Source: Desulfofustis sp. PB-SRB1
GTDB lineage: Bacteria; Desulfobacterota; Desulfobulbia; Desulfobulbales; Desulfocapsaceae
NCBI GenBank assembly: GCA_016722945.1
Contig: JAEQMT010000038.1
Span: forward strand, 186,001 to 250,000
Length of the DNA: 64,000 bases
Direction of reading: 5' to 3'
Shown here: positions 1 to 64,000 of the stretch, one piece after another
How positions within the stretch are numbered: position 1 is the first letter of the stretch
Layout of the letters: each line of letters starts with the position of its first letter
The notes under the pieces: model-generated
The model's database searches: none
Seen by the model: only the letters and a program-made list of their open reading frames with translations
What the model was told of the DNA's origin: nothing
Program-made: the position numbers and the translations under genes

Positions 1-1001
1 GCGCCCAGTGCAAATGTATCGTCAATGACGGGGGTGGTTCTATTCTGCCCACCGAGATATCAGCCTTTACCAGGCGGGAAATCAAGCAGGGTTATCGCCT
101 CTCCTGCCAGGTGCCGGTGAAGCGCGATATGGATATCGTGGTACCGCAGGAGGCCCTGGAGACGAAAAAATGGCAGTGCATGGTCAAATCAAACGAGAAC
201 GTCGCCACCTTCATCAAAGAGCTGGTGCTTGAACTTCCGGCCGATGAGGATGTGGGATTTGAGGCGGGCGAGTATATCCAGATCGAGGTGCCACCGCACG
301 AACTCGATTACAAGAGTTTTGATATCGACAACCGGTTTCTGGCGGACTGGCGCAAGTTCAAGATGTTTCAATTCAAATCCCACGTCTACGTGCCGGTCAC
401 CCGGGCCTACTCCATGGCCAACTACCCCAATGAAAAGGGGCTGATCATGCTCAACGTGCGGATTGCCCCGCCGCCGCCCGGCAAAGAGGCCGCCCCTCCC
501 GGTCAGGCATCATCCTACATCTTCAATCTGAAAGCAGGAGATGAGGTAACCATATCCGGTCCGTTCGGCGACTTTCTCATCCACGAAAGTGATGCCGAGA
601 TGATCTATATCGGCGGCGGCGCCGGCATGGCCCCGCTGCGCAGCCATATCTTCGATCTCTTCAAAAGACGCCACACCAAACGCAAGGTGTCATTCTGGTA
701 CGGCGGCCGCTCCCTCAAGGAAATCTTTTACCAGGACGATTTCGAACAACTGGCCGCCGAACACGACAACTTCACCTTTCACCTGGCGCTGTCGGCGCCG
801 CTGCCCGAGGACAATTGGGAGGGATATACCGGCTTTATCCACCTGGTGCTCTATGAGCAGTACCTGAAGGATCATCCGGCCCCGGAGGATATCGAGTATT
901 ACGTGTGCGGCCCGCCGATGATGCTCGCATCGGTGCGGGAATTGCTGGACAACCTGGGCGTAGAGCCGGAAAACGTGCGCTACGACGACTTTGGCGGCTA
1001 G
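1..1001 (+). CDS. nqrF: Na+-translocating NADH:quinone oxidoreductase subunit F (5' truncated)
   Basis: The reading frame is open from base 3, so the gene starts upstream of the window. NqrF is the NADH-oxidising subunit of the sodium-pumping NADH:ubiquinone oxidoreductase; it passes electrons from NADH through FAD to a [2Fe-2S] centre at the cytoplasmic face. The first visible residues contain the end of the ferredoxin domain (AQCKCIV, then a Cys in RLSCQVPVK). They are followed by the FAD-binding motif RAYSMANYP, the nucleotide-binding loop [12 protein letters not shown] and the C-terminal CGPPMM and DDFGG motifs typical of this ferredoxin-reductase fold. Family and gene are clear; only the N-terminal membrane helix and the first cluster cysteines are missing. 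nqrM follows 12 bases downstream. Confidence 0.96.
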
Positions 1002-1013
1002 GAGCAGCCTGCC

Positions 1014-1334
1014 ATGATCAACTCCCTTCTGCTTACCCTGCTGTTCACCGCGCCGCTTTTTATCGGCGCGGTGCTGCTGGTAAATTTCGCCCGCATACGA
1101 ATGGAAAAGGTGCGCCACACCCGGGGTATCTCCTGTGCCTCCCACGGAACGGAAGCCGGGTGCGGCTGCGCCCCCGCCTGCAGCAAGATATTCCCAGCCT
1201 CTCCAACACCTCTTAGACGCATAGACAAAAGCCACTTATCGGCCAGAACTCCACGGCACAGTCTCCTCGAGAACATCCCCCTGATCTTTCCCAGCCGGCA
1301 ACCGGCGCCAGGCAGTCGTTTGCTCCAGGCATAG
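1014..1334 (+). CDS. nqrM: NqrM, Na+-NQR maturation factor
   Basis: A small protein with one N-terminal membrane helix (residues about 3-24) followed by a Cys-rich segment: SCASHG, then CGCAPAC. This matches NqrM, which has a membrane anchor, one Cys and then a CxCxxxC motif, and which is needed to insert iron into the NqrD/NqrE site of the sodium pump. It lies directly after nqrF in the usual position, with a GGAG ribosome-binding site before the ATG. The protein is 106 residues, longer than the family's usual 60-80. The last roughly 45 residues carry no recognisable motif and run towards the accessory region, so the tail may be an extension acquired at the island junction. Confidence 0.85.
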   Translation: MINSLLLTLLFTAPLFIGAVLLVNFARIRMEKVRHTRGISCASHGTEAGCGCAPACSKIFPASPTPLRRIDKSHLSARTPRHSLLENIPLIFPSRQPAPGSRLLQA

Positions 1335-1878
1335 TCGGTTTCCCTGCCTATCGTGAAAAGTACGCCTCCCGCATGTCGGCCGGCACATCACGTGCACCAA
1401 GCACCTGAGCCCCTAAATCAGGAGCGCTTAAATATCTGTATTTATTCACTTTTTTACAAATACAACCAATAAATTGCAGTTATACAGTCGTCCGTATAAG
1501 GTGTGATATTTCGCAAAAAGACGCATGCAGACCTACTGCCACGCACGAAAACAGCCCTTCGTTGTAAGCACTGGAGAACTGAATTCCCAAGTTATACGGC
1601 AGTGTATGACATGGGTATTTCCGAAAAAAGCCGCGCCGCGACCGCTGGATTTTTAATCTTGTCAAGAATCTGTTGGTCATTTACAATGTCACAGGCTCCC
1701 AACTTTCACACGACATTTCGGCTAGTTGTAAACTAGAAGGGCAATAAAGCTCTCGTGATTACAGCAGTAGACGGAAAAGAACACGTTCAGGCTTATATGG
1801 GAAGCCACAGGTAAATTCCCAAGAAAAACCTCTGCGTGATATTATACGTTATCATCTTAAATTGAGTAACTGAATCTT
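1335..1878. other. Gene-free AT-rich junction with a possible attC-like site
   Basis: No convincing coding region. The stretch marks the change from GC-rich host DNA to AT-rich DNA. Around 1491-1605 the ends CCGTATAA and TTATACGG form an inverted pair about 115 bases apart, the size and geometry of an integron attC site. The inner boxes are not clear, so this assignment is weak. Confidence 0.35.
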
Positions 1879-2124
1879 ATGAAAATAATCGGATTGATTT
1901 TAATGTTTGGTGGATTTATTTTTGCTGTTCTTAGTCAAATTTACATTATATTCAGTGCCTTTAGGCTTAGATTCTCAGCAGGATTATTTTGTTTACTTGT
2001 GACACCGATATATGCTTTTACAAGTGATCTTCGAAAAGAAATGAATATCAATATTGCGTTAAAAATTTGGATTTCAAGTATATTGATCACAATAGCCGGA
2101 GTGATTGTTCTCAGCTGTATCTAA
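1879..2124 (+). CDS. Small two- or three-helix membrane protein, unknown function
   Basis: An 81-residue hydrophobic protein starting at the ATG after GAATCTT. Membrane segments are visible at residues about 3-27, 32-48 and 61-80; the last is rich in Ile and Val and ends in a Cys. I recognise no family. It is AT-rich like the next three small genes and unlike the surrounding host genes. It is followed within about 20 bases by an attC-like sequence, which fits a gene cassette. No strong ribosome-binding site is visible, so its expression is uncertain. Confidence 0.55.
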   Translation: MKIIGLILMFGGFIFAVLSQIYIIFSAFRLRFSAGLFCLLVTPIYAFTSDLRKEMNINIALKIWISSILITIAGVIVLSCI

Positions 2125-2140
2125 TTTTATTTATTATTTG

Positions 2141-2270
2141 ATAACAAACGCTTGCAAACTGATTGGGCTACATTGGGGCGATTTATAACTGTGTTTTCTA
2201 TTTAATCTTTTCCGCTTTTTCGTTGGTTTTCGTTTTACGCCGCCCGCCCGGTGAAACGGAGCGTTGTGGA
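2141..2270 (+). repeat. Possible attC-like (VCR-type) recombination site
   Basis: Begins TAACAAACGC shortly after the preceding stop codon and ends in a GC-rich run, CGCCGCCCGCCCGG, before GCGTTGT. The start and the T/G-rich right half resemble Vibrio-type attC repeats. The terminal core box (GCGTTGTGG) departs from the GTTRRRY consensus, so I treat it as a degenerate or only superficially similar site. Confidence 0.35.
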
Positions 2271-2350
2271 TTGAAGGCCTTCGGCCTGCTTACTGCATGA
2301 AATAAAAAGGCGAATAAAAGCAATTACAAAAACTACACCTGCAGGAGGAA

Positions 2351-3010
2351 ATGATATTGAACGAGGTTGAATATAACTCACGTTTTGCCGAACCAAAGTC
2401 CATTTGCCCTAAGAATGAACTCAAGGAAGCTGATACACGTGCCGGAAGAGCGTTAGCATATGCTTTAGACATCAGAAAGTTTGAAATTGAACTCTACTGG
2501 AAACGTGCCACATACTTTTGGGCTTTCATTGCATCAGCATTTGCTGGGTACGCATTAACCTACAGGAAATCTACCGATAATGATCCTTGGCTTTCTTTGC
2601 TGTTTTCCGCCCTTGGCTTCGTATTTTCTTTTGCTTGGTATTTGGCAAATCGCGGTAGTAAGTTTTGGCAGAACAATTGGGAACGACACGTTGACCTTTT
2701 AGAAGACATAACTCTTGGCCCGCTATATAAGGTGATAGCAGTCGAAACTATTTCGGGTAATATTCTAAACTCTCCAGGTCAATTTTCAGTCAGCAAAATC
2801 AACCAAATATTAAGTGTTTTTGTAACGGTAATTTGGGGTATTCTCTTCATGAGATCATTTTTTCCTGTTGATTGCTACAAACTCACGCTTTTTTTGATTA
2901 CCATCAGTTTTTTATTCCTTCTATACTGGTTTGGAAAATCATCAAACCAGATAACTACTCCAGGACTGCATGAGAAAGGTGGAGGGCAAAAGAATAATAT
3001 TGTTCAGTGA
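2351..3010 (+). CDS. Four-helix membrane protein, unknown function
   Basis: A 219-residue protein. A soluble N-terminus (about 45 residues) ends in ALDIRKFEIELYWKRATYFW, then come two membrane segments (about 56-74 and 81-98). A conserved-looking cytoplasmic stretch, NRGSKFWQNNWERHVDLLED, follows, and two more helices lie near 158-175 and 182-197. I have a general impression of a widespread uncharacterised membrane family with this Trp-rich loop but cannot name it. The GCAGGAGG ribosome-binding site precedes the ATG at good spacing. Codon use is AT-rich, unlike host genes. Its position between attC-like sites suggests cassette origin. Confidence 0.7.
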   Translation: MILNEVEYNSRFAEPKSICPKNELKEADTRAGRALAYALDIRKFEIELYWKRATYFWAFIASAFAGYALTYRKSTDNDPWLSLLFSALGFVFSFAWYLANRGSKFWQNNWERHVDLLEDITLGPLYKVIAVETISGNILNSPGQFSVSKINQILSVFVTVIWGILFMRSFFPVDCYKLTLFLITISFLFLLYWFGKSSNQITTPGLHEKGGGQKNNIVQ

Positions 3011-3064
3011 AATCAAGTAAATATGTGAGTAATTTGTGGTAAGCCTTTTTTATACGGAGAATGT

Positions 3065-3286
3065 ATGCGAACGCAAGGTATCGTAAACCTGGTACTATCA
3101 AGCCCTCTAGCTTTCATCGCTTTTTTAGGTGTTCTCAATTGGATTATATACAAGATTATTTCTGATTTAATTAGGGCCTCAAAACAGGAAAGAATTGATT
3201 CTTTAAAAAAGACTATGCAATTCTGTACTTTTATTTTTGCTATGTTCTTTGTGTTAGTTTTTTTAGTGATTTTTCTTACTCCATAA
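3065..3286 (+). CDS. Small two-helix membrane protein, unknown function
   Basis: A 73-residue protein with two hydrophobic segments (about residues 12-31 and 49-71) separated by a short charged loop that is rich in Lys, Arg and Ser. A GGAG motif lies just upstream of the ATG. No family is recognised. It lies 54 bases after the four-helix membrane protein and could be cotranscribed with it. An attC-like site follows about 25 bases after its stop, which supports a cassette boundary there. Confidence 0.5.
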   Translation: MRTQGIVNLVLSSPLAFIAFLGVLNWIIYKIISDLIRASKQERIDSLKKTMQFCTFIFAMFFVLVFLVIFLTP

Positions 3287-3313
3287 TTTGTATATTATAT
3301 TGATAAAATTAAT

Positions 3314-3404
3314 GTTCCACAACAAGTCATTCAAGTGAACGCGCCTTACTGCATATTATTTAATATTTAAGTTCCCAATCATGCCGTATAACTTGACGTT
3401 ATGT
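3314..3404 (+). repeat. attC-like integron recombination site
   Basis: Left part CACAACAAGTCATTCAAG and right part CCGTATAACTTGACGTTATG resemble the paired core and inner boxes of integron attC sites (…AACAAG…TTCAAG… and …AACTTGACGTTA…). The two halves are partly complementary and can fold into an imperfect hairpin, as attC sites do. The spacing of about 90 bases is normal. It sits between two AT-rich small genes. Confidence is limited because the left core box is imperfect. Confidence 0.5.
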
Positions 3405-3442
3405 TTTCAAAAAAACACAAATCGTCGCAATAGAGTAGACTA

Positions 3443-3751
3443 ATGAGCAACAAAACCAGCAAATTTAGACCTGGGGATATCGTTCGAGTTTTGAATGGAG
3501 TAAGAGATCCTGATTTTCAGGCCAATATAGGTGGTTGGTCAGGAAAGGTAGAAGAAGTGGATTTAATAGAAGATGGCTCATGGTTATATACCATTGTTTG
3601 GGACCAAGATACCCTTTCAGTAGCGGGCGATGATTATGAAAGCGAATGTGAGAGAAATAACCTAGACTTCGAAAGAATATATCTTGAAGAAAAGGATCTG
3701 GAATTAATAATCATTTCGGGAAGTGACAATAATGATAGTTTTCTTGCGTAA
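3443..3751 (+). CDS. Small acidic SH3-barrel-like protein, unknown function
   Basis: A 102-residue acidic protein. The N-terminal motif KFRPGDIVRVL, then GGWSGKVEEVD and LYTIVWDQDTL, has the strand pattern of small SH3-like barrels that begin with a GD-V turn, as in KOW-like and nitrile-hydratase-beta-like proteins. The rest is rich in Asp and Glu. No catalytic residues are evident. It follows an attC-like site and precedes a second GCATAAC box (3758-3764), which probably starts another attC that was cut by the insertion-sequence remnant. Function unknown. Confidence 0.6.
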   Translation: MSNKTSKFRPGDIVRVLNGVRDPDFQANIGGWSGKVEEVDLIEDGSWLYTIVWDQDTLSVAGDDYESECERNNLDFERIYLEEKDLELIIISGSDNNDSFLA

Positions 3752-3826
3752 ATTGCGCATAACCAGGTAATTGTAGCCGACCCACAAAACGATCCGTCTC
3801 CTCAGTTCTTTTCGGTACCGTAGATA

Positions 3827-4110
3827 GTGGACCCCAAAAATGGGACAGCAATGTAAGTTATTTTTCTCACCATAACGGGGACACTGAAAAATGACAGAAA
3901 AAAGGCGCAGGGCGTACACTGCGGCGTTTTAAGCGAAGGTTGGCTTAGAGGCGATCCGTGGGGTGCAGACTACTAACGAAATTGCCCAGACATAGGGTGT
4001 CCATCCGCTGCAGGTCGGCCATTGGAAAAAGGCAATTACCGAGCAGGCCGGGACACTGTTTGAAACCAAACGGGGACGCAAAATTCGGGCGAGAGCCCGA
4101 TCCTTTTAGA
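3827..4110 (+). mobile_element. Truncated IS3-type insertion sequence remnant
   Basis: The left end reads TAGTGGACCCCAAAAATGGG, the kind of terminal sequence seen in IS3-family elements, and is followed by a dead orfA. No orfB (DDE transposase) and no right end are present, because the sequence changes at about 4110 into an unrelated small gene. The element is therefore a 5' fragment that can no longer move. Confidence 0.7.
3891..4109 (+). pseudogene. IS3-family transposase orfA, inactivated
   Basis: Reading from the ATG at 3891 gives MTEKRRRAYTAAF, a stop, AKVGLEAIRGVQTTNEIAQT, a second stop, then GVHPLQVGHWKKAITEQAG. This is the helix-turn-helix region of an IS3-family OrfA; active homologues read GVHPxQxxxWKK. 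Two in-frame stop codons (TAA at 3930-3932 and TAG at 3993-3995) interrupt it, and it runs out at about 4109 without orfB. It is a relic, useful mainly as a sign of past insertion into the cassette region. Confidence 0.8.
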
Positions 4111-4119
4111 TGAAACACC

Positions 4120-4314
4120 ATGAAAAAAGAAGATGTTCGCACATCCGATCCGGACATGGCGTGCAGTGCGGAGGCGCTTAAGCGGGCCGCTCTTCGGGCG
4201 CGTCGCGATGCCGAACGCACCCACACCCCGCTGGTTACCTATGAGAACGGCACCATCAAACGGCGGATGGTCGCGCGGGAAAAACCCGACGACGAAAGTG
4301 TAGACGGGGAGTGA
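4120..4314 (+). CDS. Small basic hypothetical protein
   Basis: A 64-residue hydrophilic protein. It begins with KKEDVRTSDPDMACSAEALK, has an Ala/Arg-rich helix (ALRARRDAERT) and then a short strand-like end (LVTYENGTIKRRMV). Proteins of this type are common as small genes in bacterial accessory regions, sometimes near toxin genes, but I cannot assign a function. Codon use is GC-rich, unlike the genes just upstream. The start sits directly after the IS remnant, so its original promoter may have been lost. A remnant of a HigA antitoxin follows 5 bases after the stop. Confidence 0.55.
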   Translation: MKKEDVRTSDPDMACSAEALKRAALRARRDAERTHTPLVTYENGTIKRRMVAREKPDDESVDGE

Positions 4315-4319
4315 CACCG

Positions 4320-4427
4320 AGTACCTCTTTACGACTCGCACAGTTCTTTGGGATGTCTGCCGATTTCTGGATGAACATGCTTATTCGATGGGATATGTAC
4401 AAGGCGAACCACGTTGAAGCCAAATAG
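4320..4427 (+). pseudogene. higA: HigA-type antitoxin, C-terminal fragment only
   Basis: The frame from 4320 encodes STSLRLAQFFGMSADFWMNM followed by LIRWDMY and a stop at 4425-4427. This matches the C-terminal part of HigA/VapI-type antitoxins, whose usual motif is LRLAKFFGTSxxFWLNLQ. The helix-turn-helix half and any higB toxin gene are missing, so this is a truncated remnant. HigBA pairs are frequent passengers of integron cassettes, and an attC-like site follows about 65 bases downstream. Confidence 0.75.
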
Positions 4428-4493
4428 CTAAAAACCATTCGTCCATATTCGGGACCAGAACACCCGCCACATGCATAGTTAACATCTTGCTCT

Positions 4494-4573
4494 GTGCATA
4501 ACTTCCGCTGAACTGGACGCAACATAGCTCTGTTGCTATTTTCCGCCGGTTAACTCAACGTTCGTGCCGCTTC
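4494..4573 (+). repeat. attC-like integron recombination site
   Basis: Left side GCATAACTTCCGCTGAACTGG and right side CCGGTTAACTCAACGTTCG match the paired boxes of attC sites (core AAC, inner box, then TTAAC…AACGTT). The halves are mostly complementary with an extra unpaired base, the usual attC design. The 80-base length is normal. It follows the HigA remnant, as expected for a cassette. The final core box (GTTCGTG) is imperfect. This is the clearest of the attC-like sites here. Confidence 0.6.
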
Positions 4574-4620
4574 GGACAAAGTTAAGGGGCAGCTATACTT
4601 TTTCTAATGATCTTAAAACA

Positions 4621-4780
4621 GATGGCTTCGTAAAAACCCCAATTACGGTCATTGTGGAGTTGAATCGAAATCCATAATCATTTGAAATTACCGGATTCCC
4701 GCTGAAGCCTGTCCTTGAGTGTTGTTATCGAGGGCGGGAATGACGTTAGCGAGCAAATTCAAGGTTTTTACGGGTTCATC
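4621..4780 (+). repeat. Repeat family A (160-bp MITE), copy 1
   Basis: A 160-base element bounded by imperfect terminal inverted repeats: GATGGCTTCGTAAAAACC and, at the right end, GGTTTTTACGGGTTCATC. Its interior (GGATTCCCGCTGAAGCCTG… to GAGGGCGGGAAT) is nearly identical to copies at 13188-13347 and, inverted, 15786-15945. It has no coding capacity. Flanks AAAACA and AAAACT may be a decayed target duplication. Confidence 0.85.
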
Positions 4781-4788
4781 AAAACTAG

Positions 4789-4917
4789 ATGGCGCAATCT
4801 TTAGAACGGTCTGCTCGGAATATGTTGTCCAAAACAGCTGTTCGGATGATTGCGTACACCTTTCTTGCGATGATTCTTGCTGCGCTCCTTATTTCCCCTT
4901 TACTTGGCAATGCCTAG
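4789..4917 (+). CDS. Possible very small membrane protein
   Basis: A 42-residue frame starting ATG GCG CAA. It has a charged N-terminus with Arg and Lys, then a single predicted membrane helix (VRMIAYTFLAMILAALLIS). There is no clear ribosome-binding site and no known homologue that I recognise. It may be chance, but the charge pattern and helix are those of a genuine small membrane protein. Confidence 0.25.
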   Translation: MAQSLERSARNMLSKTAVRMIAYTFLAMILAALLISPLLGNA

Positions 4918-4986
4918 CTGCTATTGACAGGGAGAGGTTACTTTATTCCGATGGACTCCTCAATATTCACATTTGAGCCGATATAG

Positions 4987-5160
4987 ATGAATAATGGATC
5001 AGGTGAACGGTGGATTTATGGCCAGGATTATCGATACTACTATTACGCGGGCGATGGAGTCGGGAAGCATAGGTATCGGTTTGTCCATAGGTCTCAAGCC
5101 AATGCGTATCGAGGTTTTGTTGTGACTGACTTTTCGACGTGGTGCGGCCTTCAACCATGA
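4987..5160 (+). CDS. Possible small Tyr-rich protein, unknown
   Basis: A 57-residue frame with an unusual Tyr/Arg/Gly composition (GQDYRYYYYAGDGVGKHRYR, later RGFVVTDFSTW). The composition does not look random, and the codons have a G/C bias towards third positions in part. No ribosome-binding site or family is recognised. It might be the end of a longer broken gene. The rest of 4918-5368 holds nothing I can support. Confidence 0.25.
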   Translation: MNNGSGERWIYGQDYRYYYYAGDGVGKHRYRFVHRSQANAYRGFVVTDFSTWCGLQP

Positions 5161-5368
5161 CGTATGGAAGTGCTCAACAGGGCGAGTATTGAATGAACAA
5201 ACGTCGGAGAAAGATTGGGGAGCTTTATGGAGAGCGGTGCGTTGATTGAAGGAGACACAGACACAGAACCAGTGGGGGAACTGCCTGAGTGCGCCGCGCT
5301 TACCTGGCAGCCCACCCGCCCGCTTAGCCCTATGCATAGAACGCCACGTGGCGGAAAGGAAGAGGATT

Positions 5369-8023
5369 ATGGCTCGAAAAAAGAAGGCTGGGATGAAACG
5401 ACCGATCGAGTCGTATGAGCACAAGGACAAGCAGCGGGTGAACAATCCACCGGTCGGACTGGTGACGCCTGATACCGACCCTGACGCGGGGGTACAGAAG
5501 CACTACGCCTACGATCCGCATCTGGACCCGCAGCTGGTCTGGGCCGGCAAGGCGGAGCATACCTCGTTTGCGGTGCCGACCGTGTCCCTGCACGTCCACG
5601 AGCGCATCGACTCACGCACCATCATCGAGGCGGTGCGAAAGCGCACCGGCGGCGGCCCGCAGCAGATGACGCTCTTCGATGTCGAGCGCGAGGAACCGCT
5701 GCGCCAGGCGATTGATTTCTACAAGCACGCCCATGGCTGGTCCAACCGGCTGGTGGCGGGCGATAGCCTGCTGGTGATGAACTCGCTGCTGGAAAAGGAG
5801 GGTATGGCGGGCAAGGTGCAGATGGTCTATCTCGACCCGCCCTACGGCATCCGCTACGGCTCCAACTTTCAGCCCTTCGTCAACAAGCGCGACGTGAAAG
5901 ACGGCAAGGACGACGACCTCACCGCCGAGCCCGAGCAGATCCGGGCTTTTCGCGACACCTGGGAGCTGGGCATCCACTCCTACCTTACTTACCTGCGCGA
6001 CCGGCTGCTGCTGGCCCGCGAACTGCTCACCGAAAGCGGCAGCATCTTCGTGCAGATCAGCGATGAGAATGTGCACCATGTGCGGGAATTGATGGATGAG
6101 GTATTTGGGGCGGGGAATATGATAGTCACAATTGTCTTGAAGAAGAAGGGGGCGACTACACCTACCGATCCGGTAAATGATTTCATTCTTTGGTATGGTA
6201 AAGAGCGAGACCGAGTTCGCAGTGCTTTAAGTAGACTCTATCAGGAGCGCCGAAATCCTGAAGACGATCCTAAGTTCAATACATTGATCTCCTCGGAGGG
6301 TAAGCAATTACGCGTTAAAAGCATCTCACAGTCACAACTCGTTGAACGGCAGAATGAAGGTTGGCGCTGGGCGCGCGTCAACTACCCCATAGTTAGTCAA
6401 CACCCGAGTCCGACCAGAAGTGCGTCATACGAATTCAAAGGGAAGAAGAAGGTCTGTGGGAGCAACCGACAATGGAGCTTTGATGTCCCTGTCGGGCTTG
6501 ACCGGCTCGCTCTGGCAAAGCGGCTATTTGATGGTGGCGGTGAATCTCTAGGCGGCATCGTTTTCTGGGACGACTGGCCGTATACGGCGATGTCAAATGT
6601 GTGGGACGACCTTAAGGGCGAGGAGAACCCCGAATATGTTGTCCAGACCGCATGGCGCGCCATCGAACGCTGCCTCTTGATGACCACCGATCCCGGTGAC
6701 CTGGTCTTCGACCCGACCTGCGGCAGCGGCACCACCGCTTATGTGGCCGAGCAGTGGGGGCGGCGCTGGATCACCTGCGACACCTCGCGGGTGGCGCTGA
6801 CCCTGGCCAAGCAGCGGCTCATGACGGCAGTCTTCGACTATTACGAGCTGGCCCATCCGAGCGAGGGCGTGGGCAGCGGCTTCAGGTACAAGACCGTGCC
6901 GCATGTGACGCTGAAATCCATCGCCAACAACCCCGATATCCGCGAAGGCATGACACGGGCGCAGATCGATGCGGCCATTGCCCGCCACGCCCCGCAGGAG
7001 ACGCTCTACGACCAGCCGTTTATGGACAAGAAGAAGACCCGCATCAGTGGGCCGTTTACGGTCGAGGCGGTGCCCGCCCCGACGGTGAAAGCCATCGAGG
7101 ATGTGCTCGATGACACGCCACCTTACGGAGCTTCGGCAGGCAGGCACCCGGCGGACGCCTCCATTTCCCGTTCCGGCGAGACCCTGCGCCAGGGCGAGTG
7201 GCGCGACGAACTTCTGCGAACCGGGATTCGCGGCAAGGCGGGCCAGCATATCCGCTTCGCCCGGCTGGAACCGCTGCCCGGCTGCCGCTGGCTGCACGCC
7301 GACGGCGAGAGCCGCCCTAATGATGAGGGCAGGAATCAGGTGCGGGATACAGGCGCGGCCTATGCCGCCCAGCGCATCGTGATTTCCTTCGGCCCCGAGC
7401 ACGCGCCTCTGGAACAGCGCCAGGTGGCCCAGGCCATCGAGGAAGCGCAGACGCTGGTGCCCAAACCGAAACTGATCGTGTTCGCCGCCTTCCAGTTCGA
7501 CCCGGAGGCGGCCAAGGACATTGACGAAACCAACTGGCCGGGTGTCACCCTGCTTAAGGCGCAGGTGAATGCCGACCTGCTCACCGACGATCTCAAGAAG
7601 AAGCGGGCCAGCAACGAGTCCTTCTGGCTCATCGGCCAGCCGGACGTGCAGATCGAGCGCATCGCCACGGGCGAGGACAAGAACAAGGTGCGGGTATCGG
7701 TGCACGGTTTCGACTACTACAATACCAAGACCGGTGGCATCGAGTCGGGCGGCGAGGACAGGATCGCGGTCTGGCTGCTGGATACCGATTACGACGGGCG
7801 CAGTCTCTATCCGCGCCAGGTCTTCTTTCCGATGGCCGGCGCGAAGCAGGGGTGGGCGCGACTGGCGAAAAACCTCAAGGCGGAGATTGACGAGGAGTTG
7901 ATCGAAGCGTATCGCGGCACGGTATCACTGCCCTTTACGGCGGGCGATCACCAGCGCATCGCGGTCAAGATCGTGGACGACCGGGGCATCGAGAGCCTGA
8001 AGGTGATGGAGGTGAAACAATGA
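5369..8023 (+). CDS. Type III restriction-modification DNA methyltransferase (Mod)
   Basis: An 884-residue adenine-specific methyltransferase of the beta class. The catalytic motif DPPY lies at about residue 156 ([12 protein letters not shown]), and the AdoMet motif [10 protein letters not shown] comes much later, at about 447. The start chosen is the ATG at 5369, preceded by GGAAGAGG; a longer frame upstream reads through sequence that does not look coding. The middle third (about 6100-6620) encodes the target-recognition region. It is visibly richer in A and T than the flanks, which suggests replacement by recombination. A long C-terminal part (residues 480-884) is family-specific. The stop overlaps the next start (ATGA), so translation is coupled with mntA. 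It protects host DNA from the Res protein encoded at the end of the operon. Confidence 0.93.
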
Positions 8024-8331
8024 AGGCACGAATCGCCATTCCCAGGGAAGCGATCCGCGATTTCTGCCGCCGATGGAAGGTGACGGAGTTCGCCTTGTTC
8101 GGGTCGGTGTTGCGGGACGATTTCAGTCCGGACAGCGACGTGGACGTGCTGGTAGTCTTCGCGGACGATGACTCGCCGGGCTTCGAACAACTTGCCGCGA
8201 TGCGCGGGGATCTGGAAGCGCTGTTTGGCCGTGAAGTCGACCTGGTCGAACGACGGGCGGTAGAGCAAAGTGAGAACTACATCCGCCGCCGGCACATCCT
8301 CAAGCACGTGGAGCCTCTCTATGTGGCGTGA
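8020..8331 (+). CDS. mntA: MntA-like nucleotidyltransferase antitoxin
   Basis: A 103-residue minimal nucleotidyltransferase. The active-site motif is complete: [18 protein letters not shown] carries the GSxxR…DSDxDV signature, and a third Asp lies in REVDLVE. In MntA/HepT systems this enzyme AMPylates the HEPN toxin and so silences it. It overlaps the mod stop codon by 4 bases and the hepT start by 11 bases. This strict coupling is expected where the antitoxin must be made together with its toxin. Its position inside a restriction-modification operon is the interesting point. Confidence 0.92.
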
Positions 8332-8665
8332 CGATGCCAACGTGCTGGATATGTTGATTGCGGCCCGGCGCGCCAACGAGTTCAGCATGGGCCTCACGTG
8401 GGAGCGATTTCGCGACAGCAGCCTGCATCAGCATGCCATTGCCAAGGCATTGGAAAATATCGGTGAAGCGGCGGGCAAGGTCAGTGAGGAATACCGGGAA
8501 GGCCACCAGGAGATTCCCTGGCGAAAGATCACAGGCCTGCGACATCGGATCGCCCATGACTACCTCCGGCTGGATATTCTGCGGGTGTGGGAGATTGCGA
8601 CCACGGATGTTCCGGCCTTGATCGCCGTGCTCGAACCGCTGGTTCCCCCGGAGGAGGATGTCTGA
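8321..8665 (+). CDS. hepT: HepT-like HEPN-domain ribonuclease toxin
   Basis: A 114-residue all-helical HEPN protein (DUF86 family). The catalytic RxxxxH motif is present as RHRIAHDY, in its usual place after [10 protein letters not shown] near residue 73. The Tyr two residues after the His is the position AMPylated by MntA in characterised pairs. The start at 8321 (ATG TGG CGT) lies inside the end of mntA. The stop overlaps the res start as TGATG. HEPN toxins of this family cut tRNA or mRNA when freed from the partner. Confidence 0.92.
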
Positions 8666-11508
8666 TGGCCCGCACCACCATTGACCGGTTGATCATCAAC
8701 TCACCTTACGAGCAACCGGCGCGGCACTGGCGCTACGAACGTGAAACGCGCAGCTTCGATCTGGCCGAGGGGCGGCGTCCGGCCGGGTACGTGGTGGCCT
8801 CGGGGGACTCCAAGGCCTTCGACGATCCGGGCATCTTCGTGGAGATTCCGCTGGTGAATCAAATCCGCCCGCGCGTGGCGGCGTGGCGGGCGATGGGGTA
8901 TCCGGGCGTGACCAGCATCACCAAGCGGTTGCTGGATCATTGGAACGACCCGGAGGAGTTCGACGTGAGGCGGTTCTTCTTCTGCCAGTTGGAGGCGGTT
9001 GAGACGCTGATCTGGCTGGCCGAGGCCCCGGCGGCGGAGCGGGTGGGCATCGAGATTCCCGGTGACGGTGGCGCGTTTGTGCGGCAGTGCTGCAAGATGG
9101 CGACCGGTTCGGGCAAGACCATCGTCATGGCGATGGTAATCGCCTGGCAGGTGCTCAACAAGGTGGCCAGTGCGCAAGATGCGCGGTTTTCCAAGAATGT
9201 GTTGGTCATTGCGCCGGGGCTGACGGTCAAAAGCCGTCTGGCGGTGCTGGAACCGGCGGGGACGGACAACTATTTCGAGGCGTTCAACATCGTGCCGTCG
9301 GCGCTGCTGGACGGTCTGCGCCAGGGCAAGGTGCTGATCCGCAACTGGCATGCGCTGGCCTGGGACAGCGCCGAGCAGATCAAGAAGCGGCGCAGCGTGG
9401 ACAAGCGCGGCGTCAAAAGCGACGAGGCCTACACCCGCGAGGTGCTGGGCGAGATGGCGAGCGCCCGTAACCTGTTGGTGATCAATGACGAGGCGCACCA
9501 TGCCTGGCGGGTGAACTGGGAGGCGGAGGGCAAATATTTACGCACCCGCGACCTGAAGGACAGCGCCGCGGAAGCGACCGTCTGGATCGGCGGACTGGAC
9601 CGGTTACAGCGGTCGCGGTCCATTCTGACCTGCTACGATTTTTCCGCTACACCATTTACCCCGTCGGGCAAGAAGAGCAGCGAAGAGGCATTGTTCGGCT
9701 GGATCGTCAGCGATTTCGGGCTGAACGACGCCATCGAATCGGGACTGGTGAAGACCCCGCGCGTGGTGGTGCGCGACGATGCCGTGCCGGACGCCAGGAC
9801 CTACAAGCCGCGCCTCTACCACATCTACAACGACCCGGATGTGAAAGACGACCTGAACCGGCGGGCGCAGCCGGAAGAGCCGTTGCCCGACCTGGTGCTG
9901 AACGCCTACAATCTGCTGGGCTATGACTGGCGGGAAGCGTGGAAGGCGTGGGACAAGGCGGGATTGCCTACGCCGCCGGTCATGATCACCGTGGCGAACC
10001 GCACCGAGACGGCGGCGCGGGTTAAACATGCCTTTGACTCGCGGCGGGTTCATATTGACGAATTGTGCGATCCCGACCGGGTGCTGCACATTGACTCGAA
10101 GGTGCTGGATCAGGCGGAGGCTCAGGAGGATACCGCCGAGCTGGAGGTGACGGGCGAGGAAAGCGACGACGAAAACGGGAATGAGGTTCCGGTCAAACCT
10201 AAGTTGACCAAGGCCGAACAGGCGGAGCTTTTGCGTCGCACCGTGGACACGGTGGGCAAGGCGGGGAAGCCGGGCGAGCACATTCAGAAGGTGATCTCCG
10301 TGGGTATGCTCTCCGAAGGCTGGGACGCCAAGACCGTAACCCATATCATGGGGCTGCGGGCGTTTTCTTCGCAACTGCTGTGCGAGCAGGTGGTCGGACG
10401 GGGCTTGCGCCGCACCTCCTACGAGTTGAACCCGGAAACCGGACTGTTTGATCCTGAGTATGTGAACATCTTCGGCGTTCCGTTCACCTTCCTGCCCCAC
10501 GAAGACCCGGGCGAAGTAGTCGAAAAGAAGAATGACACCAAGGTGGGCGTTCATGCAGACCCATCAAAGGCTGATTATGCGATCCGCTGGCCGAACGTGG
10601 TGCGCATTGACCGGGTATTCCAGCCTGCCTTGACACTCGATTGGGAACGAGTACGCCCGTTGGGGCTGGATGCCGCCCGGACTGCGCAGGTGGCGGAACT
10701 GGCGCCGATATTGGAAGGCAAGCCGGATGTTACCAGGGTCAGCCGTATCGAATTGGAGCGGCTGGCGCGCGAGTTCCGCATGCAGCGGATCATTTTTGAG
10801 ACGGCGCGGGATGTGTTCGATCAGATGAAGCACACCTGGCAGGGAAGCCGCGAAGTGCTGCTGGCGCAGCTAGTCAGGATCGTCGAGCAATTCATCGCCG
10901 CTAACCGGATCAACATCTCTCCGCCGCTCTTCTATCAGGACGAGTTGCGGCGCAGGCTGATCATCATCCTGAACATGTCGCGCGTGGTGCAGCATGTGTG
11001 GGAGGCGATTCGACAGGAGAACACCGAGCGACTGACGCCGGTGTTCGACCGCGATCATCCGATACGGGCGACCGGCGACATGCGGCCGTGGCATACCGGA
11101 AAACCATGTGAGCGGACGCGAAAATCACATATCAATGTCTGCGTGTATGACAGCACCTGGGAGGCTTCCGATGCCTTTGTGCTGGAGAACACGGACGCGG
11201 TGGCTGCCTGGGTCAAGAACGATCATCTGGCCTTCGAGATACTCTACGTCTATCGCGGTGTTGTTCGGAAATACAGACCGGACTTCCTGATCCGCATGAG
11301 AAACGGTGACATGATAGTCCTTGAAACGAAAGGTAAGGAGACCGAACAGGACAAGGTGAAACGCCGCTATCTTGACGAATGGACGCAGGCCGTGAATACG
11401 CACGGAGGCTTCGGGCAATGGCACGCTGCGGTTGTCCAGAACCCCGGCGAGATTCGGGATGTGCTGATGGTATATGAAACGAACAAAAAAACAGGTGTAA
11501 TCTGGTAG
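8665..11508 (+). CDS. Type III restriction enzyme subunit (Res), helicase-nuclease
   Basis: A 947-residue superfamily 2 helicase-nuclease. The Walker A motif MATGSGKT is near residue 145, and the Walker B/DEAH-type motif NDEAHHA is near 274. Helicase motif VI is seen in the QVVGRGLRR region, near residue 577. The C-terminal nuclease core is YRPDFLIRM…VLETKGK (residues about 870-892), a PD-(D/E)xK arrangement. The ATG at 8665 follows GGAGGAGG and overlaps the hepT stop by one base. A longer frame upstream was rejected because it lies in another frame of hepT. It cuts unmodified DNA with Mod. The last few codons merge with an intron-like remnant, so the natural C-terminus may differ slightly. 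Confidence 0.92.
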   Translation: MARTTIDRLIINSPYEQPARHWRYERETRSFDLAEGRRPAGYVVASGDSKAFDDPGIFVEIPLVNQIRPRVAAWRAMGYPGVTSITKRLLDHWNDPEEFDVRRFFFCQLEAVETLIWLAEAPAAERVGIEIPGDGGAFVRQCCKMATGSGKTIVMAMVIAWQVLNKVASAQDARFSKNVLVIAPGLTVKSRLAVLEPAGTDNYFEAFNIVPSALLDGLRQGKVLIRNWHALAWDSAEQIKKRRSVDKRGVKSDEAYTREVLGEMASARNLLVINDEAHHAWRVNWEAEGKYLRTRDLKDSAAEATVWIGGLDRLQRSRSILTCYDFSATPFTPSGKKSSEEALFGWIVSDFGLNDAIESGLVKTPRVVVRDDAVPDARTYKPRLYHIYNDPDVKDDLNRRAQPEEPLPDLVLNAYNLLGYDWREAWKAWDKAGLPTPPVMITVANRTETAARVKHAFDSRRVHIDELCDPDRVLHIDSKVLDQAEAQEDTAELEVTGEESDDENGNEVPVKPKLTKAEQAELLRRTVDTVGKAGKPGEHIQKVISVGMLSEGWDAKTVTHIMGLRAFSSQLLCEQVVGRGLRRTSYELNPETGLFDPEYVNIFGVPFTFLPHEDPGEVVEKKNDTKVGVHADPSKADYAIRWPNVVRIDRVFQPALTLDWERVRPLGLDAARTAQVAELAPILEGKPDVTRVSRIELERLAREFRMQRIIFETARDVFDQMKHTWQGSREVLLAQLVRIVEQFIAANRINISPPLFYQDELRRRLIIILNMSRVVQHVWEAIRQENTERLTPVFDRDHPIRATGDMRPWHTGKPCERTRKSHINVCVYDSTWEASDAFVLENTDAVAAWVKNDHLAFEILYVYRGVVRKYRPDFLIRMRNGDMIVLETKGKETEQDKVKRRYLDEWTQAVNTHGGFGQWHAAVVQNPGEIRDVLMVYETNKKTGVIW

Positions 11509-11712
11509 CTGTGGGAATCTCTCCCCCAGCTCCCACACCACCGGGCACGCAGTTCGCACGAGGCGGTTCCCAGAGGCTACCGAACCGTGGCTGGTAATGG
11601 ATGATTACCCAGAGATTTTTGAGGCACTTGCGCCTCATAAGATCATGCCCATGCCGGGCGTACACAAGGCTCTTGCTCCCGAACTCGTACCTCGGCGGGA
11701 GAAGCGCACCTT
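11499..11712 (-). mobile_element. Group II intron-like 3' remnant
   Basis: Read on the minus strand, the segment contains GGAACCGCCTCGTGCGAACT, then GCCCGGTGGTGTGGGAGCTG, and ends GCTACCAGATT. This resembles the conserved end of bacterial group II introns after the reverse-transcriptase gene (…CGGTGGTGTGGGAG…, a short stem, then TACCCGATT). No reverse-transcriptase reading frame is left. The core match is 11499-11570; the outer limit, set at a GTGCG-like start near 11709, is a guess. It abuts the 3' end of res. Confidence 0.45.
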
Positions 11713-11776
11713 GTGTGAAAATCATATATTGACCTTACGTTCGCTATGACGTACGCTTACAACAGGAGGTACCATT

Positions 11777-12019
11777 ATGAATATAATTAATGCAACAGAA
11801 GCAAGGTCTAAACTTTATAGATTGATTGACGAAACAGCAGAAACCCATGAACCTATTGTTATTACAGGGAAGAGAAAAAATGCTGTGTTACTTTCAGAAG
11901 AAGATTGGAATGCAATTTCTGAAACAATATACTTACTCTCTATTCCTGGAATGAGAGAATCAATACGAGAAGGATTAGAAGAAAATATTTCCGATTGTTC
12001 AAAGGAGCTTGATTGGTGA
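11777..12019 (+). CDS. yefM: YefM/Phd-family antitoxin
   Basis: An 80-residue protein with the Phd/YefM N-terminal DNA-binding fold (INATEARSKLYRLIDE), followed by PIVITGKRKNAVLLSEEDW and ETIYLLSIPG, both typical of YefM. The C-terminal acidic tail would wrap around the toxin. It is preceded by AGGAGG and overlaps the toxin start by 4 bases (GTGA). YefM represses its own operon together with YoeB. It is very AT-rich compared with the neighbouring GC-rich res and HAD genes, which suggests recent acquisition. Confidence 0.93.
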   Translation: MNIINATEARSKLYRLIDETAETHEPIVITGKRKNAVLLSEEDWNAISETIYLLSIPGMRESIREGLEENISDCSKELDW

Positions 12020-12279
12020 GTTGGGAATTGGTATTTACAAAAAAAACTCAAAAAGATGCAAAAAAACTCTCTTCTGCTGGTCTAAAGAACAAGACAAAAA
12101 AACTTTTGGAAATACTCAAAGAAAATCCTTTCCAAAATCCTCCCCCATACGAAAAATTGGTGGGTGATTTGCGAGGGGTATATTCTCGTAGAATAACTAT
12201 TCAACATAGACTGGTTTACCAAGTTTATGACAATGAAAAGATCGTCAAAGTTATAAGACTTTGGACCCACTATGAATAA
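12016..12279 (+). CDS. yoeB: YoeB/Txe-family mRNA interferase toxin
   Basis: An 87-residue RelE-fold toxin. The GTG start at 12016 overlaps the antitoxin stop and gives the classic N-terminus VSWELVFTKKTQKDAKKL. Family motifs are GVYSRRITIQHRLVYQV and the C-terminal IRLWTHYE, with the catalytic His-Tyr pair. Free YoeB binds the ribosome and cleaves mRNA at the A site. A TTG one codon upstream also lies in frame but the GTG is favoured by the spacing from AAGGAG. It is intact and AT-rich. Confidence 0.93.
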   Translation: MSWELVFTKKTQKDAKKLSSAGLKNKTKKLLEILKENPFQNPPPYEKLVGDLRGVYSRRITIQHRLVYQVYDNEKIVKVIRLWTHYE

Positions 12280-12329
12280 AAAATTACACAACCAGTCGTT
12301 CGATCTAATCTGAGTTGCACTTCGCGGCC

Positions 12330-13118
12330 TTAGTGAACCGCCAGTAATGCTTCCACCACCTCTTGAAATCCGGCGGCGCTGCGCTTTCTGGTTACCCAGG
12401 CCGGTGGCGTGTCCATAACGAAATCGGCGACATTGGCAACGCCCACCGATTGGGGAAACAAGTCGAACATCGGCGCGTCGTTGGGCGAATCGCCCACAAA
12501 CACTACCTTCTCGGCCTCTTTTTCAGCATCGATGCCGCACACTTCACGCAGACAGCGTATGCTCATCCCACGTTTATCGTAGGAACCGAACCAGCCGTTG
12601 ACGTGGATCGAGCTGAGCTTGGCGGTTGCCCCCGCCGCCTTAAATAGTGCGACAATCTCATCGATGTGGTCGGCACTGAGTGGGGCGACATCCTCACAAA
12701 CGTCAATGGCAAGATCGGCAATCCGATAGTCCTGATCGGAGGCGATGGCTGCTTCCGGCACTGCCGCAAGGATCGTGGTTCTCAGTTCATCCAGGCGCAG
12801 ACGATCAGCGATACGCTGCTCTCGGGAGCGGGCAAAGACTCGATTCACCCGGCGTTTGTTTTCGTCGTAGGAAAAGTAAAATGCCCCGTTTTCACCCACC
12901 ACCGCTGCCACCGGCCACATCCGGGCCATGTGATCGCACCAGCCGGCCGGCCGGCCGGTTACCGGAATAACGTCGATACCCACGGCGGCAAGGCGCTCCA
13001 TACCGGTGATGCTGGCGCCGGGCAGTCTGCCGGCGGTGGTTATGGTGTCGTCAATATCGGTCAGCAGGCAGGTAATGCGCTGCCGGGCTGCCCGTGGAAA
13101 TTGCGCCAGTGGCTGCAT
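12330..13118 (-). CDS. HAD-superfamily (Cof-type) phosphatase
   Basis: A 262-residue HAD hydrolase of subclass IIB. The nucleophile motif is TDIDDTIT (about residues 20-27), motif II is PVTGRPAGW with Thr, and the C-terminal metal-binding motif is VFVGDSPNDAPMF. The cap segment between them is alpha/beta as in sugar-phosphate, mannosyl-3-phosphoglycerate and trehalose-6-phosphate phosphatases. Specific substrate is unknown. It is transcribed alone, away from the downstream GlcF-like gene and repeat cluster. Confidence 0.85.
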   Translation of the reverse strand: MQPLAQFPRAARQRITCLLTDIDDTITTAGRLPGASITGMERLAAVGIDVIPVTGRPAGWCDHMARMWPVAAVVGENGAFYFSYDENKRRVNRVFARSREQRIADRLRLDELRTTILAAVPEAAIASDQDYRIADLAIDVCEDVAPLSADHIDEIVALFKAAGATAKLSSIHVNGWFGSYDKRGMSIRCLREVCGIDAEKEAEKVVFVGDSPNDAPMFDLFPQSVGVANVADFVMDTPPAWVTRKRSAAGFQEVVEALLAVH

Positions 13119-13119
13119 G

Positions 13120-13383
13120 GTGTTTTATGTGAGTGCGTCCGTGGAGAAAATATGCCCGCGGTAAGATTTGGTTCGTGCCTTAATCTTGATGATTTCGTAA
13201 AAACCCCTATGCGCGTCATTCCGGAATTAACCCAACATCCATAATTAATTGAAATCACTGGATTCCCGCTGAAGCCTGCCCTTGAGTGTTGTTATCGAGG
13301 GCGGGAATAACGGTATCAAGCAATTTTGAGGTTTTTACGAAATCATCAATCTTGAACAAACATTCTCATTTTTCAAGGCTCCC
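13120..13383 (+). repeat. Repeat family B, copy 4, split by a family A element
   Basis: Left of the A insertion, GAAAATATGCCCGCGGTAAG and CGTGCCTTAATCTT match family B. Right of it, AATCTTGAAC…CATTCTCATTTTTCAAGG and CTCCC continue the same repeat. Removing the A element and one AATCTT restores a B-like sequence. The left end (before about 13140) is poorly preserved. Confidence 0.7.
13188..13347 (+). repeat. Repeat family A (160-bp MITE), copy 2
   Basis: The best copy: 160 bases with perfect 18-base terminal inverted repeats, GATGATTTCGTAAAAACC at the left and its exact complement at the right. The flanking hexamer AATCTT occurs on both sides (13182-13187 and 13348-13353) and reads as a target-site duplication. 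It lies inside a family B repeat. An inner inverted pair, ATTCCCGC/GCGGGAAT, gives further hairpin potential. No gene is encoded. Confidence 0.9.
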
Positions 13384-14628
13384 TTATGCTCCTTGATCGG
13401 CTGTTTTCAGCAGGGTTGCGAGGTGGACGACGGGGATGTTCGACCGGCTTGCGGCGGCGGCCATTTTAAGCTGCATAATACAGCCTGAGCAGTTGGTGGT
13501 GATGATATCCGGGTTGAGCGCCACGATCTTTTCCATAAGATCGTCACGAATGGAGGCGGCCAGCTCCGGCGCACCCACGTGAAACAAGCCGCCCTGGCCA
13601 CAGCATTGTGGGCCACCGGGCAGCTCCAGCAGGGTTGCCCCGGCGTTACGCAACAGTGTTCGCGGCTCGTCGGTGACGGAGACGGCAAAACGCATGTGGC
13701 AGGGATCGTGATAAAAGATGGTTTGTCCTTCCAGGGTCTTGTCGGGTGTGGTTTCAGATTCGCGCTGTATTTCCTCCACAAACCGGCTGATTTCCACAAA
13801 GCGCTCAGCCACCAGGGTTGCCCGCAGGCGCCACGGGTCATCTTCGGCAAACTGATCAGCCATTTCGATGAGTTGCGCATAGCAGGAACCGCACGAGACT
13901 AGAATCGGCCCCTCCCCCGCTTCAAGTATCCTGATGTTTTGTCGGGCGGCCCGGCGTGCCGCGTCCTTATCACCACTGGCGCCCATCGCCAGACCGCAGC
14001 AGGCAAGCCCGTCGGGGACGGTGAGGCGGTAGCCGTAGGTGTCCAGCAGCTCCACCACCGAGCGGCTGATTTCTGGATAGAGATAGGTGGCCGCACAGCC
14101 GGGAAAATAGTAAATCTGGGTAGCATCGGTTGACCGGGCCGGCCGGGGCAGGGTTACGTTTTTATCGGCTCCCTCAGGTTGATCTTCGGCAAACATGGCC
14201 AGCCGCAGTCGCAGTCCGCTGTCTATCGGGAGCCTATCAAAGAGCAGACGGGCCGCCTGCTTGCCGAGCACCCGGGCGGCGCCCAGCAGGTATGGCCGGT
14301 TCAGGGCCTGTCTGGCGAGAAATTTCTGATAGCCGTGCTCGCCATAGAAGGCCGAAAAATCCTGCCGGGCCTGTTGCACATCGTCGGTAATATCAAGATG
14401 GCGCGGGCACACCGAAGCGCAGGCGCCGCAGAGCAGACATTTTGAGAAAATATCTTCCACCACCGGGCTTGGTGTATCGTCACCATACACTTCCTTGAGA
14501 TGACGCTTGCCACGGGCGCTGTAGGCCTCGTTGCCGCTGACCTTGTAGACCGGGCAGACGGCGGTGCAGGCGCCGCATTTGGCACACTGGCTAAGCGGAT
14601 CGACGGCTGTGGGGGTGGTGGTTGCCAT
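13384..14628 (-). CDS. GlcF-like (Fe-S)-binding oxidoreductase subunit
   Basis: A 414-residue protein with two N-terminal [4Fe-4S] motifs (CAKCGACTAVCP and CLLCGACASVCP) and two CCG domains (CGLAMG…CGSC and HDPCHMRF…CCGQGGLF…CSGC). This is the layout of the glycolate oxidase Fe-S subunit GlcF and of lactate-dehydrogenase-type LutA/LldE proteins. It probably passes electrons from a flavin dehydrogenase (not in the window) to quinone or a thiol acceptor. The ATG at 14628 overlaps the prfB stop as TGATG, so the two are coupled; an ATG 4 codons upstream is possible. Substrate is not determinable. Confidence 0.85.
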   Translation of the reverse strand: MATTTPTAVDPLSQCAKCGACTAVCPVYKVSGNEAYSARGKRHLKEVYGDDTPSPVVEDIFSKCLLCGACASVCPRHLDITDDVQQARQDFSAFYGEHGYQKFLARQALNRPYLLGAARVLGKQAARLLFDRLPIDSGLRLRLAMFAEDQPEGADKNVTLPRPARSTDATQIYYFPGCAATYLYPEISRSVVELLDTYGYRLTVPDGLACCGLAMGASGDKDAARRAARQNIRILEAGEGPILVSCGSCYAQLIEMADQFAEDDPWRLRATLVAERFVEISRFVEEIQRESETTPDKTLEGQTIFYHDPCHMRFAVSVTDEPRTLLRNAGATLLELPGGPQCCGQGGLFHVGAPELAASIRDDLMEKIVALNPDIITTNCSGCIMQLKMAAAASRSNIPVVHLATLLKTADQGA

Positions 14629-15738
14629 CACTTGTCCCATAGCAGATAAGCCTTGATAAACGGGTCGATGGCGCCGTCCAGCACCGCGTCGACGTTGCCG
14701 ATTTCATGCTCGGTACGGTGATCTTTTACCAGCCGATACGGCTGCAGCACGTAAGATCTGATCTGCGAGCCCCAGCCGATCTCTTTTTTTTCACCCAGCA
14801 GGCTCTGCTGCTGCTCGTCCTTCTTTTTTTTCTCTTCTTCGTAGAGCTGGGCGGCCAGCATCTTCATGGCCATATCCTTGTTGCGGTGCTGGGAGCGCTC
14901 GTTCTGGCACTGGACCACGATGCCGGTGGGCAGATGGGTGATGCGGATGGCCGAATCGGTCTTGTTGACGTGCTGGCCGCCCGCGCCGCTGGCCCGATAG
15001 GTGTCGATACGCAGATCCTTATCGCTGATGTCCACACTGATCGAGTCATCCAGCTCCGGCAGTACCATCACCGAGGCAAAGGATGTGTGGCGGCGGCCGC
15101 TGGCGTCAAAAGGAGAAATCCGCACCAGCCGATGGATACCCACCTCGGAACGCAGATAACCAAAGGCGTGGCGCCCCTCCACGAACACCGATACCGATTT
15201 CACCCCGGCCTCGTCGCCAGGCAGCAGATCGAGAATAGAGGTCTTGAAGGATTTGTTTTCAGCCCAGCGCAGATACAGGCGCAGCAGCATATCCACCCAG
15301 TCCTGCGCCTCGGTGCCGCCGGCTCCGGCATGGATGGTGAGAATTGCGTTGTTGGCGTCATGTTCGCCGCTGAACATGCACTCCAGCTCGGTCTGCTCAA
15401 GCTCGCGGGCTATTTCCACGAGGTTGGCGGCAACCTCCTGCTCCGCTTCGGCGTCATGCTCCTCAACCGCCATCTGCAGGAGCAAACTCGCCTCTTCGAT
15501 CTGGTTCCAGGAGTGTTCCCAGCTGTTCACCACCTCTTGGGCGGCGCCCAGCTGTTTCTTCACTTTCTGGGCACTATCGGTGTCGTTCCAGAAATCCGGG
15601 GCCAGGACCTGACGTTCGAGGATGGCTATCTGCTCTTTTTGGGCATCCAGGTCAAAGATGCTCCTTGAGCGCCAGCATGCGGGTTTTCATGTCGTTGAGC
15701 TGCTCGAAACACAACGCTGAACTGGATTGTTCCGCCAT
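14628..15738 (-). CDS. prfB: Peptide chain release factor 2, with programmed +1 frameshift
   Basis: RF2 ends translation at UAA and UGA. The gene starts at ATG 15738 (MAEQSSSALC), runs 28 codons to CTT, meets an in-frame TGA (15652-15654) and continues in the +1 frame (DLDAQKEQIA) to 14628. The total is about 369 residues, close to the family length. The catalytic GGQ motif is present (ASGAGGQHVNKTDSAIRI), as is the stop-recognition region. Low RF2 raises frameshifting at the TGA, so the protein regulates itself. It is coupled at its 3' end with the GlcF-like gene. Confidence 0.96.
15651..15665 (-). promoter_or_regulatory. prfB programmed frameshift site
   Basis: On the minus strand the sequence reads AGGAGCATCTTTGAC. 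It has a Shine-Dalgarno-like AGGAG, a short spacer, the slippery CTT codon, the TGA stop and a following C. This is the standard RF2 autoregulatory site. Confidence 0.95.
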
Positions 15739-15785
15739 AGTGATTCACCGTTTCTCTATTTTTGAAATTTGAGGAAACCTTCAAT

Positions 15786-15945
15786 GATGACTTTGTAAAA
15801 ACCTCAAAATTGCTTGCTACCGTCATTCCCGCCCTCGATAACAACACTCAAGGGCAGGCTTCAGCGGGAATCCAGTGATTTCAATTTATCATGGTTGTCG
15901 GGTCAATTCCGGTATGACGGGCATATGGGTTTTTACGAAAGCATC
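15786..15945 (-). repeat. Repeat family A (160-bp MITE), copy 3, inverted
   Basis: A 160-base copy in the opposite orientation to copies 1 and 2. The ends are GATGACTTTGTAAAAACC and GGTTTTTACGAAAGCATC. Flanks CTTCAAT and CTTGAAT are a likely target duplication with one change. It fills the space between prfB and lnt and might act as a terminator for either, since its core can fold strongly. Confidence 0.88.
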
Positions 15946-15973
15946 TTGAATGAGTCTATCCAAAATGCACGTA

Positions 15974-17548
15974 TTAATTTGCTGTTTTATAATGCCGACC
16001 GGTGCGTCTGGCAATGGCGATGAGGACAAGACTCACCAGGGCAACCAGGGCACATGCCGGGGCGAACAGATAGCCGCCCCTAACGAAAACGGTGCGCTCG
16101 ATCATCAGCGGCGCCGGGGCCGAATCCGCCCAGTCCACAAAGATATCGGACTGGCGAACGATGAGTCCCAGCGGGTTGACCACCCCGGAAATCCCGGTAT
16201 TGGCGGCGCGTACAAGGGTACGCCTGGTCTCCACGGCGCGCAGCACACTCATCGCCCAGCTCTGATGCGGGGCGCTGGATCTGCCGTACCAGGCGTCGTT
16301 GGTGATATTCACCAGCATATTGGCGCCCTGGTTGACCCAGGCGCGGCCGATCTCGGGGAAGATCGATTCAAAACAGATGAGCACCCCCGCCTTGATTTCT
16401 CCCGCCACCAGCGGGGCTTCTACAACACCGGGACTGAAGTTGCCGGCCGCCTCCACCAGCGGCTGCAGGAACCACAGATAGCGCTGCAGCGGCACATACT
16501 CTCCGAAGGGCACCAGGTGGCTCTTATAATAGCTGTGGGTAATCTCACCGGTAGGTGCAATCAGAAGCGCCGCGTTATAATACTTTCGATCCTCGGCGTC
16601 ACCTTGTGCGTCTCTCTCTACCCAGGGCGCTCCGGTAAGCACAAACCGGCCCGAGTCGCGGGCAAAGTGGGCTACCGGTATAAAAAGCTCATCATGGGTG
16701 GGGAAAAAAGGCAGGGCGGTCTCCGGCCAGACGATGAGGCCGGGATTATCATTGGCCTGTAGCCGCTCACTCATGGTGAGATATTTCAGCACCGCATCGT
16801 AGCTTTGCCCCGCCGACCATTTAATTTCCTGCGCGACATTGCCCTGAACGATCGAAACGGTGGGCGCCGGCGCGGTGATAACACGAGGCGCCAGCTCATC
16901 CCAGCGCAACGAGCCATAGCCGGCCACCACAGCGATGGCCACCGTACCCGTCACCAGCCCGGTTATCCGCGTTTTTTTGATGAAATCCGGGTGAAGCCAG
17001 GAAAACACCACCCCATTGATGAGCAGCACCAGATAGGTGAGCCCATGGTGGCCAACCAGATCGGCGACCTGCAGCAACTGCGGCACCTGCCACAACCCAT
17101 AGCCCAGATCAAGCCAGGGAAAGCCGCTGAACAGCCAGCCGCGCACCCAGTCCAGCCCTACCCACAAAGCCGGAAAGACCATCAGCCAGATGAAAAACCC
17201 ACCCCGTAAAAGAATGGCGAAACCCGCCGAGAAAATTGCCAGATAGCCGGCCATATAGATAACCAGCAAGGCCTGGGCGCCGATGGCGAGAATCCACGGC
17301 AACCCGCCGAAACGGACCAGCACCGGACTGATCCAGTACAACAGGCACGCCTGGAAAAGTATCCCACAGAGCAGGCCGCGCCAGGCCGCCGCACGCGGTG
17401 ACGGGGAACCGTGCAGCAGAAAAAACAGCGGCACCAGACAGATCAAAAGCAGCGGCCAGAAAGCAATCGTGTCCGGCAAGGCCAGCCACGCCAGCACCGG
17501 CGTTAGAACATAGCAAAGCGTCAGCAGTGTGGGCCGAAGCACTGCCAT
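15974..17548 (-). CDS. lnt: Apolipoprotein N-acyltransferase
   Basis: A 524-residue inner-membrane enzyme that adds the third acyl chain to lipoproteins. The N-terminal half has about six membrane helices; the C-terminal half is a nitrilase-like domain with the Glu-Lys-Cys triad (VWPETALPFF, SHLVPFGEYVP, LICFESIFPE). One more membrane segment closes the protein. The start touches the corC stop (shared base 17548), as in the widespread corC-lnt pair. Its presence fits the several lipoproteins encoded nearby. Confidence 0.96.
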   Translation of the reverse strand: MAVLRPTLLTLCYVLTPVLAWLALPDTIAFWPLLLICLVPLFFLLHGSPSPRAAAWRGLLCGILFQACLLYWISPVLVRFGGLPWILAIGAQALLVIYMAGYLAIFSAGFAILLRGGFFIWLMVFPALWVGLDWVRGWLFSGFPWLDLGYGLWQVPQLLQVADLVGHHGLTYLVLLINGVVFSWLHPDFIKKTRITGLVTGTVAIAVVAGYGSLRWDELAPRVITAPAPTVSIVQGNVAQEIKWSAGQSYDAVLKYLTMSERLQANDNPGLIVWPETALPFFPTHDELFIPVAHFARDSGRFVLTGAPWVERDAQGDAEDRKYYNAALLIAPTGEITHSYYKSHLVPFGEYVPLQRYLWFLQPLVEAAGNFSPGVVEAPLVAGEIKAGVLICFESIFPEIGRAWVNQGANMLVNITNDAWYGRSSAPHQSWAMSVLRAVETRRTLVRAANTGISGVVNPLGLIVRQSDIFVDWADSAPAPLMIERTVFVRGGYLFAPACALVALVSLVLIAIARRTGRHYKTAN

Positions 17549-18435
17549 TAGCTATCGGCGCCGACCGTATCCCGGATTATCTTCACCTTTTTGATGCGCC
17601 GTTTTCCGGCCACCTGCACAACAAGGGTGTGTCCATCGACCTCGACCCTGTCGCCCTCCGCACCGAGCCGCCCCAGTTGGTGAATGACATAGCCGCCGAT
17701 GGATTCATACGGCCCTTCCGGAAACATCATACCGAGCCGCTCTTCGACATCCTCGATATCCACCTTGCCGCTGACGAGAGCGGCCTGCTCATCGATTTCT
17801 TCAAAATCATCCTCACCGTCGATATCATATTCATCTTCGATCTCGCCGACGATCTCCTCGAGGATGTCCTCCAGGGTGATCAACCCGCGCACCGCGCCGA
17901 ATTCATCCATGACGATGGCCATGTGGCTTTTCTGCTTCTGAAACTCGAGCAGCAGATCGACAATCGGCTTGTTCTCGGGAACGAAGGTCGGCGTCATTAA
18001 GAATTTTTCAAGATCACTACTGCCGTTTGCCCCCATGGCGCACATGCGCAGCAAATCCCTGGCGTGGATAATGCCGATGATTCGGTCGCTGCGTTCGCGA
18101 TAGATGGGAAACCTGGTGTAACCCTCTTCAATGACCCCCTTGATAATCTCGCTGACCGGGGCGGAGGCCTCGAAGCTGCAGATCTCGGAAACCGGTGTCA
18201 TTACCTCGGAGGTAAGGGTGTCACGGAAGTCGAAGATAGACGAGATCATCTTCTCTTCCAGGGGGGTGATCAACCCATGTTCTTCCCCCTCTTCGAGAAG
18301 CTCCTGAATCTCGTGTTCAAGGGCCTCGGTGGTCTCGGGAGCACGGCCAAACGGGATCAATTCCCGCAAACGCCTGAAAATTGATGGGGAGTTGGTCGAT
18401 TCGGGTTCAGGGTCAGCGTCTTTTTCGCTGCTCAT
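17548..18435 (-). CDS. corC: CorC/HlyC-family CBS-domain protein
   Basis: A 295-residue soluble protein with a pair of CBS domains (residues about 70-195), including VMTPVSEICSFE and MAIVMDEFGAVRGLITLEDI, and a C-terminal CorC_HlyC domain (about 205-290) ending in KRRIKKVKIIRD. It lacks the membrane DUF21 domain of the longer relatives. Family members are linked to magnesium/cobalt efflux and nucleotide sensing. It is cotranscribed with lnt in the common bacterial order. The 279-base gap to accC upstream is divergent and probably holds promoters for both; I see no specific motif. Confidence 0.9.
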   Translation of the reverse strand: MSSEKDADPEPESTNSPSIFRRLRELIPFGRAPETTEALEHEIQELLEEGEEHGLITPLEEKMISSIFDFRDTLTSEVMTPVSEICSFEASAPVSEIIKGVIEEGYTRFPIYRERSDRIIGIIHARDLLRMCAMGANGSSDLEKFLMTPTFVPENKPIVDLLLEFQKQKSHMAIVMDEFGAVRGLITLEDILEEIVGEIEDEYDIDGEDDFEEIDEQAALVSGKVDIEDVEERLGMMFPEGPYESIGGYVIHQLGRLGAEGDRVEVDGHTLVVQVAGKRRIKKVKIIRDTVGADS

Positions 18436-18714
18436 GGCACGATGACAAAAATGTGTAAAATGAGATTGGAGTGATTCAGGTAAACCGCCGCAATTAGCTA
18501 AGCCTTGATTTAGATACGATTGCGGTGAAAGTCAAGCACCGATGCAACCCGGACAGCTCATCACCGGATGCCGTGATTTCCATTTTGCTTGGCTTTACAT
18601 CCTCGAACCATTATACTGAGGGTTTTCGTTGAACCAAATCGACCATTTTGTTGCGTGGTCCGCGGTTCATCGTATCGCACATTAAATTTTTGTTAAATTC
18701 TGCAAGAGGCGGTA

Positions 18715-20118
18715 GTGGAAGGTAAGGTGCTCATTGCCAATCGTGGCGAAATCGCCCTGCGCATCATGGGGGCATGTGAAGAGTTGGAACTTGAGTATGT
18801 GGTGGTCTATACCGATGCGGATGTTGATTCCGAGCATGTCCAGCGCAACCAGAGATCCGGCCCCGACCAGAACGCCTGGCGGATTTCCAGCTACACCGAA
18901 CCCAACGACATCTTCGCCGTTGCCGATCATACCGGCTGCACCGCCATTCATCCCGGTTACGGGTTTTTCTCGGAGGATTACCGGTTTGCCCGCCGGGTGG
19001 TAAGCCGCTCGCGGCCGCTGAGTTTTATCGGCCCCAACTGGCAGGTGATCAAGGATCTGGGCGATAAAATCAACACCAAGCGGGTGGCCAACCAGCTCAA
19101 GATCCCCACCATTCCCGGCACCGATGGCCCGATCTACAACGAGATGGAGGCCGAAGAGTTCGCCTTCCACCTGCTTGAGCAGCAGAGACAATCAGGCGTC
19201 GAGAACCCCTCTATTTTAATCAAGGCCGCCGCCGGCGGCGGCGGCATGGGCATTGAAGAGGTCTTCGAGATCGAGCCGTTTCGTCGCTCCTACCGGCAGT
19301 TGCAAAACTATGCGAAACGACAGTTTGGCGACGGCGGCGTACTTATCGAGCAGTGCCTGCGCGACTATAATCACCTGGAAGTCCAGCTTCTCTGCTCCCA
19401 TTATGGCGAGCGGGTTCATTTCAGCTCGCGTAACTGCACTATCCAGTCCACCGGCAGACAGAAGCGGGTGGAGGCGGCGCCGGGATTTCATCGCTCCTGT
19501 TTTTCCTATGATTTTGACGAGCAGAAGGTGCTGGATCAGATCGTATCCTACTCGCTCAAGCTGGCCGAAGCGGTAAATTATGACAATATCGGCACCTGGG
19601 AATGGATTGTGGATCGCTCGGGCCAACCGTATCTGCTGGAGGTAAACACCCGCATTCAGGTTGAAAACGATATCTCCGCCCGGATCAGCTACCACAACAA
19701 TCGCCAGTTCAATCTCATTAGAGAGCAGATCCGTCTGGGTTTGGGCGAGCGTCTCGGCTTTGCCCAGAAAGACATCACCTTCAAAGGCGCCGCCATCGAA
19801 CTGCGCATCGTCGCCGAAGATACCAAACGCGGTTTTGCCCCGTGGATTGGAACCATCGACACCTTCTCCCTGCCCTCCTACGACTGGTCCGCGGTCTACA
19901 CCCATGTGCCGACGGATCGGCCCTACTCCATCCCCAGCGATTTCGATCCCAATCTGGCGCTGGCGCTGGTCTGGGCCGATACCATGGATGAGGCAAAAAA
20001 TCGGGCCGCCCATTTTATCGATGAGACCACCATCAGAGGCACCGATTCAAAAGGTGAACCGATTATCACCAACGTCGCGTACCTCAAGGAAAATCTCCAC
20101 CGGCTACTGCAGTTTTAG
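18715..20118 (+). CDS. accC: Acetyl/acyl-CoA carboxylase, biotin carboxylase subunit (divergent)
   Basis: A 467-residue ATP-grasp biotin carboxylase beginning GTG (VEGKVLIANRGEIALRIM). It shows the N-terminal fold (HPGYGFFSED), the ATP loop AAAGGGGMGIEEV and the carboxylation region EVNTRIQVENDISARI. In most biotin carboxylases the last motif reads MNTRxQVEH; here the His is Asn, a notable change. It sits 11 bases before a fused carboxyltransferase, so both form an ACC-like complex that makes malonyl-CoA or a related acyl-CoA. No biotin carrier protein gene is in the window. Confidence 0.9.
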   Translation: MEGKVLIANRGEIALRIMGACEELELEYVVVYTDADVDSEHVQRNQRSGPDQNAWRISSYTEPNDIFAVADHTGCTAIHPGYGFFSEDYRFARRVVSRSRPLSFIGPNWQVIKDLGDKINTKRVANQLKIPTIPGTDGPIYNEMEAEEFAFHLLEQQRQSGVENPSILIKAAAGGGGMGIEEVFEIEPFRRSYRQLQNYAKRQFGDGGVLIEQCLRDYNHLEVQLLCSHYGERVHFSSRNCTIQSTGRQKRVEAAPGFHRSCFSYDFDEQKVLDQIVSYSLKLAEAVNYDNIGTWEWIVDRSGQPYLLEVNTRIQVENDISARISYHNNRQFNLIREQIRLGLGERLGFAQKDITFKGAAIELRIVAEDTKRGFAPWIGTIDTFSLPSYDWSAVYTHVPTDRPYSIPSDFDPNLALALVWADTMDEAKNRAAHFIDETTIRGTDSKGEPIITNVAYLKENLHRLLQF

Positions 20119-20129
20119 CCTCTGTCGAT

Positions 20130-22397
20130 ATGAAAGAACAACTCCAGCAACTGCATCAGCTCGAGACCCGTCTCGACTATCTGCTGCAGATTAAACAAAC
20201 GCCCAACTGGGGGAACCTGGCCGGTTTTCAGGCCGGTTGTCAGCAGTTGCGCAGAGATATCTATGAATACTCCGAGCACGAGATAGATGGGGAGATCCGC
20301 AGTCTCGATGAGTCCATCAGCTTTCTCGAAGAGCGGGCCGAGGAACAGCTTACCCCCATGGAGCGGGTGCGCATTGTTCGCTCCATTCAGCGCTTCAGTC
20401 TGCGTGATATCCTGGAAAACTGTTACGACGACTACACCGAACTGGGCGGCGAAGACGATGCCAATATCGATCCGGCGATGATCTGCGCCAAGGCAACCCT
20501 GACCAGGCGGGGTAAGAAGAAATCGTATGTCGCCACCGTCATGGTGATCGGCCAGGAATCGGGCCACGGCGAGGAGTTTCGCAACGGTGGATCATGCCGT
20601 CCGGAGGGCAACGAGAAGGCTCTGCGCTACATGAAAGTTGCCGAAACCGAACACATCCCCATTCACTTTTACGTCTTTACCCCCGGCTCCTACCCGGTGG
20701 AGGAATATCCCGGCGCCGCCCAGCAGATTGCCCGTAATCTTTACGCCATGACCAAGCTGCGGGTGCCGATGGTCTCGTTCATTTCGGAGGGCGGCTCAGG
20801 CGGGGCCGAGGCGATCGGCTTGAGCGATTATCGGATGATGGCCAGCCACGGCTACTACTCGGTGATTTCACCGGAAGGCGCGGCCGCCATCGAGGGCCGG
20901 ATCAGGGAAGGAGGCAAGGTGCCCCGCGAGCTGGTGGAATCATGCGCCCACCGCATGCGTCTCACCGCCCTTGACAACCTCAACCACGGTACCATCGACC
21001 GGATTGTCCAGGAACCGCCGCTGGGAGCACGGCGCGATGATTTCTCCTTTTTCGCGACCCTGCGCAAAGAGATGATCAACGCCACCGATCTGATTGTGCT
21101 CTCCACCAAGAGTTTCAAGCTTTTTCGCAGCCATGCCATGGTTGCCGGTGAGGCCCAGAAGAATCAACCCGAAACAGCCGACAAGATCGTTTGGGACCTG
21201 AGCAATGAGGAAACCAACAGACTGCTCCAGAACCGCTCGAAAAAATACCTGGCCATGGCCGCCCATGGGTATATCGGCCAACCTGAAAGCCAGCAGAGCG
21301 TCGCCACCCAGACAAAAACCCAGGCCGAGCATCTCTACTACACCCTGCGTTACGACGTTCTGAAAAACCATAAGAAACAATTAAGCAAGGTACTCAACGA
21401 CGTCTCAGCCGAGGGTTCGGCCCTGGTGAGAACACTTACCTCGCCGCTGCAGTCGATCATCAAATTCCTCACCCCGGAGGCTGAATACAACACCCCGCGG
21501 CTGCTCACCTATACCGGTAACGGCACGTCCGCCAACCAGCGCGTCGATGTTCTGGAGATAAGCGACACCTATACCAGCCCCATGGCCAATGAAGATCGCA
21601 CCGTATCGTGTCCCAATGCCGAGCGCCATGGCTGCAAAGATCTCTGGGTGCCCGATCTGTACGGTGAATTCGGCGGCGCCTGCGAGACCTGCGGACATCA
21701 TTTTCCTCTGGAATATCAGTGGTATCTGCAAAATGTCTTTGATCCCGGCTCGATTGAGTTTTTCAACGACCATATCGAGGCAAGAAATCCACTGAGCTAC
21801 AGCGGGTTTTCCGAGCGCCTCGAGGCGGCCAAACAAAAAACCGGTCGAAAAAGCAGCAATATCACCTTTACCGGCAGCATTGACGGCATCAACATCGTGG
21901 CCGCCGTGCTCTACTCCGATTTTCGCAACGGCACGGTGGGCTCAGCCGAAGGAGAAAAATTCGTTCAGGCGTGCAAGCTTGCCCAGCGTAAAAAACGTCC
22001 GCTGCTTGCCTATGTCCACACCACCGGCGGCATCCGCATCCAGGAGGGAACCCTGGGCGTGGTGCAGATGCCCAAGTGTACCATGGCGGTGCGGGAATAT
22101 ATCGACTCCGGCGGCCTCTACATCGTGGTGTATGACAACAACTCCTACGCCGGCCCGGTGGCCTCGTTTTTAGGATGTTCGCCCTATCAGTTCGCCATCC
22201 GCTCGTCACGGATCGGCTTTGCCGGGCCCCGGGTCATCCGCGAAACCACCGGCATCAACATCGCGCCGAATTACCACTCGGCCCGTAATGCCCTGAGGCG
22301 CGGACATATTCAGGGGATCTGGGATCGCCGCGATTTTCGCCGCAACCTGCACAAATCCCTGCTTACCATGGGAAGCTCAAGCCTCTACTACCATTGA
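20130..22397 (+). CDS. Fused acetyl-CoA carboxylase carboxyltransferase (AccA-AccD order)
   Basis: A 755-residue fusion. The N-terminal 400 residues match the alpha subunit (AccA): PGSYPVEEYPGAAQQIARNL, ISEGGSGGAEAIGLSDY and YYSVISPEGAAAI. The C-terminal part matches the beta subunit (AccD): a zinc-binding segment with Cys in CPNAERHGC and CETCGHHF, then TGSIDGINIVAAV and HTTGGIRIQEG. The order alpha then beta is the reverse of most reported fusions. The first zinc Cys pair is spaced C-x7-C instead of C-x2-C. An N-terminal coiled segment of about 120 residues precedes AccA. It acts with the biotin carboxylase just upstream. Confidence 0.9.
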   Translation: MKEQLQQLHQLETRLDYLLQIKQTPNWGNLAGFQAGCQQLRRDIYEYSEHEIDGEIRSLDESISFLEERAEEQLTPMERVRIVRSIQRFSLRDILENCYDDYTELGGEDDANIDPAMICAKATLTRRGKKKSYVATVMVIGQESGHGEEFRNGGSCRPEGNEKALRYMKVAETEHIPIHFYVFTPGSYPVEEYPGAAQQIARNLYAMTKLRVPMVSFISEGGSGGAEAIGLSDYRMMASHGYYSVISPEGAAAIEGRIREGGKVPRELVESCAHRMRLTALDNLNHGTIDRIVQEPPLGARRDDFSFFATLRKEMINATDLIVLSTKSFKLFRSHAMVAGEAQKNQPETADKIVWDLSNEETNRLLQNRSKKYLAMAAHGYIGQPESQQSVATQTKTQAEHLYYTLRYDVLKNHKKQLSKVLNDVSAEGSALVRTLTSPLQSIIKFLTPEAEYNTPRLLTYTGNGTSANQRVDVLEISDTYTSPMANEDRTVSCPNAERHGCKDLWVPDLYGEFGGACETCGHHFPLEYQWYLQNVFDPGSIEFFNDHIEARNPLSYSGFSERLEAAKQKTGRKSSNITFTGSIDGINIVAAVLYSDFRNGTVGSAEGEKFVQACKLAQRKKRPLLAYVHTTGGIRIQEGTLGVVQMPKCTMAVREYIDSGGLYIVVYDNNSYAGPVASFLGCSPYQFAIRSSRIGFAGPRVIRETTGINIAPNYHSARNALRRGHIQGIWDRRDFRRNLHKSLLTMGSSSLYYH

Positions 22398-22398
22398 G

Positions 22399-23016
22399 AT
22401 GATGTATTGCCTTTCCCAGTTGGTGCGCCGTCTTCGCGGCTGCTTGATTGGTGGCGCCGCCATCCTGCTGGCGATGACGGTGACCGGCTGTCAATCGCCC
22501 CCGGAACCACTGCCGATTCTCAACACCCCGGATATTCCCTATTCATTTTTTGACCAGACCGGTGCATCGGCCTCGGTGAAGGAGCTGCGGGGCACCGTAT
22601 ATGTAACCGATTTCTTTTTTACCTCGTGCCCCACCATCTGTCCTATCATGAAAACCCAGATGGTGCGCATATACGAAGCATTCACGGACGATGACGATAT
22701 CGTGCTCTTTTCCCACACTGTGGACCCCACCCATGACACGGTGGAGGTGCTGGCGGCCTATGGTGAGAGGTTAGGAATATCTGCTGAGCGCTGGCGTCTG
22801 GTTACCGGCGTAAAGGATGAGATTTACGATACCGCCAGACGTTTTGGCCTCGGCGTACGCGAAGACGAACAGGCGCCGGGGGGCTATATCCATTCCGGCT
22901 CTTTTGTTTTGGTGGACCGACTCGGCAGAATTCGCGGCTATTACCGCGGCACCGAGCAGGAGGCGGTGGACCGATTGATCGCCGACATCCGTCGCCTGCT
23001 CGATGAACCGGCCTAA
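22399..23016 (+). CDS. SCO1/SenC-family thioredoxin-fold lipoprotein
   Basis: A 205-residue protein with an N-terminal signal and lipobox (TVTGCQ), then a thioredoxin fold carrying the copper-binding motif TSCPTICP and the later His in GGYIHSGSF. Sco proteins deliver copper to the CuA centre of haem-copper oxidases or act as thiol-disulfide reductases. The gene lies between the carboxylase and a monohaem cytochrome c with which it overlaps by 14 bases. In a mainly anaerobic lineage this small operon may relate to oxygen or nitrite/N2O stress; the oxidase itself is not in the window. Confidence 0.92.
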   Translation: MMYCLSQLVRRLRGCLIGGAAILLAMTVTGCQSPPEPLPILNTPDIPYSFFDQTGASASVKELRGTVYVTDFFFTSCPTICPIMKTQMVRIYEAFTDDDDIVLFSHTVDPTHDTVEVLAAYGERLGISAERWRLVTGVKDEIYDTARRFGLGVREDEQAPGGYIHSGSFVLVDRLGRIRGYYRGTEQEAVDRLIADIRRLLDEPA

Positions 23017-23425
23017 GGCGACACCTGCCAGAGCCGCGGCACTTCTGGTGGCCGCTCTGCTGCTGAGCAGTTGCGACAATCCGGCAAATGAGGCCGGGGC
23101 CGCCTTGTACCGTGAGCATTGCCAGGCCTGTCACGGGGCCGACGGCCAGGGATTCAAAAACCTCTATCCGCCGCTTGCGGGCAGCGGCTATCTGCGCGGT
23201 GCGCCGGGTGAGTTGATTTGTCTGATTACCAACGGAGTGCGCGGCGATATCATCACTGCTGACGGTGACTATAATGTATTGATGCCCGCCATTACCCGCC
23301 TGGACGACGCTCAGTTGAGCGATCTGGTCGGCTATCTTTCTGACCGGTGGGCGGTGGCCGACAACACAAGCAATCCACTGTCGCCCGCGGCGGTGGCGGC
23401 GTTTCGTAAGGCATGCGTACCCTGA
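23003..23425 (+). CDS. Monohaem c-type cytochrome lipoprotein
   Basis: A 140-residue protein with a signal peptide ending in a lipobox (LLLSSCD) and a single haem motif CQACHG. A distal Met is probable in VLMPAITRL, as in class I cytochromes c. It overlaps the Sco gene by 14 bases and the next lipoprotein gene by 13, so the three are one operon. It would carry electrons in the periplasm, tethered to a membrane. The electron partner is unknown. Confidence 0.92.
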   Translation: MNRPKATPARAAALLVAALLLSSCDNPANEAGAALYREHCQACHGADGQGFKNLYPPLAGSGYLRGAPGELICLITNGVRGDIITADGDYNVLMPAITRLDDAQLSDLVGYLSDRWAVADNTSNPLSPAAVAAFRKACVP

Positions 23426-23886
23426 CCCGGCCGGGCCGAATCTGGGCGGCAGCCCTTTGTCTGCTCATGATCCTTGGTGCAGCGGGGTGCGAAAGCAGGC
23501 TGGAACAAGAGAACAGAGCCCTGCACAAGCAGGTCAATGAGGTGCATGACGAGGCCATGGCGAAAAGCGGCGAACTCTATGATCTGCGTATCCGGCTGAG
23601 GGGTCGGCTGGAACATAGCCCACCGGAGCAGCAACGCGCCATCACCGAGGTGTTGGTCGAGCTGGAAAACGCCGATGAGGCGATGTTTGACTGGATGAGA
23701 ACCTACCAGCCACTTGCGGTAGACGACTCGATTGCCGCCGATACCGACTATCGCCGCACGGAATTGGCAAAAATCGCCGCCATAGGAGATGATACCGAAG
23801 CGGTTATTGCCCGTGCCGAATCGCTGTTGGCGCAAATTTCCGGCAAAGCACCGATGACCAATCACCACACACCAGAGGATAATTAA
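23413..23886 (+). CDS. Lipoprotein, helical, unknown function
   Basis: A 157-residue lipoprotein with a signal peptide and lipobox (ILGAAGCE). The mature part is mainly helical and charged, with a likely coiled coil at residues 28-65 (RLEQENRALHKQVNEVHDEA). No known domain is recognised. It overlaps the cytochrome c gene and is followed by aroC with no gap, so it may belong to the Sco/cytochrome trio. It could be a periplasmic scaffold or sensor for that pathway, but this is a guess from position alone. Confidence 0.75.
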   Translation: MRTLTRPGRIWAAALCLLMILGAAGCESRLEQENRALHKQVNEVHDEAMAKSGELYDLRIRLRGRLEHSPPEQQRAITEVLVELENADEAMFDWMRTYQPLAVDDSIAADTDYRRTELAKIAAIGDDTEAVIARAESLLAQISGKAPMTNHHTPEDN

Positions 23887-24993
23887 ATGTCCAGTCAGTT
23901 CGGCACCATCTATCGTATTGCCACCTTCGGCGAATCACATTGCAAGGCGGTGGGCGTTGTCATCGACGGCTGCCCGCCCGGCATTCCCCTGGTCGAGAGC
24001 GATATCCAGGCACAGCTTGACCGGCGACGCCCCGGTCAGTCAGCACTTACCACTGACCGAAAGGAACAGGATTCGGTCACCATTCTCTCCGGCACCGAAA
24101 ACGGCATTACCCTGGGCAGCCCCATCGGCCTCATGGTAAACAACCGTGATCAGCGCCCCGGCGACTATCAGGCCATGAGCGACATCCCGCGTCCGTCCCA
24201 TGCCGACTATACCTACATGGCCAAATACGGCATCAAGGCGGCCTCCGGCGGCGGCCGCTCAAGCGCCCGTGAGACCATCGGCACGGTTGCCTCCGGCGCG
24301 GTGGCCGACAAGATCCTGCGGCAGCGCTACGGTATCGAGATTGTTGCCTGGGTGAGCGCGGTGGGAAACTACCAGGCCGGCGCGGTGGACCCCGAGATCA
24401 TCACCAGAGAGATGGTGGATGGCAACGATATCCGCTGCCCCGATGAACAGGTAATCGACGATATGCGTGAACTGGTAAGCTCGCTCAAGGAGGCGGGCGA
24501 CTCCACCGGCGGCGTGGTCTCCTGTGTTGCCCGCGGTGTGCCGCCCGGCATTGGCGAGCCGGTGTATGAAAAACTCGAGGCCAAACTGGCCCAGGCGATG
24601 CTCGCCATTCCGGCCACCAAGGGGTTTGAAATCGGCTCCGGTTTTGCCGGCGCCACCATGCGCGGCTCCGCCCACAACGACCCATTTGCCCATAAAAACG
24701 GAAGGATGGGAACGCTGACCAACAACTCGGGCGGTATTCAGGGCGGCATTGCAAATGGCGAGCCGATCCTCTTTCGGGTTGCCTTCAAACCGCCGGCGAC
24801 CATCGCCCATCCCCAGCAGACCGTAACCTACCAGGGTGATGAGGTGGTACTCGAAGCTCGGGGCCGCCACGACCCGTGCGTGGTGCCGCGGGCAGTGCCG
24901 ATCGTCGAATCGATGGCGGCCCTGGTAATCATCGACATGATTATGCGCCAAGAAGCACGCCGCGCACTCAGCCCGCTACCTAGCCAGAGTTAA
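23887..24993 (+). CDS. aroC: Chorismate synthase
   Basis: A 368-residue FMN-dependent enzyme that makes chorismate from EPSP, the last common step to aromatic amino acids. Family signatures are [18 protein letters not shown] near the start, the middle segment [15 protein letters not shown], and near the C-terminus [17 protein letters not shown]. The length matches the family. The start directly follows the preceding lipoprotein stop. A long inverted repeat begins 3 bases after the stop codon and may double as its terminator. Confidence 0.97.
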
Positions 24994-24995
24994 TG

Positions 24996-25086
24996 GGGGT
25001 CAGGTCTTTTATTTTGGTGTTTTTGCCGACTTGGTGACTTGCTGGTACATGTTGAGAAAAAACACCAAAATAAAAGACCTGACCCC
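24996..25086. repeat. REPIN-type inverted repeat, copy 1
   Basis: Two perfect 29-base arms (24996-25024 and 25058-25086) begin GGGGTCAGGTCTTTTATTTT and face each other across a 33-base loop. The GGGTCAGGTCTT… start is that of REP sequences moved by tyrosine-type RAYT transposases; no such gene is in the window. It begins just after aroC and may also terminate transcription. A nearly identical unit lies at 27587-27676. Confidence 0.85.
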
Positions 25087-25113
25087 ATACCTCCTAATCC
25101 ACACTATTTGAAG

Positions 25114-26472
25114 ATGGAAGAGAAAACTCTTGTGAGCAGGCTGGTCGGGGGGGGCGCGTGGTCTTTCTCTTCTAAATTGCTCACCGGTTTTCTTACTATC
25201 GCCCTCACAGGGTATATTGCCAAGCATCTGCCGCCGGAAGAAGTGGGTATCTTCTTTTTCTCGTTCAGCGTGGTTGCCATACTGTCTCTTTTTGCACGAT
25301 TAGGACTGGATCAGCTTGCTATTAAACTCATCGGAGAAGCGCTCGTACAAAAAGACAGGCAAAGAATAACGTCCATTACACTTAAATCCATCGCCCATGT
25401 CTTGACAGTATCACTGGTGCTCTCCTTGGTGCTTGCATCAATGGTTGAGCACCTCGCTGTTTTCGATGGTATCGCCCACGCACGGCTTAAGCTACTCATT
25501 GCGCTCTGGCTTCCTGTTTTTGCCTTGCAGCTTCTCTTTGCCGAGATATTTCGAGCTTTTCACAATATAAAGCTGGCCAGCATCTACTCAGGAGGTACTG
25601 CGTTCGGAGGGTTCCTGGGCAGTCTTTCTATCCCTATGATTTTTGCGGCACTATATATATTAGGCTTTCCTCTCTCGCTCTCTATTCTTATATCTTCGGT
25701 AATTTTTGTGATCTTTATTTCTCTTCTTACCGAGCTGGTCATCATAAGGCGATTACTGCATACACTGGTGTTTGATGGGCCCCAGGAATCATCTGAGAAA
25801 TTTACCTCAATTGATCTGCTGAAGAATGGATTGCCATTGTTTATTGCGATACTGGCAAGCTACAGTTTGATGCATGTGGACGTAATCATTTTGGGCGTGT
25901 ATGGAACAAACGACGAGGTTGCAGTATATGCCGCCACTTCACGCATCGCGAAGCTGGCGTTTTTAGTCGTAATGGTAGTAAATGAAGTAGTGGCACCGTT
26001 GATAGTCCAGTTCAACACGCAGAACAGAAAATCTCGGCTCGAAGCGGTTATGCGAGGATCGGCAACTTTGGCTACGTACTCCTCACTTATAGTGTCATTT
26101 GTGTTCATCTTTTTTGCGGAAAAATTGCTGCAACTGATCTATGGTGACTTTTATACGGCGGGATCAAGCATTCTGGTTATTCTGGGAGTGGGCCTTCTTT
26201 TTAGTTCTTTTTTGGGTTCCGGCAGTTATGCGATGAATCTTATGGGGTATGCGAAAGTTAGAATGGTTATTTCGTTTGTAACAACCTTCGTGGCAATTGT
26301 GATGTGTGTCTTCGCGGCGCAGCACCTCGGGCCCGAGGCCGTGGCCCTGGTGATAGCGATGGCGTGGGTGGCGCAGAATCTCGCATCAAACATTTTCCTG
26401 TATAAAGTCGAGGGGATACGTACCCACGCGTTTTTTGTAGTCAGACGCCGCGAGCTACGTAAATTATTGTAG
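25114..26472 (+). CDS. Polysaccharide flippase (Wzx/RfbX-like, MOP superfamily)
   Basis: A 452-residue integral membrane protein with about 12-14 membrane helices and the typical N-terminus SRLVGGGAWSFSSKLLTGF. It fits lipid-linked oligosaccharide flippases used for O-antigen, capsule or exopolysaccharide. The ATG at 25114 is used because an earlier in-frame ATG (25039) lies inside the REPIN repeat. The stop is at 26470-26472 and a family B repeat starts at that point. Codon use is more AT-rich than the host's. It neighbours a sulfotransferase and no glycosyltransferase, so the wider polysaccharide operon is absent here. Confidence 0.85.
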   Translation: MEEKTLVSRLVGGGAWSFSSKLLTGFLTIALTGYIAKHLPPEEVGIFFFSFSVVAILSLFARLGLDQLAIKLIGEALVQKDRQRITSITLKSIAHVLTVSLVLSLVLASMVEHLAVFDGIAHARLKLLIALWLPVFALQLLFAEIFRAFHNIKLASIYSGGTAFGGFLGSLSIPMIFAALYILGFPLSLSILISSVIFVIFISLLTELVIIRRLLHTLVFDGPQESSEKFTSIDLLKNGLPLFIAILASYSLMHVDVIILGVYGTNDEVAVYAATSRIAKLAFLVVMVVNEVVAPLIVQFNTQNRKSRLEAVMRGSATLATYSSLIVSFVFIFFAEKLLQLIYGDFYTAGSSILVILGVGLLFSSFLGSGSYAMNLMGYAKVRMVISFVTTFVAIVMCVFAAQHLGPEAVALVIAMAWVAQNLASNIFLYKVEGIRTHAFFVVRRRELRKLL

Positions 26473-26608
26473 AGAACTTTGAAAAATGGCTTTTCCATCC
26501 ACCTTCGGTGTTGTTCAGGAAGTTTTATCCTGACTATATCAGCCAGGCATTCATTAAAACTTCTCTCATGCCTTGAAAAAGAACGAAAATTTTCATTTTC
26601 AAGGCTCT
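26471..26608 (+). repeat. Repeat family B, copy 1
   Basis: A 138-base element. Ends AGAGAACTTTGAAAAATGG and ATTTTCAAGGCTCT are imperfect inverted repeats. Interior marks shared with other B copies are TTTTATCCTG, the motif CATGCCTTGAAAAAGAACGA, and TTTTCATTTTC. It abuts the flippase stop codon. No coding capacity. Confidence 0.75.
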
Positions 26609-26647
26609 TTGTAGTAAAAAATCTGATAAATTTTCAAAGGATCTATA

Positions 26648-27448
26648 ATGGTAAGAATATGGAATTTTTTCCTTGAAAACATAGAAAGATATCGCAAGAT
26701 TGGTGATGGAGATATCCTAGTTTATACGATGGGAAAAGTCGGGTCAAGTTCGATCTTTAATAATCTAAATAGAGCTTACCAGACTCATAACCTAGACATG
26801 GAATCGCCGTCAAAATATTTTGCGTCCCGGTATTCTCGAAGTATTTTAAGACAAAGTGCTGAAATGGCTCGGTGGAAGCTCTTGCACTGGGCCTTTTCAC
26901 GCCGTACGGTTGATTGCAACAAGAGAAAAATAATTACAATTGTAAGAGATCCGATAGCAAGAAATGTATCTGCATATTTTGAGACTCTCAGCCTCTCTCA
27001 GCTTCCAGAAAGAGAATATCTTGAAGACGATTTTTTTGTATTTACGAATCACTTTGTGCCTTTGTTGTGGTTTGACATCGAGTTCAAAAGGAATTTACAT
27101 GTAGACGTGTACAAACATCCGTTCAACAAATCGGAAGGTTATACGATTATCGATGATTCGAATGTCTCGATTTTGATTATCCAGCTGGAGAAGTTGAATG
27201 GGCTTGAACAGGTGATTCAAGAATTTCTCGGTGACCCTACTTTTTGTTTAGGCTCAAAGAGTTCGGCAAACATGTCTCATGATAAATGGTATGCTGACCC
27301 ATACAAAGAGATGAAAGAAGGCTTGCAGTTGCCGAAACAATACGTGGAACTGATGTACTCATCGACATATACACACCATTTTTACTCTGCCGAGCAGATC
27401 TCCGCTTTCGAGAATCGATGGGTTGAGCATGGGACAAGGCAGATATGA
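26648..27448 (+). CDS. Sulfotransferase-like capsular polysaccharide protein
   Basis: A 266-residue protein. Its nucleotide-binding loop VYTMGKVGSSSIFNNL and the second motif TIVRDPIARNVSAYFETL match sulfotransferases that use PAPS and the putative capsular polysaccharide synthesis family that shares this fold. It would add a sulfate to a sugar, probably on the polymer exported by the neighbouring flippase. No strong ribosome-binding site is seen; AAAGGATCTATA precedes the ATG. The gene is AT-rich and lies between two repeat B sequences and inside the REPIN pair, which suggests it came in as a unit. Confidence 0.75.
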   Translation: MVRIWNFFLENIERYRKIGDGDILVYTMGKVGSSSIFNNLNRAYQTHNLDMESPSKYFASRYSRSILRQSAEMARWKLLHWAFSRRTVDCNKRKIITIVRDPIARNVSAYFETLSLSQLPEREYLEDDFFVFTNHFVPLLWFDIEFKRNLHVDVYKHPFNKSEGYTIIDDSNVSILIIQLEKLNGLEQVIQEFLGDPTFCLGSKSSANMSHDKWYADPYKEMKEGLQLPKQYVELMYSSTYTHHFYSAEQISAFENRWVEHGTRQI

Positions 27449-27586
27449 GGGAGCCTTGAAAATGAGAATTCCAAGGGCAGGGGGTCAAATCTTTTTCCTT
27501 GACACACAACAAGAACTCTCCGGTACGCCCGGTGTAGCGGCTGATTGGCATATCCCACACTCTAGGGTAATAGGGTCAGGGTAATA
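27449..27586 (+). repeat. Repeat B end fragment plus REP-like pieces
   Basis: GGGAGCCTTGAAAATGAGAA (27449-27468) is one end of family B. It is followed by GGGGGTCAAATCTTTTTCC (27481-27499), which looks like a REP fragment of another type, and then repeated AGGGTCAGGGTAATAG pieces. This is a debris zone directly after the sulfotransferase stop. Confidence 0.6.
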
Positions 27587-27676
27587 GAGTCAGGTCTTTT
27601 GTTTTGGTGTTTTATCTCAGATTGTACCAGCAAGTTAACAAGTCTACAAAAACACCAAAATAAAAGACCTGACCCC
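27587..27676. repeat. REPIN-type inverted repeat, copy 2
   Basis: Arms start GAGTCAGGTCTTTTGTTTTG at 27587 and end with CCAAAATAAAAGACCTGACC at 27675. They are the same design as the unit after aroC, with a few changes in the left arm. The two copies bracket the flippase and sulfotransferase genes. Confidence 0.85.
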
Positions 27677-27782
27677 ACACTTCCGAAATAATCATAGCGT
27701 GGTCGGTGCAGGCGCATTACCGTGAAAGACTTTAACGAGTCTATTTCAGATGGAAGAAGAGCAGTATCACGACTAAACCGCC

Positions 27783-29825
27783 ATGCAAACCCGGATCAGT
27801 GAAATTCTCGACCGCCTGTCGCCGCCGGTGGGCCTGTTGCTGCTGCTTATGTCGGTGGCAATCGGTGCCGGTACCGGTTTTGCCGCGGTGGTGTTTATCA
27901 AGCTGATTGCCGCCATCCAGAACCTGGGCTACACCGTGTTGCCCGAATTGCTTCCGGTGCTGGGCACATGGGTGTATCTCATCGTTCCGGTGATCGGTGG
28001 GTTGCTGGTGGGGCCGCTTATCCTGTTTGCCCAGGAGGCCAAGGGACACGGGGTGCCCGAGGTAATGCAGGCGCTTATCGTGCGCGGCGGCCGCATTCGG
28101 GCGCGGGTGGCGGCTGCCAAGATCGTTGCCTCGGCCTTGTGCATCGGCACCGGCGGTTCGGCCGGGCGCGAGGGTCCGATCGTTCAGGTAGGCTCGGCGC
28201 TTGGTTCCAGTCTTGGCCAGATTCTCCGTCTCTCGGACGACCGTATCCGTAACCTGGTGGGCTGCGGGGCGGCGGCGGGGATTGCCGCCACCTTCAACGC
28301 ACCCATCGCCGGGGTGGTGTTTGCCATCGAGGTGTTGATGGGCAACCTGCAGGTGCGCTCGTTCGGCAACGTGGTGATCGCCGCCGTTTCCTCCTCCATC
28401 GTCAGCCGCTTGATGCTTGGCGCGGAGCCGGCCTTTTCGGTGCCCATCTACCGGCTGGAATCGCCCACTGAGTTGATTTTCTATCTGCTGCTGGGGATTC
28501 TTTCCGCCCTGGTGGGGATCATGTTCATCCGCATGCTGAACCGGGCCGAGATTGTTTTTGACAACTGGTCTTTCCCGCAGATCTACAAACCGGCCATCGG
28601 CGCGGTGCTGCTGGGAATTATCGGCATGGGGTTCATGTATTTGCCGGCCGCCCACCATTCGCCGATGCCCTTCATGTACGGCTCCGGTTTCGAATTTATC
28701 GAAGAGGTGGTGCAGGGTGGCGGTTCTTTTTATCTGCTGCTCCTACTCGTCTTTCTCAAGCCGCTGGCAACCTCGTTTACCCTGGGCTCCGGCAATTCCG
28801 GCGGGGTGTTCGCACCATCACTGTTTATCGGCGCCATGCTTGGCGGCTGTCTCGGCATCCTCTTTGAGCAATACCTCCCCGACATAACCGGCAGCGCCGG
28901 CGCCTATGCCCTGGTGGGAATGGCGGCGCTGTTTGCCGCCACCGCGCGGGCGCCGCTCACCGCCATGCTCATCGTCTTTGAAATGAGCAACGATTACCAT
29001 ATGATCCTGCCGCTCATGGTGGCCACGATCACCGCCTCATATTTCGCCCAGTGGCTGCATCCGGAATCTATTTATACCATCAAACTGGCCAAGCGGGGCA
29101 TTCGTTTTTTTGAGGGCCGGGATATGGATGTGATGCAGGGGGTCAAGGTGGAAGAGGTGATGCGAACCCGTTTTGTGTCGATCAACAAGGATCGTTCGGT
29201 GGCCGAACTTATGGCCCTGTTTCAGGAAACAAACCTGCTGGGGTTTCCGGTGGTCACCGGTGAAAACAGTTTGTGGGGTATCATTACCCTGCAGGACGTA
29301 CATCGTTCGCAGGCGCTTGACTCCTTTAATCCCAGGGAAATGAAGGTGGCTGATCTGGCCACCGAAGGGCCCATCGCGGTCTATCCCGACGAGCCTGTCT
29401 GGGTGGCTATTCAAAAGATGTCGCCGCGTGATCTGGCCCGCCTGCCGGTGGTGGCCCGGGATGGTTCCATGCGGCTGGTGGGGATGATCAGCCGCAGCGA
29501 CGTCCTGCGTGCATACGATGTCGGGGTTGTCCGCAAACAGCGGGGCCGGCTGGAGGATCAGCAGACCACCCTGCGCTCTTCACAGGGTACCGGTTTTGTC
29601 GAATTTGTCCTCAACGAGGAGGATCCCTGCTGCTACAGCCAGGTGAAGGATCTTGCCCTGCCGCCCCACGTCAACCTCGTTTCCATCAAGCGGGAGGGCA
29701 ATATCATCGTGCCTCGCGGCCGTCATCAACTGGAGCCGGGCGATGTCCTCACCATGTTCGGCCGGCTGGAAGAGATGAAAAACCTGAAAAAGGTGCTGAA
29801 CAGCCGCCCCGCCGCTGCCAGCTGA
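27783..29825 (+). CDS. ClC-family chloride channel/transporter with CBS and RCK-C domains
   Basis: A 680-residue protein. The ClC core (residues 1-430) shows GKGHGVPEV, GTGGSAGREGPIVQ with the gating Glu, and GSGNSGGVFAPSLF. Two CBS domains follow (about 455-570), including VTGENSLWGIITLQDVHRS and the second VPVVAR-like unit. The last 80 residues form an RCK-C (TrkA-C) domain ending in PGDVLTMFGRLEEMK. ClC proteins move chloride, fluoride or nitrate; the extra domains point to control by nucleotides or ligands. It is a single-gene unit with its own start after a REPIN. Confidence 0.93.
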   Translation: MQTRISEILDRLSPPVGLLLLLMSVAIGAGTGFAAVVFIKLIAAIQNLGYTVLPELLPVLGTWVYLIVPVIGGLLVGPLILFAQEAKGHGVPEVMQALIVRGGRIRARVAAAKIVASALCIGTGGSAGREGPIVQVGSALGSSLGQILRLSDDRIRNLVGCGAAAGIAATFNAPIAGVVFAIEVLMGNLQVRSFGNVVIAAVSSSIVSRLMLGAEPAFSVPIYRLESPTELIFYLLLGILSALVGIMFIRMLNRAEIVFDNWSFPQIYKPAIGAVLLGIIGMGFMYLPAAHHSPMPFMYGSGFEFIEEVVQGGGSFYLLLLLVFLKPLATSFTLGSGNSGGVFAPSLFIGAMLGGCLGILFEQYLPDITGSAGAYALVGMAALFAATARAPLTAMLIVFEMSNDYHMILPLMVATITASYFAQWLHPESIYTIKLAKRGIRFFEGRDMDVMQGVKVEEVMRTRFVSINKDRSVAELMALFQETNLLGFPVVTGENSLWGIITLQDVHRSQALDSFNPREMKVADLATEGPIAVYPDEPVWVAIQKMSPRDLARLPVVARDGSMRLVGMISRSDVLRAYDVGVVRKQRGRLEDQQTTLRSSQGTGFVEFVLNEEDPCCYSQVKDLALPPHVNLVSIKREGNIIVPRGRHQLEPGDVLTMFGRLEEMKNLKKVLNSRPAAAS

Positions 29826-29855
29826 TGTGCAGCGGCGGTTTTTGCGCATTGGCGC

Positions 29856-30389
29856 CTATTCAGTCGCCGCCTCATAGCCGGCGCCTTTCCAGGCAAAGAT
29901 CCCGCCCGGGTGACGATAGACGTTGGTATAGCCAAGCTTTACCGCCCACATGGCACCGTTGTGGCTTCTGGTGCATTTGACGAACCCACAGTAGATTACG
30001 ATTTTTTTGTCCTTGTCGGGACCGAGCATTTCGATAAAATCGGCCTCCGTCTTGCCGTCCGTCTCAGCGGTGCTCCAAGTCTCCATCTCCGGGATGGGAA
30101 ATAGAAACTGGGTTGCGCCGGGGATATGGTTTTTTCGGTAACTGTCCTCATACGGCATGGTGTCGATGATCACCATTTCCTCGCCACCATCCATCGCCTT
30201 TTTCAGCTCTTCGGTGGTAATCACGTCATAGCCGCCGCGCTGCACCTCGCGCACCAGCTTGACTGAGCCTGTTTCGATTTCGACCTCCTGCTCAAACTTG
30301 TTGCCGCCAAACAGGGCATGCGCCTGCCCGGCAGCCATGATAAGCGTGAAAGAGGCGACCACAGCCAGCATTGTTCGATACGTCTTCAT
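29856..30389 (-). CDS. Periplasmic rhodanese-like protein
   Basis: A 177-residue protein with a cleavable signal peptide (MKTYRTMLAVVASFTLIMAA…, cleavage after AHA). The rhodanese domain follows: DTMPYEDSYRKNHIPGA, then the active loop YCGFVKCTRSHNGAM with the catalytic Cys and ending GGIFAWKGAG. It would transfer sulfane sulfur in the periplasm or handle thiols. It follows the MauE/DoxX gene by 2 bases and shares its operon. A sulfur-metabolising host makes a role with polysulfide or thiosulfate plausible. Confidence 0.88.
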   Translation of the reverse strand: MKTYRTMLAVVASFTLIMAAGQAHALFGGNKFEQEVEIETGSVKLVREVQRGGYDVITTEELKKAMDGGEEMVIIDTMPYEDSYRKNHIPGATQFLFPIPEMETWSTAETDGKTEADFIEMLGPDKDKKIVIYCGFVKCTRSHNGAMWAVKLGYTNVYRHPGGIFAWKGAGYEAATE

Positions 30390-30391
30390 AG

Positions 30392-30898
30392 TTATTCTCC
30401 TTGGTTATTAGTGGTAAGTCGTTTTCCCCACCACCCGATGGCCAGCACCACGAGCAGCACCAGATCACGGATCAGGGCGGAACGCAGGCCATGTATCGCC
30501 TCGCCCTGGGGATCGCCGGGATCAAAACAGCCGCAGTCCACGTCCAGGCCAAGGGCTATGCCGTAGCTCAGTACACCAATAAAGAGCAGCAGCTGAAGCC
30601 CGGCCAGAATCATCGCCCAGCGGCGGATGCAGAAGAGTCCGCAGGCGGTGACAAACTCCGCCGCCGGCAGAATGTATGCGGTGGGCATGATCAACCAGAG
30701 CGGCACCAATCCATACATGCTGATCACCGCGCCAAACTCGTAGGGTGCGGCAAGTTTGGGCAACGATGCACGCAGAAAAACCACCGCTACCACCCAGCAG
30801 CACAGACGAACAACCCAGACTATCTGGGTTTTGGTGGGACGATAGCGGGTCACTAGATTTCCGGTGGCATCATTTGGTAGGGAATAATCCGTAGCCAT
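30392..30898 (-). CDS. MauE/DoxX-family membrane protein
   Basis: A 168-residue protein with four membrane helices (about residues 25-45, 60-80, 88-108 and 140-160). The loop motif DVDCGCFDPGDPQG is typical of MauE-like redox proteins that help form disulfides or mature periplasmic proteins. The ATG at 30898 is used; an upstream TTG would add 12 residues. Directly followed by the rhodanese gene. Family members often pair with thioredoxin-like or sulfur-transfer proteins, so the two may process sulfur or disulfides together. Confidence 0.8.
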   Translation of the reverse strand: MATDYSLPNDATGNLVTRYRPTKTQIVWVVRLCCWVVAVVFLRASLPKLAAPYEFGAVISMYGLVPLWLIMPTAYILPAAEFVTACGLFCIRRWAMILAGLQLLLFIGVLSYGIALGLDVDCGCFDPGDPQGEAIHGLRSALIRDLVLLVVLAIGWWGKRLTTNNQGE

Positions 30899-31276
30899 TG
30901 TGCCAATTAACCGTAAGTAGCCTGTGATGTCCAATCGGTAAGTTAGATGTGTTGCTCACGCTCCAATATAATTTATCGATGAACAACTGACCGGCAGCGC
31001 CATCCATAAGGTTTCGGCATCAACCATCCATCATATCGCAGGGCATGTTCATCAGGATGTGGGGTGTACCCCCAATCATTGCCAACGAGGTGAGCAACTC
31101 AACGAACCACTTCAGGTTTTGGCCGATCAACGGAAGGATGCCGAGAAGACGGGCCAGGCCCAGCCATAAGAGCGGCATGAAGCAAAAACCACGGGTGATG
31201 ATGCCACCTAATAACTATCCCTCACTATAATGTCGACGCTTCGCGCATCTGCTGGTATGAAGGGAGATAACCGACT
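30899..31276. other. Intergenic region with a possible gene fragment
   Basis: The minus strand at about 31023-31214 has an open frame reading LLWLGLARLLGILPLIGQNL and ending at a stop near 31023, but it lacks a credible start. It might be the end of a broken membrane-protein gene. No other feature was found; the ribosome-binding site of the MscS gene (GGGAG) ends the stretch. Confidence 0.25.
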
Positions 31277-33598
31277 ATGCTCAGCCAAAACAGAGATCAG
31301 ATGAAACTACCCTGGCTACGCTTCACACATAATACATGGGTTCAGTTGTCCTTTCTGCTCCTTCTGGGGCTTTGTTTTTCTGCCCTCATCATGGCGCCGG
31401 CGCTGCTCCAGGCCGAGCAAGAAAGCGATACACAGATTGTCTCCGATGCCAGCACCACGGAGCAGGCCGCGAATGGGACGCTGAACTCCGCCGCCACCGG
31501 CGGGCAGGACTCATTTTTCTCACAAAACACCCTGGCCGAACTGCAGATCTTTATCGAGAATTTCTCGCTGCGCTCCTACTGGCGACTGGCAATTTTGAAA
31601 ATAAACTCAGGACGGCTGTTTCACGATCTTGGCCAGACCTTGCAAAGCCTGGCAACGGTGAGCGGAACTACGACATTTTCCTCGCTGCTGTTTTCTCTGG
31701 TTCAGGTAAGTCTTGGTGCCCTGTTTGTGGAATTTCTCGTTCGATTTACCCTGCTGCGCCCCTATCTAAAGCGAACGGACGCCTGCCCGCTGCTGTTTTC
31801 GCATCGTTTGCGGTTGGCCCTGCTTTATGCCGTGCCGGAAATTTTGTCGCTGTTCATTTTCACCCTTGCCTTTTACGCGGCCTACGTTTTCATCTATGCC
31901 TCCCATTTTTCAGATATCTGTCCGACCTTTCTGATGGCCCTGGTGACCATCGTTTTCATCCGCGTGGCGGCAATCTTGTCCAGGTTCATTCTTGCTCCGA
32001 GCAATGGATCGATTAGGCTTGCCGGCGGCACCGATCAAACCGCCCGACTGACCTATCGCAGCAGCATCGTGTTCGTATCGATCATTACTATCGGGGTATT
32101 GCTCACCAGCCTGTTAAAGTACGGTGGTCTGGATGGGGATAGCATGCTGCTGGTGAAGCTCTTCTTCGGCACGCTCTTTCTGATGGCGGCCGGTCTGGTA
32201 TTGGTTCTCAACCGCGCCACCATTTCCAGCTGGATACGGCGACAGCAGCAACAAGCAGACACCCAATCGCATCCGGCGGATCGCGGTTTTCAGGCATGGC
32301 TTATTTTCGCAATCATCTATCTCGTACTGCTGTGGCTGATATGGAGCAGCAAGCTCATCCTCTCTGAGTCCCAGCTCACCGTGGCATTTGCTCTAAGCAT
32401 ACTGATCATTCCGATATTTCTGTTGCTGGACGGGCTGATCGGCTGGCTCTTCTTTTTTGCCCGAAAAGCACTCTCCAGTGAAGACCTAACGGGAGAAGAA
32501 GAGGTCCATGAGGGACACAGAGACGAACCGCCATCCGGGACTATTTCCTCATATCTGAGATTGTTGAGCCGGTTGGTGCTGCTGGCCCTGCTGTTCATCT
32601 GGGTGCTGCATCTCTACAACATCCGTTTTGCCTATACCGATACGCTGGTAGCTGGTATTCAGAAGGTCATCCTTATTTTCATCGTCTTTTTCATCATCTG
32701 GCAGATTGTCGATAAATCGATCAACTCGTATCTCCTGCGCGAACAAGAAACAGAGCAGGAAGACGATGAGGGTGAAGAGAGCGAATGGGGCGGCGGTCGG
32801 CTGCTCAACAGGAGCCAGACGCTTTTGCCCATCGTGCGCAAATTCATGGGTATCGTCATGCTGGTAATGCTGAGCCTCTTTACCCTCTCCGCCATTGGGG
32901 TGGATATCGGGCCGCTGTTGGCCGGCGCCGGGGTCATGGGCATTGCCATCGGGTTTGGCGCCCAAAAACTGGTGAGTGACCTGCTGTCAGGATTTTTCTT
33001 TCTGGTGGACGATGCCTTTCGGGTGGGAGAATACATCGAAGCGGAACCAATCAAGGGAACGGTGGAAAAAATCACCCTGCGCAACCTGATGCTCAGACAT
33101 CACCGGGGCATGTTGCAGATAATCCCCTACAGTTCCCTGGGCTCGATCACCAACTATATGAGAGGCGGCATCGTCGTCAAATTCAACCTGCAATTCCCCT
33201 ACGACACCGATGTCGACCTCGTCCGCAAGGTGATCAAACGGGTGGGTATCGAGATGCTGGACGATCCGGAACTTGGCAACAACTTCATCAAGCAGCTGAA
33301 ATCACAGGGAATCAGAGAAGTGGGAGACTCGGTTTTGACGATCAGGGCAAAATTTACGGCCAAACCGGGAACCCATTTTTTGATCAGACGCGAGGCGTAT
33401 CGAAGAATAACCGAGGCCCTTGCGGGAAAAGGCATTCACTACGCGCACCGCAAGGTGATCGTCGATTTTCCTGAGTCCGCTGCCACGGAAGCACCCCTTG
33501 AAGAGGACAAAAAAAAGGCGCTGCAGGCCGGCGCCGCCTCGGCTCTTGCCGCCGAGGCCAACCAGCAACAGGAGTCGGGGTCGCAGAAATTGCCCTGA
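31277..33598 (+). CDS. MscS-family mechanosensitive ion channel (large type)
   Basis: A 773-residue inner-membrane protein. The N-terminal half carries a periplasmic segment and several membrane helices. The pore helix and beta domain are clear: GAGVMGIAIGFGAQKLVSD, then FFFLVDDAFRVGEYIE and IPYSSLGSITNY. The length puts it in the large MscS (MscK/YbdG-like) class. It opens under membrane tension during osmotic downshock. The start follows GGGAG at a 10-base spacing. A glutamine-rich tail ends the protein. It stands alone as a transcript. Confidence 0.9.
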   Translation: MLSQNRDQMKLPWLRFTHNTWVQLSFLLLLGLCFSALIMAPALLQAEQESDTQIVSDASTTEQAANGTLNSAATGGQDSFFSQNTLAELQIFIENFSLRSYWRLAILKINSGRLFHDLGQTLQSLATVSGTTTFSSLLFSLVQVSLGALFVEFLVRFTLLRPYLKRTDACPLLFSHRLRLALLYAVPEILSLFIFTLAFYAAYVFIYASHFSDICPTFLMALVTIVFIRVAAILSRFILAPSNGSIRLAGGTDQTARLTYRSSIVFVSIITIGVLLTSLLKYGGLDGDSMLLVKLFFGTLFLMAAGLVLVLNRATISSWIRRQQQQADTQSHPADRGFQAWLIFAIIYLVLLWLIWSSKLILSESQLTVAFALSILIIPIFLLLDGLIGWLFFFARKALSSEDLTGEEEVHEGHRDEPPSGTISSYLRLLSRLVLLALLFIWVLHLYNIRFAYTDTLVAGIQKVILIFIVFFIIWQIVDKSINSYLLREQETEQEDDEGEESEWGGGRLLNRSQTLLPIVRKFMGIVMLVMLSLFTLSAIGVDIGPLLAGAGVMGIAIGFGAQKLVSDLLSGFFFLVDDAFRVGEYIEAEPIKGTVEKITLRNLMLRHHRGMLQIIPYSSLGSITNYMRGGIVVKFNLQFPYDTDVDLVRKVIKRVGIEMLDDPELGNNFIKQLKSQGIREVGDSVLTIRAKFTAKPGTHFLIRREAYRRITEALAGKGIHYAHRKVIVDFPESAATEAPLEEDKKKALQAGAASALAAEANQQQESGSQKLP

Positions 33599-33706
33599 AC
33601 CATTGCTGGTGGCGTCTTAGAGCCTTTAACTTGCTGCCGCCGTCATGCTCATCAAAGCCCTTCCGCGTATGCCACAATGAGATGAGCGACAAACGGCAGA
33701 GCGCCT

Positions 33707-35041
33707 CTATGGGGAGGATTTCTTTTTTTCCAGCTTATCGCGCATGATCTCGATGATAATCCGATCCGTCTCCATCATCCCCTTGTGGCTCAGGGTGCCG
33801 AGGTTCCTCACAGTCTGTTCGGTGGAGGCCCCGATAATCCCATCGGTGTCCTTGACGTTGACCCCCTGCAGGGAGAACAGCGCCGCCTGTACGGCGGCGC
33901 CGGCGGCGGTGTTGAGTTTCAGGGCGCAACCGGCCTTGGCCCCGTCGCAGATGACGCCGGCAAGATCCTCGAGGATGTTTTTGATTGCCCCGGCCATGTG
34001 TTCGACATTGCCGCCCACCAGGTAGGTAATGCCCGCCGTCGCCCCGGCGCCGGCCGCCACGGCACAACCGCAGACGGCAGAGAGGCGACCGGTGTGGGCC
34101 TTGACGTAGGCGGTGATGATGTGACTGAGACCAATGGCCTTGAGCAGGGTCTGCTCATCGGTATCGATGAAATCCTTGCAGGCCCAGATGGGCAGGATGG
34201 CGGTGAGACCATGATTGCCGCTGCCGGCCGAACTCATGGCCGGCAGATTGACCCCGCTCATCCGTGCATCAGCAGCGGCGGAGGTGAGCAGACGGGCGGA
34301 AGCGGCAATATCTTTAACCAGCAGTTTCTGCTTGACCAGCCGGTCGATGGCCTTGCCGATACCAAGGCCGCTGCCGTATTTCAGCCCATGCTGGGCAAGG
34401 GCGAGATTATAGTCCACGCCAAGTCGTAAAAAGGCCAGGTCTTCATCGTCGAGATCATCAACCATATCATAGATGTCTGATAGGCTGAGACTGACCAGCC
34501 AGTCTTCGAGTTCGGCAAGCGGTGACTGGCCGGTGGGCGAGGCGGGCCGGCCGAGCAACATTTCGCTGCTTACCGGCTCGTCATTGAGGGTAAGTTTGAT
34601 GATGTTGGTGTGGGCGTCCTTTATTTCGCTGCACGCCGTGTTCTCGCCGCTGGTGACGACGGCGCTGACATGCAGGCCGGTCTCCTGGTAGAGATGAGTA
34701 GTGATCGCATTTCCGGCGAGCAGCTGCCTCGCCAGATCAAGTGATTCTTCACCAAGGGTTTTAAGAACTTCCAAACCAAGGTTCGGGTCGCCGCCGAAGG
34801 CGCCGACGGCGGCGGCGCATTCAAGGCCGATCATCCCTCCGGTACCGGGAATCACCACCGCCATGCCGTTTTTATAGGTGTTTGGATCCACCCACACCTC
34901 AATCGCGTCAATGTCGAGGCGGGACGGCAGCAGAGAGGCGGCGGAGGCGGTTGCCAGGGCCACCGCGACCGGCTCGGTACAGCCCAGAGCCGGGGCCACT
35001 TCCAGCCGTAAGATATCTTTAACCCCAAAATTCGTTTCCAT
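33707..35041 (-). CDS. L-cysteine desulfidase / UPF0597 (YhaM-like) family protein
   Basis: A 444-residue protein of the UPF0597 family, which includes CdsB-type L-cysteine desulfidases and relates to the serine dehydratase alpha fold. It begins with LRLEVAPALGCTEPVAVALA and has VTSGENTACSEIK, SSAGSGNHGL and GVICDGAKAGCALK. The conserved cysteines could hold a [4Fe-4S] cluster. It would release H2S and pyruvate from cysteine in the cytoplasm. It is divergent from the efflux operon that follows, with a 188-base gap between starts. Confidence 0.85.
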   Translation of the reverse strand: METNFGVKDILRLEVAPALGCTEPVAVALATASAASLLPSRLDIDAIEVWVDPNTYKNGMAVVIPGTGGMIGLECAAAVGAFGGDPNLGLEVLKTLGEESLDLARQLLAGNAITTHLYQETGLHVSAVVTSGENTACSEIKDAHTNIIKLTLNDEPVSSEMLLGRPASPTGQSPLAELEDWLVSLSLSDIYDMVDDLDDEDLAFLRLGVDYNLALAQHGLKYGSGLGIGKAIDRLVKQKLLVKDIAASARLLTSAAADARMSGVNLPAMSSAGSGNHGLTAILPIWACKDFIDTDEQTLLKAIGLSHIITAYVKAHTGRLSAVCGCAVAAGAGATAGITYLVGGNVEHMAGAIKNILEDLAGVICDGAKAGCALKLNTAAGAAVQAALFSLQGVNVKDTDGIIGASTEQTVRNLGTLSHKGMMETDRIIIEIMRDKLEKKKSSP

Positions 35042-35229
35042 GTTTTACACTGGTGAGAGGGAAAATCTTCTGTTCGAGTCAACCGCGGCCACACATCCTA
35101 CCAGATACAGCAAAAAAAGCCGGTTTTTATAAACAGATGCCGTTTTCCAGGGCAACAACACTTTCATAACGATATCATGGACAAAATCGGTATGAGACGG
35201 TACAAGTAACCGATAACAACAGAACCATC

Positions 35230-36699
35230 ATGGCGCCTTCTACTACCATTATTTCCAGAACAGCGATAAGGCTCGCCCCTTTCTACCTTACTCTCTGTTT
35301 TCTTGTTGCCTGTGCACCGGTGGGCCCCGACTACCAGGAGCCCCAACCCGATGTGCCGGATCACTGGGTGGGCGACCAACACGGCCCGCCCAGCTACGAC
35401 CTTGATGAAATAGGTCGCTGGTGGCAGGTATTTGATGACCCTGAATTGAGCCGGCTTATTGAGGCGGCGATTGATCGCAACCTCGATATCAAACAGGCGG
35501 TATCGCGGGTGCGGGTGGCGAGGCAGCAGCGCATCGTCGCCGGCGCCACACTTTTCCCCTCTGTTTCCTCTGATGGTACGGCCCGGATCAGCAACAGGAG
35601 TGGAAACGATGGTATCTCACTGAATACCGAACTCTATTCGGCCTCCTTCGATGCCGACTGGGAACTTGACATCTTTGGCGGCACCAGACGCTCGGTTGAA
35701 GCGGCCTCAGCCGATGTCGAGGCTGAGATTGAAACACTGCATGATGTGATTGTGACTCTGCTGGCCGAGATCGCCATCAATTACATCGATATGCGCACCC
35801 TGCAAAAACGGCTGTCGGTGGCGGAGTCAAACGTCGCCGCCCAGCAGGAAACCTGGGAGCTGCTCTCCGCGCTCTCCACCGCTGGACGCGGTGACGAACT
35901 GGCCGTCACCCAGGCGCGCTACAACCTTGAGAGTTCAAGGGCGCGCATCCCGGAGTTGCGGACCAGCCTGGAACAGACCCGCAATCGGTTGGCTATTCTG
36001 ATCAATGAACCGCCCGGTGCATTGCAAGCACGACTCGATGCTGCCGAACCAATACCATCGGTACGGCCGGATCTGGCCATCGGCGTGCCCGCCGACACCA
36101 TTCGCCAGCGCCCCGATATCCGCGAGGCCGAACGGAGACTGGCAGCACAGACCGCTCGCATCGGCGAAGCCGAAGCGGATCGCTATCCGCGTTTTTCACT
36201 GACCGGCTCAATCGGTATCGATTCCATTGACGCCGGCTCGCTGTTCTCCAATCCAACCAGACTCTGGGCGTACGGCCCATCCTTTTTCTGGCCGATCTTT
36301 GAAGGAGGCCGGATCGATGCCAATATCGCCACCCAAAAAGAGCTGCGCACCCAGGCATTTCTCAGCTACCAGGACACCATCTTATCTGCTCTTGAGGAGG
36401 TCGAAAACGCGTTGATTTCTTACGCAAACGAGCAGCAACGACTGCAGAGCCTGAACGAGGCGGTTACCGCCGCGCGCCTGGCGGTGCAGCTTGCCGAGTT
36501 TCAATACAGTACCGGGCTTACCGGCTTCAGCGATGTCCTGGACGCACAACGCTCCCAGCTCTCCTTCGAGGATCAGGCGGCCCAGAGCGGCGGTGCCGTG
36601 GTGATCGATTTAGTTCGCCTCTACAAGGCCCTGGGCGGCGGCTGGCAACCGTATCGAACCATTTCTCAGGTAGACACCGCCGACATGGATAGACAATGA
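35230..36699 (+). CDS. Outer-membrane efflux factor lipoprotein (NodT/TolC family)
   Basis: A 489-residue outer-membrane channel of the TolC/NodT type. Signal peptide and lipobox FLVACAP place it as a lipoprotein. Helical repeats with the expected ARxxxxxAGxxLFPSV… like region (VAGATLFPSVSS) and the second-half EAERRLAAQTARIGEAEADR are diagnostic. It overlaps the adaptor gene by 4 bases. With the downstream MacA and MacB proteins it forms a complete tripartite pump spanning both membranes. Exported substrates may be antibiotics or peptides. Confidence 0.93.
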   Translation: MAPSTTIISRTAIRLAPFYLTLCFLVACAPVGPDYQEPQPDVPDHWVGDQHGPPSYDLDEIGRWWQVFDDPELSRLIEAAIDRNLDIKQAVSRVRVARQQRIVAGATLFPSVSSDGTARISNRSGNDGISLNTELYSASFDADWELDIFGGTRRSVEAASADVEAEIETLHDVIVTLLAEIAINYIDMRTLQKRLSVAESNVAAQQETWELLSALSTAGRGDELAVTQARYNLESSRARIPELRTSLEQTRNRLAILINEPPGALQARLDAAEPIPSVRPDLAIGVPADTIRQRPDIREAERRLAAQTARIGEAEADRYPRFSLTGSIGIDSIDAGSLFSNPTRLWAYGPSFFWPIFEGGRIDANIATQKELRTQAFLSYQDTILSALEEVENALISYANEQQRLQSLNEAVTAARLAVQLAEFQYSTGLTGFSDVLDAQRSQLSFEDQAAQSGGAVVIDLVRLYKALGGGWQPYRTISQVDTADMDRQ

Positions 36700-37985
36700 G
36701 TGAGAACCATCGGCCAACCGTACGGGAAACCATCTCCACCCATGAGCGAACCAGACGCCGCTCCCGCCGGCGCCGTCTCTTTCTGCTTGTGCTGGTGGCA
36801 GGTATCGCGGCGGTTGCCGTGCTGATCGTCAACCCCCGGCAACAGGCAAACGAGATCCGCTATCAGACCAGACCGGTGCAACAAGGCGATATAACCATCA
36901 CGGTCACCGCCACCGGCAATCTCGAAGCGACCAATCAGGTGGAAGTAGGCAGTGAATTGTCTGGGATCATCAGAGAAGTGCTGGTTGATTTCAACGATAC
37001 GATAACCGTCAACCAGCCCCTTGCCGCCCTTGACGATACCAAGTTCAAGGCAGCCGTGCGGCGCTCCCAAGCCGAGCTCAATTCAGCCCGGGCCGGTCTT
37101 CAGGAGGCAATCGCCACCCGCGAGGCCGTTGAAAAACAGGTGGAGCGATACCGGGTTACCCGTGAGTTGACCGGCGGTAAACTCCCCTCTCTGGAGAGTA
37201 TGGAACAAGCCGAGGCCGATCTTGCCCGCTCCATCGCCGCGGTAAGCGGCGCCGAGGCCGCCATCGAGGTCGCCCAGGCGGCGCTTGACGCCAATCAGAC
37301 CGATCTTGAAAAAACCGTGATCTATTCACCCATCGGCGGCATCGTCCTTGACCGGGCCATTGAGCCGGGCCAGACGGTGGCAGCCTCTCTACAGGCGCCG
37401 GTGCTCTTCATGCTGGCCGAAGATCTGCGCACCATGGAGCTGCAGGTCGACGTGGATGAGGCCGATATCGGTCGAGTAGAAGAAGGCCAGCAGGCGACCT
37501 TTACCGTTGACGCCTATCCGGAACGCAGCTTCACGGCCAAGATCAGCCAGGTACGATTCGGTTCACAAACCACCGACGGAGTGGTCACCTACACCGCCGT
37601 GCTCGATGTGGCCAACCCTAAACTGCTGTTGCGTCCGGGTATGACGGCCACCGCCGAGATCGTCGTAGAGAAGATCGAAAACAGTCTGCTGGTGCCCAAT
37701 ATTGCCCTGCGCTTCAACCCCGATGAAACCGACTCGCAGCAGCAAAAACGAGGATTTCTCGGCTCCATTTTCGGCGGCCCGTCCCGCACCCAGAAAAAAA
37801 GTGCGCAGAGCACCCGGCCCATCCAGTTAGGCCAACAAAATCTGTGGATCGTCGGCCCTGAGGGAATGGCCGAGCCGATTGTCGTCACCACCATCGGTAC
37901 CGACGACGTAATGACCGCGGTGGTCTCGGAAAGGCTGCGGGAAGGTATGGAAGTCATTGTCAGTCGGATAAAGACGAACCGGTAG
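36696..37985 (+). CDS. macA: MacA-type periplasmic adaptor protein
   Basis: A 429-residue membrane-fusion protein. One N-terminal helix (residues about 26-45) is followed by a biotinyl-lipoyl half (GSELSGIIREVLVDFNDTI), a long coiled-coil hairpin (AELNSARAGLQEAIATREAV and on) and a beta-barrel domain (VIYSPIGGIVLDRAIEPG). It joins the inner-membrane MacB transporter to the outer-membrane factor. It overlaps the previous gene by 4 bases and is followed by macB genes. Near the C-terminus lies an unusual stretch, SIFGGPSRTQKKSAQS, inserted into a loop. Confidence 0.93.
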   Translation: MSENHRPTVRETISTHERTRRRSRRRRLFLLVLVAGIAAVAVLIVNPRQQANEIRYQTRPVQQGDITITVTATGNLEATNQVEVGSELSGIIREVLVDFNDTITVNQPLAALDDTKFKAAVRRSQAELNSARAGLQEAIATREAVEKQVERYRVTRELTGGKLPSLESMEQAEADLARSIAAVSGAEAAIEVAQAALDANQTDLEKTVIYSPIGGIVLDRAIEPGQTVAASLQAPVLFMLAEDLRTMELQVDVDEADIGRVEEGQQATFTVDAYPERSFTAKISQVRFGSQTTDGVVTYTAVLDVANPKLLLRPGMTATAEIVVEKIENSLLVPNIALRFNPDETDSQQQKRGFLGSIFGGPSRTQKKSAQSTRPIQLGQQNLWIVGPEGMAEPIVVTTIGTDDVMTAVVSERLREGMEVIVSRIKTNR

Positions 37986-38003
37986 CCCTTTCTGCCCCGC
38001 CCC

Positions 38004-38702
38004 ATGTCCACGCCCTTCATATCGCTTGCCGGAATATCCAAGATTTACGGCGAGGGTGCGGCCGCGGTGCGCGCCTTAGACGACGTGAGCCTGAATGTGC
38101 AGCAGGGTGAATTCGTCGCCATGATGGGTTCGAGCGGCTCGGGGAAATCAACCTGCCTCAACATTCTCGGCTGCATCGATGTACCGACAACCGGCAGCTA
38201 CCTCTTTGAAGACGTCCGAATTGAGTCACTTACCCGCAATCAACGGGCCATCGTCCGCCGCCATTTTATCGGTTTCATCTTCCAGGGCTTTAACCTGCTG
38301 AACCGCACCTCGGCCATTGAAAACGTTGAGTTACCGCTGATTTACCAGCAGGTGCCGAGCAAGAAAAGACGCCTGCTGGCGCAGCAGGCACTCGCCTCCG
38401 TGGGGTTGGAGAAATGGGCGAATCACCGTCCCAGTGAACTTTCCGGCGGACAGCAGCAGCGCGTTGCAGTGGCCCGCGCCATTGTCGGCAAACCACGCGT
38501 ACTGCTGGCCGATGAGCCTACCGGCAATCTCGATTCAGCCCGCAGCATGGAGATCATGGAGATGCTCACGGGCTTTAACCGCGAAGAAGGCATCACCATC
38601 ATCATGGTCACCCATGAGCAGGAAATGGCGCACTATGCCCAGCGCCGGATCGTGTTCCAGGACGGCTGTGTGATCAGTGACTCGGCTGACCAGGCGAGCT
38701 GA
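38004..38702 (+). CDS. MacB-type ABC transporter ATP-binding protein
   Basis: A 232-residue ATPase with Walker A GSSGSGKST, signature LSGGQQQRVAVARAI and Walker B VLLADEPTGNLD. It is the nucleotide-binding half of MacB, coded here as a separate gene from the permease. It starts 18 bases after macA and shares one base with the permease gene. It powers export by the pump formed with the neighbouring genes. Confidence 0.93.
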   Translation: MSTPFISLAGISKIYGEGAAAVRALDDVSLNVQQGEFVAMMGSSGSGKSTCLNILGCIDVPTTGSYLFEDVRIESLTRNQRAIVRRHFIGFIFQGFNLLNRTSAIENVELPLIYQQVPSKKRRLLAQQALASVGLEKWANHRPSELSGGQQQRVAVARAIVGKPRVLLADEPTGNLDSARSMEIMEMLTGFNREEGITIIMVTHEQEMAHYAQRRIVFQDGCVISDSADQAS

Positions 38703-39913
38703 TGCTGAAAGAGGCGATCATCCTGGCGATTCGCGCCATTCGCCGCAATGTCCTGCGTTCGGCCCTTACCATCTTGGGCATCGTCATCGGAGTGGCGGCG
38801 GTGATCAATATGGTGACGGTGGGCAGCGGCGCCACCACCCAGGTCACCAACGAGATTTCCGAGCTGGGCGGCAATATGCTGGTGATCCGTCCCGGACAAC
38901 GGCGGCATGGCCCCGGCGGTGCCCGCGGGGTGGAAGATCGTTTTTCTATCGCCGATGCCCAGTCGATCATAACCAACGTTGCCGGTCTTACGGCGGTGGC
39001 GCCGGTCTCACAGACCGGCCGGCAGGCCATCTACGGCGGCGCCAACTGGTCAACAACGATCATCGGCTCCACCAACGGGTACCTTACGGTGCGCAACTGG
39101 TATCTGGCCGCGGGCCGGGTATTTACCAGCGGTGAAGAAAAGGCAGGCGCCGATGTCTGCATCCTCGGCAACACCTTACAAAGAGAACTCTTTGACGAGC
39201 AATCCGCCATCGGCAGAAATATCCGATTAGGAAAACTATCGTTTCGGGTAGTCGGCGTGCTGGCGCCAAAGGGACAGTCCAGCTTCGGTACCGACCAGGA
39301 TGACCTGGTCATTATCCCGCTGCGCACCCTGCAGCGCCGCATGGCCGGCAACACGGACGTGCAGACCATTCTGGTGGCCGTCAATCCGGCCATCGAAACC
39401 AGCCAGGCGCAACGCGACATCACTGCCCTCATGCGTGAGCGGCGTGGCTTGAGGACAGATGATGCCAACGACTTTCATGTTCGCGATCTTACCGAGATCA
39501 GCGACACCTTGTCAGGCACCACCGCCATCCTCACCGCCCTGCTCAGTGCGGTGGCCGGGGTCAGCCTGCTGGTGGGCGGTATCGGTATCATGAATATCAT
39601 GATGGTTTCGGTGACCGAGCGCACCAGAGAGATTGGTACCCGGCTGGCCATCGGTGCGCTGGAACGAGATGTACTGCTTCAGTTTCTGGTTGAGGCCACG
39701 GTACTCACCTCACTGGGGGGAGTGCTCGGCATCGCGGTGGGACTATCCACCGCCGTGCTTTTTTGTGATCTGATCGGAGTACCGTTCATGTTCCGGGCCG
39801 ATATCGTCGGCGCATCCCTGCTGGTATCAAGCGGGGTCGGCATCGTGTTCGGCTTTTTCCCGGCAAAAAAAGCGGCATCGCTGGATCCCATCGAAGCGTT
39901 GCGCTACGAATAG
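38702..39913 (+). CDS. MacB-type ABC transporter permease
   Basis: A 403-residue FtsX-type permease. The N-terminal helix (RAIRRNVLRSALTILGIVIG) is followed by a large periplasmic domain and three more helices, including LLVGGIGIMNIMMVSVTERT and GVGIVFGFFPAKKAASLDP, the standard MacB C-terminus. Together with the ATPase gene it forms a split MacB. Periplasmic substrate is pushed into the outer-membrane factor through MacA. The operon ends here, 68 bases before the convergent hypD. Confidence 0.93.
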   Translation: MLKEAIILAIRAIRRNVLRSALTILGIVIGVAAVINMVTVGSGATTQVTNEISELGGNMLVIRPGQRRHGPGGARGVEDRFSIADAQSIITNVAGLTAVAPVSQTGRQAIYGGANWSTTIIGSTNGYLTVRNWYLAAGRVFTSGEEKAGADVCILGNTLQRELFDEQSAIGRNIRLGKLSFRVVGVLAPKGQSSFGTDQDDLVIIPLRTLQRRMAGNTDVQTILVAVNPAIETSQAQRDITALMRERRGLRTDDANDFHVRDLTEISDTLSGTTAILTALLSAVAGVSLLVGGIGIMNIMMVSVTERTREIGTRLAIGALERDVLLQFLVEATVLTSLGGVLGIAVGLSTAVLFCDLIGVPFMFRADIVGASLLVSSGVGIVFGFFPAKKAASLDPIEALRYE

Positions 39914-39980
39914 CCCGATCACCTGAAGTGCTCAAGAAGCCAGATGGGCTCCCCGCTCAGAGACAGGTATTCCCAGTCGG

Positions 39981-41072
39981 CTACGTTTGTCCGAAGGTGT
40001 AGCGCAGGTAGGAGGCGCAGATCCCTTCCTGGGCCACCATGCAGGGGCCGATGGGGTTTCTGGTGGAGCAGGAGATGCCGAAGGCGGGACATTCGGTGGG
40101 CAGACATTTGCCCGATATGATCTCGGCGCAGCGGCACTCGAGAGGCTCCTCACCCTGCTGAATCCGGATATTGAACCGCTTGGTGGCATCGTAGAGGGAA
40201 AGTTCATCACGAATGACAAAGCCGCTGCCGGCAATACTGCCCAAGCCGCGCCAGTCGCTGTCGGTGGCAAAAAACACCTCGGAAAGCATTTTCTGCACGC
40301 GCGTTGTTTCCGCGTTCGAGGTGATACCGGCAAACGGATTATCCCGGTCCGGTTGGGCCGATCGCAGTTGGTCGACAATGGTGATCAACCCCTTTAAGAT
40401 GTCGTTGACCCCAAAACCGGTGACCGCGCAGGCAAGATGGTGCCGGCGCGCCAGTTGGGCGTACGCCTCGGTGTCGGTAATGGCCTCCACATGGGCGGAG
40501 CAGAGCAGACCGCGGATGTTGAGCTCCGGATCTTTGAAAAGATTGTCAAGCGATGGCGGCAGCAGCCTGATGGAGGGGATTACACAAAAGTTCTCGATCC
40601 CCTCTGAGGCCGCTTCCAGAATTGCTTCAGCCACATCGGGGGCGGCGCCCTCAAAACCCACCGCGGTAAAGACCACGATTTTATCGGGGTAACGCCGGGC
40701 CAGATCCAGGGCCTCCATGGGGGCGTCCACCACCTCCACCCATACCCCGGCATCCCGCAATTCTTCTAATGAACTGGTGCTGCCCGGCACCCGCAGCAGA
40801 TCGTCGCAGGTGGCGGTAATAACGTCTGGCTGCATGGCGATTTTGACATAGGCGTCGATGTGGCCTTCCGGCATAACGCACACCGAACAGCCGGGTCCTG
40901 GTACCAGTTCCAGCTGTTCCGGCACCATTTCACTGATACCGAACTTCAGTATGGTACGGATCTGCGTACCGCAGACCACCATCACTCGTACCGGGCGGTC
41001 GATGAGGGTGGACAGACGGGCAAGTAAGGCCTCATCGGCCTGCTGCCCCATATGTAAATCAGGCCCTTTCAT
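39981..41072 (-). CDS. hypD: Hydrogenase formation protein HypD
   Basis: A 363-residue [4Fe-4S] protein that, with HypC, builds the Fe(CN)2CO part of the [NiFe] site. Signatures are VMVVCGTQ, GPGCSVCVMPEGHIDAY, VTGFGVNDILKGL and the C-terminal CRCAEIISGKCLPTECPAFG. It closes the hydrogenase cluster on the minus strand, 84 bases after the small Cys-rich gene. hypC, hypE and hypF are not in the window, so the rest of the maturation set is elsewhere. The length matches the family. Confidence 0.96.
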   Translation of the reverse strand: MKGPDLHMGQQADEALLARLSTLIDRPVRVMVVCGTQIRTILKFGISEMVPEQLELVPGPGCSVCVMPEGHIDAYVKIAMQPDVITATCDDLLRVPGSTSSLEELRDAGVWVEVVDAPMEALDLARRYPDKIVVFTAVGFEGAAPDVAEAILEAASEGIENFCVIPSIRLLPPSLDNLFKDPELNIRGLLCSAHVEAITDTEAYAQLARRHHLACAVTGFGVNDILKGLITIVDQLRSAQPDRDNPFAGITSNAETTRVQKMLSEVFFATDSDWRGLGSIAGSGFVIRDELSLYDATKRFNIRIQQGEEPLECRCAEIISGKCLPTECPAFGISCSTRNPIGPCMVAQEGICASYLRYTFGQT

Positions 41073-41155
41073 GCCCAGGGAAGTACGCCACCGGGAATCT
41101 ACCCGGCGGCGCCATGGTTGCAGTAACTGTCAAGGCTGCCTCGAATCTTACTCCA

Positions 41156-41404
41156 TCATGCTTCAGCCTGTTTTTGCATTTCTTTGTACTGCTCGGTCTC
41201 ACGTACTTTCTCCGCCTCGACCGCTTCAATATCGGCTCTAGTAAGATGATACAAACCACAGGCCGGACACGAGCCGTCGAAGGTGTCGCCCACGGCGCGG
41301 GCACGCAACTCATCAATGGTCATGTGGTCCATATGGCCGCAGGCACCACTGGGATTTTCGGCCCTGACTTTTATCCGGTTCGGGTGTTTTTCCGCTTCAC
41401 TCAT
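41156..41404 (-). CDS. Small Cys-rich zinc-ribbon-like protein
   Basis: An 82-residue protein. The ATG at 41404 follows GGAGG at 6 bases; a longer frame upstream is not needed. The motif GACGHMDHMTIDELRARAVGD precedes DTFDGSCPACGLYHLT, so one Cys with two nearby His faces a CPACG pair, as in a small zinc ribbon. The C-terminus is a charged helix. I do not recognise a family. Its place between mvhA and hypD in a minus-strand operon suggests a helper for assembling or regulating the hydrogenase. Confidence 0.75.
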   Translation of the reverse strand: MSEAEKHPNRIKVRAENPSGACGHMDHMTIDELRARAVGDTFDGSCPACGLYHLTRADIEAVEAEKVRETEQYKEMQKQAEA

Positions 41405-41490
41405 GGTATTCCTCCATAGTGGATATGGACGTCTCAATCCGGCCATCTTCCCGATGCCTCTAGCAAGATAGCCGGATCAACCAGTTCAAA

Positions 41491-42939
41491 TCAGTTTTTG
41501 ATGACATCAACTAGTTTACCATCGGCGTCAACGATTTCAACTGCCAAGGGGATTCCGCCATCCAGGCGGTGCGTGGCGCATGACATTCACGGGTCATAGG
41601 CGCGTACGGCCATCTCCACCTTGTTGAGTATTCCCTGGTCATAAACGCCATCTTTGATCAGGGCGGTGGCCGCCTGTTTGACGCTCATGTTCATGGGCCC
41701 GATGTTATGGGTGGTACCGACGATGAGATTGGCACTCTCGATACAACCGTTGGCATCGGTAGTGTAATCGTGAATCAGTGTACCGCGCGGTGCCTCCAGC
41801 ACACCAACACCGCGGCCGGCCTGAGGTGTAACCTTGGCGCGGACATCGGTATCGGTAATGCCTTCCCAGTTAAGCAACTCGATGGTGCGCTCACAGGCAT
41901 AAATCAATTCAATCAACCGGGCATAGTGATAGAGCAGGGTCGCCTGGGCGGGTCGTCCGAAGGCGGCGCGAAACTCTTCCAGGGCCTCCTGCGCCTTGGG
42001 CGTTGCCATCTGGTCGCAGACGTTGATGCGGGCCAGGGTATTGGCCCGGTAGATGCCTTTGGGTTCGCTCAGATCCATGGAGAACCCTTCGTTCCAGGAT
42101 TTAGCGTACGGCATCTTGCCGTAACTCCAGGACTCCACATGCTCGCCCAGATAATCAAGATAGTCAACACCCTCAAAGTCAACGTATGAGCCGTCGGCCT
42201 TCATCAACCGCTGCTTGCCGTCATAGATCCGAAACGATCCATCGGCACGATCAACGGTGCCCAGGAACCCGGTCTTGATAACGCCCAACTCGCTGATGAC
42301 ATCGAGGTACTTGCTGAACACGTTGTTCTTGGCAAAATCCAGGGCAAAAAGAGAGAAATCAAGCAGGGTCTGGGTATCCTTGAGCAGTTCTACCCGCTCC
42401 GCTTCGCGCATGGGCTTGGAAAAGCCGCCGGTAACCGCGGCGATGGGGTGAATCGCCTTGCCGGCAAACCGATCCAGCATCATCTGCCCCAATTGCCGCA
42501 TCTTCACTACCTGAGTGGCAAGCTCCGGCGCCGCCTTCACCACGCCGATGACGTTGCGCACCGAGTAATCGCTGTCGGGCCCCAGAACGAAATCGGGCGC
42601 CGCCAGGAAAAAGAAGTGCAGAATCTTGTCGTTGATGTGGGCCATCACCTGCAGCAGTTCCCGCAGCTTATGGCCGGTGGGCGTCGGAGTAACGTCAAAG
42701 CAGCCATCCACCGCCTTGTTGGAGGCAAGGTGATGCATCCACGGGCAGATTCCGCAAATGCGGTTGACGATCCGGGGAACCTCTTCGGCCGGTCTGCCCT
42801 CGATAAATTTTTCGAACCCGCGCAGCGACATCAGGTTCATCCGTGCATCTTCGACGTTACCACTCTCGTCAAGATGCACGGTGATACGAGCGTGCCCCTC
42901 AATGCGGGTTACCGGTTGTATATTTAGTATCTTACCCAT
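41491..42939 (-). CDS. mvhA: [NiFeSe] hydrogenase large subunit MvhA, selenoprotein
   Basis: A 482-residue large subunit of the F420-non-reducing (Mvh-type) hydrogenase that holds the Ni-Fe site. The N-terminal ligand motif is RICGICPWMHH. The frame is broken at 41587-41589 by TGA after RAYDP, then continues MSCATHRLDGG to a true stop at 41491-41493. The C-terminal motif is therefore DPUxxCATH with selenocysteine in place of the usual first Cys. A hairpin follows the TGA by 17 nt. The 23 residues after CATH would be removed by the maturation protease encoded upstream. Start follows GGAGG; one base separates it from the mvhG stop. Confidence 0.96.
41555..41569 (-). promoter_or_regulatory. Bacterial SECIS element of mvhA
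   Basis: On the minus strand, CCGCC-TGGAT-GGCGG forms a perfect 5-bp stem with a 5-nt loop, 17 nt after the UGA. Loop position and GG match the SelB-binding hairpin of bacterial selenoprotein mRNAs. Confidence 0.85.
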
Positions 42940-42940
42940 C

Positions 42941-43885
42941 TTATGCCTCCTCCTTCGCGGCGACCTTCTTGGGTCGTAAATTACCGTGTGCGCCGCTGAA
43001 CCGTTGAATGGAACGACGATCGACCACGGAAGTGAAATCGATGCCGTTACTTGCCAGGGCGTTCATCATATCAAGCAATTGATTGCCATGCGGACGTACC
43101 GAACCGAAACAGCCCCGGCACGGTACCCGCGCCTCGATGCAGGAAGGTGCGCCCCGTTTGGCGCAGCCGGCCGCGGTCACCGGGCCCATGCACATATAGC
43201 CCTGCTCGAGCAGGCAGCGCATTTCACTGATCGGCTTATCCGGATCGAACACGGCATTTTCCACAAACCGCTTGACCGTATTTACCGCCCCTTTGCCCTC
43301 CCGTTTGGTGGGACAGGTATCGCAGACACTCTTGGTGGGCAGCACCGGATCGCGGTTCTCCAGCAGGGCCATGATGGCCTCGGCGATGTGGGCCGGGTTG
43401 GGCGGACAGCCGGGCAACCGTAAATCAATTTTGACCTTTTCATCCAGGGCGTAGGTGCGATCCAGCATCTTCGGCACCACCTCATCGGGCCGGGTGGCGC
43501 CGGCATCGGTGGAGGAAGTCTGATAGATTTCATCAAAACTCGCGGCTGAATCCTGGCCGTTCATCAGGGCCGGGATCCCCCCCTGGGTGGCGCAGGAGCC
43601 AAGGGCGATCAGCACCTTGCATTTTTTGCGCATCTCTTCGAGCACCTCCATGTGCTCGTCATTGGAAACCCCGCCGCTGATAATGCCGACGACGGCCTCG
43701 GGGATATTGAGATGCTCACCTTCATCCCCGCATTGACCATAATATTTGTGATCCATGATCACCGGTGCATGCACGATATCGAGATGCTCGGTGATAATCG
43801 GAACCAGGTCCTCACCGATATTCAATATTGCGATCTCACAGCCGGAGCATGAACTCAGCCATTCTAATGCCGTGGTAACTCCCAT
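42941..43885 (-). CDS. mvhG: Mvh-type hydrogenase small subunit MvhG
   Basis: A 314-residue small subunit with Fe-S clusters that move electrons from the Ni-Fe site. Cluster Cys motifs are LSSCSGCEIA at the N-terminus, ALGSCATQGG, LPGCPPNP and the C-terminal GAPSCIEARVPCRGCFG. The start follows AAAGGAGG. It lies between mvhD and mvhA as in methanogen and sulfate-reducer mvhDGA operons. No twin-arginine signal is present, in line with a cytoplasmic complex. The tail LRPKKVAAKEEA is unremarkable. Confidence 0.96.
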   Translation of the reverse strand: MGVTTALEWLSSCSGCEIAILNIGEDLVPIITEHLDIVHAPVIMDHKYYGQCGDEGEHLNIPEAVVGIISGGVSNDEHMEVLEEMRKKCKVLIALGSCATQGGIPALMNGQDSAASFDEIYQTSSTDAGATRPDEVVPKMLDRTYALDEKVKIDLRLPGCPPNPAHIAEAIMALLENRDPVLPTKSVCDTCPTKREGKGAVNTVKRFVENAVFDPDKPISEMRCLLEQGYMCMGPVTAAGCAKRGAPSCIEARVPCRGCFGSVRPHGNQLLDMMNALASNGIDFTSVVDRRSIQRFSGAHGNLRPKKVAAKEEA

Positions 43886-43896
43886 GTCATCCTCCT

Positions 43897-44310
43897 TTAC
43901 GCTGCCTGCGCTTCGTTGATGGGACCAAGTTTACGTACCCGCTCGGTCATTTCGGTAACCGCCTTGACGAACTTGTCCGGCTCGGCGGAAGAAACCCAGG
44001 AAATCCCGAAGCGGTCATTATCATATCCAAAATCTTCCAGCAGCTCGACGATCATGTTGGAGCGGCTCATTGCTTTGTAATTACCATCCAGGTAATGGCA
44101 TTCGCCCAGGTGTCAGCCCAGGACGAGGACACCGTCCGCCCCCTGGCTGAAGGCGTTGAGGACAAACTCCGGATGTACCATCCCGGAGCACATCACCCGG
44201 ATAATCCGCACATTTGGCGGATACTGCATCCGCGCCGTGCCGGCGAGATCGGCTGCCGCATAGGAACACCAGTTGCAGCAGAACGCGATTATCTTCGGTT
44301 CATAACTCAT
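43897..44310 (-). CDS. mvhD: MvhD, electron-transfer subunit, selenoprotein
   Basis: A 137-residue [2Fe-2S] protein linking the hydrogenase to HdrA. It starts [20 protein letters not shown] after AAGGAG. After GADGVLVLG an in-frame TGA (44113-44115) is followed by [19 protein letters not shown] and so on to a stop at 43897-43899. The family motif is GCHPGDCHY, so the TGA replaces the first Cys: G-U-H-LGECHY. A hairpin starts 16 nt after the TGA. Selenocysteine at this site is known in some methanogen MvhD/VhuD proteins. Read as a stop, the gene would lose its second half, which contains conserved motifs. Confidence 0.95.
44080..44096 (-). promoter_or_regulatory. Bacterial SECIS element of mvhD
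   Basis: ATTACC-TGGAT-GGTAAT on the minus strand: a 6-bp perfect stem and the same 5-nt loop as in mvhA, 16 nt after the UGA. Confidence 0.85.
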
Positions 44311-44338
44311 TGATTATCTCCTTATTATAAGTGCCGGC

Positions 44339-47300
44339 TCAGACGGCAAGCGCCGCTTCCACCTGGCTGGCGATTTGTTCCATGGTATAGCCCTGCACCG
44401 CGACCCCGCGCTTGGGACAGGTCCCCTGGCAGAGTCCACACCCTTTACACTGGGCCTTGTTGACGGTGATGTACTTGTGCACCATGCCATCCTCTCCCAC
44501 CGGATGTTCGGCCAGATCAATGGCGTGGTAGGGGCAGACATCGATACACAGGGCACAGCCGTCACAATTCTCCAGAATCGGCTGGGCCTTGACCGCGTCA
44601 AGGCTTACCGAGGTTTTGGAAAGCAGGGTGGCGGCCCGGGCCGAGGCGGCTAGTGCTTGGTTGACGGATTCTTCTACAGGTTTGGGATAATGAGCCAGAC
44701 CGGCGAGAAACATACCATCGGTGGCGCAGTCTACCGGACGCAGCTTGGCATGTGCCTCCTGGAAAAAACCGTCGCCGTCCAGAGATATCTTGTACAGCTT
44801 GTTGAGCTTTTCGCCGTCGGGATTGGGGACGATGGCCGTAGCCAGCACCACCATATCAGCCTTAATGGCAAGCGGCCGATGCAGAATATGATCCCACACT
44901 TCAACGGAGAGCCGCTTGTTCTCGACACTTACACTGGGTTTGCCGTGCAACTCATAGTTGATGAAGATAACGCCCAGTGCCCGTGCTTTCTTGTAGAGCT
45001 CCTCACGCTGACCATAGGTACGCATGTCGCGGTAGAGGATGTATACCATCCGGGTCGGGTCTTCCTGTTTCAGTGAAATTGCCGATTGCACTGAGTGTGT
45101 GCAGCACACCTTGGAGCAATAGAGGCGATTGCCCTCACGGGAGCCGACACATTGAATGAAGACCACCGATTTGGCATTGGCGGCCCGATGCTCCTTAAGC
45201 TCGAACAGACGGTCGAACTCCAGTGCCGTCACCACATTGGGGATTGAGCCGTAGCCATATTCACTGGGACGCAGGGCGCCGCCGCCGGTGGCGATTACGC
45301 CGACACCGTGTTCAATGGTTTTCTCCAGCCCGTCCTTGGTGGCGATGGTGGATGTGAAATTGCCCACAAAGCCTTTTGCATCAGTGACCTCAAAACCGTG
45401 GTGGACAACGATATTTTCGTTTTTGTGAACCGTATCGATGAGTTTTCTGGTACGATCCTGAATCGACTCACCAGACCAGCTATGGCCCAGCAACAGGGCA
45501 TTGCCGCCCAGCTTGTCGGTTTTTTCCACGAGATTGACGGCAAATCCCTGCTCGGCCATGTTCAGCGCCGCGCTCATGCCGGCAATGCCGCCACCGACCA
45601 CGAGGGCTTTCTGGGTAATCGGCACCGAAATCGGCTCCAGCGATTCCTGCTGATTGACCTTGGCCACCGCCATACGAACCAGATCCTTGGCCTTGGCGGT
45701 AGCGGTGGTGGGATCATTGGAATGCACCCATGAGTTCTGGTTTCTGATATTGGCCATCTCCACCAGGTACTCATTGAGGCCTGCTGATTTGAGCGTCTCG
45801 CGGAAGAGCGGCTCGTGGGTTCGCGGTGTACAGGCGGCTACAACCACGCGGTTGAGCTTCTTTTCCTTGATGATCTGGGTCATCTGCTCCTGGGTATCCT
45901 GGGAGCAGCTGAACAGGTTACGCTCGACATGGCCGACTCCTGGCAGGGTTTCGGCATATGCCGCCACCGCCTCAACATCGACAACGCCTGCTATATTTGA
46001 TCCGCAATGGCATACGAATACCCCGGTATTGGGGGCTTCGCCGCCGACTTCGCGTTGCTTGGGAAAGGTTTTCTCAGCAGTCAATTCACCCCGGGCCGGG
46101 GCCAGGCTGTCGGCCACCGCGGCGGCGGCAGCGGAACCTTCCATGACCGATTGCGGGATATCCTTGGGGCCGGAAAATACACCGCAGGTAAAAATCCCCG
46201 GTTTCGAGGTTGAGACCGGGCTGAAATCAGATGTCGAGGCAAATCCGTCATGAGTCAGGCGGATACCGGCGATGGCACCGAGTTCTTTCACGTAGTCGGG
46301 AATCTGCAGGCCGACGGAAAGCACCACCATATCGAAATACTCCTCGACCTGGCGGCCTTCTTCATTGATGTAGTGGAGCCGTAGATCGCCGCTATCGCCC
46401 TCGGGTTCAACTCCGTGTACCCGGCAGCGGACAAAGCGTACCCCGGCATCACGTTCGGCATTGACATAGTAGCGGTCAAATTCCTTGCCGTGGGTTCGCA
46501 TATCCATCATGAAAATGGAGGTCTGCAGTCCGGCCACGTGATCCTTGGCCATCACCGCTTCCTTGATGGCGTACATACAGCAGACTGACGAGCAGTAGCC
46601 GTTACCGCATTTATGCTCATCACGTGAGCCGACGCATTGCAGAAAGGCGACCTTGGTAACCTCCTTGCCGTCTGATGGACGGTTAAGATGGCCCTCGGTG
46701 GGACCGGAGGCGGAGAGGTAGCGCTCGAACTGCATGGCCGTTACCACGTTTGGATAGCGCCCATACCCCCAGGTCCAGTTTTTAGCCGGATCAAACGTCT
46801 CAAAGCCAGGCGCCAACACGACGGCGCCGACGTTGAGCTGATGCATCTTTTCGGTATCATCGAAATTGACCGCATCGGCGGGACAGACTTTTTCGCAGAA
46901 CCCGCAGGCACCAGGCTTGTTCAGCCGGATACAGTTTACCGGGTCGATCTGATACTTGAGCGGCACCGCCTGGGCGTATTTGACGTATATCGCCTTGCGC
47001 TTGCCGGTGGCCGCATCGTATTCACTGGGGACTTTTTTGGGACATTTAGTGGTACACTCGCCGCAGGCTATGCACTTGTCCATATCCACATAACGTGGAT
47101 GTTCTTTTACGGTTACCTGGAAGTTACCCGCCTCACCGGCAATACCGGTAACTTCACTAAGCGTCATTAACTTGATATTTAAGTGCCGACCGCACTCAAC
47201 CAATTTTGGCGCGATAATTCACATCGAGCAGTCGTTGGTGGGAAAGGTCTTGTCGAGCTGCGCCATGGCGCCGCCGATCGCCCCACTTCGTTCCACCAAG

Positions 47301-47401
47301 TAGACGTAATAACCGGAATCGGCCAGATCCAGGGCCGTCTGTATTCCGGTTATACCACCGCCCACAACCATTACCGAGCCGAGTTTTTTGGTATCCAGCA
47401 T
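44339..47401 (-). CDS. hdrA: Double-length HdrA-like protein, selenoprotein
   Basis: About 1,020 residues. Module 1: FAD site [19 protein letters not shown], then [10 protein letters not shown], an in-frame TGA (47219-47221) and [12 protein letters not shown]. HdrA normally has a Cys here (NDCSMC), so the TGA is read as selenocysteine at residue 61. Ferredoxin motifs [12 protein letters not shown] (near 110) and CGFCEKVCP follow. Module 2 starts near 430 with [10 protein letters not shown] and a second FAD site, [19 protein letters not shown] (near 600). Two C-terminal [4Fe-4S] motifs end it ([24 protein letters not shown]). HdrA proteins bifurcate electrons from H2. Start ATG 47401 follows AAGGAG. 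It would receive electrons from MvhD and pass them to ferredoxin and the HdrCB protein. Confidence 0.95.
47179..47199 (-). promoter_or_regulatory. Bacterial SECIS element of hdrA
   Basis: TTGAGTGC-GGTCG-GCACTTAA on the minus strand: an 8-bp stem with one G-T pair and a GGUCG loop, 19 nt after the UGA. The GGUC loop start is like that of the E. coli fdhF element. Confidence 0.85.
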
Positions 47402-47490
47402 CACTGGTTTCTCCTTTTCTAAATAGTTCTCTCAAAAATATGGGAGCACTCGAAGCGTGTGATCCTCATTCAAGAATCAGTACAGCAGCG

Positions 47491-48981
47491 CTACGATTGC
47501 TCGACTGTCTCCACCTCGGCGCTTTGCTCCTGGCCGGGGTAAATGAGACAATCGGCAACAAGCTCCCAGATATACTTAATCTCGATGCCGAGATCATATT
47601 CCTTGTTGAGCGATTTCAATAACTGGTCACGGCAATTATGGCACGGCGCGATCACCATCTCAGCACCGGTCTCTTTAATCTGCCGGGCCTTGATCCGGCC
47701 ATAGAACACCCGCTCGGGGCCAAAGGGCATGGCCCAGGCGCCGCCGCCGGCACCACAGCAGTAATTGCTCTCGCGATTAGGCTCCATATCCTTGAAGTCA
47801 GGGCACACCGCTTTAGTGATGTCACGCCCTTCTTCGTAATAGGCAACGCCAAAGGCGTTCATGGACTTCCGGCCATAATTGCACGGATCATGGTAGGTGG
47901 TCCGCATGGGGTGTTTGGTGTTGTCGAGCTTTATTTTGCCCTCATTAATATATTCAGTGAGCAGATCAAATACCGACATGATCTTGAACTCGTTGAGTGC
48001 TTCGGGAAACCACTTGTTCAACCCGAACCGGGTTGCATAATAGGCGTGGCCTCATTCTGGCAGGAGCAGCACCTCGCACTTGAGCCGCCGCATGTTGTCG
48101 ACCAATCGTCCGACCACCGTCTTCATGGCCTCGTCATCACCGGAGAACAGTCCCCAATTGACCCCCTCCCAATATTCAGACGGGATGGTCCAGGATTCGC
48201 CGGCGGCGTGAAAAATCCGCCACCAGTACTTCATATCGTCAGGCTCGGCGAAGGGTTCCTTGGAATTGACCGTTACCAGCACGCGGGCGCCGACCTTATC
48301 GATGGGGGTCTTGAAACCTTCCAAACCCTCCTCCACCAGTTCATCACCCAACTCTTCGCAGAGATAAATAAAATCGTCCTTGGGGATACCCAGGTTGTTG
48401 CCGCGCTCCAGGCAGACCGCCACACCTTTATGGATGGGGCCGGGAACCAGGTCGCGCTCGCGCAGGCCGCGCAGTCTGCGCATCAGGGCAAGAATTTTGA
48501 CGCCGGCCGGGCAGGCGTTTTCGCACTTGCCGCACATGGTGCACTTCCAGGGCCAGTTGGTTTTCTTAAGCTCATCCTCCATACCGAGCACCGCCATGCG
48601 CACGATCTTGCGCGGATCGAGCCCGTCAACACCGGCGATGGGGCAAGCGCTGGCGCAGGTGCCGCAGGTCAGACAGGTATCGGCCCAATCGGCATCGGCG
48701 TAGATGGTCTTTTCCATAAAGCCGACTTGCATCGGCTTCGGTTGCTCCTTGTTATCAGCGTAACGCTTTACCTCTTGCAGGTCAACATGGCTGGTGGTCC
48801 GGTAGTGCGGCTCACGACCGAATTTTTCGCAGAGGGCATGGTAATCCTCGAACCTCATAAGATACTTGCGGCCGGGACCTTCCTTGGCGGGAAGGGTGCC
48901 GGCATTGATCCAGTTTCTTATGGTGTTGCGATGGACGCCAAACTCCTCCGCCATTTCGCTGACTCGAAATTCATACATCAT
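47491..48981 (-). CDS. HTH-HdrC-HdrB fusion, heterodisulfide-reductase-like selenoprotein
   Basis: A 496-residue protein with three parts. Residues 1-58 form a MerR/excisionase-type helix-turn-helix (EMAEEFGVHRNTIRNWINAG). Residues 95-170 hold two [4Fe-4S] motifs (CLTCGTCASACP, CTMCGKCENACP) as in HdrC. From 290 onwards lies an HdrB-like CCG domain with YHDPCNYGR, YCCGAGGGAW and APCHNCRDQL. In-frame TGA at 48052-48054 lies in LLLPE-U-GHAYYATRFG, where relatives have Cys in PECGH. A hairpin follows 16 nt later. Read as a stop, the CCG domain would be lost. A DNA-binding fold on an electron-transfer enzyme is unusual; it could instead serve protein contacts. Confidence 0.92.
48019..48035 (-). 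promoter_or_regulatory. Bacterial SECIS element of the HdrCB fusion gene
   Basis: CAACCC-GGTTC-GGGTTG on the minus strand: a perfect 6-bp stem with a 5-nt loop starting GG, 16 nt after the UGA. Confidence 0.85.
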
Positions 48982-49006
48982 CTGCGGTCACCTCATGTGG
49001 CTGAGT

Positions 49007-49585
49007 TTAAATGATCTGCATGCACAACTGACATGCTTCTGAAACGGCGTTTTCCATGGTAGCCGAGAGTCCCGGCTCAATTTCATTGGGAATATATTCT
49101 ATCTGCGCGGCAATTATGGTCACCTTGATACCGGTGTGTTCCTCAAGCTCCTTGAGGAGATTGACGGTGGGAAACTGATGGAGGGAAAAATCATGAATCT
49201 TCTTGGCGGGAATGGCGGCGGAATTGATAAAGAATACCTCTCCCGGGGTCTTATCCGCAAAGTCAACCGCATCGAGTATGATGATGTGGGACGGACGCCC
49301 CTCCTCACTGAGGAGATAATCAAAAAGGTATTCCCGCACCCCGGTCATGGCGTCGATGGCCGTGACCGTGGGCGGCAGATCACCCTTCTGGAGCAGAGCC
49401 TCCACCACCTTGGGGCCGAAGCCGTCGTCCCCCATGAGAAGGTTGCCGCAGCCAAAAATTACGGTCGAATAGCTGGTGTTCAAATTGTGCGCGGTTTCGA
49501 AATTTTCGTTAATTTCACCCACACTACCACCACAATGTAGAGATTTCAACAGTTTTTGTTGCCCATCCTTGAACCATTTGCACAA
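49007..49585 (-). CDS. Hydrogenase maturation protease (HycI/HyaD family)
   Basis: An endopeptidase of up to 192 residues that trims the large-subunit C-terminus after nickel insertion. The signature is VIFGCGNLLMGDDGFGPKVV, followed by DAMTGVREYLFDYLL and ILDAVDFADKTPGE with the metal-binding acidic residues. The His of FSLHQFP completes the site. The true start is uncertain: the longest frame begins at a TTG (49585), but GTG 49522 or a TTG just before the GCGN motif would be more typical. It heads the minus-strand operon and should process the MvhA precursor encoded last but two. Confidence 0.92.
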   Translation of the reverse strand: MCKWFKDGQQKLLKSLHCGGSVGEINENFETAHNLNTSYSTVIFGCGNLLMGDDGFGPKVVEALLQKGDLPPTVTAIDAMTGVREYLFDYLLSEEGRPSHIIILDAVDFADKTPGEVFFINSAAIPAKKIHDFSLHQFPTVNLLKELEEHTGIKVTIIAAQIEYIPNEIEPGLSATMENAVSEACQLCMQII

Positions 49586-49661
49586 ACTTGAACGACGCCG
49601 CCAAACAGCCTGTGCGAGCGACGTTGTAGATACTCAGTTTTTCTACTGGTTGTATGGAATA

Positions 49662-49727
49662 GGGACAGGAATTGATACCCTCACCCTTATATTTCGGCCA
49701 AGGTGAAGAAGATATAAGTTCCTGCCC
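49662..49727. repeat. REP-like inverted repeat
   Basis: GGGACAGGAATTGATACCCT at the left pairs with AAGTTCCTGCCC at the right end over a 66-base unit. It lies between the divergent ends of the protease operon start and galE stop, so it may be a terminator for galE. The stretch ATTGATACCCTCACCC recurs at 57580-57595. Confidence 0.55.
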
Positions 49728-49743
49728 ACCGATAGGAGGTTAA

Positions 49744-50757
49744 TCAGTATCCGTTGGGATTGTTCTGCTGCCAGCGCCAGCTGTCCCGGCACATATCTTC
49801 CAGACCGTGCCGGGCCCGCCAGCCAAGTTCCTGCTCGGCCAGGCTCGGGTCGGCGTAACAGACGGCGACATCACCTGGTCGCCGGGGAGCAATCTGGTAG
49901 GGAATCGGACGGCCCGAGACCATTTCAAAGGTGCGTACCATCTCCAGAACCGAATAGCCTTGCCCGGTGCCGAGGTTGTAGGTGGAAACCGTCTCCTTTT
50001 CGCTAAACGCCCGCAGGGCGTCAATATGCCCCCGGGCCAGATCGACTACATGGATGTAGTCACGCACGCCGGTGCCGTCGGCGGTGGGATAATCATCGCC
50101 GAATACGTTGAGGTGCGGCAATGTCCCCACCGCGACCTGACTGATGTATGGCATCAGGTTGTTTGGGATGCCACCCGGATCTTCGCCGATCAAGCCGCTT
50201 GCATGGGCGCCGACCGGGTTGAAATAGCGAAGCAAGACAACCTTGAAGGAGGGATCGGCGGTGTGCATATCGGTGAGAATCTGCTCGACCATCAACTTGC
50301 CGCGACCATAGGGATTGACGCATGAAAGGGGGAAGTCCTCTTTGATCGGCACCGAAGCCGGGTTGCCGTAGACGGTGGCGGAGGAGCTGAAAATGATCCT
50401 GGTAACGCCGAATTCGCGCATGAGCTGACACAGGACAATGGTTGAGAGAAGGTTGTTATGATAGTAGGTGAGCGGTTCGCTCACCGACTCTCCCACCGCT
50501 TTTAGGCCGGCAAAATGGATAACCGCGTCGAAGGCGGCGCCGGTATGGGCGAAAACCTCGCGCAACCGCTCCCGGTCGCGCAGATCAACAGCGGCAAAAG
50601 GAACGTCCTCTCCGGTAATCTGCTCGACCCGGCGCACCGCGTCGAGCTTACCGTTGCTCAGGTTGTCCACCACCGTTACCCGGTGTCCCGCCGCCAGCAA
50701 TTCAACACAGGTATGGCTGCCGATATAGCCCGCTCCCCCGGTCACTAAAAGATGCAT
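49744..50757 (-). CDS. galE: UDP-glucose 4-epimerase
   Basis: A 337-residue short-chain dehydrogenase/epimerase that interconverts UDP-glucose and UDP-galactose for surface polysaccharide. The NAD motif is GGAGYIGSHTCVELL, the catalytic Ser-Tyr-Lys site lies in SSSATVYG and YGRGKLMVE, and NPYGRGK, RYFNPVGAH and DYIHVVDLA follow as usual. Length matches the family. The gene stands alone. It may supply precursors for the flippase/sulfotransferase polymer seen earlier, but nothing in the sequence ties them. Confidence 0.95.
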   Translation of the reverse strand: MHLLVTGGAGYIGSHTCVELLAAGHRVTVVDNLSNGKLDAVRRVEQITGEDVPFAAVDLRDRERLREVFAHTGAAFDAVIHFAGLKAVGESVSEPLTYYHNNLLSTIVLCQLMREFGVTRIIFSSSATVYGNPASVPIKEDFPLSCVNPYGRGKLMVEQILTDMHTADPSFKVVLLRYFNPVGAHASGLIGEDPGGIPNNLMPYISQVAVGTLPHLNVFGDDYPTADGTGVRDYIHVVDLARGHIDALRAFSEKETVSTYNLGTGQGYSVLEMVRTFEMVSGRPIPYQIAPRRPGDVAVCYADPSLAEQELGWRARHGLEDMCRDSWRWQQNNPNGY

Positions 50758-50927
50758 TATGCCCCCATCAGTATTTATGTTTTATGCCCAAGGTAATACC
50801 CTATACAAGGGCAAAACGGTATGATAAAGAGTCCCAGGTGAACATCTGTCCAGATTAGACCCAGACGGGAAAGTCGCTCTTGACTCGCCTTGATCAATGG
50901 ACGTAACTCTAAATTATGGAGGAATAG

Positions 50928-51113
50928 ATGCCTTACGTGAATATCCGGGTAGCCGGTACCCTGACCACCGCCCAGAAAGCGACCATCAGCAAGGGGGTTA
51001 CCGAGGTAATCAGCCAGGCGGCGGGCAAACCGCCCGAATCAGTGCTCATCTTCATCGATGAGGCCACGCGCGATAACGTGGCCAAAGCCGGGAAATTGTT
51101 GAGCCAGTCGTAG
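50928..51113 (+). CDS. 4-oxalocrotonate tautomerase family protein
   Basis: A 61-residue tautomerase-fold protein. Pro follows the initiator Met (PYVNIRVAG), giving the catalytic N-terminal Pro after Met removal. Helix TAQKATISKGVTEVISQAAG and strand ESVLIFIDEA are typical. The start follows TATGGAGG at good spacing. Physiological substrate is unknown; relatives act on 2-hydroxymuconate. It sits 6 bases before ligA and is probably cotranscribed. Confidence 0.9.
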   Translation: MPYVNIRVAGTLTTAQKATISKGVTEVISQAAGKPPESVLIFIDEATRDNVAKAGKLLSQS

Positions 51114-53135
<2,022 letters not shown>

Positions 53136-53137
53136 TT

Positions 53138-53383
53138 TCAGGTTCCTGTGCGTTCTTTAAGATAGGCGATGATATCATCGCTTTCATACATGCGGCTGTC
53201 ACCATCCACCAAAAACGGTACCATTGACCTGCCGCCCAGATTCTTCACCGTCATTCTGCCGACACTTCCAGGCGACGCATCAATTACCGAAAAATCGGTC
53301 CCTTCAATAAGACCAAGTTCGGCGGTGGCCCGCTCCACCTTCCGGCAAAAGGGACATTCGGGTGAAAGATAGAGTTCAATCAT
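53138..53383 (-). CDS. Glutaredoxin/GST-N-like thiol protein
   Basis: An 81-residue thioredoxin-fold protein. The redox motif CPFC lies at residues about 9-12 (LSPECPFCRKVE), and MVPFLVDGD contains the cis-Pro region. The ATG at 53383 follows AGGAG; an upstream TTG or ATG would extend it into the neighbouring ABC permease gene, so it was rejected. The end KERTGT is short of the glutathione transferase C-domain. It would reduce disulfides with glutathione, whose synthase is encoded nearby. Confidence 0.85.
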   Translation of the reverse strand: MIELYLSPECPFCRKVERATAELGLIEGTDFSVIDASPGSVGRMTVKNLGGRSMVPFLVDGDSRMYESDDIIAYLKERTGT

Positions 53384-53393
53384 CAGCTTTCTC

Positions 53394-54161
53394 CTAACTA
53401 CGTATACCGACACCTTTTTTCAAAAGGTAGAGATTGGCGCCAAAGAGGATGACGGCAAAAACCACCAGGATGGACACCCCTCCGTAGACGCTGATATCGT
53501 GAATCCCCAGAAAACCGTAGCGAAAGCCATCAACCATGTAGATAATCGGGTTGATTTTCGACACCGTACGCCAGAAATCGGGCAGCAGGCTGATGGAGTA
53601 AAACACTCCGCCCAGATAGGTCAATGGGGTAATGACAAAGGTGGGGATGATAGAGACATCATCAAATTTTTTGGCAAAGATGCCGTTGATCATACCGGCC
53701 AATGAAAAAACAAAACTGGTAAGCAACCCGAATATAACGATGAAAAACAGGTTATACACAGACAGCCCGGCGAAAAAAATGCTGACCACGGTTACCAGTA
53801 CACCGACACACAGACCACGTACCATCCCGCCTGAGACATAGCCCAGGACAATCGCCCAGTCAGGGGTTGGGCTCACCAGTAACTCTTCCACATTGCGCTG
53901 AAATTTGGCGCTGAAAAAACTCGATACGGTATTGGTGTAGGAGTTGGTGATAATCGACATCATAATGAGGCCTGGAGCAATGAAGGCCATGTAGTTATAC
54001 CCGCCGATATCACGCAATTGTGAACCGATCAGGCGCCCGAAAATAATAAAATAGAGGGTCATGGTAATTACCGGCGGCACCAGGGTCTGTATCCAGATGC
54101 GAAAAATGCGGGTGGTCTCCTTGCGGGAGATGCAAGACAGGGCAATGAGGGCGTCTTTCAC
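53394..54161 (-). CDS. ABC-2 type transporter permease
   Basis: A 255-residue inner-membrane protein with six helices and the ABC-2 signature region (FVFSLAGMINGIFAKKFDDV and TPLTYLGGVFYSISLLP). It works with the ATPase encoded just upstream; their genes overlap by 4 bases. Family members export polysaccharides or drugs. Specific cargo is not shown. It ends 10 bases before the glutaredoxin-like gene, and all run in the same direction. Confidence 0.92.
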   Translation of the reverse strand: MKDALIALSCISRKETTRIFRIWIQTLVPPVITMTLYFIIFGRLIGSQLRDIGGYNYMAFIAPGLIMMSIITNSYTNTVSSFFSAKFQRNVEELLVSPTPDWAIVLGYVSGGMVRGLCVGVLVTVVSIFFAGLSVYNLFFIVIFGLLTSFVFSLAGMINGIFAKKFDDVSIIPTFVITPLTYLGGVFYSISLLPDFWRTVSKINPIIYMVDGFRYGFLGIHDISVYGGVSILVVFAVILFGANLYLLKKGVGIRS

Positions 54162-55066
54162 GCTTCCACCAGTTCCATGAACAGCTCTTCGAGCCGGTTG
54201 GTCTTGTTGCGCATGGACTCCACGATGATTCCGTGTTCGGCCAGGTGCGCGAATATAGTATTCAACGAAAGGGTATGGGGCATGGTTAATTCGATGGTCG
54301 TTTCATCAACGATGGTGAAACTGACCAAGTCCAGAGGTCTGATGGTGTGCACCGGGGCACGGGTATCGAGGACGAAGGTCTCGGTGTCGAGACGGCGCAA
54401 CAGCTCCCGTTTGCCAGTATCGATGACGATTTCGCCGTGGGCGATAATGGCAATGCGCTCACACAGCTGTTCAGCTTCTTCCAGGTAATGAGTAGTCAGT
54501 ATAATGGTGCGCCCGTCACCATTGAGCTTTTCAAGAAAGTCCCACATGCCGCGGCGAAGCTCCACATCCACCCCGGCGGTGGGCTCATCGAGGATAAGCA
54601 GGCGCGGTTCATGGACCAATCCGCGGGCAATCATCAAGCGCCGCTTCATACCACCGGAGAGTTCCCGCGCGGCCACCTGCCGCTTGTCCCACAACCCCAG
54701 CCGGCGCAGATATTTCTCGGCGCTGACGAGCGCTTCGGCCCGGCTCATGCCGTAGTAGCCGGCCTGCTGGCAGACGATATCGATGACCTTTTCAAAGATG
54801 GAAAAATTGTATTCCTGAGGCACTACCCCAATGAGTTTTTTGGCGGCGGGAAAATCATCGTCAATGTCGATGCCGAATATCTTTACCGTCCCACTGGTCT
54901 TGGTAATCAGTGATGTAATGATCCCGATGGTGGTGGTTTTTCCCGCTCCATTTGGACCAAGCAGTCCATAAAAATCCCCCTCTTTGACGCACAGCGAGAT
55001 ACCGTTTAAAGCCTGCACGCCGCTCCGGTATTGTTTTGTGAGCCCCCCAATGGTCAGCGCATCCAT
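54158..55066 (-). CDS. ABC transporter ATP-binding protein (CcmA/NodI type)
   Basis: A 302-residue ATPase with Walker A GPNGAGKTTTIG, signature ELSGGMKRRLMIARGL and Walker B LLILDEPTAGVD. The C-terminal 80 residues form the extra domain usual in ABC-2 exporters of the NodI/drug type. It overlaps the permease gene by 4 bases. It begins 5 bases after the gshB stop, so gshB and the transporter could share a transcript. Cargo unknown. Confidence 0.93.
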   Translation of the reverse strand: MDALTIGGLTKQYRSGVQALNGISLCVKEGDFYGLLGPNGAGKTTTIGIITSLITKTSGTVKIFGIDIDDDFPAAKKLIGVVPQEYNFSIFEKVIDIVCQQAGYYGMSRAEALVSAEKYLRRLGLWDKRQVAARELSGGMKRRLMIARGLVHEPRLLILDEPTAGVDVELRRGMWDFLEKLNGDGRTIILTTHYLEEAEQLCERIAIIAHGEIVIDTGKRELLRRLDTETFVLDTRAPVHTIRPLDLVSFTIVDETTIELTMPHTLSLNTIFAHLAEHGIIVESMRNKTNRLEELFMELVEA

Positions 55067-55071
55067 TACGG

Positions 55072-55962
55072 TTAGGAGCTGTGGGTTTTGATAAGTGAGA
55101 GGAAGTAGCGCACCGTGCGGGCGGCCAGATCTTCGCCATTGAGTGCACCGATCTGCTTGATCCCGGTGGGACAGGTAATGTTGATCTCGGTGAGATATCC
55201 ACCGATCAGATCGAGCCCGGTAAAATAAATTTTATGGGCCACCAGCCATGGACCCAGCTCAGCCAGAATTACCTCTTCCCTCTCGGAAAGCGTCGCGGCC
55301 AGCGCCTCACTGTTGGCAAAATTGGCATGATATCCGTGCCTGGGCCGGCGCAATGAGGCGCCGATACATTCAGCACCCAGCATCATCACCCGTTTGTCGC
55401 CGTCATACACCGCCTCCAGAAACTGTTGCACCATGACTGGACGGCGGCCACCATCGGTAAACTCGTCAATCACATGGATGTCGGTATCACCTATTTTCCG
55501 CACCGATTTTCCCTGAAAGCTATCGAGCTCTTTAATCACCGCTTCACCGTAACGGCCTACGAACGCACTCAGCAGTTTCGGATCGGAGCTGACCAGGGTC
55601 GGCGGCATGTGGCGGGTAAAATTAAGGGCGATCAACTTTTCGTTGAAATCTCGCAACGCCTGGGGGTTGTTAACCACCAAGGTATCAGCTAAAGAGAGTA
55701 GATGGGTGGCATAATGAAATGAGAGGTCGTAGGGCGGTTCCTTGCGCATGAAAATTAGCTCATAGCTATCAAGCGGTCGCACTTCAATCCCGTCATCCAC
55801 CTTGCGCGCCATAACCATCGCCCGGCTATCAAAAAACAGCTCGCCGATCGTTGCCGTGTCCACCCTGATCTCCAGGGCCCGGGCCGCTTCGATCACCGCC
55901 AGACTGGTATCGGTTTGTGGTTTGAGGGCTTCCTGGGGGTCGATAATTACCAGCCAGTTCAT
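55072..55962 (-). CDS. gshB: Glutathione synthase
   Basis: A 296-residue ATP-grasp enzyme that joins gamma-glutamylcysteine to glycine. Motifs are MRKEPPYDLSFHYATHLLSL, NNPQALRDFNEK, KELDSFQGKSVRKI and the C-terminal ATP/Mg site GGYLTEINITCPTGIKQI. The length is a little short of the E. coli enzyme. gshA is not in the window. A glutathione pool would also serve the glutaredoxin-like protein encoded downstream. Start ATG follows TGAGCTGAA with no strong ribosome-binding site. Confidence 0.93.
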   Translation of the reverse strand: MNWLVIIDPQEALKPQTDTSLAVIEAARALEIRVDTATIGELFFDSRAMVMARKVDDGIEVRPLDSYELIFMRKEPPYDLSFHYATHLLSLADTLVVNNPQALRDFNEKLIALNFTRHMPPTLVSSDPKLLSAFVGRYGEAVIKELDSFQGKSVRKIGDTDIHVIDEFTDGGRRPVMVQQFLEAVYDGDKRVMMLGAECIGASLRRPRHGYHANFANSEALAATLSEREEVILAELGPWLVAHKIYFTGLDLIGGYLTEINITCPTGIKQIGALNGEDLAARTVRYFLSLIKTHSS

Positions 55963-56003
55963 TTCAGCTCATTGATGGTAAAAGACATGACGAACATGCA
56001 TAA

Positions 56004-56131
56004 AGAGACCTTTGCACCCACCCGCTGCGTTGGGCAAGAAAATTTATCCTGGCAATATAGGACATATGCCAGCGGTAAAATTTCTCTAACGCCTTGGTCT
56101 TCAAAGAAAAGTCTCATTCTTCAAAGCTCCC
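56004..56131 (+). repeat. Repeat family B, copy 2
   Basis: A 128-base copy between gshB and the porin gene. It starts AGAGACCTTTGC and ends CTTCAAAGCTCCC. The shared core TTTATCCTGGCAATAT and TCTAACGCCTTGGTCTTC match the other copies. Confidence 0.75.
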
Positions 56132-56165
56132 ATTACTCATTTTTCACCTTTCCCTGATCATGCCC

Positions 56166-57369
56166 TCAAAAACGAAATGAAAGTTGCGCGGCTACCATGT
56201 TCCAATATGTCTGAGTATTTTGCATCAGCGGATTTTCCCGTTCCGAAAGGATATAGGTACCCTGGTTGTAGGAATACTCCAGCCGAACCATCCAGTGGGA
56301 ACTGATATCCCAGCGAAGCCCGGCGGTGAGTATTTTACTGAATCCGTAATGAGCCGGAAAGAAACCACCGGTACTTTCAGAAAACTTGGTGCCGTCTCGA
56401 TCATCACGGTCGGCCACGCCGTAATCGTAGCGCATCATTACCTCCCAGCGCGGATCAAAACGATAGCTCGCCTGGACATAGAAGGACTCAACGGTGGAAT
56501 CCTCATACGGAAGCGACGGGCCATAGTCTCGGTATTTGAGGGGAAAGAGAAGATATTCTACTGAAACGCTCAGTTTTTTCCAGGTTATATTGAAATGAAG
56601 CCAGATTGTATAAAACATCGGTGTAGCCGGACACCAGATCTGGTTGAGTATCGGCCGGGGCGTCATCCAATTCAAGCCGCATGGAGGCAATACTAAAGCC
56701 GAGCTCGATGCGCTCGGTGGGGCTCTTGTACCAGAGGTTGCCGAACAAGGCGACAGTGTCTTCACCAAAATCACCGGGCACGTCCCCGCCCAGCAGAGCC
56801 CATTCGACATTTTCATCGCTAACAATCCGCCCCCCTCCGACCACTGCCGATATGGTGCCGAAATCACGATAGACATCGGCATACAGTATCAACCCATCAG
56901 AAGAATGGATGAGATTGCGCACCTTATCGAAATAGACCGTCTGAGGAAGAAAAATACCTGGCCGGGTGAACGGCACATCTCGGGTCTCGTTGTAGAGTCC
57001 CAGAGGATTTTTATTGCGGCCGACCATGATTCCGAACCGGTTCGTATCGGTTGTGTTGACGGTAATATCAACATGCCCGTAATCCAGCTCCGGCGTGCCG
57101 TCATACATGTCGCCGGCTATCCGGGAGAGGACTTGGGCGGAGATCAACAACTTCGGCACGGGACGAATGGACGCGTTGATCCCAACCTCGGTAAACTCAG
57201 AGGATGTATCCGGACTGTCACCATACCAGCGGTTATCACTGGTCCATACCAGTCCCTGGCTCAAAAAGCCGTGCAACTGGATATTTTCCCACCAATGCCT
57301 CGGCTCGCCGGTTGCCGCACCAGAGGATGCCATGAGCAGAATAAACACGGCCACAACGGCGCCGCACAA
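56166..57369 (-). pseudogene. Outer-membrane porin-like beta-barrel protein, frameshifted
   Basis: The gene is split between two frames. Frame 1 (from TTG 57369, preceded by GGGAG) gives a signal peptide, then a barrel with MVGRNKNPLGLYNETRDVPF and DGLILYADVYRDFG. Frame 2, from about 56580, continues LSVSVEYLLFPLKYRDY and ends in the C-terminal Phe of AAQLSFRF, as in outer-membrane barrels. The change occurs at a run of six A (minus strand, 56574-56579 on the plus strand). One A less would join YNLEK to LSVSVEY in one frame. It could be a sequencing slip, a true lesion or phase variation. Family: porin-like, substrate unknown. A longer start at 57540 is possible. Confidence 0.75.
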
Positions 57370-57710
57370 CCGTGTGCTCCCTGCATGAGCATATCGTACA
57401 TTGAGCGTGTCGGAGGGACGTGAAAGCAAAACAATGAACCAGTCAGGTATAACTTTATGCAACACCTCGGGTACCAGGCCAGTACCCGATATGCAATGAA
57501 AAGACAGAGGTATCCAAAAATCGAAGAGATATCTATACAATAAATGATACTCTACTTCCTCTAAGGTTTACAAGCGAAGAAATTGATACCCTCACCCATG
57601 ATTGTGGGCGGATTAGCCTGGCTGGCTCTAAATAAAAGAAAAACGGATGGGAATTACTTCAGAAACGGCTGTGCCATCGTTCCTTCTCAAATAAATTAAC
57701 TAACAAAAAA

Positions 57711-57846
57711 ACCTTGGAAAATGAGAATTTTCGTTCAAGATCAAGGCGTGAGGAACATGTTACCGCAGACCGGATTGATATTGCCAGGATAAAATTTTTG
57801 GAGCAACGATGAGGTTGGGCGAAAAGGCCATTCTGTAAGGTTCCCA
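57711..57846 (-). repeat. Repeat family B, copy 3, inverted
   Basis: The minus strand reads GGGAACCTTACAGAATGGCC, then AATTTTATCCTGGCAATATC, then CTCACGCCTTGATCTTGAAC and a CATTTTCCAAGG end. It is the same element as the other B copies. The rest of 57370-57980 holds nothing else I can support. Confidence 0.75.
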
Positions 57847-57980
57847 CATGATATGCGGCACTGTGGAACCCTGGTCTTTTGCAAAAGAGATGGGAGAGGA
57901 AGCGGAGAAAATACTGGAGCCTCCCTGACAACAGTTTGTGCTGCCGGCGTGCAAATGCCGTGCACTTTTGTGATAAAGAT

Positions 57981-58066
57981 TGGTGCCGAAGGCGAGATTC
58001 GAACTCGCACGGGCGTGGCCCACTACCCCCTCAAGATAGCGTGTCTACCGGTTCCACCACTTCGGC
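57981..58066 (-). tRNA. tRNA-Leu(GAG)
   Basis: Minus strand: 86 bases including a coded CCA end, acceptor GCCGAAG pairing with CTTCGGC, GTGGTGGAACCGGTAGAC D-arm, and an anticodon loop TTGAGGG on a CTATC/GGTAG stem. The anticodon GAG is at 58030-58032. The long variable arm (TGGGCCACGCCCG) is as in class II tRNAs. It lies 43 bases after secG, an arrangement also found in E. coli (secG-leuU). Confidence 0.97.
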
Positions 58067-58108
58067 ATATTTGATAGTTAGGCGATGGAGAAACCACCTG
58101 TCTTTGCT

Positions 58109-58462
58109 CTACTCACTTTGGCCCGGTGCGACAGGTTCCGCTGCCTCCGGCACAACAAGCTCCGCTGAGGCATCAGCTTCGGGCGCAACCGCCTGCTGCT
58201 CGACGCCACGCTGACTCATCACCGACCCGGTACCGCTTTGCGCGGAGAAATAGGCCAGGGCTACCGAGGTGGCCATAAAAATCACCGCCGACAGGGTGGT
58301 AATCTTGTTGAGCAGCGGCAACGGCCCCTCAGTACCAAACAGAGACTGGCTGGAGCCACCGAAGGTCGCCCCGATATCGGCCCCTTTGCCATGCTGAAGC
58401 AACACGATACCGATGAGAAATATACAGACAACTACATGGATGATAATGATCAACGTTTCCAT
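58109..58462 (-). CDS. secG: Preprotein translocase subunit SecG
   Basis: A 117-residue protein with two membrane helices: METLIIIIHVVVCIFLIGIV at the start and a second at about residues 53-71. The conserved loop LLQHGKGADIGATFGGSSQS confirms SecG. It helps SecYE export proteins. A frame extending upstream was rejected because METLIII is the family start. The alanine-rich tail (about 45 residues) is longer than in E. coli. tpiA lies 4 bases upstream, and tRNA-Leu follows. Confidence 0.95.
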   Translation of the reverse strand: METLIIIIHVVVCIFLIGIVLLQHGKGADIGATFGGSSQSLFGTEGPLPLLNKITTLSAVIFMATSVALAYFSAQSGTGSVMSQRGVEQQAVAPEADASAELVVPEAAEPVAPGQSE

Positions 58463-58466
58463 CCGT

Positions 58467-59228
58467 TCAGATTTGTTGAGTAAAATTAATAATCCGGTTA
58501 AATGATTCGGCATCAAGGGCCGCACCACCGACCAGGGCGCCGTCAATATCGGGTTGTGCCATCAAATCATCGATATTATCGGGCTTAACCGAGCCACCGT
58601 ACAGGATTCTTAGGTTCTCGGCAATCTCTTTTTTATACATCCGACCAATCTCCGCCCGGATAAAACCATGTACCTCCTGGGCCTGGCCGCTGCTTGCGGT
58701 TTTGCCGGTGCCGATAGCCCACACTGGTTCATACGCGATGATCACGGATGCCAACGAGTCTCCGACAAGATCGGTAAGCCCCCAGTGCAGCTGGCTCTTG
58801 AGTATATCCAGAGTCTTTTCAGCTTCTCTGTGCGCCAGAGTTTCACCGATACAAAAGACCACTAGAAGGCCAGCCGCCAAGGCGCCGTGGATGCGGCGAT
58901 TGATGAGCTTGTCATCCTCGCCGAAGAGTTGCCGCCGCTCGGAATGACCGATGATAACCGCGGTCGCCCCACAATCAAAGAGCATGGCAGGTGAGATTTC
59001 GCCGGTAAAGGCACCCTGCTCCTGCCAGCACACGTTTTGTCCAGCCACGATAATGGAGCTGCCTGAGACTTCACGGCTTACCTGAGAAAGCGCGGTAAAA
59101 GGCGGCGCCAGCAGCACATCGCGATCACTCAGACCAACGCAGCCCGAAACGATGGCCGCGGCCAGTTCGCGGGCCTGAGCGCGGGTCGTATGCATCTTCC
59201 AGTTGCCGGCAATAATTGGTTTTCTCAT
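58467..59228 (-). CDS. tpiA: Triosephosphate isomerase
   Basis: A 253-residue TIM barrel that interconverts dihydroxyacetone phosphate and glyceraldehyde 3-phosphate. Catalytic residues are present: Lys in GNWKMH, His in IGHSERR, and Glu in AYEPVWAIGTGK. Phosphate loop GGSVKPDN follows. The ATG at 59228 follows AAGGAG by 8 bases; an upstream GTG is less likely. It is in the order pgk, tpiA, secG on the minus strand, as in many bacteria. Confidence 0.97.
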   Translation of the reverse strand: MRKPIIAGNWKMHTTRAQARELAAAIVSGCVGLSDRDVLLAPPFTALSQVSREVSGSSIIVAGQNVCWQEQGAFTGEISPAMLFDCGATAVIIGHSERRQLFGEDDKLINRRIHGALAAGLLVVFCIGETLAHREAEKTLDILKSQLHWGLTDLVGDSLASVIIAYEPVWAIGTGKTASSGQAQEVHGFIRAEIGRMYKKEIAENLRILYGGSVKPDNIDDLMAQPDIDGALVGGAALDAESFNRIINFTQQI

Positions 59229-59246
59229 GATCGTCACTCCTTAATT

Positions 59247-59403
59247 AATGAAGCCGTAAAAAGTCAGATTTGCAGGCTAAGATGGCTAAGTAATAAGTCT
59301 ACTAGGAGTGGTGGTCGTTTTAACCTCGCAGGCATACAACTGGTACGCCGAGAAGCCAAAACGATCCCACGACGACGTAGAGCGAAGTTTTTACGACGCC
59401 ATC
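59247..59403. repeat. Possible family A-related element with a different core
   Basis: About 157 bases with ends AATGAAGCCGTAAAAA and, at the right, TTTTTACGACGCCATC. These resemble the ends of family A, but the interior does not match. TTAAT flanks both sides. It fills the gap between pgk and tpiA. May be a related MITE or a chance likeness of a short A/T motif. Confidence 0.35.
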
Positions 59404-59409
59404 AGTTAA

Positions 59410-60588
59410 TCAGTGCAGCAGAGCATCTACGCCCGGCAGGGACTTACCCTCCATGAGGCGTAAAAAGGCACCGCCGCCGGTGGACATATAGCTGATCTGC
59501 GCCGCCACCCCAGCCTGCTGGATGGCCGCGTTGATGTCACCGCCACCGGTAACGGTGAGGGCGTGGGCAGCAGCCACGGCGTGGCACACGGCCATGGTGC
59601 CGCGCGCGAATGGCGCCATTTCGAAGGCGCCCAGCGGTCCGTTCCAGACAATGGTGCGGGCATCGGCCAGGGCTTCGGTGAAATAGATTGCGGTGGCGGG
59701 ACCGATATCTAGGGCCAGCCATTGCGGCACCATATCCTGACAGGTAACCGTTTTGGTAGCCGCATCCGCCCCGAAATGCGAAGCCGCCACAAAGTCCACC
59801 GGCAGATATACCTTAACTCCTTTTTCCCCGGCTTTCGTAAGAAAGGTGCGGGCGGTATCGAGCAGATCGTCTTCAACAAGAGAGCCGCCCATATCGGCGC
59901 CATGACTCTTGAGAAAGGTGTTGGCCATTGCCCCGCCGATAATCATCTTATCTACTCGTTCCAGCATATGCTCCAGGGCGCCGATCTTCGTGGAGACCTT
60001 GGCACCGCCGACAATGGCGACAAGGGGCCGGGCCGGATTTTCCATGGCCCGGTTGAAGAAATCGAGCTCTTTTGCCAGTAAAAACCCGGCTGCCCTCTCA
60101 GCGACATGAGAAACCACCCCCACCACTGAGGCATGGGCCCGATGGGAGGCCGCAAAGGCATCATTTACATAAACATCAGCAAGGCGACCGAGGGCAGCGG
60201 AAAAATCAGGATCATTGGCTGTTTCTTCCGGATGAAAGCGCAGATTTTCAAGCATCAGCACCGCCCCTGGAGCCAGTTCGGCAACCATGCCCTCAACCTC
60301 AGTCCCTACGCAATCAGGCGCCACTGCTACCGGGGCATCAATCAAGCCGGCAAGATGGGCCGCCACCGGGGCAAGCCGATACTCCTCCCGTACCTGCCCT
60401 TGCGGCCGGCCTCGGTGCGCGGCAAGTATCAGGCGCCCGCCCTCTTTTCTGATATATTCAAGGGTGGGCAACACCTGCTGGATGCGACTGTCATCAGATA
60501 TGTGGCCGTTTTCGGCAAAGGGTACATTGATATCCACCCGCACCAAAACCCGTTTTCCGGCTAGAGCTACATCCTTTAGATGTTTCAT
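59410..60588 (-). CDS. pgk: Phosphoglycerate kinase
   Basis: A 392-residue enzyme that makes ATP from 1,3-bisphosphoglycerate. It shows VLVRVDINVPF, AAHRGRPQG, the hinge KELDFF and GGAKVSTKIGALEHML, and the C-terminal glycine loop STGGGAFLRLMEG. Length is normal. It overlaps rimI by 4 bases and precedes tpiA across a 181-base gap with a possible repeat. Together with gap and tpiA it forms the lower glycolysis group. Confidence 0.97.
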   Translation of the reverse strand: MKHLKDVALAGKRVLVRVDINVPFAENGHISDDSRIQQVLPTLEYIRKEGGRLILAAHRGRPQGQVREEYRLAPVAAHLAGLIDAPVAVAPDCVGTEVEGMVAELAPGAVLMLENLRFHPEETANDPDFSAALGRLADVYVNDAFAASHRAHASVVGVVSHVAERAAGFLLAKELDFFNRAMENPARPLVAIVGGAKVSTKIGALEHMLERVDKMIIGGAMANTFLKSHGADMGGSLVEDDLLDTARTFLTKAGEKGVKVYLPVDFVAASHFGADAATKTVTCQDMVPQWLALDIGPATAIYFTEALADARTIVWNGPLGAFEMAPFARGTMAVCHAVAAAHALTVTGGGDINAAIQQAGVAAQISYMSTGGGAFLRLMEGKSLPGVDALLH

Positions 60589-61037
60589 GGTTCCCTCTCA
60601 TCATCTGCTTTGGCATGCTCCGTCACGTTCAGCCCAAGCAACAACCCATCTTCAACCGGTTCCCGGTAGTAGCCACGCCTCACCCCCGCCTGGACGAACC
60701 CCATTGTTCCATAGAAATGTATTGCCGGGTAATTGGCGGCCCGCACCTCAAGAAAAATTGTCACGACGCCCCACCGCGTCAAACAAGAAATAATTTCAGC
60801 CATCAGCCGTGTTCCCACATGGATGCGGCGATATGATGGGTCAACGGCAATTTTGAGCAGCTCAGCCTCAGTATCGATAAAACGTGCACAGCACCAACCG
60901 ACTACCATCCCCTTCTTCTCAGCGACAAGGGCGATACCGCGCGGACAAATCAGTTCCGAAACAATCCGCGAAGCTGACCACGGCGACGGGTAACTGCTCT
61001 CAATCTCGGCAAGCGCCGCGCAATCGGCGCGACGCAT
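60585..61037 (-). CDS. rimI: [Ribosomal protein bS18]-alanine N-acetyltransferase
   Basis: A 150-residue GNAT acetyltransferase. The acetyl-CoA loop is VDPSYRRIHVGTRLM, with EVRAANYPAIHFYGTMGF after it, as in RimI. It acetylates the N-terminal Ala of ribosomal protein S18 or a similar target. It overlaps pgk by 4 bases. The start ATG 61037 follows no obvious strong ribosome-binding site. General GNAT function is sure; the RimI label rests on the motif pattern. Confidence 0.85.
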   Translation of the reverse strand: MRRADCAALAEIESSYPSPWSASRIVSELICPRGIALVAEKKGMVVGWCCARFIDTEAELLKIAVDPSYRRIHVGTRLMAEIISCLTRWGVVTIFLEVRAANYPAIHFYGTMGFVQAGVRRGYYREPVEDGLLLGLNVTEHAKADDEREP

Positions 61038-61153
61038 ATTTCTTATGAGTATATCCTGATGCTTTGTTGGGATTCTGGAAGCCTTGGTGCCGATTTTGTT
61101 AATTAATTAGTGAAACTGCCACGACAACGTAACGCAATGTTAATACCAAACAA

Positions 61154-62371
61154 TCACACCATGGTTTCGGCAATCTTCCAAGTCAAGTCGGTCAGCATGT
61201 GGGTGTAGCTTCCCAACTCATTGTCGTACCACCCGTAAATCACCGCCTGGGTAACCGGCACCTCAATAATGGGGTCGTGATCGCCACTGATATCAGCGTT
61301 GGTTGCCTTGGCTATGTTCACGCGGATCGAAGCGGTACGGGTATGCGTCTCACTGCCCTCAATAACGGTTGCCGCCTTGGGATAGCCGATCATATCGGAA
61401 GAGACGTTCTGTTCGTCACTGAACACCAGATATGGATTGTGCCGACTGTATTCACGATAAATCGAATTGATATAGTCGCGCTGGGTCGGCAGTCCCGGTT
61501 CATCGTGAATATTTATCACCAGGATAATCAGCGACCCCGTTGCGGTGGGGATGCGCACCGACTCGGCGATGAAGCCGATGTTGCGCATTTCCGGAATAAC
61601 CTGACCAAGCGCCTTGGCGGCACCGGTGGTGGTAAGGATGATATTGTTTAAAATGGAGCGGTTCTTTCTTAAATCAGAGGCGCCGGCCCCTGGCAGCCTA
61701 TCGAGCACCTGCTGTGAACCGGTGGCGGCATGAACCGTTACCATCGACGCACTGAGCAGATTATCGGCGCCGATTCTCTCCAGCAGCGGCTTCATCATAT
61801 AAGAGAGGCAGGTGGTGGTACATGAGGCGGCCGAGACAATGCTATGAACGGTTGGCAGAAACTCATCGTCGTTGATGCCCATTACCGTGGTAATAGCGTC
61901 ATCGGGCATCTCCAGTCCCTTTGCTTTAATCTTGAACGGCGCTGACAAAATAACCTTGCTCGCCCCCGCCGCAATGTGGCCGCGCAAAGAACCCCTGGGC
62001 TCATCCGCATCGCTGCCGGGATCCCTGAACGCGCCGGTGGTATCCACCACCAGGTTGACCTCATGGTCACGCCAGCCGATCTCTTTAGGGTTGCGGGCGG
62101 TGCGCAAGATGGTGACCGGGATACCGTTGATCTGCATTCGGCCGGTCTGCTCATCCAGCTCCTCGATCACCCGACCACCGCGGAAACCATTGAGATAGGT
62201 GGTCAACCTGCCATACGTTGAATCACGTTCAATAGAGGCCGCCAGGTCGTTCATGCTGGTGCCCACGTCGCGCCCGATATTGACCACGAGTTCATTGAAA
62301 TGGCCACGGGCGACGTGATTCCACAACAAGAGCTTGCCGATTCTGCCTAAACCGTTTACCCCTAATTTCAT
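61154..62371 (-). CDS. gap: Glyceraldehyde-3-phosphate dehydrogenase (long type)
   Basis: A 405-residue enzyme, longer than the usual 330-340. The NAD fold LGVNGLGRIGKLLLW and the catalytic Cys in SAASCTTTCLS are intact, with TGAAKALGQVIPEM and WYDNELGSY near the end. Extra segments lie around residues 40-75 and near the C-terminus; long GAPDHs of this kind occur in Desulfobacterota. ATG 62371 is preferred to one 3 codons upstream by its spacing from GGGAG. Its NAD or NADP use cannot be told. It is transcribed apart from pgk. Confidence 0.93.
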   Translation of the reverse strand: MKLGVNGLGRIGKLLLWNHVARGHFNELVVNIGRDVGTSMNDLAASIERDSTYGRLTTYLNGFRGGRVIEELDEQTGRMQINGIPVTILRTARNPKEIGWRDHEVNLVVDTTGAFRDPGSDADEPRGSLRGHIAAGASKVILSAPFKIKAKGLEMPDDAITTVMGINDDEFLPTVHSIVSAASCTTTCLSYMMKPLLERIGADNLLSASMVTVHAATGSQQVLDRLPGAGASDLRKNRSILNNIILTTTGAAKALGQVIPEMRNIGFIAESVRIPTATGSLIILVINIHDEPGLPTQRDYINSIYREYSRHNPYLVFSDEQNVSSDMIGYPKAATVIEGSETHTRTASIRVNIAKATNADISGDHDPIIEVPVTQAVIYGWYDNELGSYTHMLTDLTWKIAETMV

Positions 62372-62448
62372 AATGTTCATTCTCCCTCTCAGATGAGATT
62401 ATGAAGTAAGTAATAGCACCCGCTTTACTAAAATTCCAGCCTCAATTC

Positions 62449-63150
62449 ATGCGCTTTAACCAAACCCTTTCCCGTGGCACCCTCATCCGGCGATATAACC
62501 GGTTTCTGGCCGAGGTTGAACTCCCTACCGGAGAAATACTCACCATCCACTGCCCGAACTCCGGGGCCATGCTCACCTGCTCGGCACCGGGCAGCCCGGC
62601 CTGCTTTTCACGATCTGACAACCAGAGACGAAGATATCCGCACACCCTTGAGATGGTGCATAACGGTGTAACCTGGATCGGGGTAAATACTATGCGAACC
62701 AATGCACTGGTGGCAGAGGCGCTCGAAAACGGTGTCATCGACGAACTTGGCCATTTTGATTCCATGATGAGGGAGATCAAGACATCGCCCGGCACCAGGC
62801 TCGACCTGATGCTGAGCTCTGAAAAGATCCGCACCTATATTGAAGTCAAAAACTGCACTCTGGTAAGAGATGGGAGGGCCCTTTTCCCCGACGCCGTCAC
62901 CAGTCGCGGCACCAAACATCTGGCCGAACTCATGAAACTTCGTAAAGAGGGCAATGAGGCGGCGGTGATCTTTCTCATTCAGCGTGATGACGCACAAAGT
63001 TTTGCACCCGCGGCCGATATTGATCCGACCTACGCCGATTCACTGGCGGCGGCAAGAGCCGCCGGTGTCAGGAGCATTGCCTATACAGCCCGGGTAACGC
63101 CTGAAGAGATAACGGTTCAGGAAATGGTGCCGGTGATAATGGCCTCGTAA
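62449..63150 (+). CDS. sfsA: SfsA-family DNA/RNA-binding nuclease-like protein
   Basis: A 233-residue protein of the SfsA family. Motifs are RRYNRFLAEVEL, IHCPNSGAMLTC, IEVKNCTLV, FPDAVTSRGTKHL and FLIQRDD. The EVKNC region matches the PD-(D/E)xK nuclease core. Known as sugar fermentation stimulation protein in E. coli, with an uncertain role in DNA binding. It is divergent from gap by 77 bases and convergent with pyrC. Ribosome-binding site not clear. Confidence 0.93.
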   Translation: MRFNQTLSRGTLIRRYNRFLAEVELPTGEILTIHCPNSGAMLTCSAPGSPACFSRSDNQRRRYPHTLEMVHNGVTWIGVNTMRTNALVAEALENGVIDELGHFDSMMREIKTSPGTRLDLMLSSEKIRTYIEVKNCTLVRDGRALFPDAVTSRGTKHLAELMKLRKEGNEAAVIFLIQRDDAQSFAPAADIDPTYADSLAAARAAGVRSIAYTARVTPEEITVQEMVPVIMAS

Positions 63151-63155
63151 ACAAG

Positions 63156-64000
63156 TCAGCCCTTCATGCTTTGTAGCAGCATATGGGTTATGCGGCCGGC
63201 ACAGATGGTGAGCACCGCTCGACCGGTGAGAGGCTGGTGCAGAAACGGGCTGTTAGCGCTTTTGCTGACAAGCGTATCTTCGGTGAGAATAAAATGGTGG
63301 TGGGGATCGATAACGGTGACATCGGCCTGTTTACCTGCCGCCAGGCTGCCGCCGGGAACGCCCAGAATACGGGCCGGGTTGACGCTCATCAGCTCGATAA
63401 GGCGGGTCTCATTAATCACCTTGTCACGAACAAGGGCAAGGCCCAGGGAGACAGCCGATTCCAGGCCGATGATACCGTTGGCCGCCAACTCAAATTCACA
63501 CTCCTTCTCCAGCACCGAGTGAGGCGCATGGTCGGTGGCGATAACGTCCAGGGTGCCGTCCGACAACGCCCGGCGGATTTCCAGTCGGTCCGCTTCGGAG
63601 CGCAGTGGTGGATTCATCTTAGCATTGGTGTCGTAATCCGCCACCGCTTCGTCGGTTAAGGTGAAGTAGTGCGGCGCCGTTTCCGCACTGACTGGTACCC
63701 CTTCCCGCTTGGCCTGCCTAAGGTGAGCGATGGACGCCGCCGTGCTGACGTGGGCGATATGCAGGTGAGCCCCGGTCAGAGCGGCAAGGGCAATATCGCG
63801 ACATACCATAACCGCCTCCGCTGCCGCCGGAATACCAGGCAGGCCGAGTCTGGTGGAGACCACTCCTTCATGCATGCAGCCGTTTTTCGAAAGGGCGGCG
63901 TCTTCGGCATGAGTAATTACCGGCAGGCCGTGGCTGTGAGCGTATTCAAGAGCACGCCGCATGAGCTGAGCGCTCATCACCGGCAGCCCGTCGTCACTGA
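63156..64000 (-). CDS. pyrC: Dihydroorotase (5' truncated at window end)
   Basis: The frame is open to base 64000, so the N-terminal part is beyond the window. Visible motifs are HAEDAALSKNG, HLHIAHVSTAASI, DVIATDHAPHS with the metal-binding Asp, and MSVNPARILGVPGGSL. This is a class I dihydroorotase of the PyrC/URA4 type, which closes the ring of carbamoyl aspartate in pyrimidine synthesis. The end ITHMLLQSMKG is complete. Stop at 63156-63158. The N-terminal HxH pair is missing because of the truncation. Confidence 0.95.
   Translation of the reverse strand, partial: SDDGLPVMSAQLMRRALEYAHSHGLPVITHAEDAALSKNGCMHEGVVSTRLGLPGIPAAAEAVMVCRDIALAALTGAHLHIAHVSTAASIAHLRQAKREGVPVSAETAPHYFTLTDEAVADYDTNAKMNPPLRSEADRLEIRRALSDGTLDVIATDHAPHSVLEKECEFELAANGIIGLESAVSLGLALVRDKVINETRLIELMSVNPARILGVPGGSLAAGKQADVTVIDPHHHFILTEDTLVSKSANSPFLHQPLTGRAVLTICAGRITHMLLQSMKG

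What the first reader, a model, noticed from the sequence alone, without database searches (positions are those of the whole stretch)
41491..48981. Four selenoproteins in one Hdr-Mvh cluster, each with a matched SECIS hairpin
MvhA, MvhD, HdrA and the HdrCB fusion all contain an in-frame UGA at a position where relatives have a conserved Cys (DP-U-MSCATH, G-U-HLGECHY, NDCSM-U-IIAPK, PE-U-GHAYY). Each UGA is followed 16-19 nt later by a perfect or near-perfect stem with a 5-nt loop (UGGAU, UGGAU, GGUCG, GGUUC). The identical geometry in four genes is strong evidence for true recoding. Standard gene callers would split all four genes.
Basis: partly seen in the sequence, partly recalled or inferred. 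Interest (0 to 1): 0.85.

Follow-up and report, generated by a model that had tools for sequence, protein, structure and literature searches.

The report
Self-regulating four-selenoprotein hydrogenase operon
Four enzyme genes in a bacterium related to sulfate reducers read a stop codon as selenocysteine, as already known for this gene cluster, but one of the four enzymes also carries a DNA-binding domain and matching repeat sites lie in front of related clusters, so the enzyme may switch its own genes on and off.

Summary
GlpC/HdrCB, HdrA, MvhD and MvhA each have an in-frame UGA followed by the described stem-loop, and selA, selB, selC and selD are in the genome. Across 91 related loci the stem follows every UGA scored (66/66, 63/63, 46/46, 55/55) but fewer Cys codons (GlpC 4/21, HdrA 14/22, MvhD 7/28), and synonymous codons are frozen in the stem-loop only in Sec genes. 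This four-selenoprotein operon was described in 2006 (PMC1794560, passages).

Beyond the finding: (1) GlpC/HdrCB carries an N-terminal winged HTH whose best structural match is BldC. A 9-bp direct repeat, TGCACAA-NN-TGCACAA, lies upstream of operons with this fusion (<=2 mismatches in 46/83; 0/36 for HTH-less paralogues). BldC binds 9-bp direct repeats. I read GlpC as a self-regulating, DNA-binding selenoprotein (about 0.58, inferred). (2) GlpC, HdrA and MvhD lose Sec in a nested order and together in about four lineages, while MvhA keeps Sec in 55/55 readable loci. The window's own operator is degenerate (2 and 3 mismatches).

The parts
47491..48981 (-). GlpC/HdrCB-like Fe-S oxidoreductase, 496 aa, selenoprotein (U310); N-terminal winged HTH + HdrC-like [4Fe-4S] domain + HdrB-like CCG domain
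   Evidence: translation; Pfam HTH_17 (res 6-46, E 7.3e-9), Fer4_8, CCG; HdrC chains of Hdr complexes; EtfD/LutA/HdrB folds
48820..48981 (-). BldC/MerR-like winged helix-turn-helix domain of GlpC (residues 1-54)
   Evidence: excisionase-family model over its cut-off; VIA-align best rows BldC 6amk_B Z 6.2, 51 residues, rmsd 2.3 and 6ama_A Z 5.9
48052..48054 (-). UGA = Sec310 of GlpC
48019..48035 (-). bSECIS-type stem-loop of glpC (CAACCC-GGTTC-GGGTTG)
44339..47401 (-). HdrA, 1020 aa, double-length, selenoprotein (U61, in the DCSMU motif)
   Evidence: HdrA2/HdrA models (best E 4.7e-292, below that model's curated cut-off of 1100 bits)
47219..47221 (-). UGA = Sec61 of HdrA
47179..47199 (-). bSECIS-type stem-loop of hdrA (TTGAGTGC-GGTCG-GCACTTAA)
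43897..44310 (-). MvhD (FrhD/VhuD-type), 137 aa, selenoprotein (U66)
   Evidence: PF02662 E 4.2e-56
44113..44115 (-). UGA = Sec66 of MvhD
44080..44096 (-). bSECIS-type stem-loop of mvhD (ATTACC-TGGAT-GGTAAT)
42941..43885 (-). MvhG, hydrogenase small subunit, not a selenoprotein
41491..42939 (-). MvhA, [NiFeSe] hydrogenase large subunit, 482 aa, selenoprotein (U451); true stop is the UGA at 41493-41491
   Evidence: VhuA model E 2.6e-143 and VhuU model E 4e-9, both below their curated cut-offs; PF00374 over its cut-off
41587..41589 (-). UGA = Sec451 of MvhA
41555..41569 (-). bSECIS-type stem-loop of mvhA (CCGCC-TGGAT-GGCGG)
49007..49483 (-). HycI/HyaD-type hydrogenase maturation protease, first gene of the operon; start at 49483 inferred (the ORF extends to 49585)
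49570..49585 (+). upstream operator-like direct repeat TGAACCATTTGCACAA (2 mismatches to TGCACAANNTGCACAA); the only match with up to 2 mismatches in the 64-kb window
   Evidence: chance expectation 0.42 per 64 kb; for relatives
49476..49491 (-). second, degenerate repeat CGCACAATTTGAACAC (3 mismatches) at the hycI start, at the place where many relatives carry TGCACAA
41156..41446 (-). small conserved protein with a CG...HMT...CPxCG pattern, found in the 13 genomes that carry HTH-GlpC and in 2 others of 297
39981..41072 (-). HypD hydrogenase maturation protein, same strand downstream

Best explanation
This is a Desulfobulbales-type copy of the known glpC-hdrA-mvhD-mvhG-mvhA operon, with four true selenoproteins. 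Each UGA is decoded as Sec by SelB and tRNA-Sec guided by a bacterial SECIS hairpin just downstream (shown as far as sequence can). The products most likely form an Hdr-Mvh type complex: H2 is split at the [NiFeSe] site of MvhA, electrons pass through MvhG and MvhD to the FAD of HdrA, which bifurcates them to ferredoxin and to a disulfide-type acceptor at GlpC/HdrCB (inferred from the families). The GlpC subunit also has an N-terminal BldC-like winged HTH. I propose that it binds 9-bp direct repeats (TGCACAA-NN)n upstream of the operon as head-to-tail oligomers and controls the operon according to its own redox or assembly state, as trigger enzymes such as PutA do (recalled comparison). Shown: the domain, its conservation, and the repeats concentrated at this operon. 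Inferred: the binding, its sign, and the signal. My confidence is about 0.97 for Sec recoding, 0.85 for the Hdr-Mvh role and 0.58 for the self-regulation; the number below is for the first two parts.
For: Sec: selA, selB, selC and selD above family cut-offs in G000; stems after all UGAs scored and after fewer Cys codons; pairing 95-100% in register against 3-52% when slid by 1-2 nt; synonymous freezing only in Sec genes; family matches. HTH and operator: HTH_17 hit; of the 13 operons found by whole-protein search, 12 have the HTH (L056 lacks it); BldC is the top VIA-align row and ranks 2-3 in Foldseek; exact half-site TGCACAA in 64 of 83 upstream regions, shuffled mean 6.7, maximum 12 of 50; same-strand spacing 9 in 35 + 16 pairs against under 1 expected; direct repeat <=2 mismatches 46/83 and <=1 mismatch 30/83, pattern read backwards 0/83 and 0/83; no exact half-site and no repeat within 2 mismatches in 450 nt upstream of 36 HTH-less GlpC genes; in 1.28 Mb of loci 40 sites (<=1 mismatch) upstream of the operon against 2 elsewhere; the repeat (<=1 mismatch) stays upstream of glpC in operons without hycI (7/11) and without mvhGA (8/11); BldC binds 9-bp direct repeats head-to-tail (PMC5859096, passages).
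Against: Single-sequence fold z-scores are weak. No Rfam family matches the hairpins. The HdrA stem persists in 14 of 22 Cys genes, so there it is partly forced by the protein or a remnant. The stems vary too little for strong covariation. The window's own operator is degenerate: 2 mismatches at 49570-49585 (34 of 100 shuffled windows have at least one such match), 3 at 49476-49491; a PWM put the best minus-strand site of that region at rank 98 of 127944, and not at either repeat; the two <=1-mismatch sites in the window's genome lie elsewhere. 37 of 83 upstream regions have no direct repeat within 2 mismatches and 19 lack an exact half-site. Genome-wide the repeat (<=1 mismatch) is no commoner in the 13 HTH genomes (36 matches, 2.8 each; 9 at this operon) than in 17 controls (44, 2.6 each), and in both sets it exceeds the pattern read backwards (12 and 12), so the backward control understates the background. 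Inverted spacings occur as well (-+3: 34 pairs, 5.8 expected; -+12: 18 pairs). Foldseek gave no hit with E <= 0.001 for the HTH alone, and Z 6.2 is moderate. No binding or expression data exist here.
Confidence: 0.9

Rival explanations
1. The repeats upstream are sites of another regulator (Rex, a CRP/FNR-type protein such as HcpR, or an unknown HTH protein), and the HTH on GlpC is a structural or protein-contact module.
For: TTGTG/CACAA ends resemble Rex and CRP/HcpR half-sites (recalled). Some loci have inverted spacings (-+12: 18 pairs; -+3: 34 pairs against 5.8 expected). A MerR-like fold need not bind DNA: one VIA row is the CbpA-CbpM complex (3ucs, Z 3.7).
Against: The most enriched arrangement is direct repeats with 9-bp period (35 + 16 pairs against under 1). 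The repeat follows the HTH-GlpC gene in operons that lack hycI or mvhGA. It was not found upstream of 36 HTH-less GlpC genes (about 2-3 half-sites would be expected by chance). The segment G15-I25 is nearly invariant in 34 sequences, also in the 11 rows that were not fetched by an HTH peptide pattern.
Confidence: 0.34
2. The four UGAs are ordinary stops: split or decaying genes, or sequencing errors.
For: Table-11 gene calling does split all four.
Against: The UGA is conserved at the same codon in 66, 63, 46 and 55 loci with downstream coding intact. selABCD is present. Synonymous constraint sits downstream of the UGA.
Confidence: 0.01
3. The joint Cys states are not switches but replacement of the whole glpC-hdrA-mvhD block by a separate Cys-type lineage.
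For: Several genomes carry both a Sec operon and a Cys copy (L122+L138, L113+L146, L103+L127, L135+L173, and G255 with L056+L051). The Desulfobulbus-type CCC rows are one clade of 11.
Against: On the HdrA tree CCC rows arise in about four places, and L138/L146 and L125/L130/L108/L133 nest inside Sec clades. The tree is of HdrA only, by the quick method, with warnings on long branches (L105, L160, L166, L059, L056).
Confidence: 0.35
4. The repeats are a translation or RNA element at the hycI start rather than a DNA operator.
For: In the main Desulfocapsaceae group the half-site sits just before, or overlaps, the likely hycI start codon.
Against: Repeats also lie further upstream in the opposite orientation (11 loci have both orientations, in 9 of them 112-164 nt apart), and in front of glpC where hycI is absent.
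Confidence: 0.07

Closest known systems
glpC-hdrA-frhD-frhG-frhA five-gene, four-selenoprotein operon of Syntrophobacter fumaroxidans and Desulfotalea psychrophila (PMC1794560; review PMC13188914)
   Same: Gene order, the same four Sec families, Sec in GlpC in a UGH motif (review), Deltaproteobacteria-type hosts (passages)
   Different: The terms 'helix-turn-helix' and 'upstream' do not occur in the 2006 main text. Here a BldC-like HTH is fused to GlpC, an operator-like repeat is upstream, and hycI, a small CPxCG protein and hypD flank the operon. Whether the two published operons also have the HTH was not checked
Desulfobacterium autotrophicum HRM2 MvhA2DG-HdrA1 and HdrD4 selenoproteins (PMC2702500)
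   Same: Sec in HdrA, MvhD, a HdrCB-type protein (HdrD4) and an Mvh hydrogenase; the authors already suggest functional replacements under selenium limitation (passages)
   Different: No HTH fusion or operator is mentioned in the passages read; its neighbourhood includes HysAB
Methanococcus Vhu/Hdr (VhuU/VhuA, VhuD, HdrA with Sec)
   Same: Sec in the homologous MvhA, MvhD and HdrA families (review table)
   Different: Archaeal SECIS lie in untranslated regions and VhuU is a separate peptide (recalled); the archaeal operons lack the Sec GlpC
HdrABC-MvhAGD complex of methanogens (PDB 5odc and relatives)
   Same: HdrC and HdrB parts of GlpC match 5odc/8rvu chains
   Different: HdrB and HdrC are separate chains there; no HTH (recalled); HdrA here is double-length
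BldC of Streptomyces (PDB 6amk, 6ama; PMC5859096)
   Same: MerR-like winged HTH; 9-bp direct-repeat sites of varying copy number
   Different: BldC is a free-standing 68-residue HTH; here the HTH is the N-terminal domain of a 496-aa selenoprotein electron-transfer subunit; the site sequence differs
Trigger enzymes such as PutA (recalled, not tested)
   Same: Metabolic redox enzyme with its own DNA-binding domain that controls its operon
   Different: PutA uses a ribbon-helix-helix and FAD; here an Fe-S/Sec subunit of a putative Hdr complex

Membership tests
Bacterial selenoproteins | In-frame UGA at a position that is Cys in homologues | tested here: met
   GlpC, HdrA and MvhD: Cys in 21, 22 and 28 relatives. 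MvhA: 55 of 55 readable loci have U, so Cys there rests on general knowledge of [NiFe] hydrogenases
Bacterial selenoproteins | Hairpin downstream of UGA with loop 16-37 nt away and G among the first two loop bases (rule recalled; 16-33 nt were searched) | tested here: met
   Stem in 66/66, 63/63, 46/46, 55/55; G rule in 66/66, 63/63, 46/46, 54/55
Bacterial selenoproteins | selA, selB, selC, selD in the genome | tested here: met
   All above cut-off: selB C6, tRNA-Sec C43, selA C19, selD C1 with its own TGA
Bacterial selenoproteins | Sec shown in the protein | not testable with these tools
   needs 75Se labelling or mass spectrometry
glpC-hdrA-frhD-frhG-frhA operon | Five genes in this order on one strand with Sec in all but frhG/mvhG | tested here: met
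[NiFeSe] hydrogenases | Sec at the first position of the C-terminal U-x-x-C motif of the large subunit | tested here: met
   DPUMSCATH; VhuU model matches residues 434-460 (E 4e-9, below its cut-off)
Flavin-based electron-bifurcating Hdr-Mvh complex | HdrA with FAD domain plus MvhD, MvhG, MvhA and HdrB/HdrC-like parts | tested here: met
   Pfam/NCBIfam hits; HdrC/HdrB structures
Flavin-based electron-bifurcating Hdr-Mvh complex | Measured bifurcation of electrons from H2 | not testable with these tools
   enzyme assay needed
BldC family | MerR-like winged HTH fold | tested here: met
   6amk_B Z 6.2, 51 residues, rmsd 2.3; a moderate Z, with Xis and MerR proteins following at about 5
BldC family | Protein consists of the winged HTH alone, no other domain | tested here: not met
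   HTH is residues 1-54 of 496; hence a BldC-like domain, not a BldC
BldC family | Binds 9-bp direct repeats head-to-tail | not testable with these tools
   9-bp direct repeats are present upstream in relatives; binding itself not tested

The most novel reading that the evidence does not exclude
The HdrCB/GlpC subunit is a DNA-binding selenoprotein and an autoregulator. Its BldC-like HTH coats (TGCACAA-NN)n arrays in front of its own operon, and in some species in front of a second hydrogenase operon (seen in L160) or another hdrA-like gene (seen in G211), so that the redox or assembly state of an H2-oxidising Hdr complex sets its own expression and possibly selenium demand.
Probability: 0.58. 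Interest if true: 0.75.

Novelty: new variant of a known kind. Interest (0 to 1): 0.58.

Why it matters
The four selenoproteins are a further case of a published operon. If the HTH reading holds, it would be a hydrogenase/Hdr electron-transfer subunit that is itself a transcription regulator, giving a direct, testable link between H2-derived electron flow and gene control in relatives of sulfate reducers. The joint loss of Sec at three Fe-S-side positions with retention of Sec at the Ni site also gives a natural series for asking what Sec does in each subunit.

Tried and rejected
Single-sequence RNA folding did not separate the hairpins from shuffles, so I did not rely on it. Rfam gave one irrelevant weak hit. 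Covariation was sought but the stems are nearly invariant, so synonymous constraint was used instead. A palindromic reading of the upstream motif (GCAYTGT-N4-ACARTGC) was tried first and dropped: it fits mainly one group of loci, while 9-bp direct repeats occur in all the groups that have repeats. Exact 5-mer dyads gave little. A search of the glpC-hdrA spacer found mainly a ribosome-binding-site-like string. A 29-bp PWM did not pick out the window's own repeats. A sigma-70 scan of 10 upstream regions gave no consistent placing. In the genome search with up to 1 mismatch most sites are background: the 13 HTH genomes give 36 matches, 9 of them at this operon, 6 exact, of which 5 lie at this operon; the 17 control genomes give 44 matches, 3 exact; the pattern read backwards gives 12 in each set. 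Paper searches for a published HTH-Hdr fusion found none: searches gave 0 papers, one search gave 1 paper that looks unrelated from its listing (PMC7760498), and the 6 papers listed hold no 'trigger enzyme'; the library holds open-licence PMC papers only. Papers seen as passages: PMC1794560, PMC13188914, PMC2702500, PMC5859096; all others as search listings.

18 of 91 loci lacked a complete gene set or a long HdrA match and are not in the tree. 8 of 91 lacked 350 nt upstream, or the HTH, and are not among the 83 upstream regions. One HdrA UGA was too near a locus end for the hairpin count (63 of 64). L105 is an outlier (HdrA 49% identity, long branch) but was kept. The 80 named loci were fetched with two peptide patterns, one of which lies in the HTH, so the share of loci with the HTH (92 of 94) is biased; the 13 operons found by whole-protein search are not so biased (12 of 13 have it). 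The second-target genes in L160 and L189 were named by eye from ORF starts, without a family search.

Full report
CHECK. On the minus strand the genes run hycI - glpC/hdrCB - hdrA - mvhD - mvhG - mvhA - small protein - hypD. Reading TGA as a residue gives full-length GlpC/HdrCB (496 aa, U310), HdrA (1020 aa, U61), MvhD (137 aa, U66) and MvhA (482 aa, U451). The genome (G000, 4.69 Mb, 97.6% complete) holds selB, tRNA-Sec, selA and selD above family cut-offs. tRNA-Sec lies about 15 kb beyond the window on the same contig, and selD itself has an in-frame TGA.

IS IT MORE THAN CHANCE. Taken alone, no: fold z-scores are -1.80, -1.84, -0.54 and +0.29, and 2 to 15% of in-frame positions of the operon genes have a hairpin as good. 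The comparison settles it. I gathered 94 loci: the window, 13 operons among the 48 GlpC regions taken from a phylum-wide search of 297 genomes and the best 80 of 146 from the genome-contig scan. After three duplicates were removed 91 remain. The hairpin follows 66/66, 63/63, 46/46 and 55/55 UGAs (GlpC, HdrA, MvhD, MvhA), but 4/21, 14/22 and 7/28 Cys codons (GlpC, HdrA, MvhD) and 0 of 3 Ser codons (GlpC). A shuffle of synonymous codons lowers the mean stem score from 9.25 to 4.35, 8.35 to 5.16, 7.11 to 4.22 and 8.03 to 6.37 in Sec genes; in Cys genes it does not, or barely (3.64 to 4.03, 5.81 to 5.27, 2.58 to 3.17). Per locus this shuffle is significant (p < 0.05) in 61/66, 39/63, 9/46 and 4/55, so MvhD and MvhA rest on conservation across loci. 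The pairs are formed in 96.2, 94.8, 98.2 and 100% of cells in register and 3 to 52% when slid by 1-2 nt. Among pairs of loci with the same residue, the same codon is used in 86, 84, 99 and 90% inside the stem-loop, 44-48% outside; in Cys genes 45, 46 and 54% inside, 42-47% outside. That is selection on the RNA, only where the codon is UGA.

WHAT IT IS. The nearest GlpC rows are Desulfobulbaceae MAGs L101 (87%) and L119 (84%) and Desulfofustis MAGs (82-83%); the nearest HdrA row is Desulfofustis (81%). The host is most likely a Desulfobulbales bacterium (inference). Families: MvhA resembles VhuA and VhuU models, HdrA the HdrA2 and HdrA models, MvhD FlpD/VhuD, MvhG VhuG; the Pfam hits are over their cut-offs, most of the NCBIfam equivalog models are not. 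GlpC matches HdrC chains of solved Hdr complexes and EtfD, LutA and HdrB folds. The likely reaction is H2 oxidation with bifurcation to ferredoxin and to a disulfide-type acceptor; this rests on family knowledge.

WHAT IS KNOWN. Zhang and colleagues (PMC1794560, passages) described this operon, glpC-hdrA-frhD-frhG-frhA with four selenoproteins, in Syntrophobacter fumaroxidans (three copies) and Desulfotalea psychrophila. [quoted passage not shown] The D. autotrophicum genome paper (PMC2702500, passages) reports related Sec proteins. As given, the finding is a new member of a known kind.

NEW 1: SEC STATES. Of 73 loci with complete GlpC, HdrA and MvhD, the states are UUU 45, CCC 16, UUC 8, SCC 2, CUC 1, SUC 1. 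They are perfectly nested: HdrA is never Cys unless GlpC and MvhD have lost Sec, and GlpC never loses Sec unless MvhD has. MvhA is Sec in 55 of 55 loci where the residue can be read; in 5 more it cannot. On a quick HdrA tree the fewest changes are 6, 4 and 7 for GlpC, HdrA and MvhD, and the triple-Cys state appears in about four places. Four genomes carry both a Sec operon and a Cys copy by record title (L122+L138, L113+L146, L103+L127, L135+L173); three of these Cys copies have no mvhGA in the 10 kb after glpC and the fourth is cut by its contig end. G255 (L056 Sec, L051 Cys) is a fifth, and BP8.bin43 (L159 Sec, L157 HdrA Cys with GlpC unreadable) may be a sixth. Whether this is stepwise switching or block replacement is open. 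A selenium-independent backup, as suggested for D. autotrophicum after Methanococcus (PMC2702500), is a natural reading.

NEW 2: A DNA-BINDING-TYPE DOMAIN ON GLPC. Residues 6-46 match HTH_17 (E 7.3e-9, over its cut-off) and, below cut-off, MerR; the excisionase-family model is over its cut-off. Of the 13 operons found by whole-protein search 12 have the domain, L056 lacks it. In all, 92 of 94 loci have it, but 80 of these were fetched with a peptide pattern set that includes the HTH, and L159 is cut by its contig end. In the 297-genome search at least 13 genomes have the fused form, while most other GlpC matches start near residue 80-100 (the match list was cut). The segment G15-I25 is nearly invariant in 34 sequences, 11 of which were not fetched by the HTH pattern. 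A model of the domain (mean pLDDT 85.8) aligns best with BldC bound to DNA (6amk_B Z 6.2, 51 residues, rmsd 2.3; 6ama_A Z 5.9), followed by Xis and MerR proteins at about 5. Foldseek ranks RacA first and BldC second and third, with E-values of 0.02-0.03.

NEW 3: A REPEAT ARRAY UPSTREAM. In 83 upstream regions the half-site TGCACAA occurs exactly in 64 (shuffled mean 6.7, maximum 12 of 50 shuffles), and same-strand pairs 9 bp apart are the most enriched spacing (35 + 16, under 1 expected). The direct repeat TGCACAA-NN-TGCACAA is found with <=1 mismatch in 30 and <=2 in 46 of 83 regions; the same pattern read backwards gives 0 and 0. Over 1.28 Mb of loci there are 40 sites (<=1 mismatch) upstream of the operon and 2 elsewhere, both before what looks like a second hydrogenase operon in L160. 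In 450 nt upstream of 36 GlpC genes without the HTH, L056 among them, there is no exact half-site and no repeat with <=2 mismatches (L056 has one half-site about 680 nt upstream). Where hycI is absent the array stands before glpC itself (<=1 mismatch in 7 of 11; with hycI 23 of 72), and it is present where mvhG/mvhA are absent (8 of 11; where present 14 of 55). So it goes with HTH-GlpC rather than with the hydrogenase genes. In 13 whole genomes with HTH-GlpC, 5 of 6 exact repeats lie upstream of this operon and the sixth stands before what looks like another hdrA gene; 17 control genomes have 3 exact repeats. With 1 mismatch allowed the genome totals do not differ (2.8 against 2.6 per genome) and exceed the backward pattern in both sets, so it is the position, not the total, that is telling. 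Eleven loci carry repeats in both orientations, 112-164 nt apart in nine. BldC was shown to bind 9-bp direct repeats of varying number head-to-tail (PMC5859096, passages). Domain and site were found independently and fit each other.

THE WINDOW ITSELF is a weak example. Its upstream region has the same two places but degenerate: 2 mismatches at 49570-49585, which is the only match with <=2 mismatches in 64 kb (chance expectation 0.42, 34 of 100 shuffles have one), and 3 mismatches at 49476-49491. A PWM did not pick either out.

MODEL. GlpC that is free, or in one redox state, binds the arrays and controls (probably represses) the operon; engagement in the Hdr-Mvh complex or reduction of its clusters releases it. 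Sign and signal are guesses. Rivals are listed; the main one is that another regulator uses the repeats. Interest is set for the sum: the Sec part alone would be about 0.3. On checking, the genome-wide totals and the fetch bias were added; they leave my odds for the self-regulation at 0.58.

Noticed in passing
window 41156-41446 (-): A small protein (CG...GHMT...CPxCG.HL pattern, no Pfam or NCBIfam match) follows the operon in 64 of the 91 loci, many others being cut, and is found in the 13 genomes with HTH-GlpC and 2 others of 297; it remains in several loci where mvhGA is lost.
   Followed up: partly
L122+L138, L113+L146, L103+L127, L135+L173, L056+L051, perhaps L159+L157: Five or six genomes hold both a Sec operon and a Cys copy of glpC-hdrA(-mvhD): a possible selenium-independent backup.
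   Followed up: partly
L160, about 8.3 kb downstream of hycI: Two exact copies of the 9-bp direct repeat in opposite orientations stand before a second operon that, by eye, looks like a periplasmic [NiFe] hydrogenase with a cytochrome b.
   Followed up: partly
L189 (G211:C12:25000-32000), site at 3133: An exact repeat array stands before what looks, by eye, like another hdrA gene in a genome with HTH-GlpC: a possible second target.
   Followed up: partly
G000:C1:254885-255808: selD of the window's genome has an in-frame TGA, so it is probably itself a selenoprotein.
   Followed up: no
L108, L133, L166: GlpC has Ser at the Sec/Cys position in three loci, so a chalcogen other than oxygen is not strictly required there.
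   Followed up: no
window 1-4000 and 24001-28000: G+C drops to 0.45 and 0.49 against 0.53-0.60 in the other 4-kb steps of the window.
   Followed up: no
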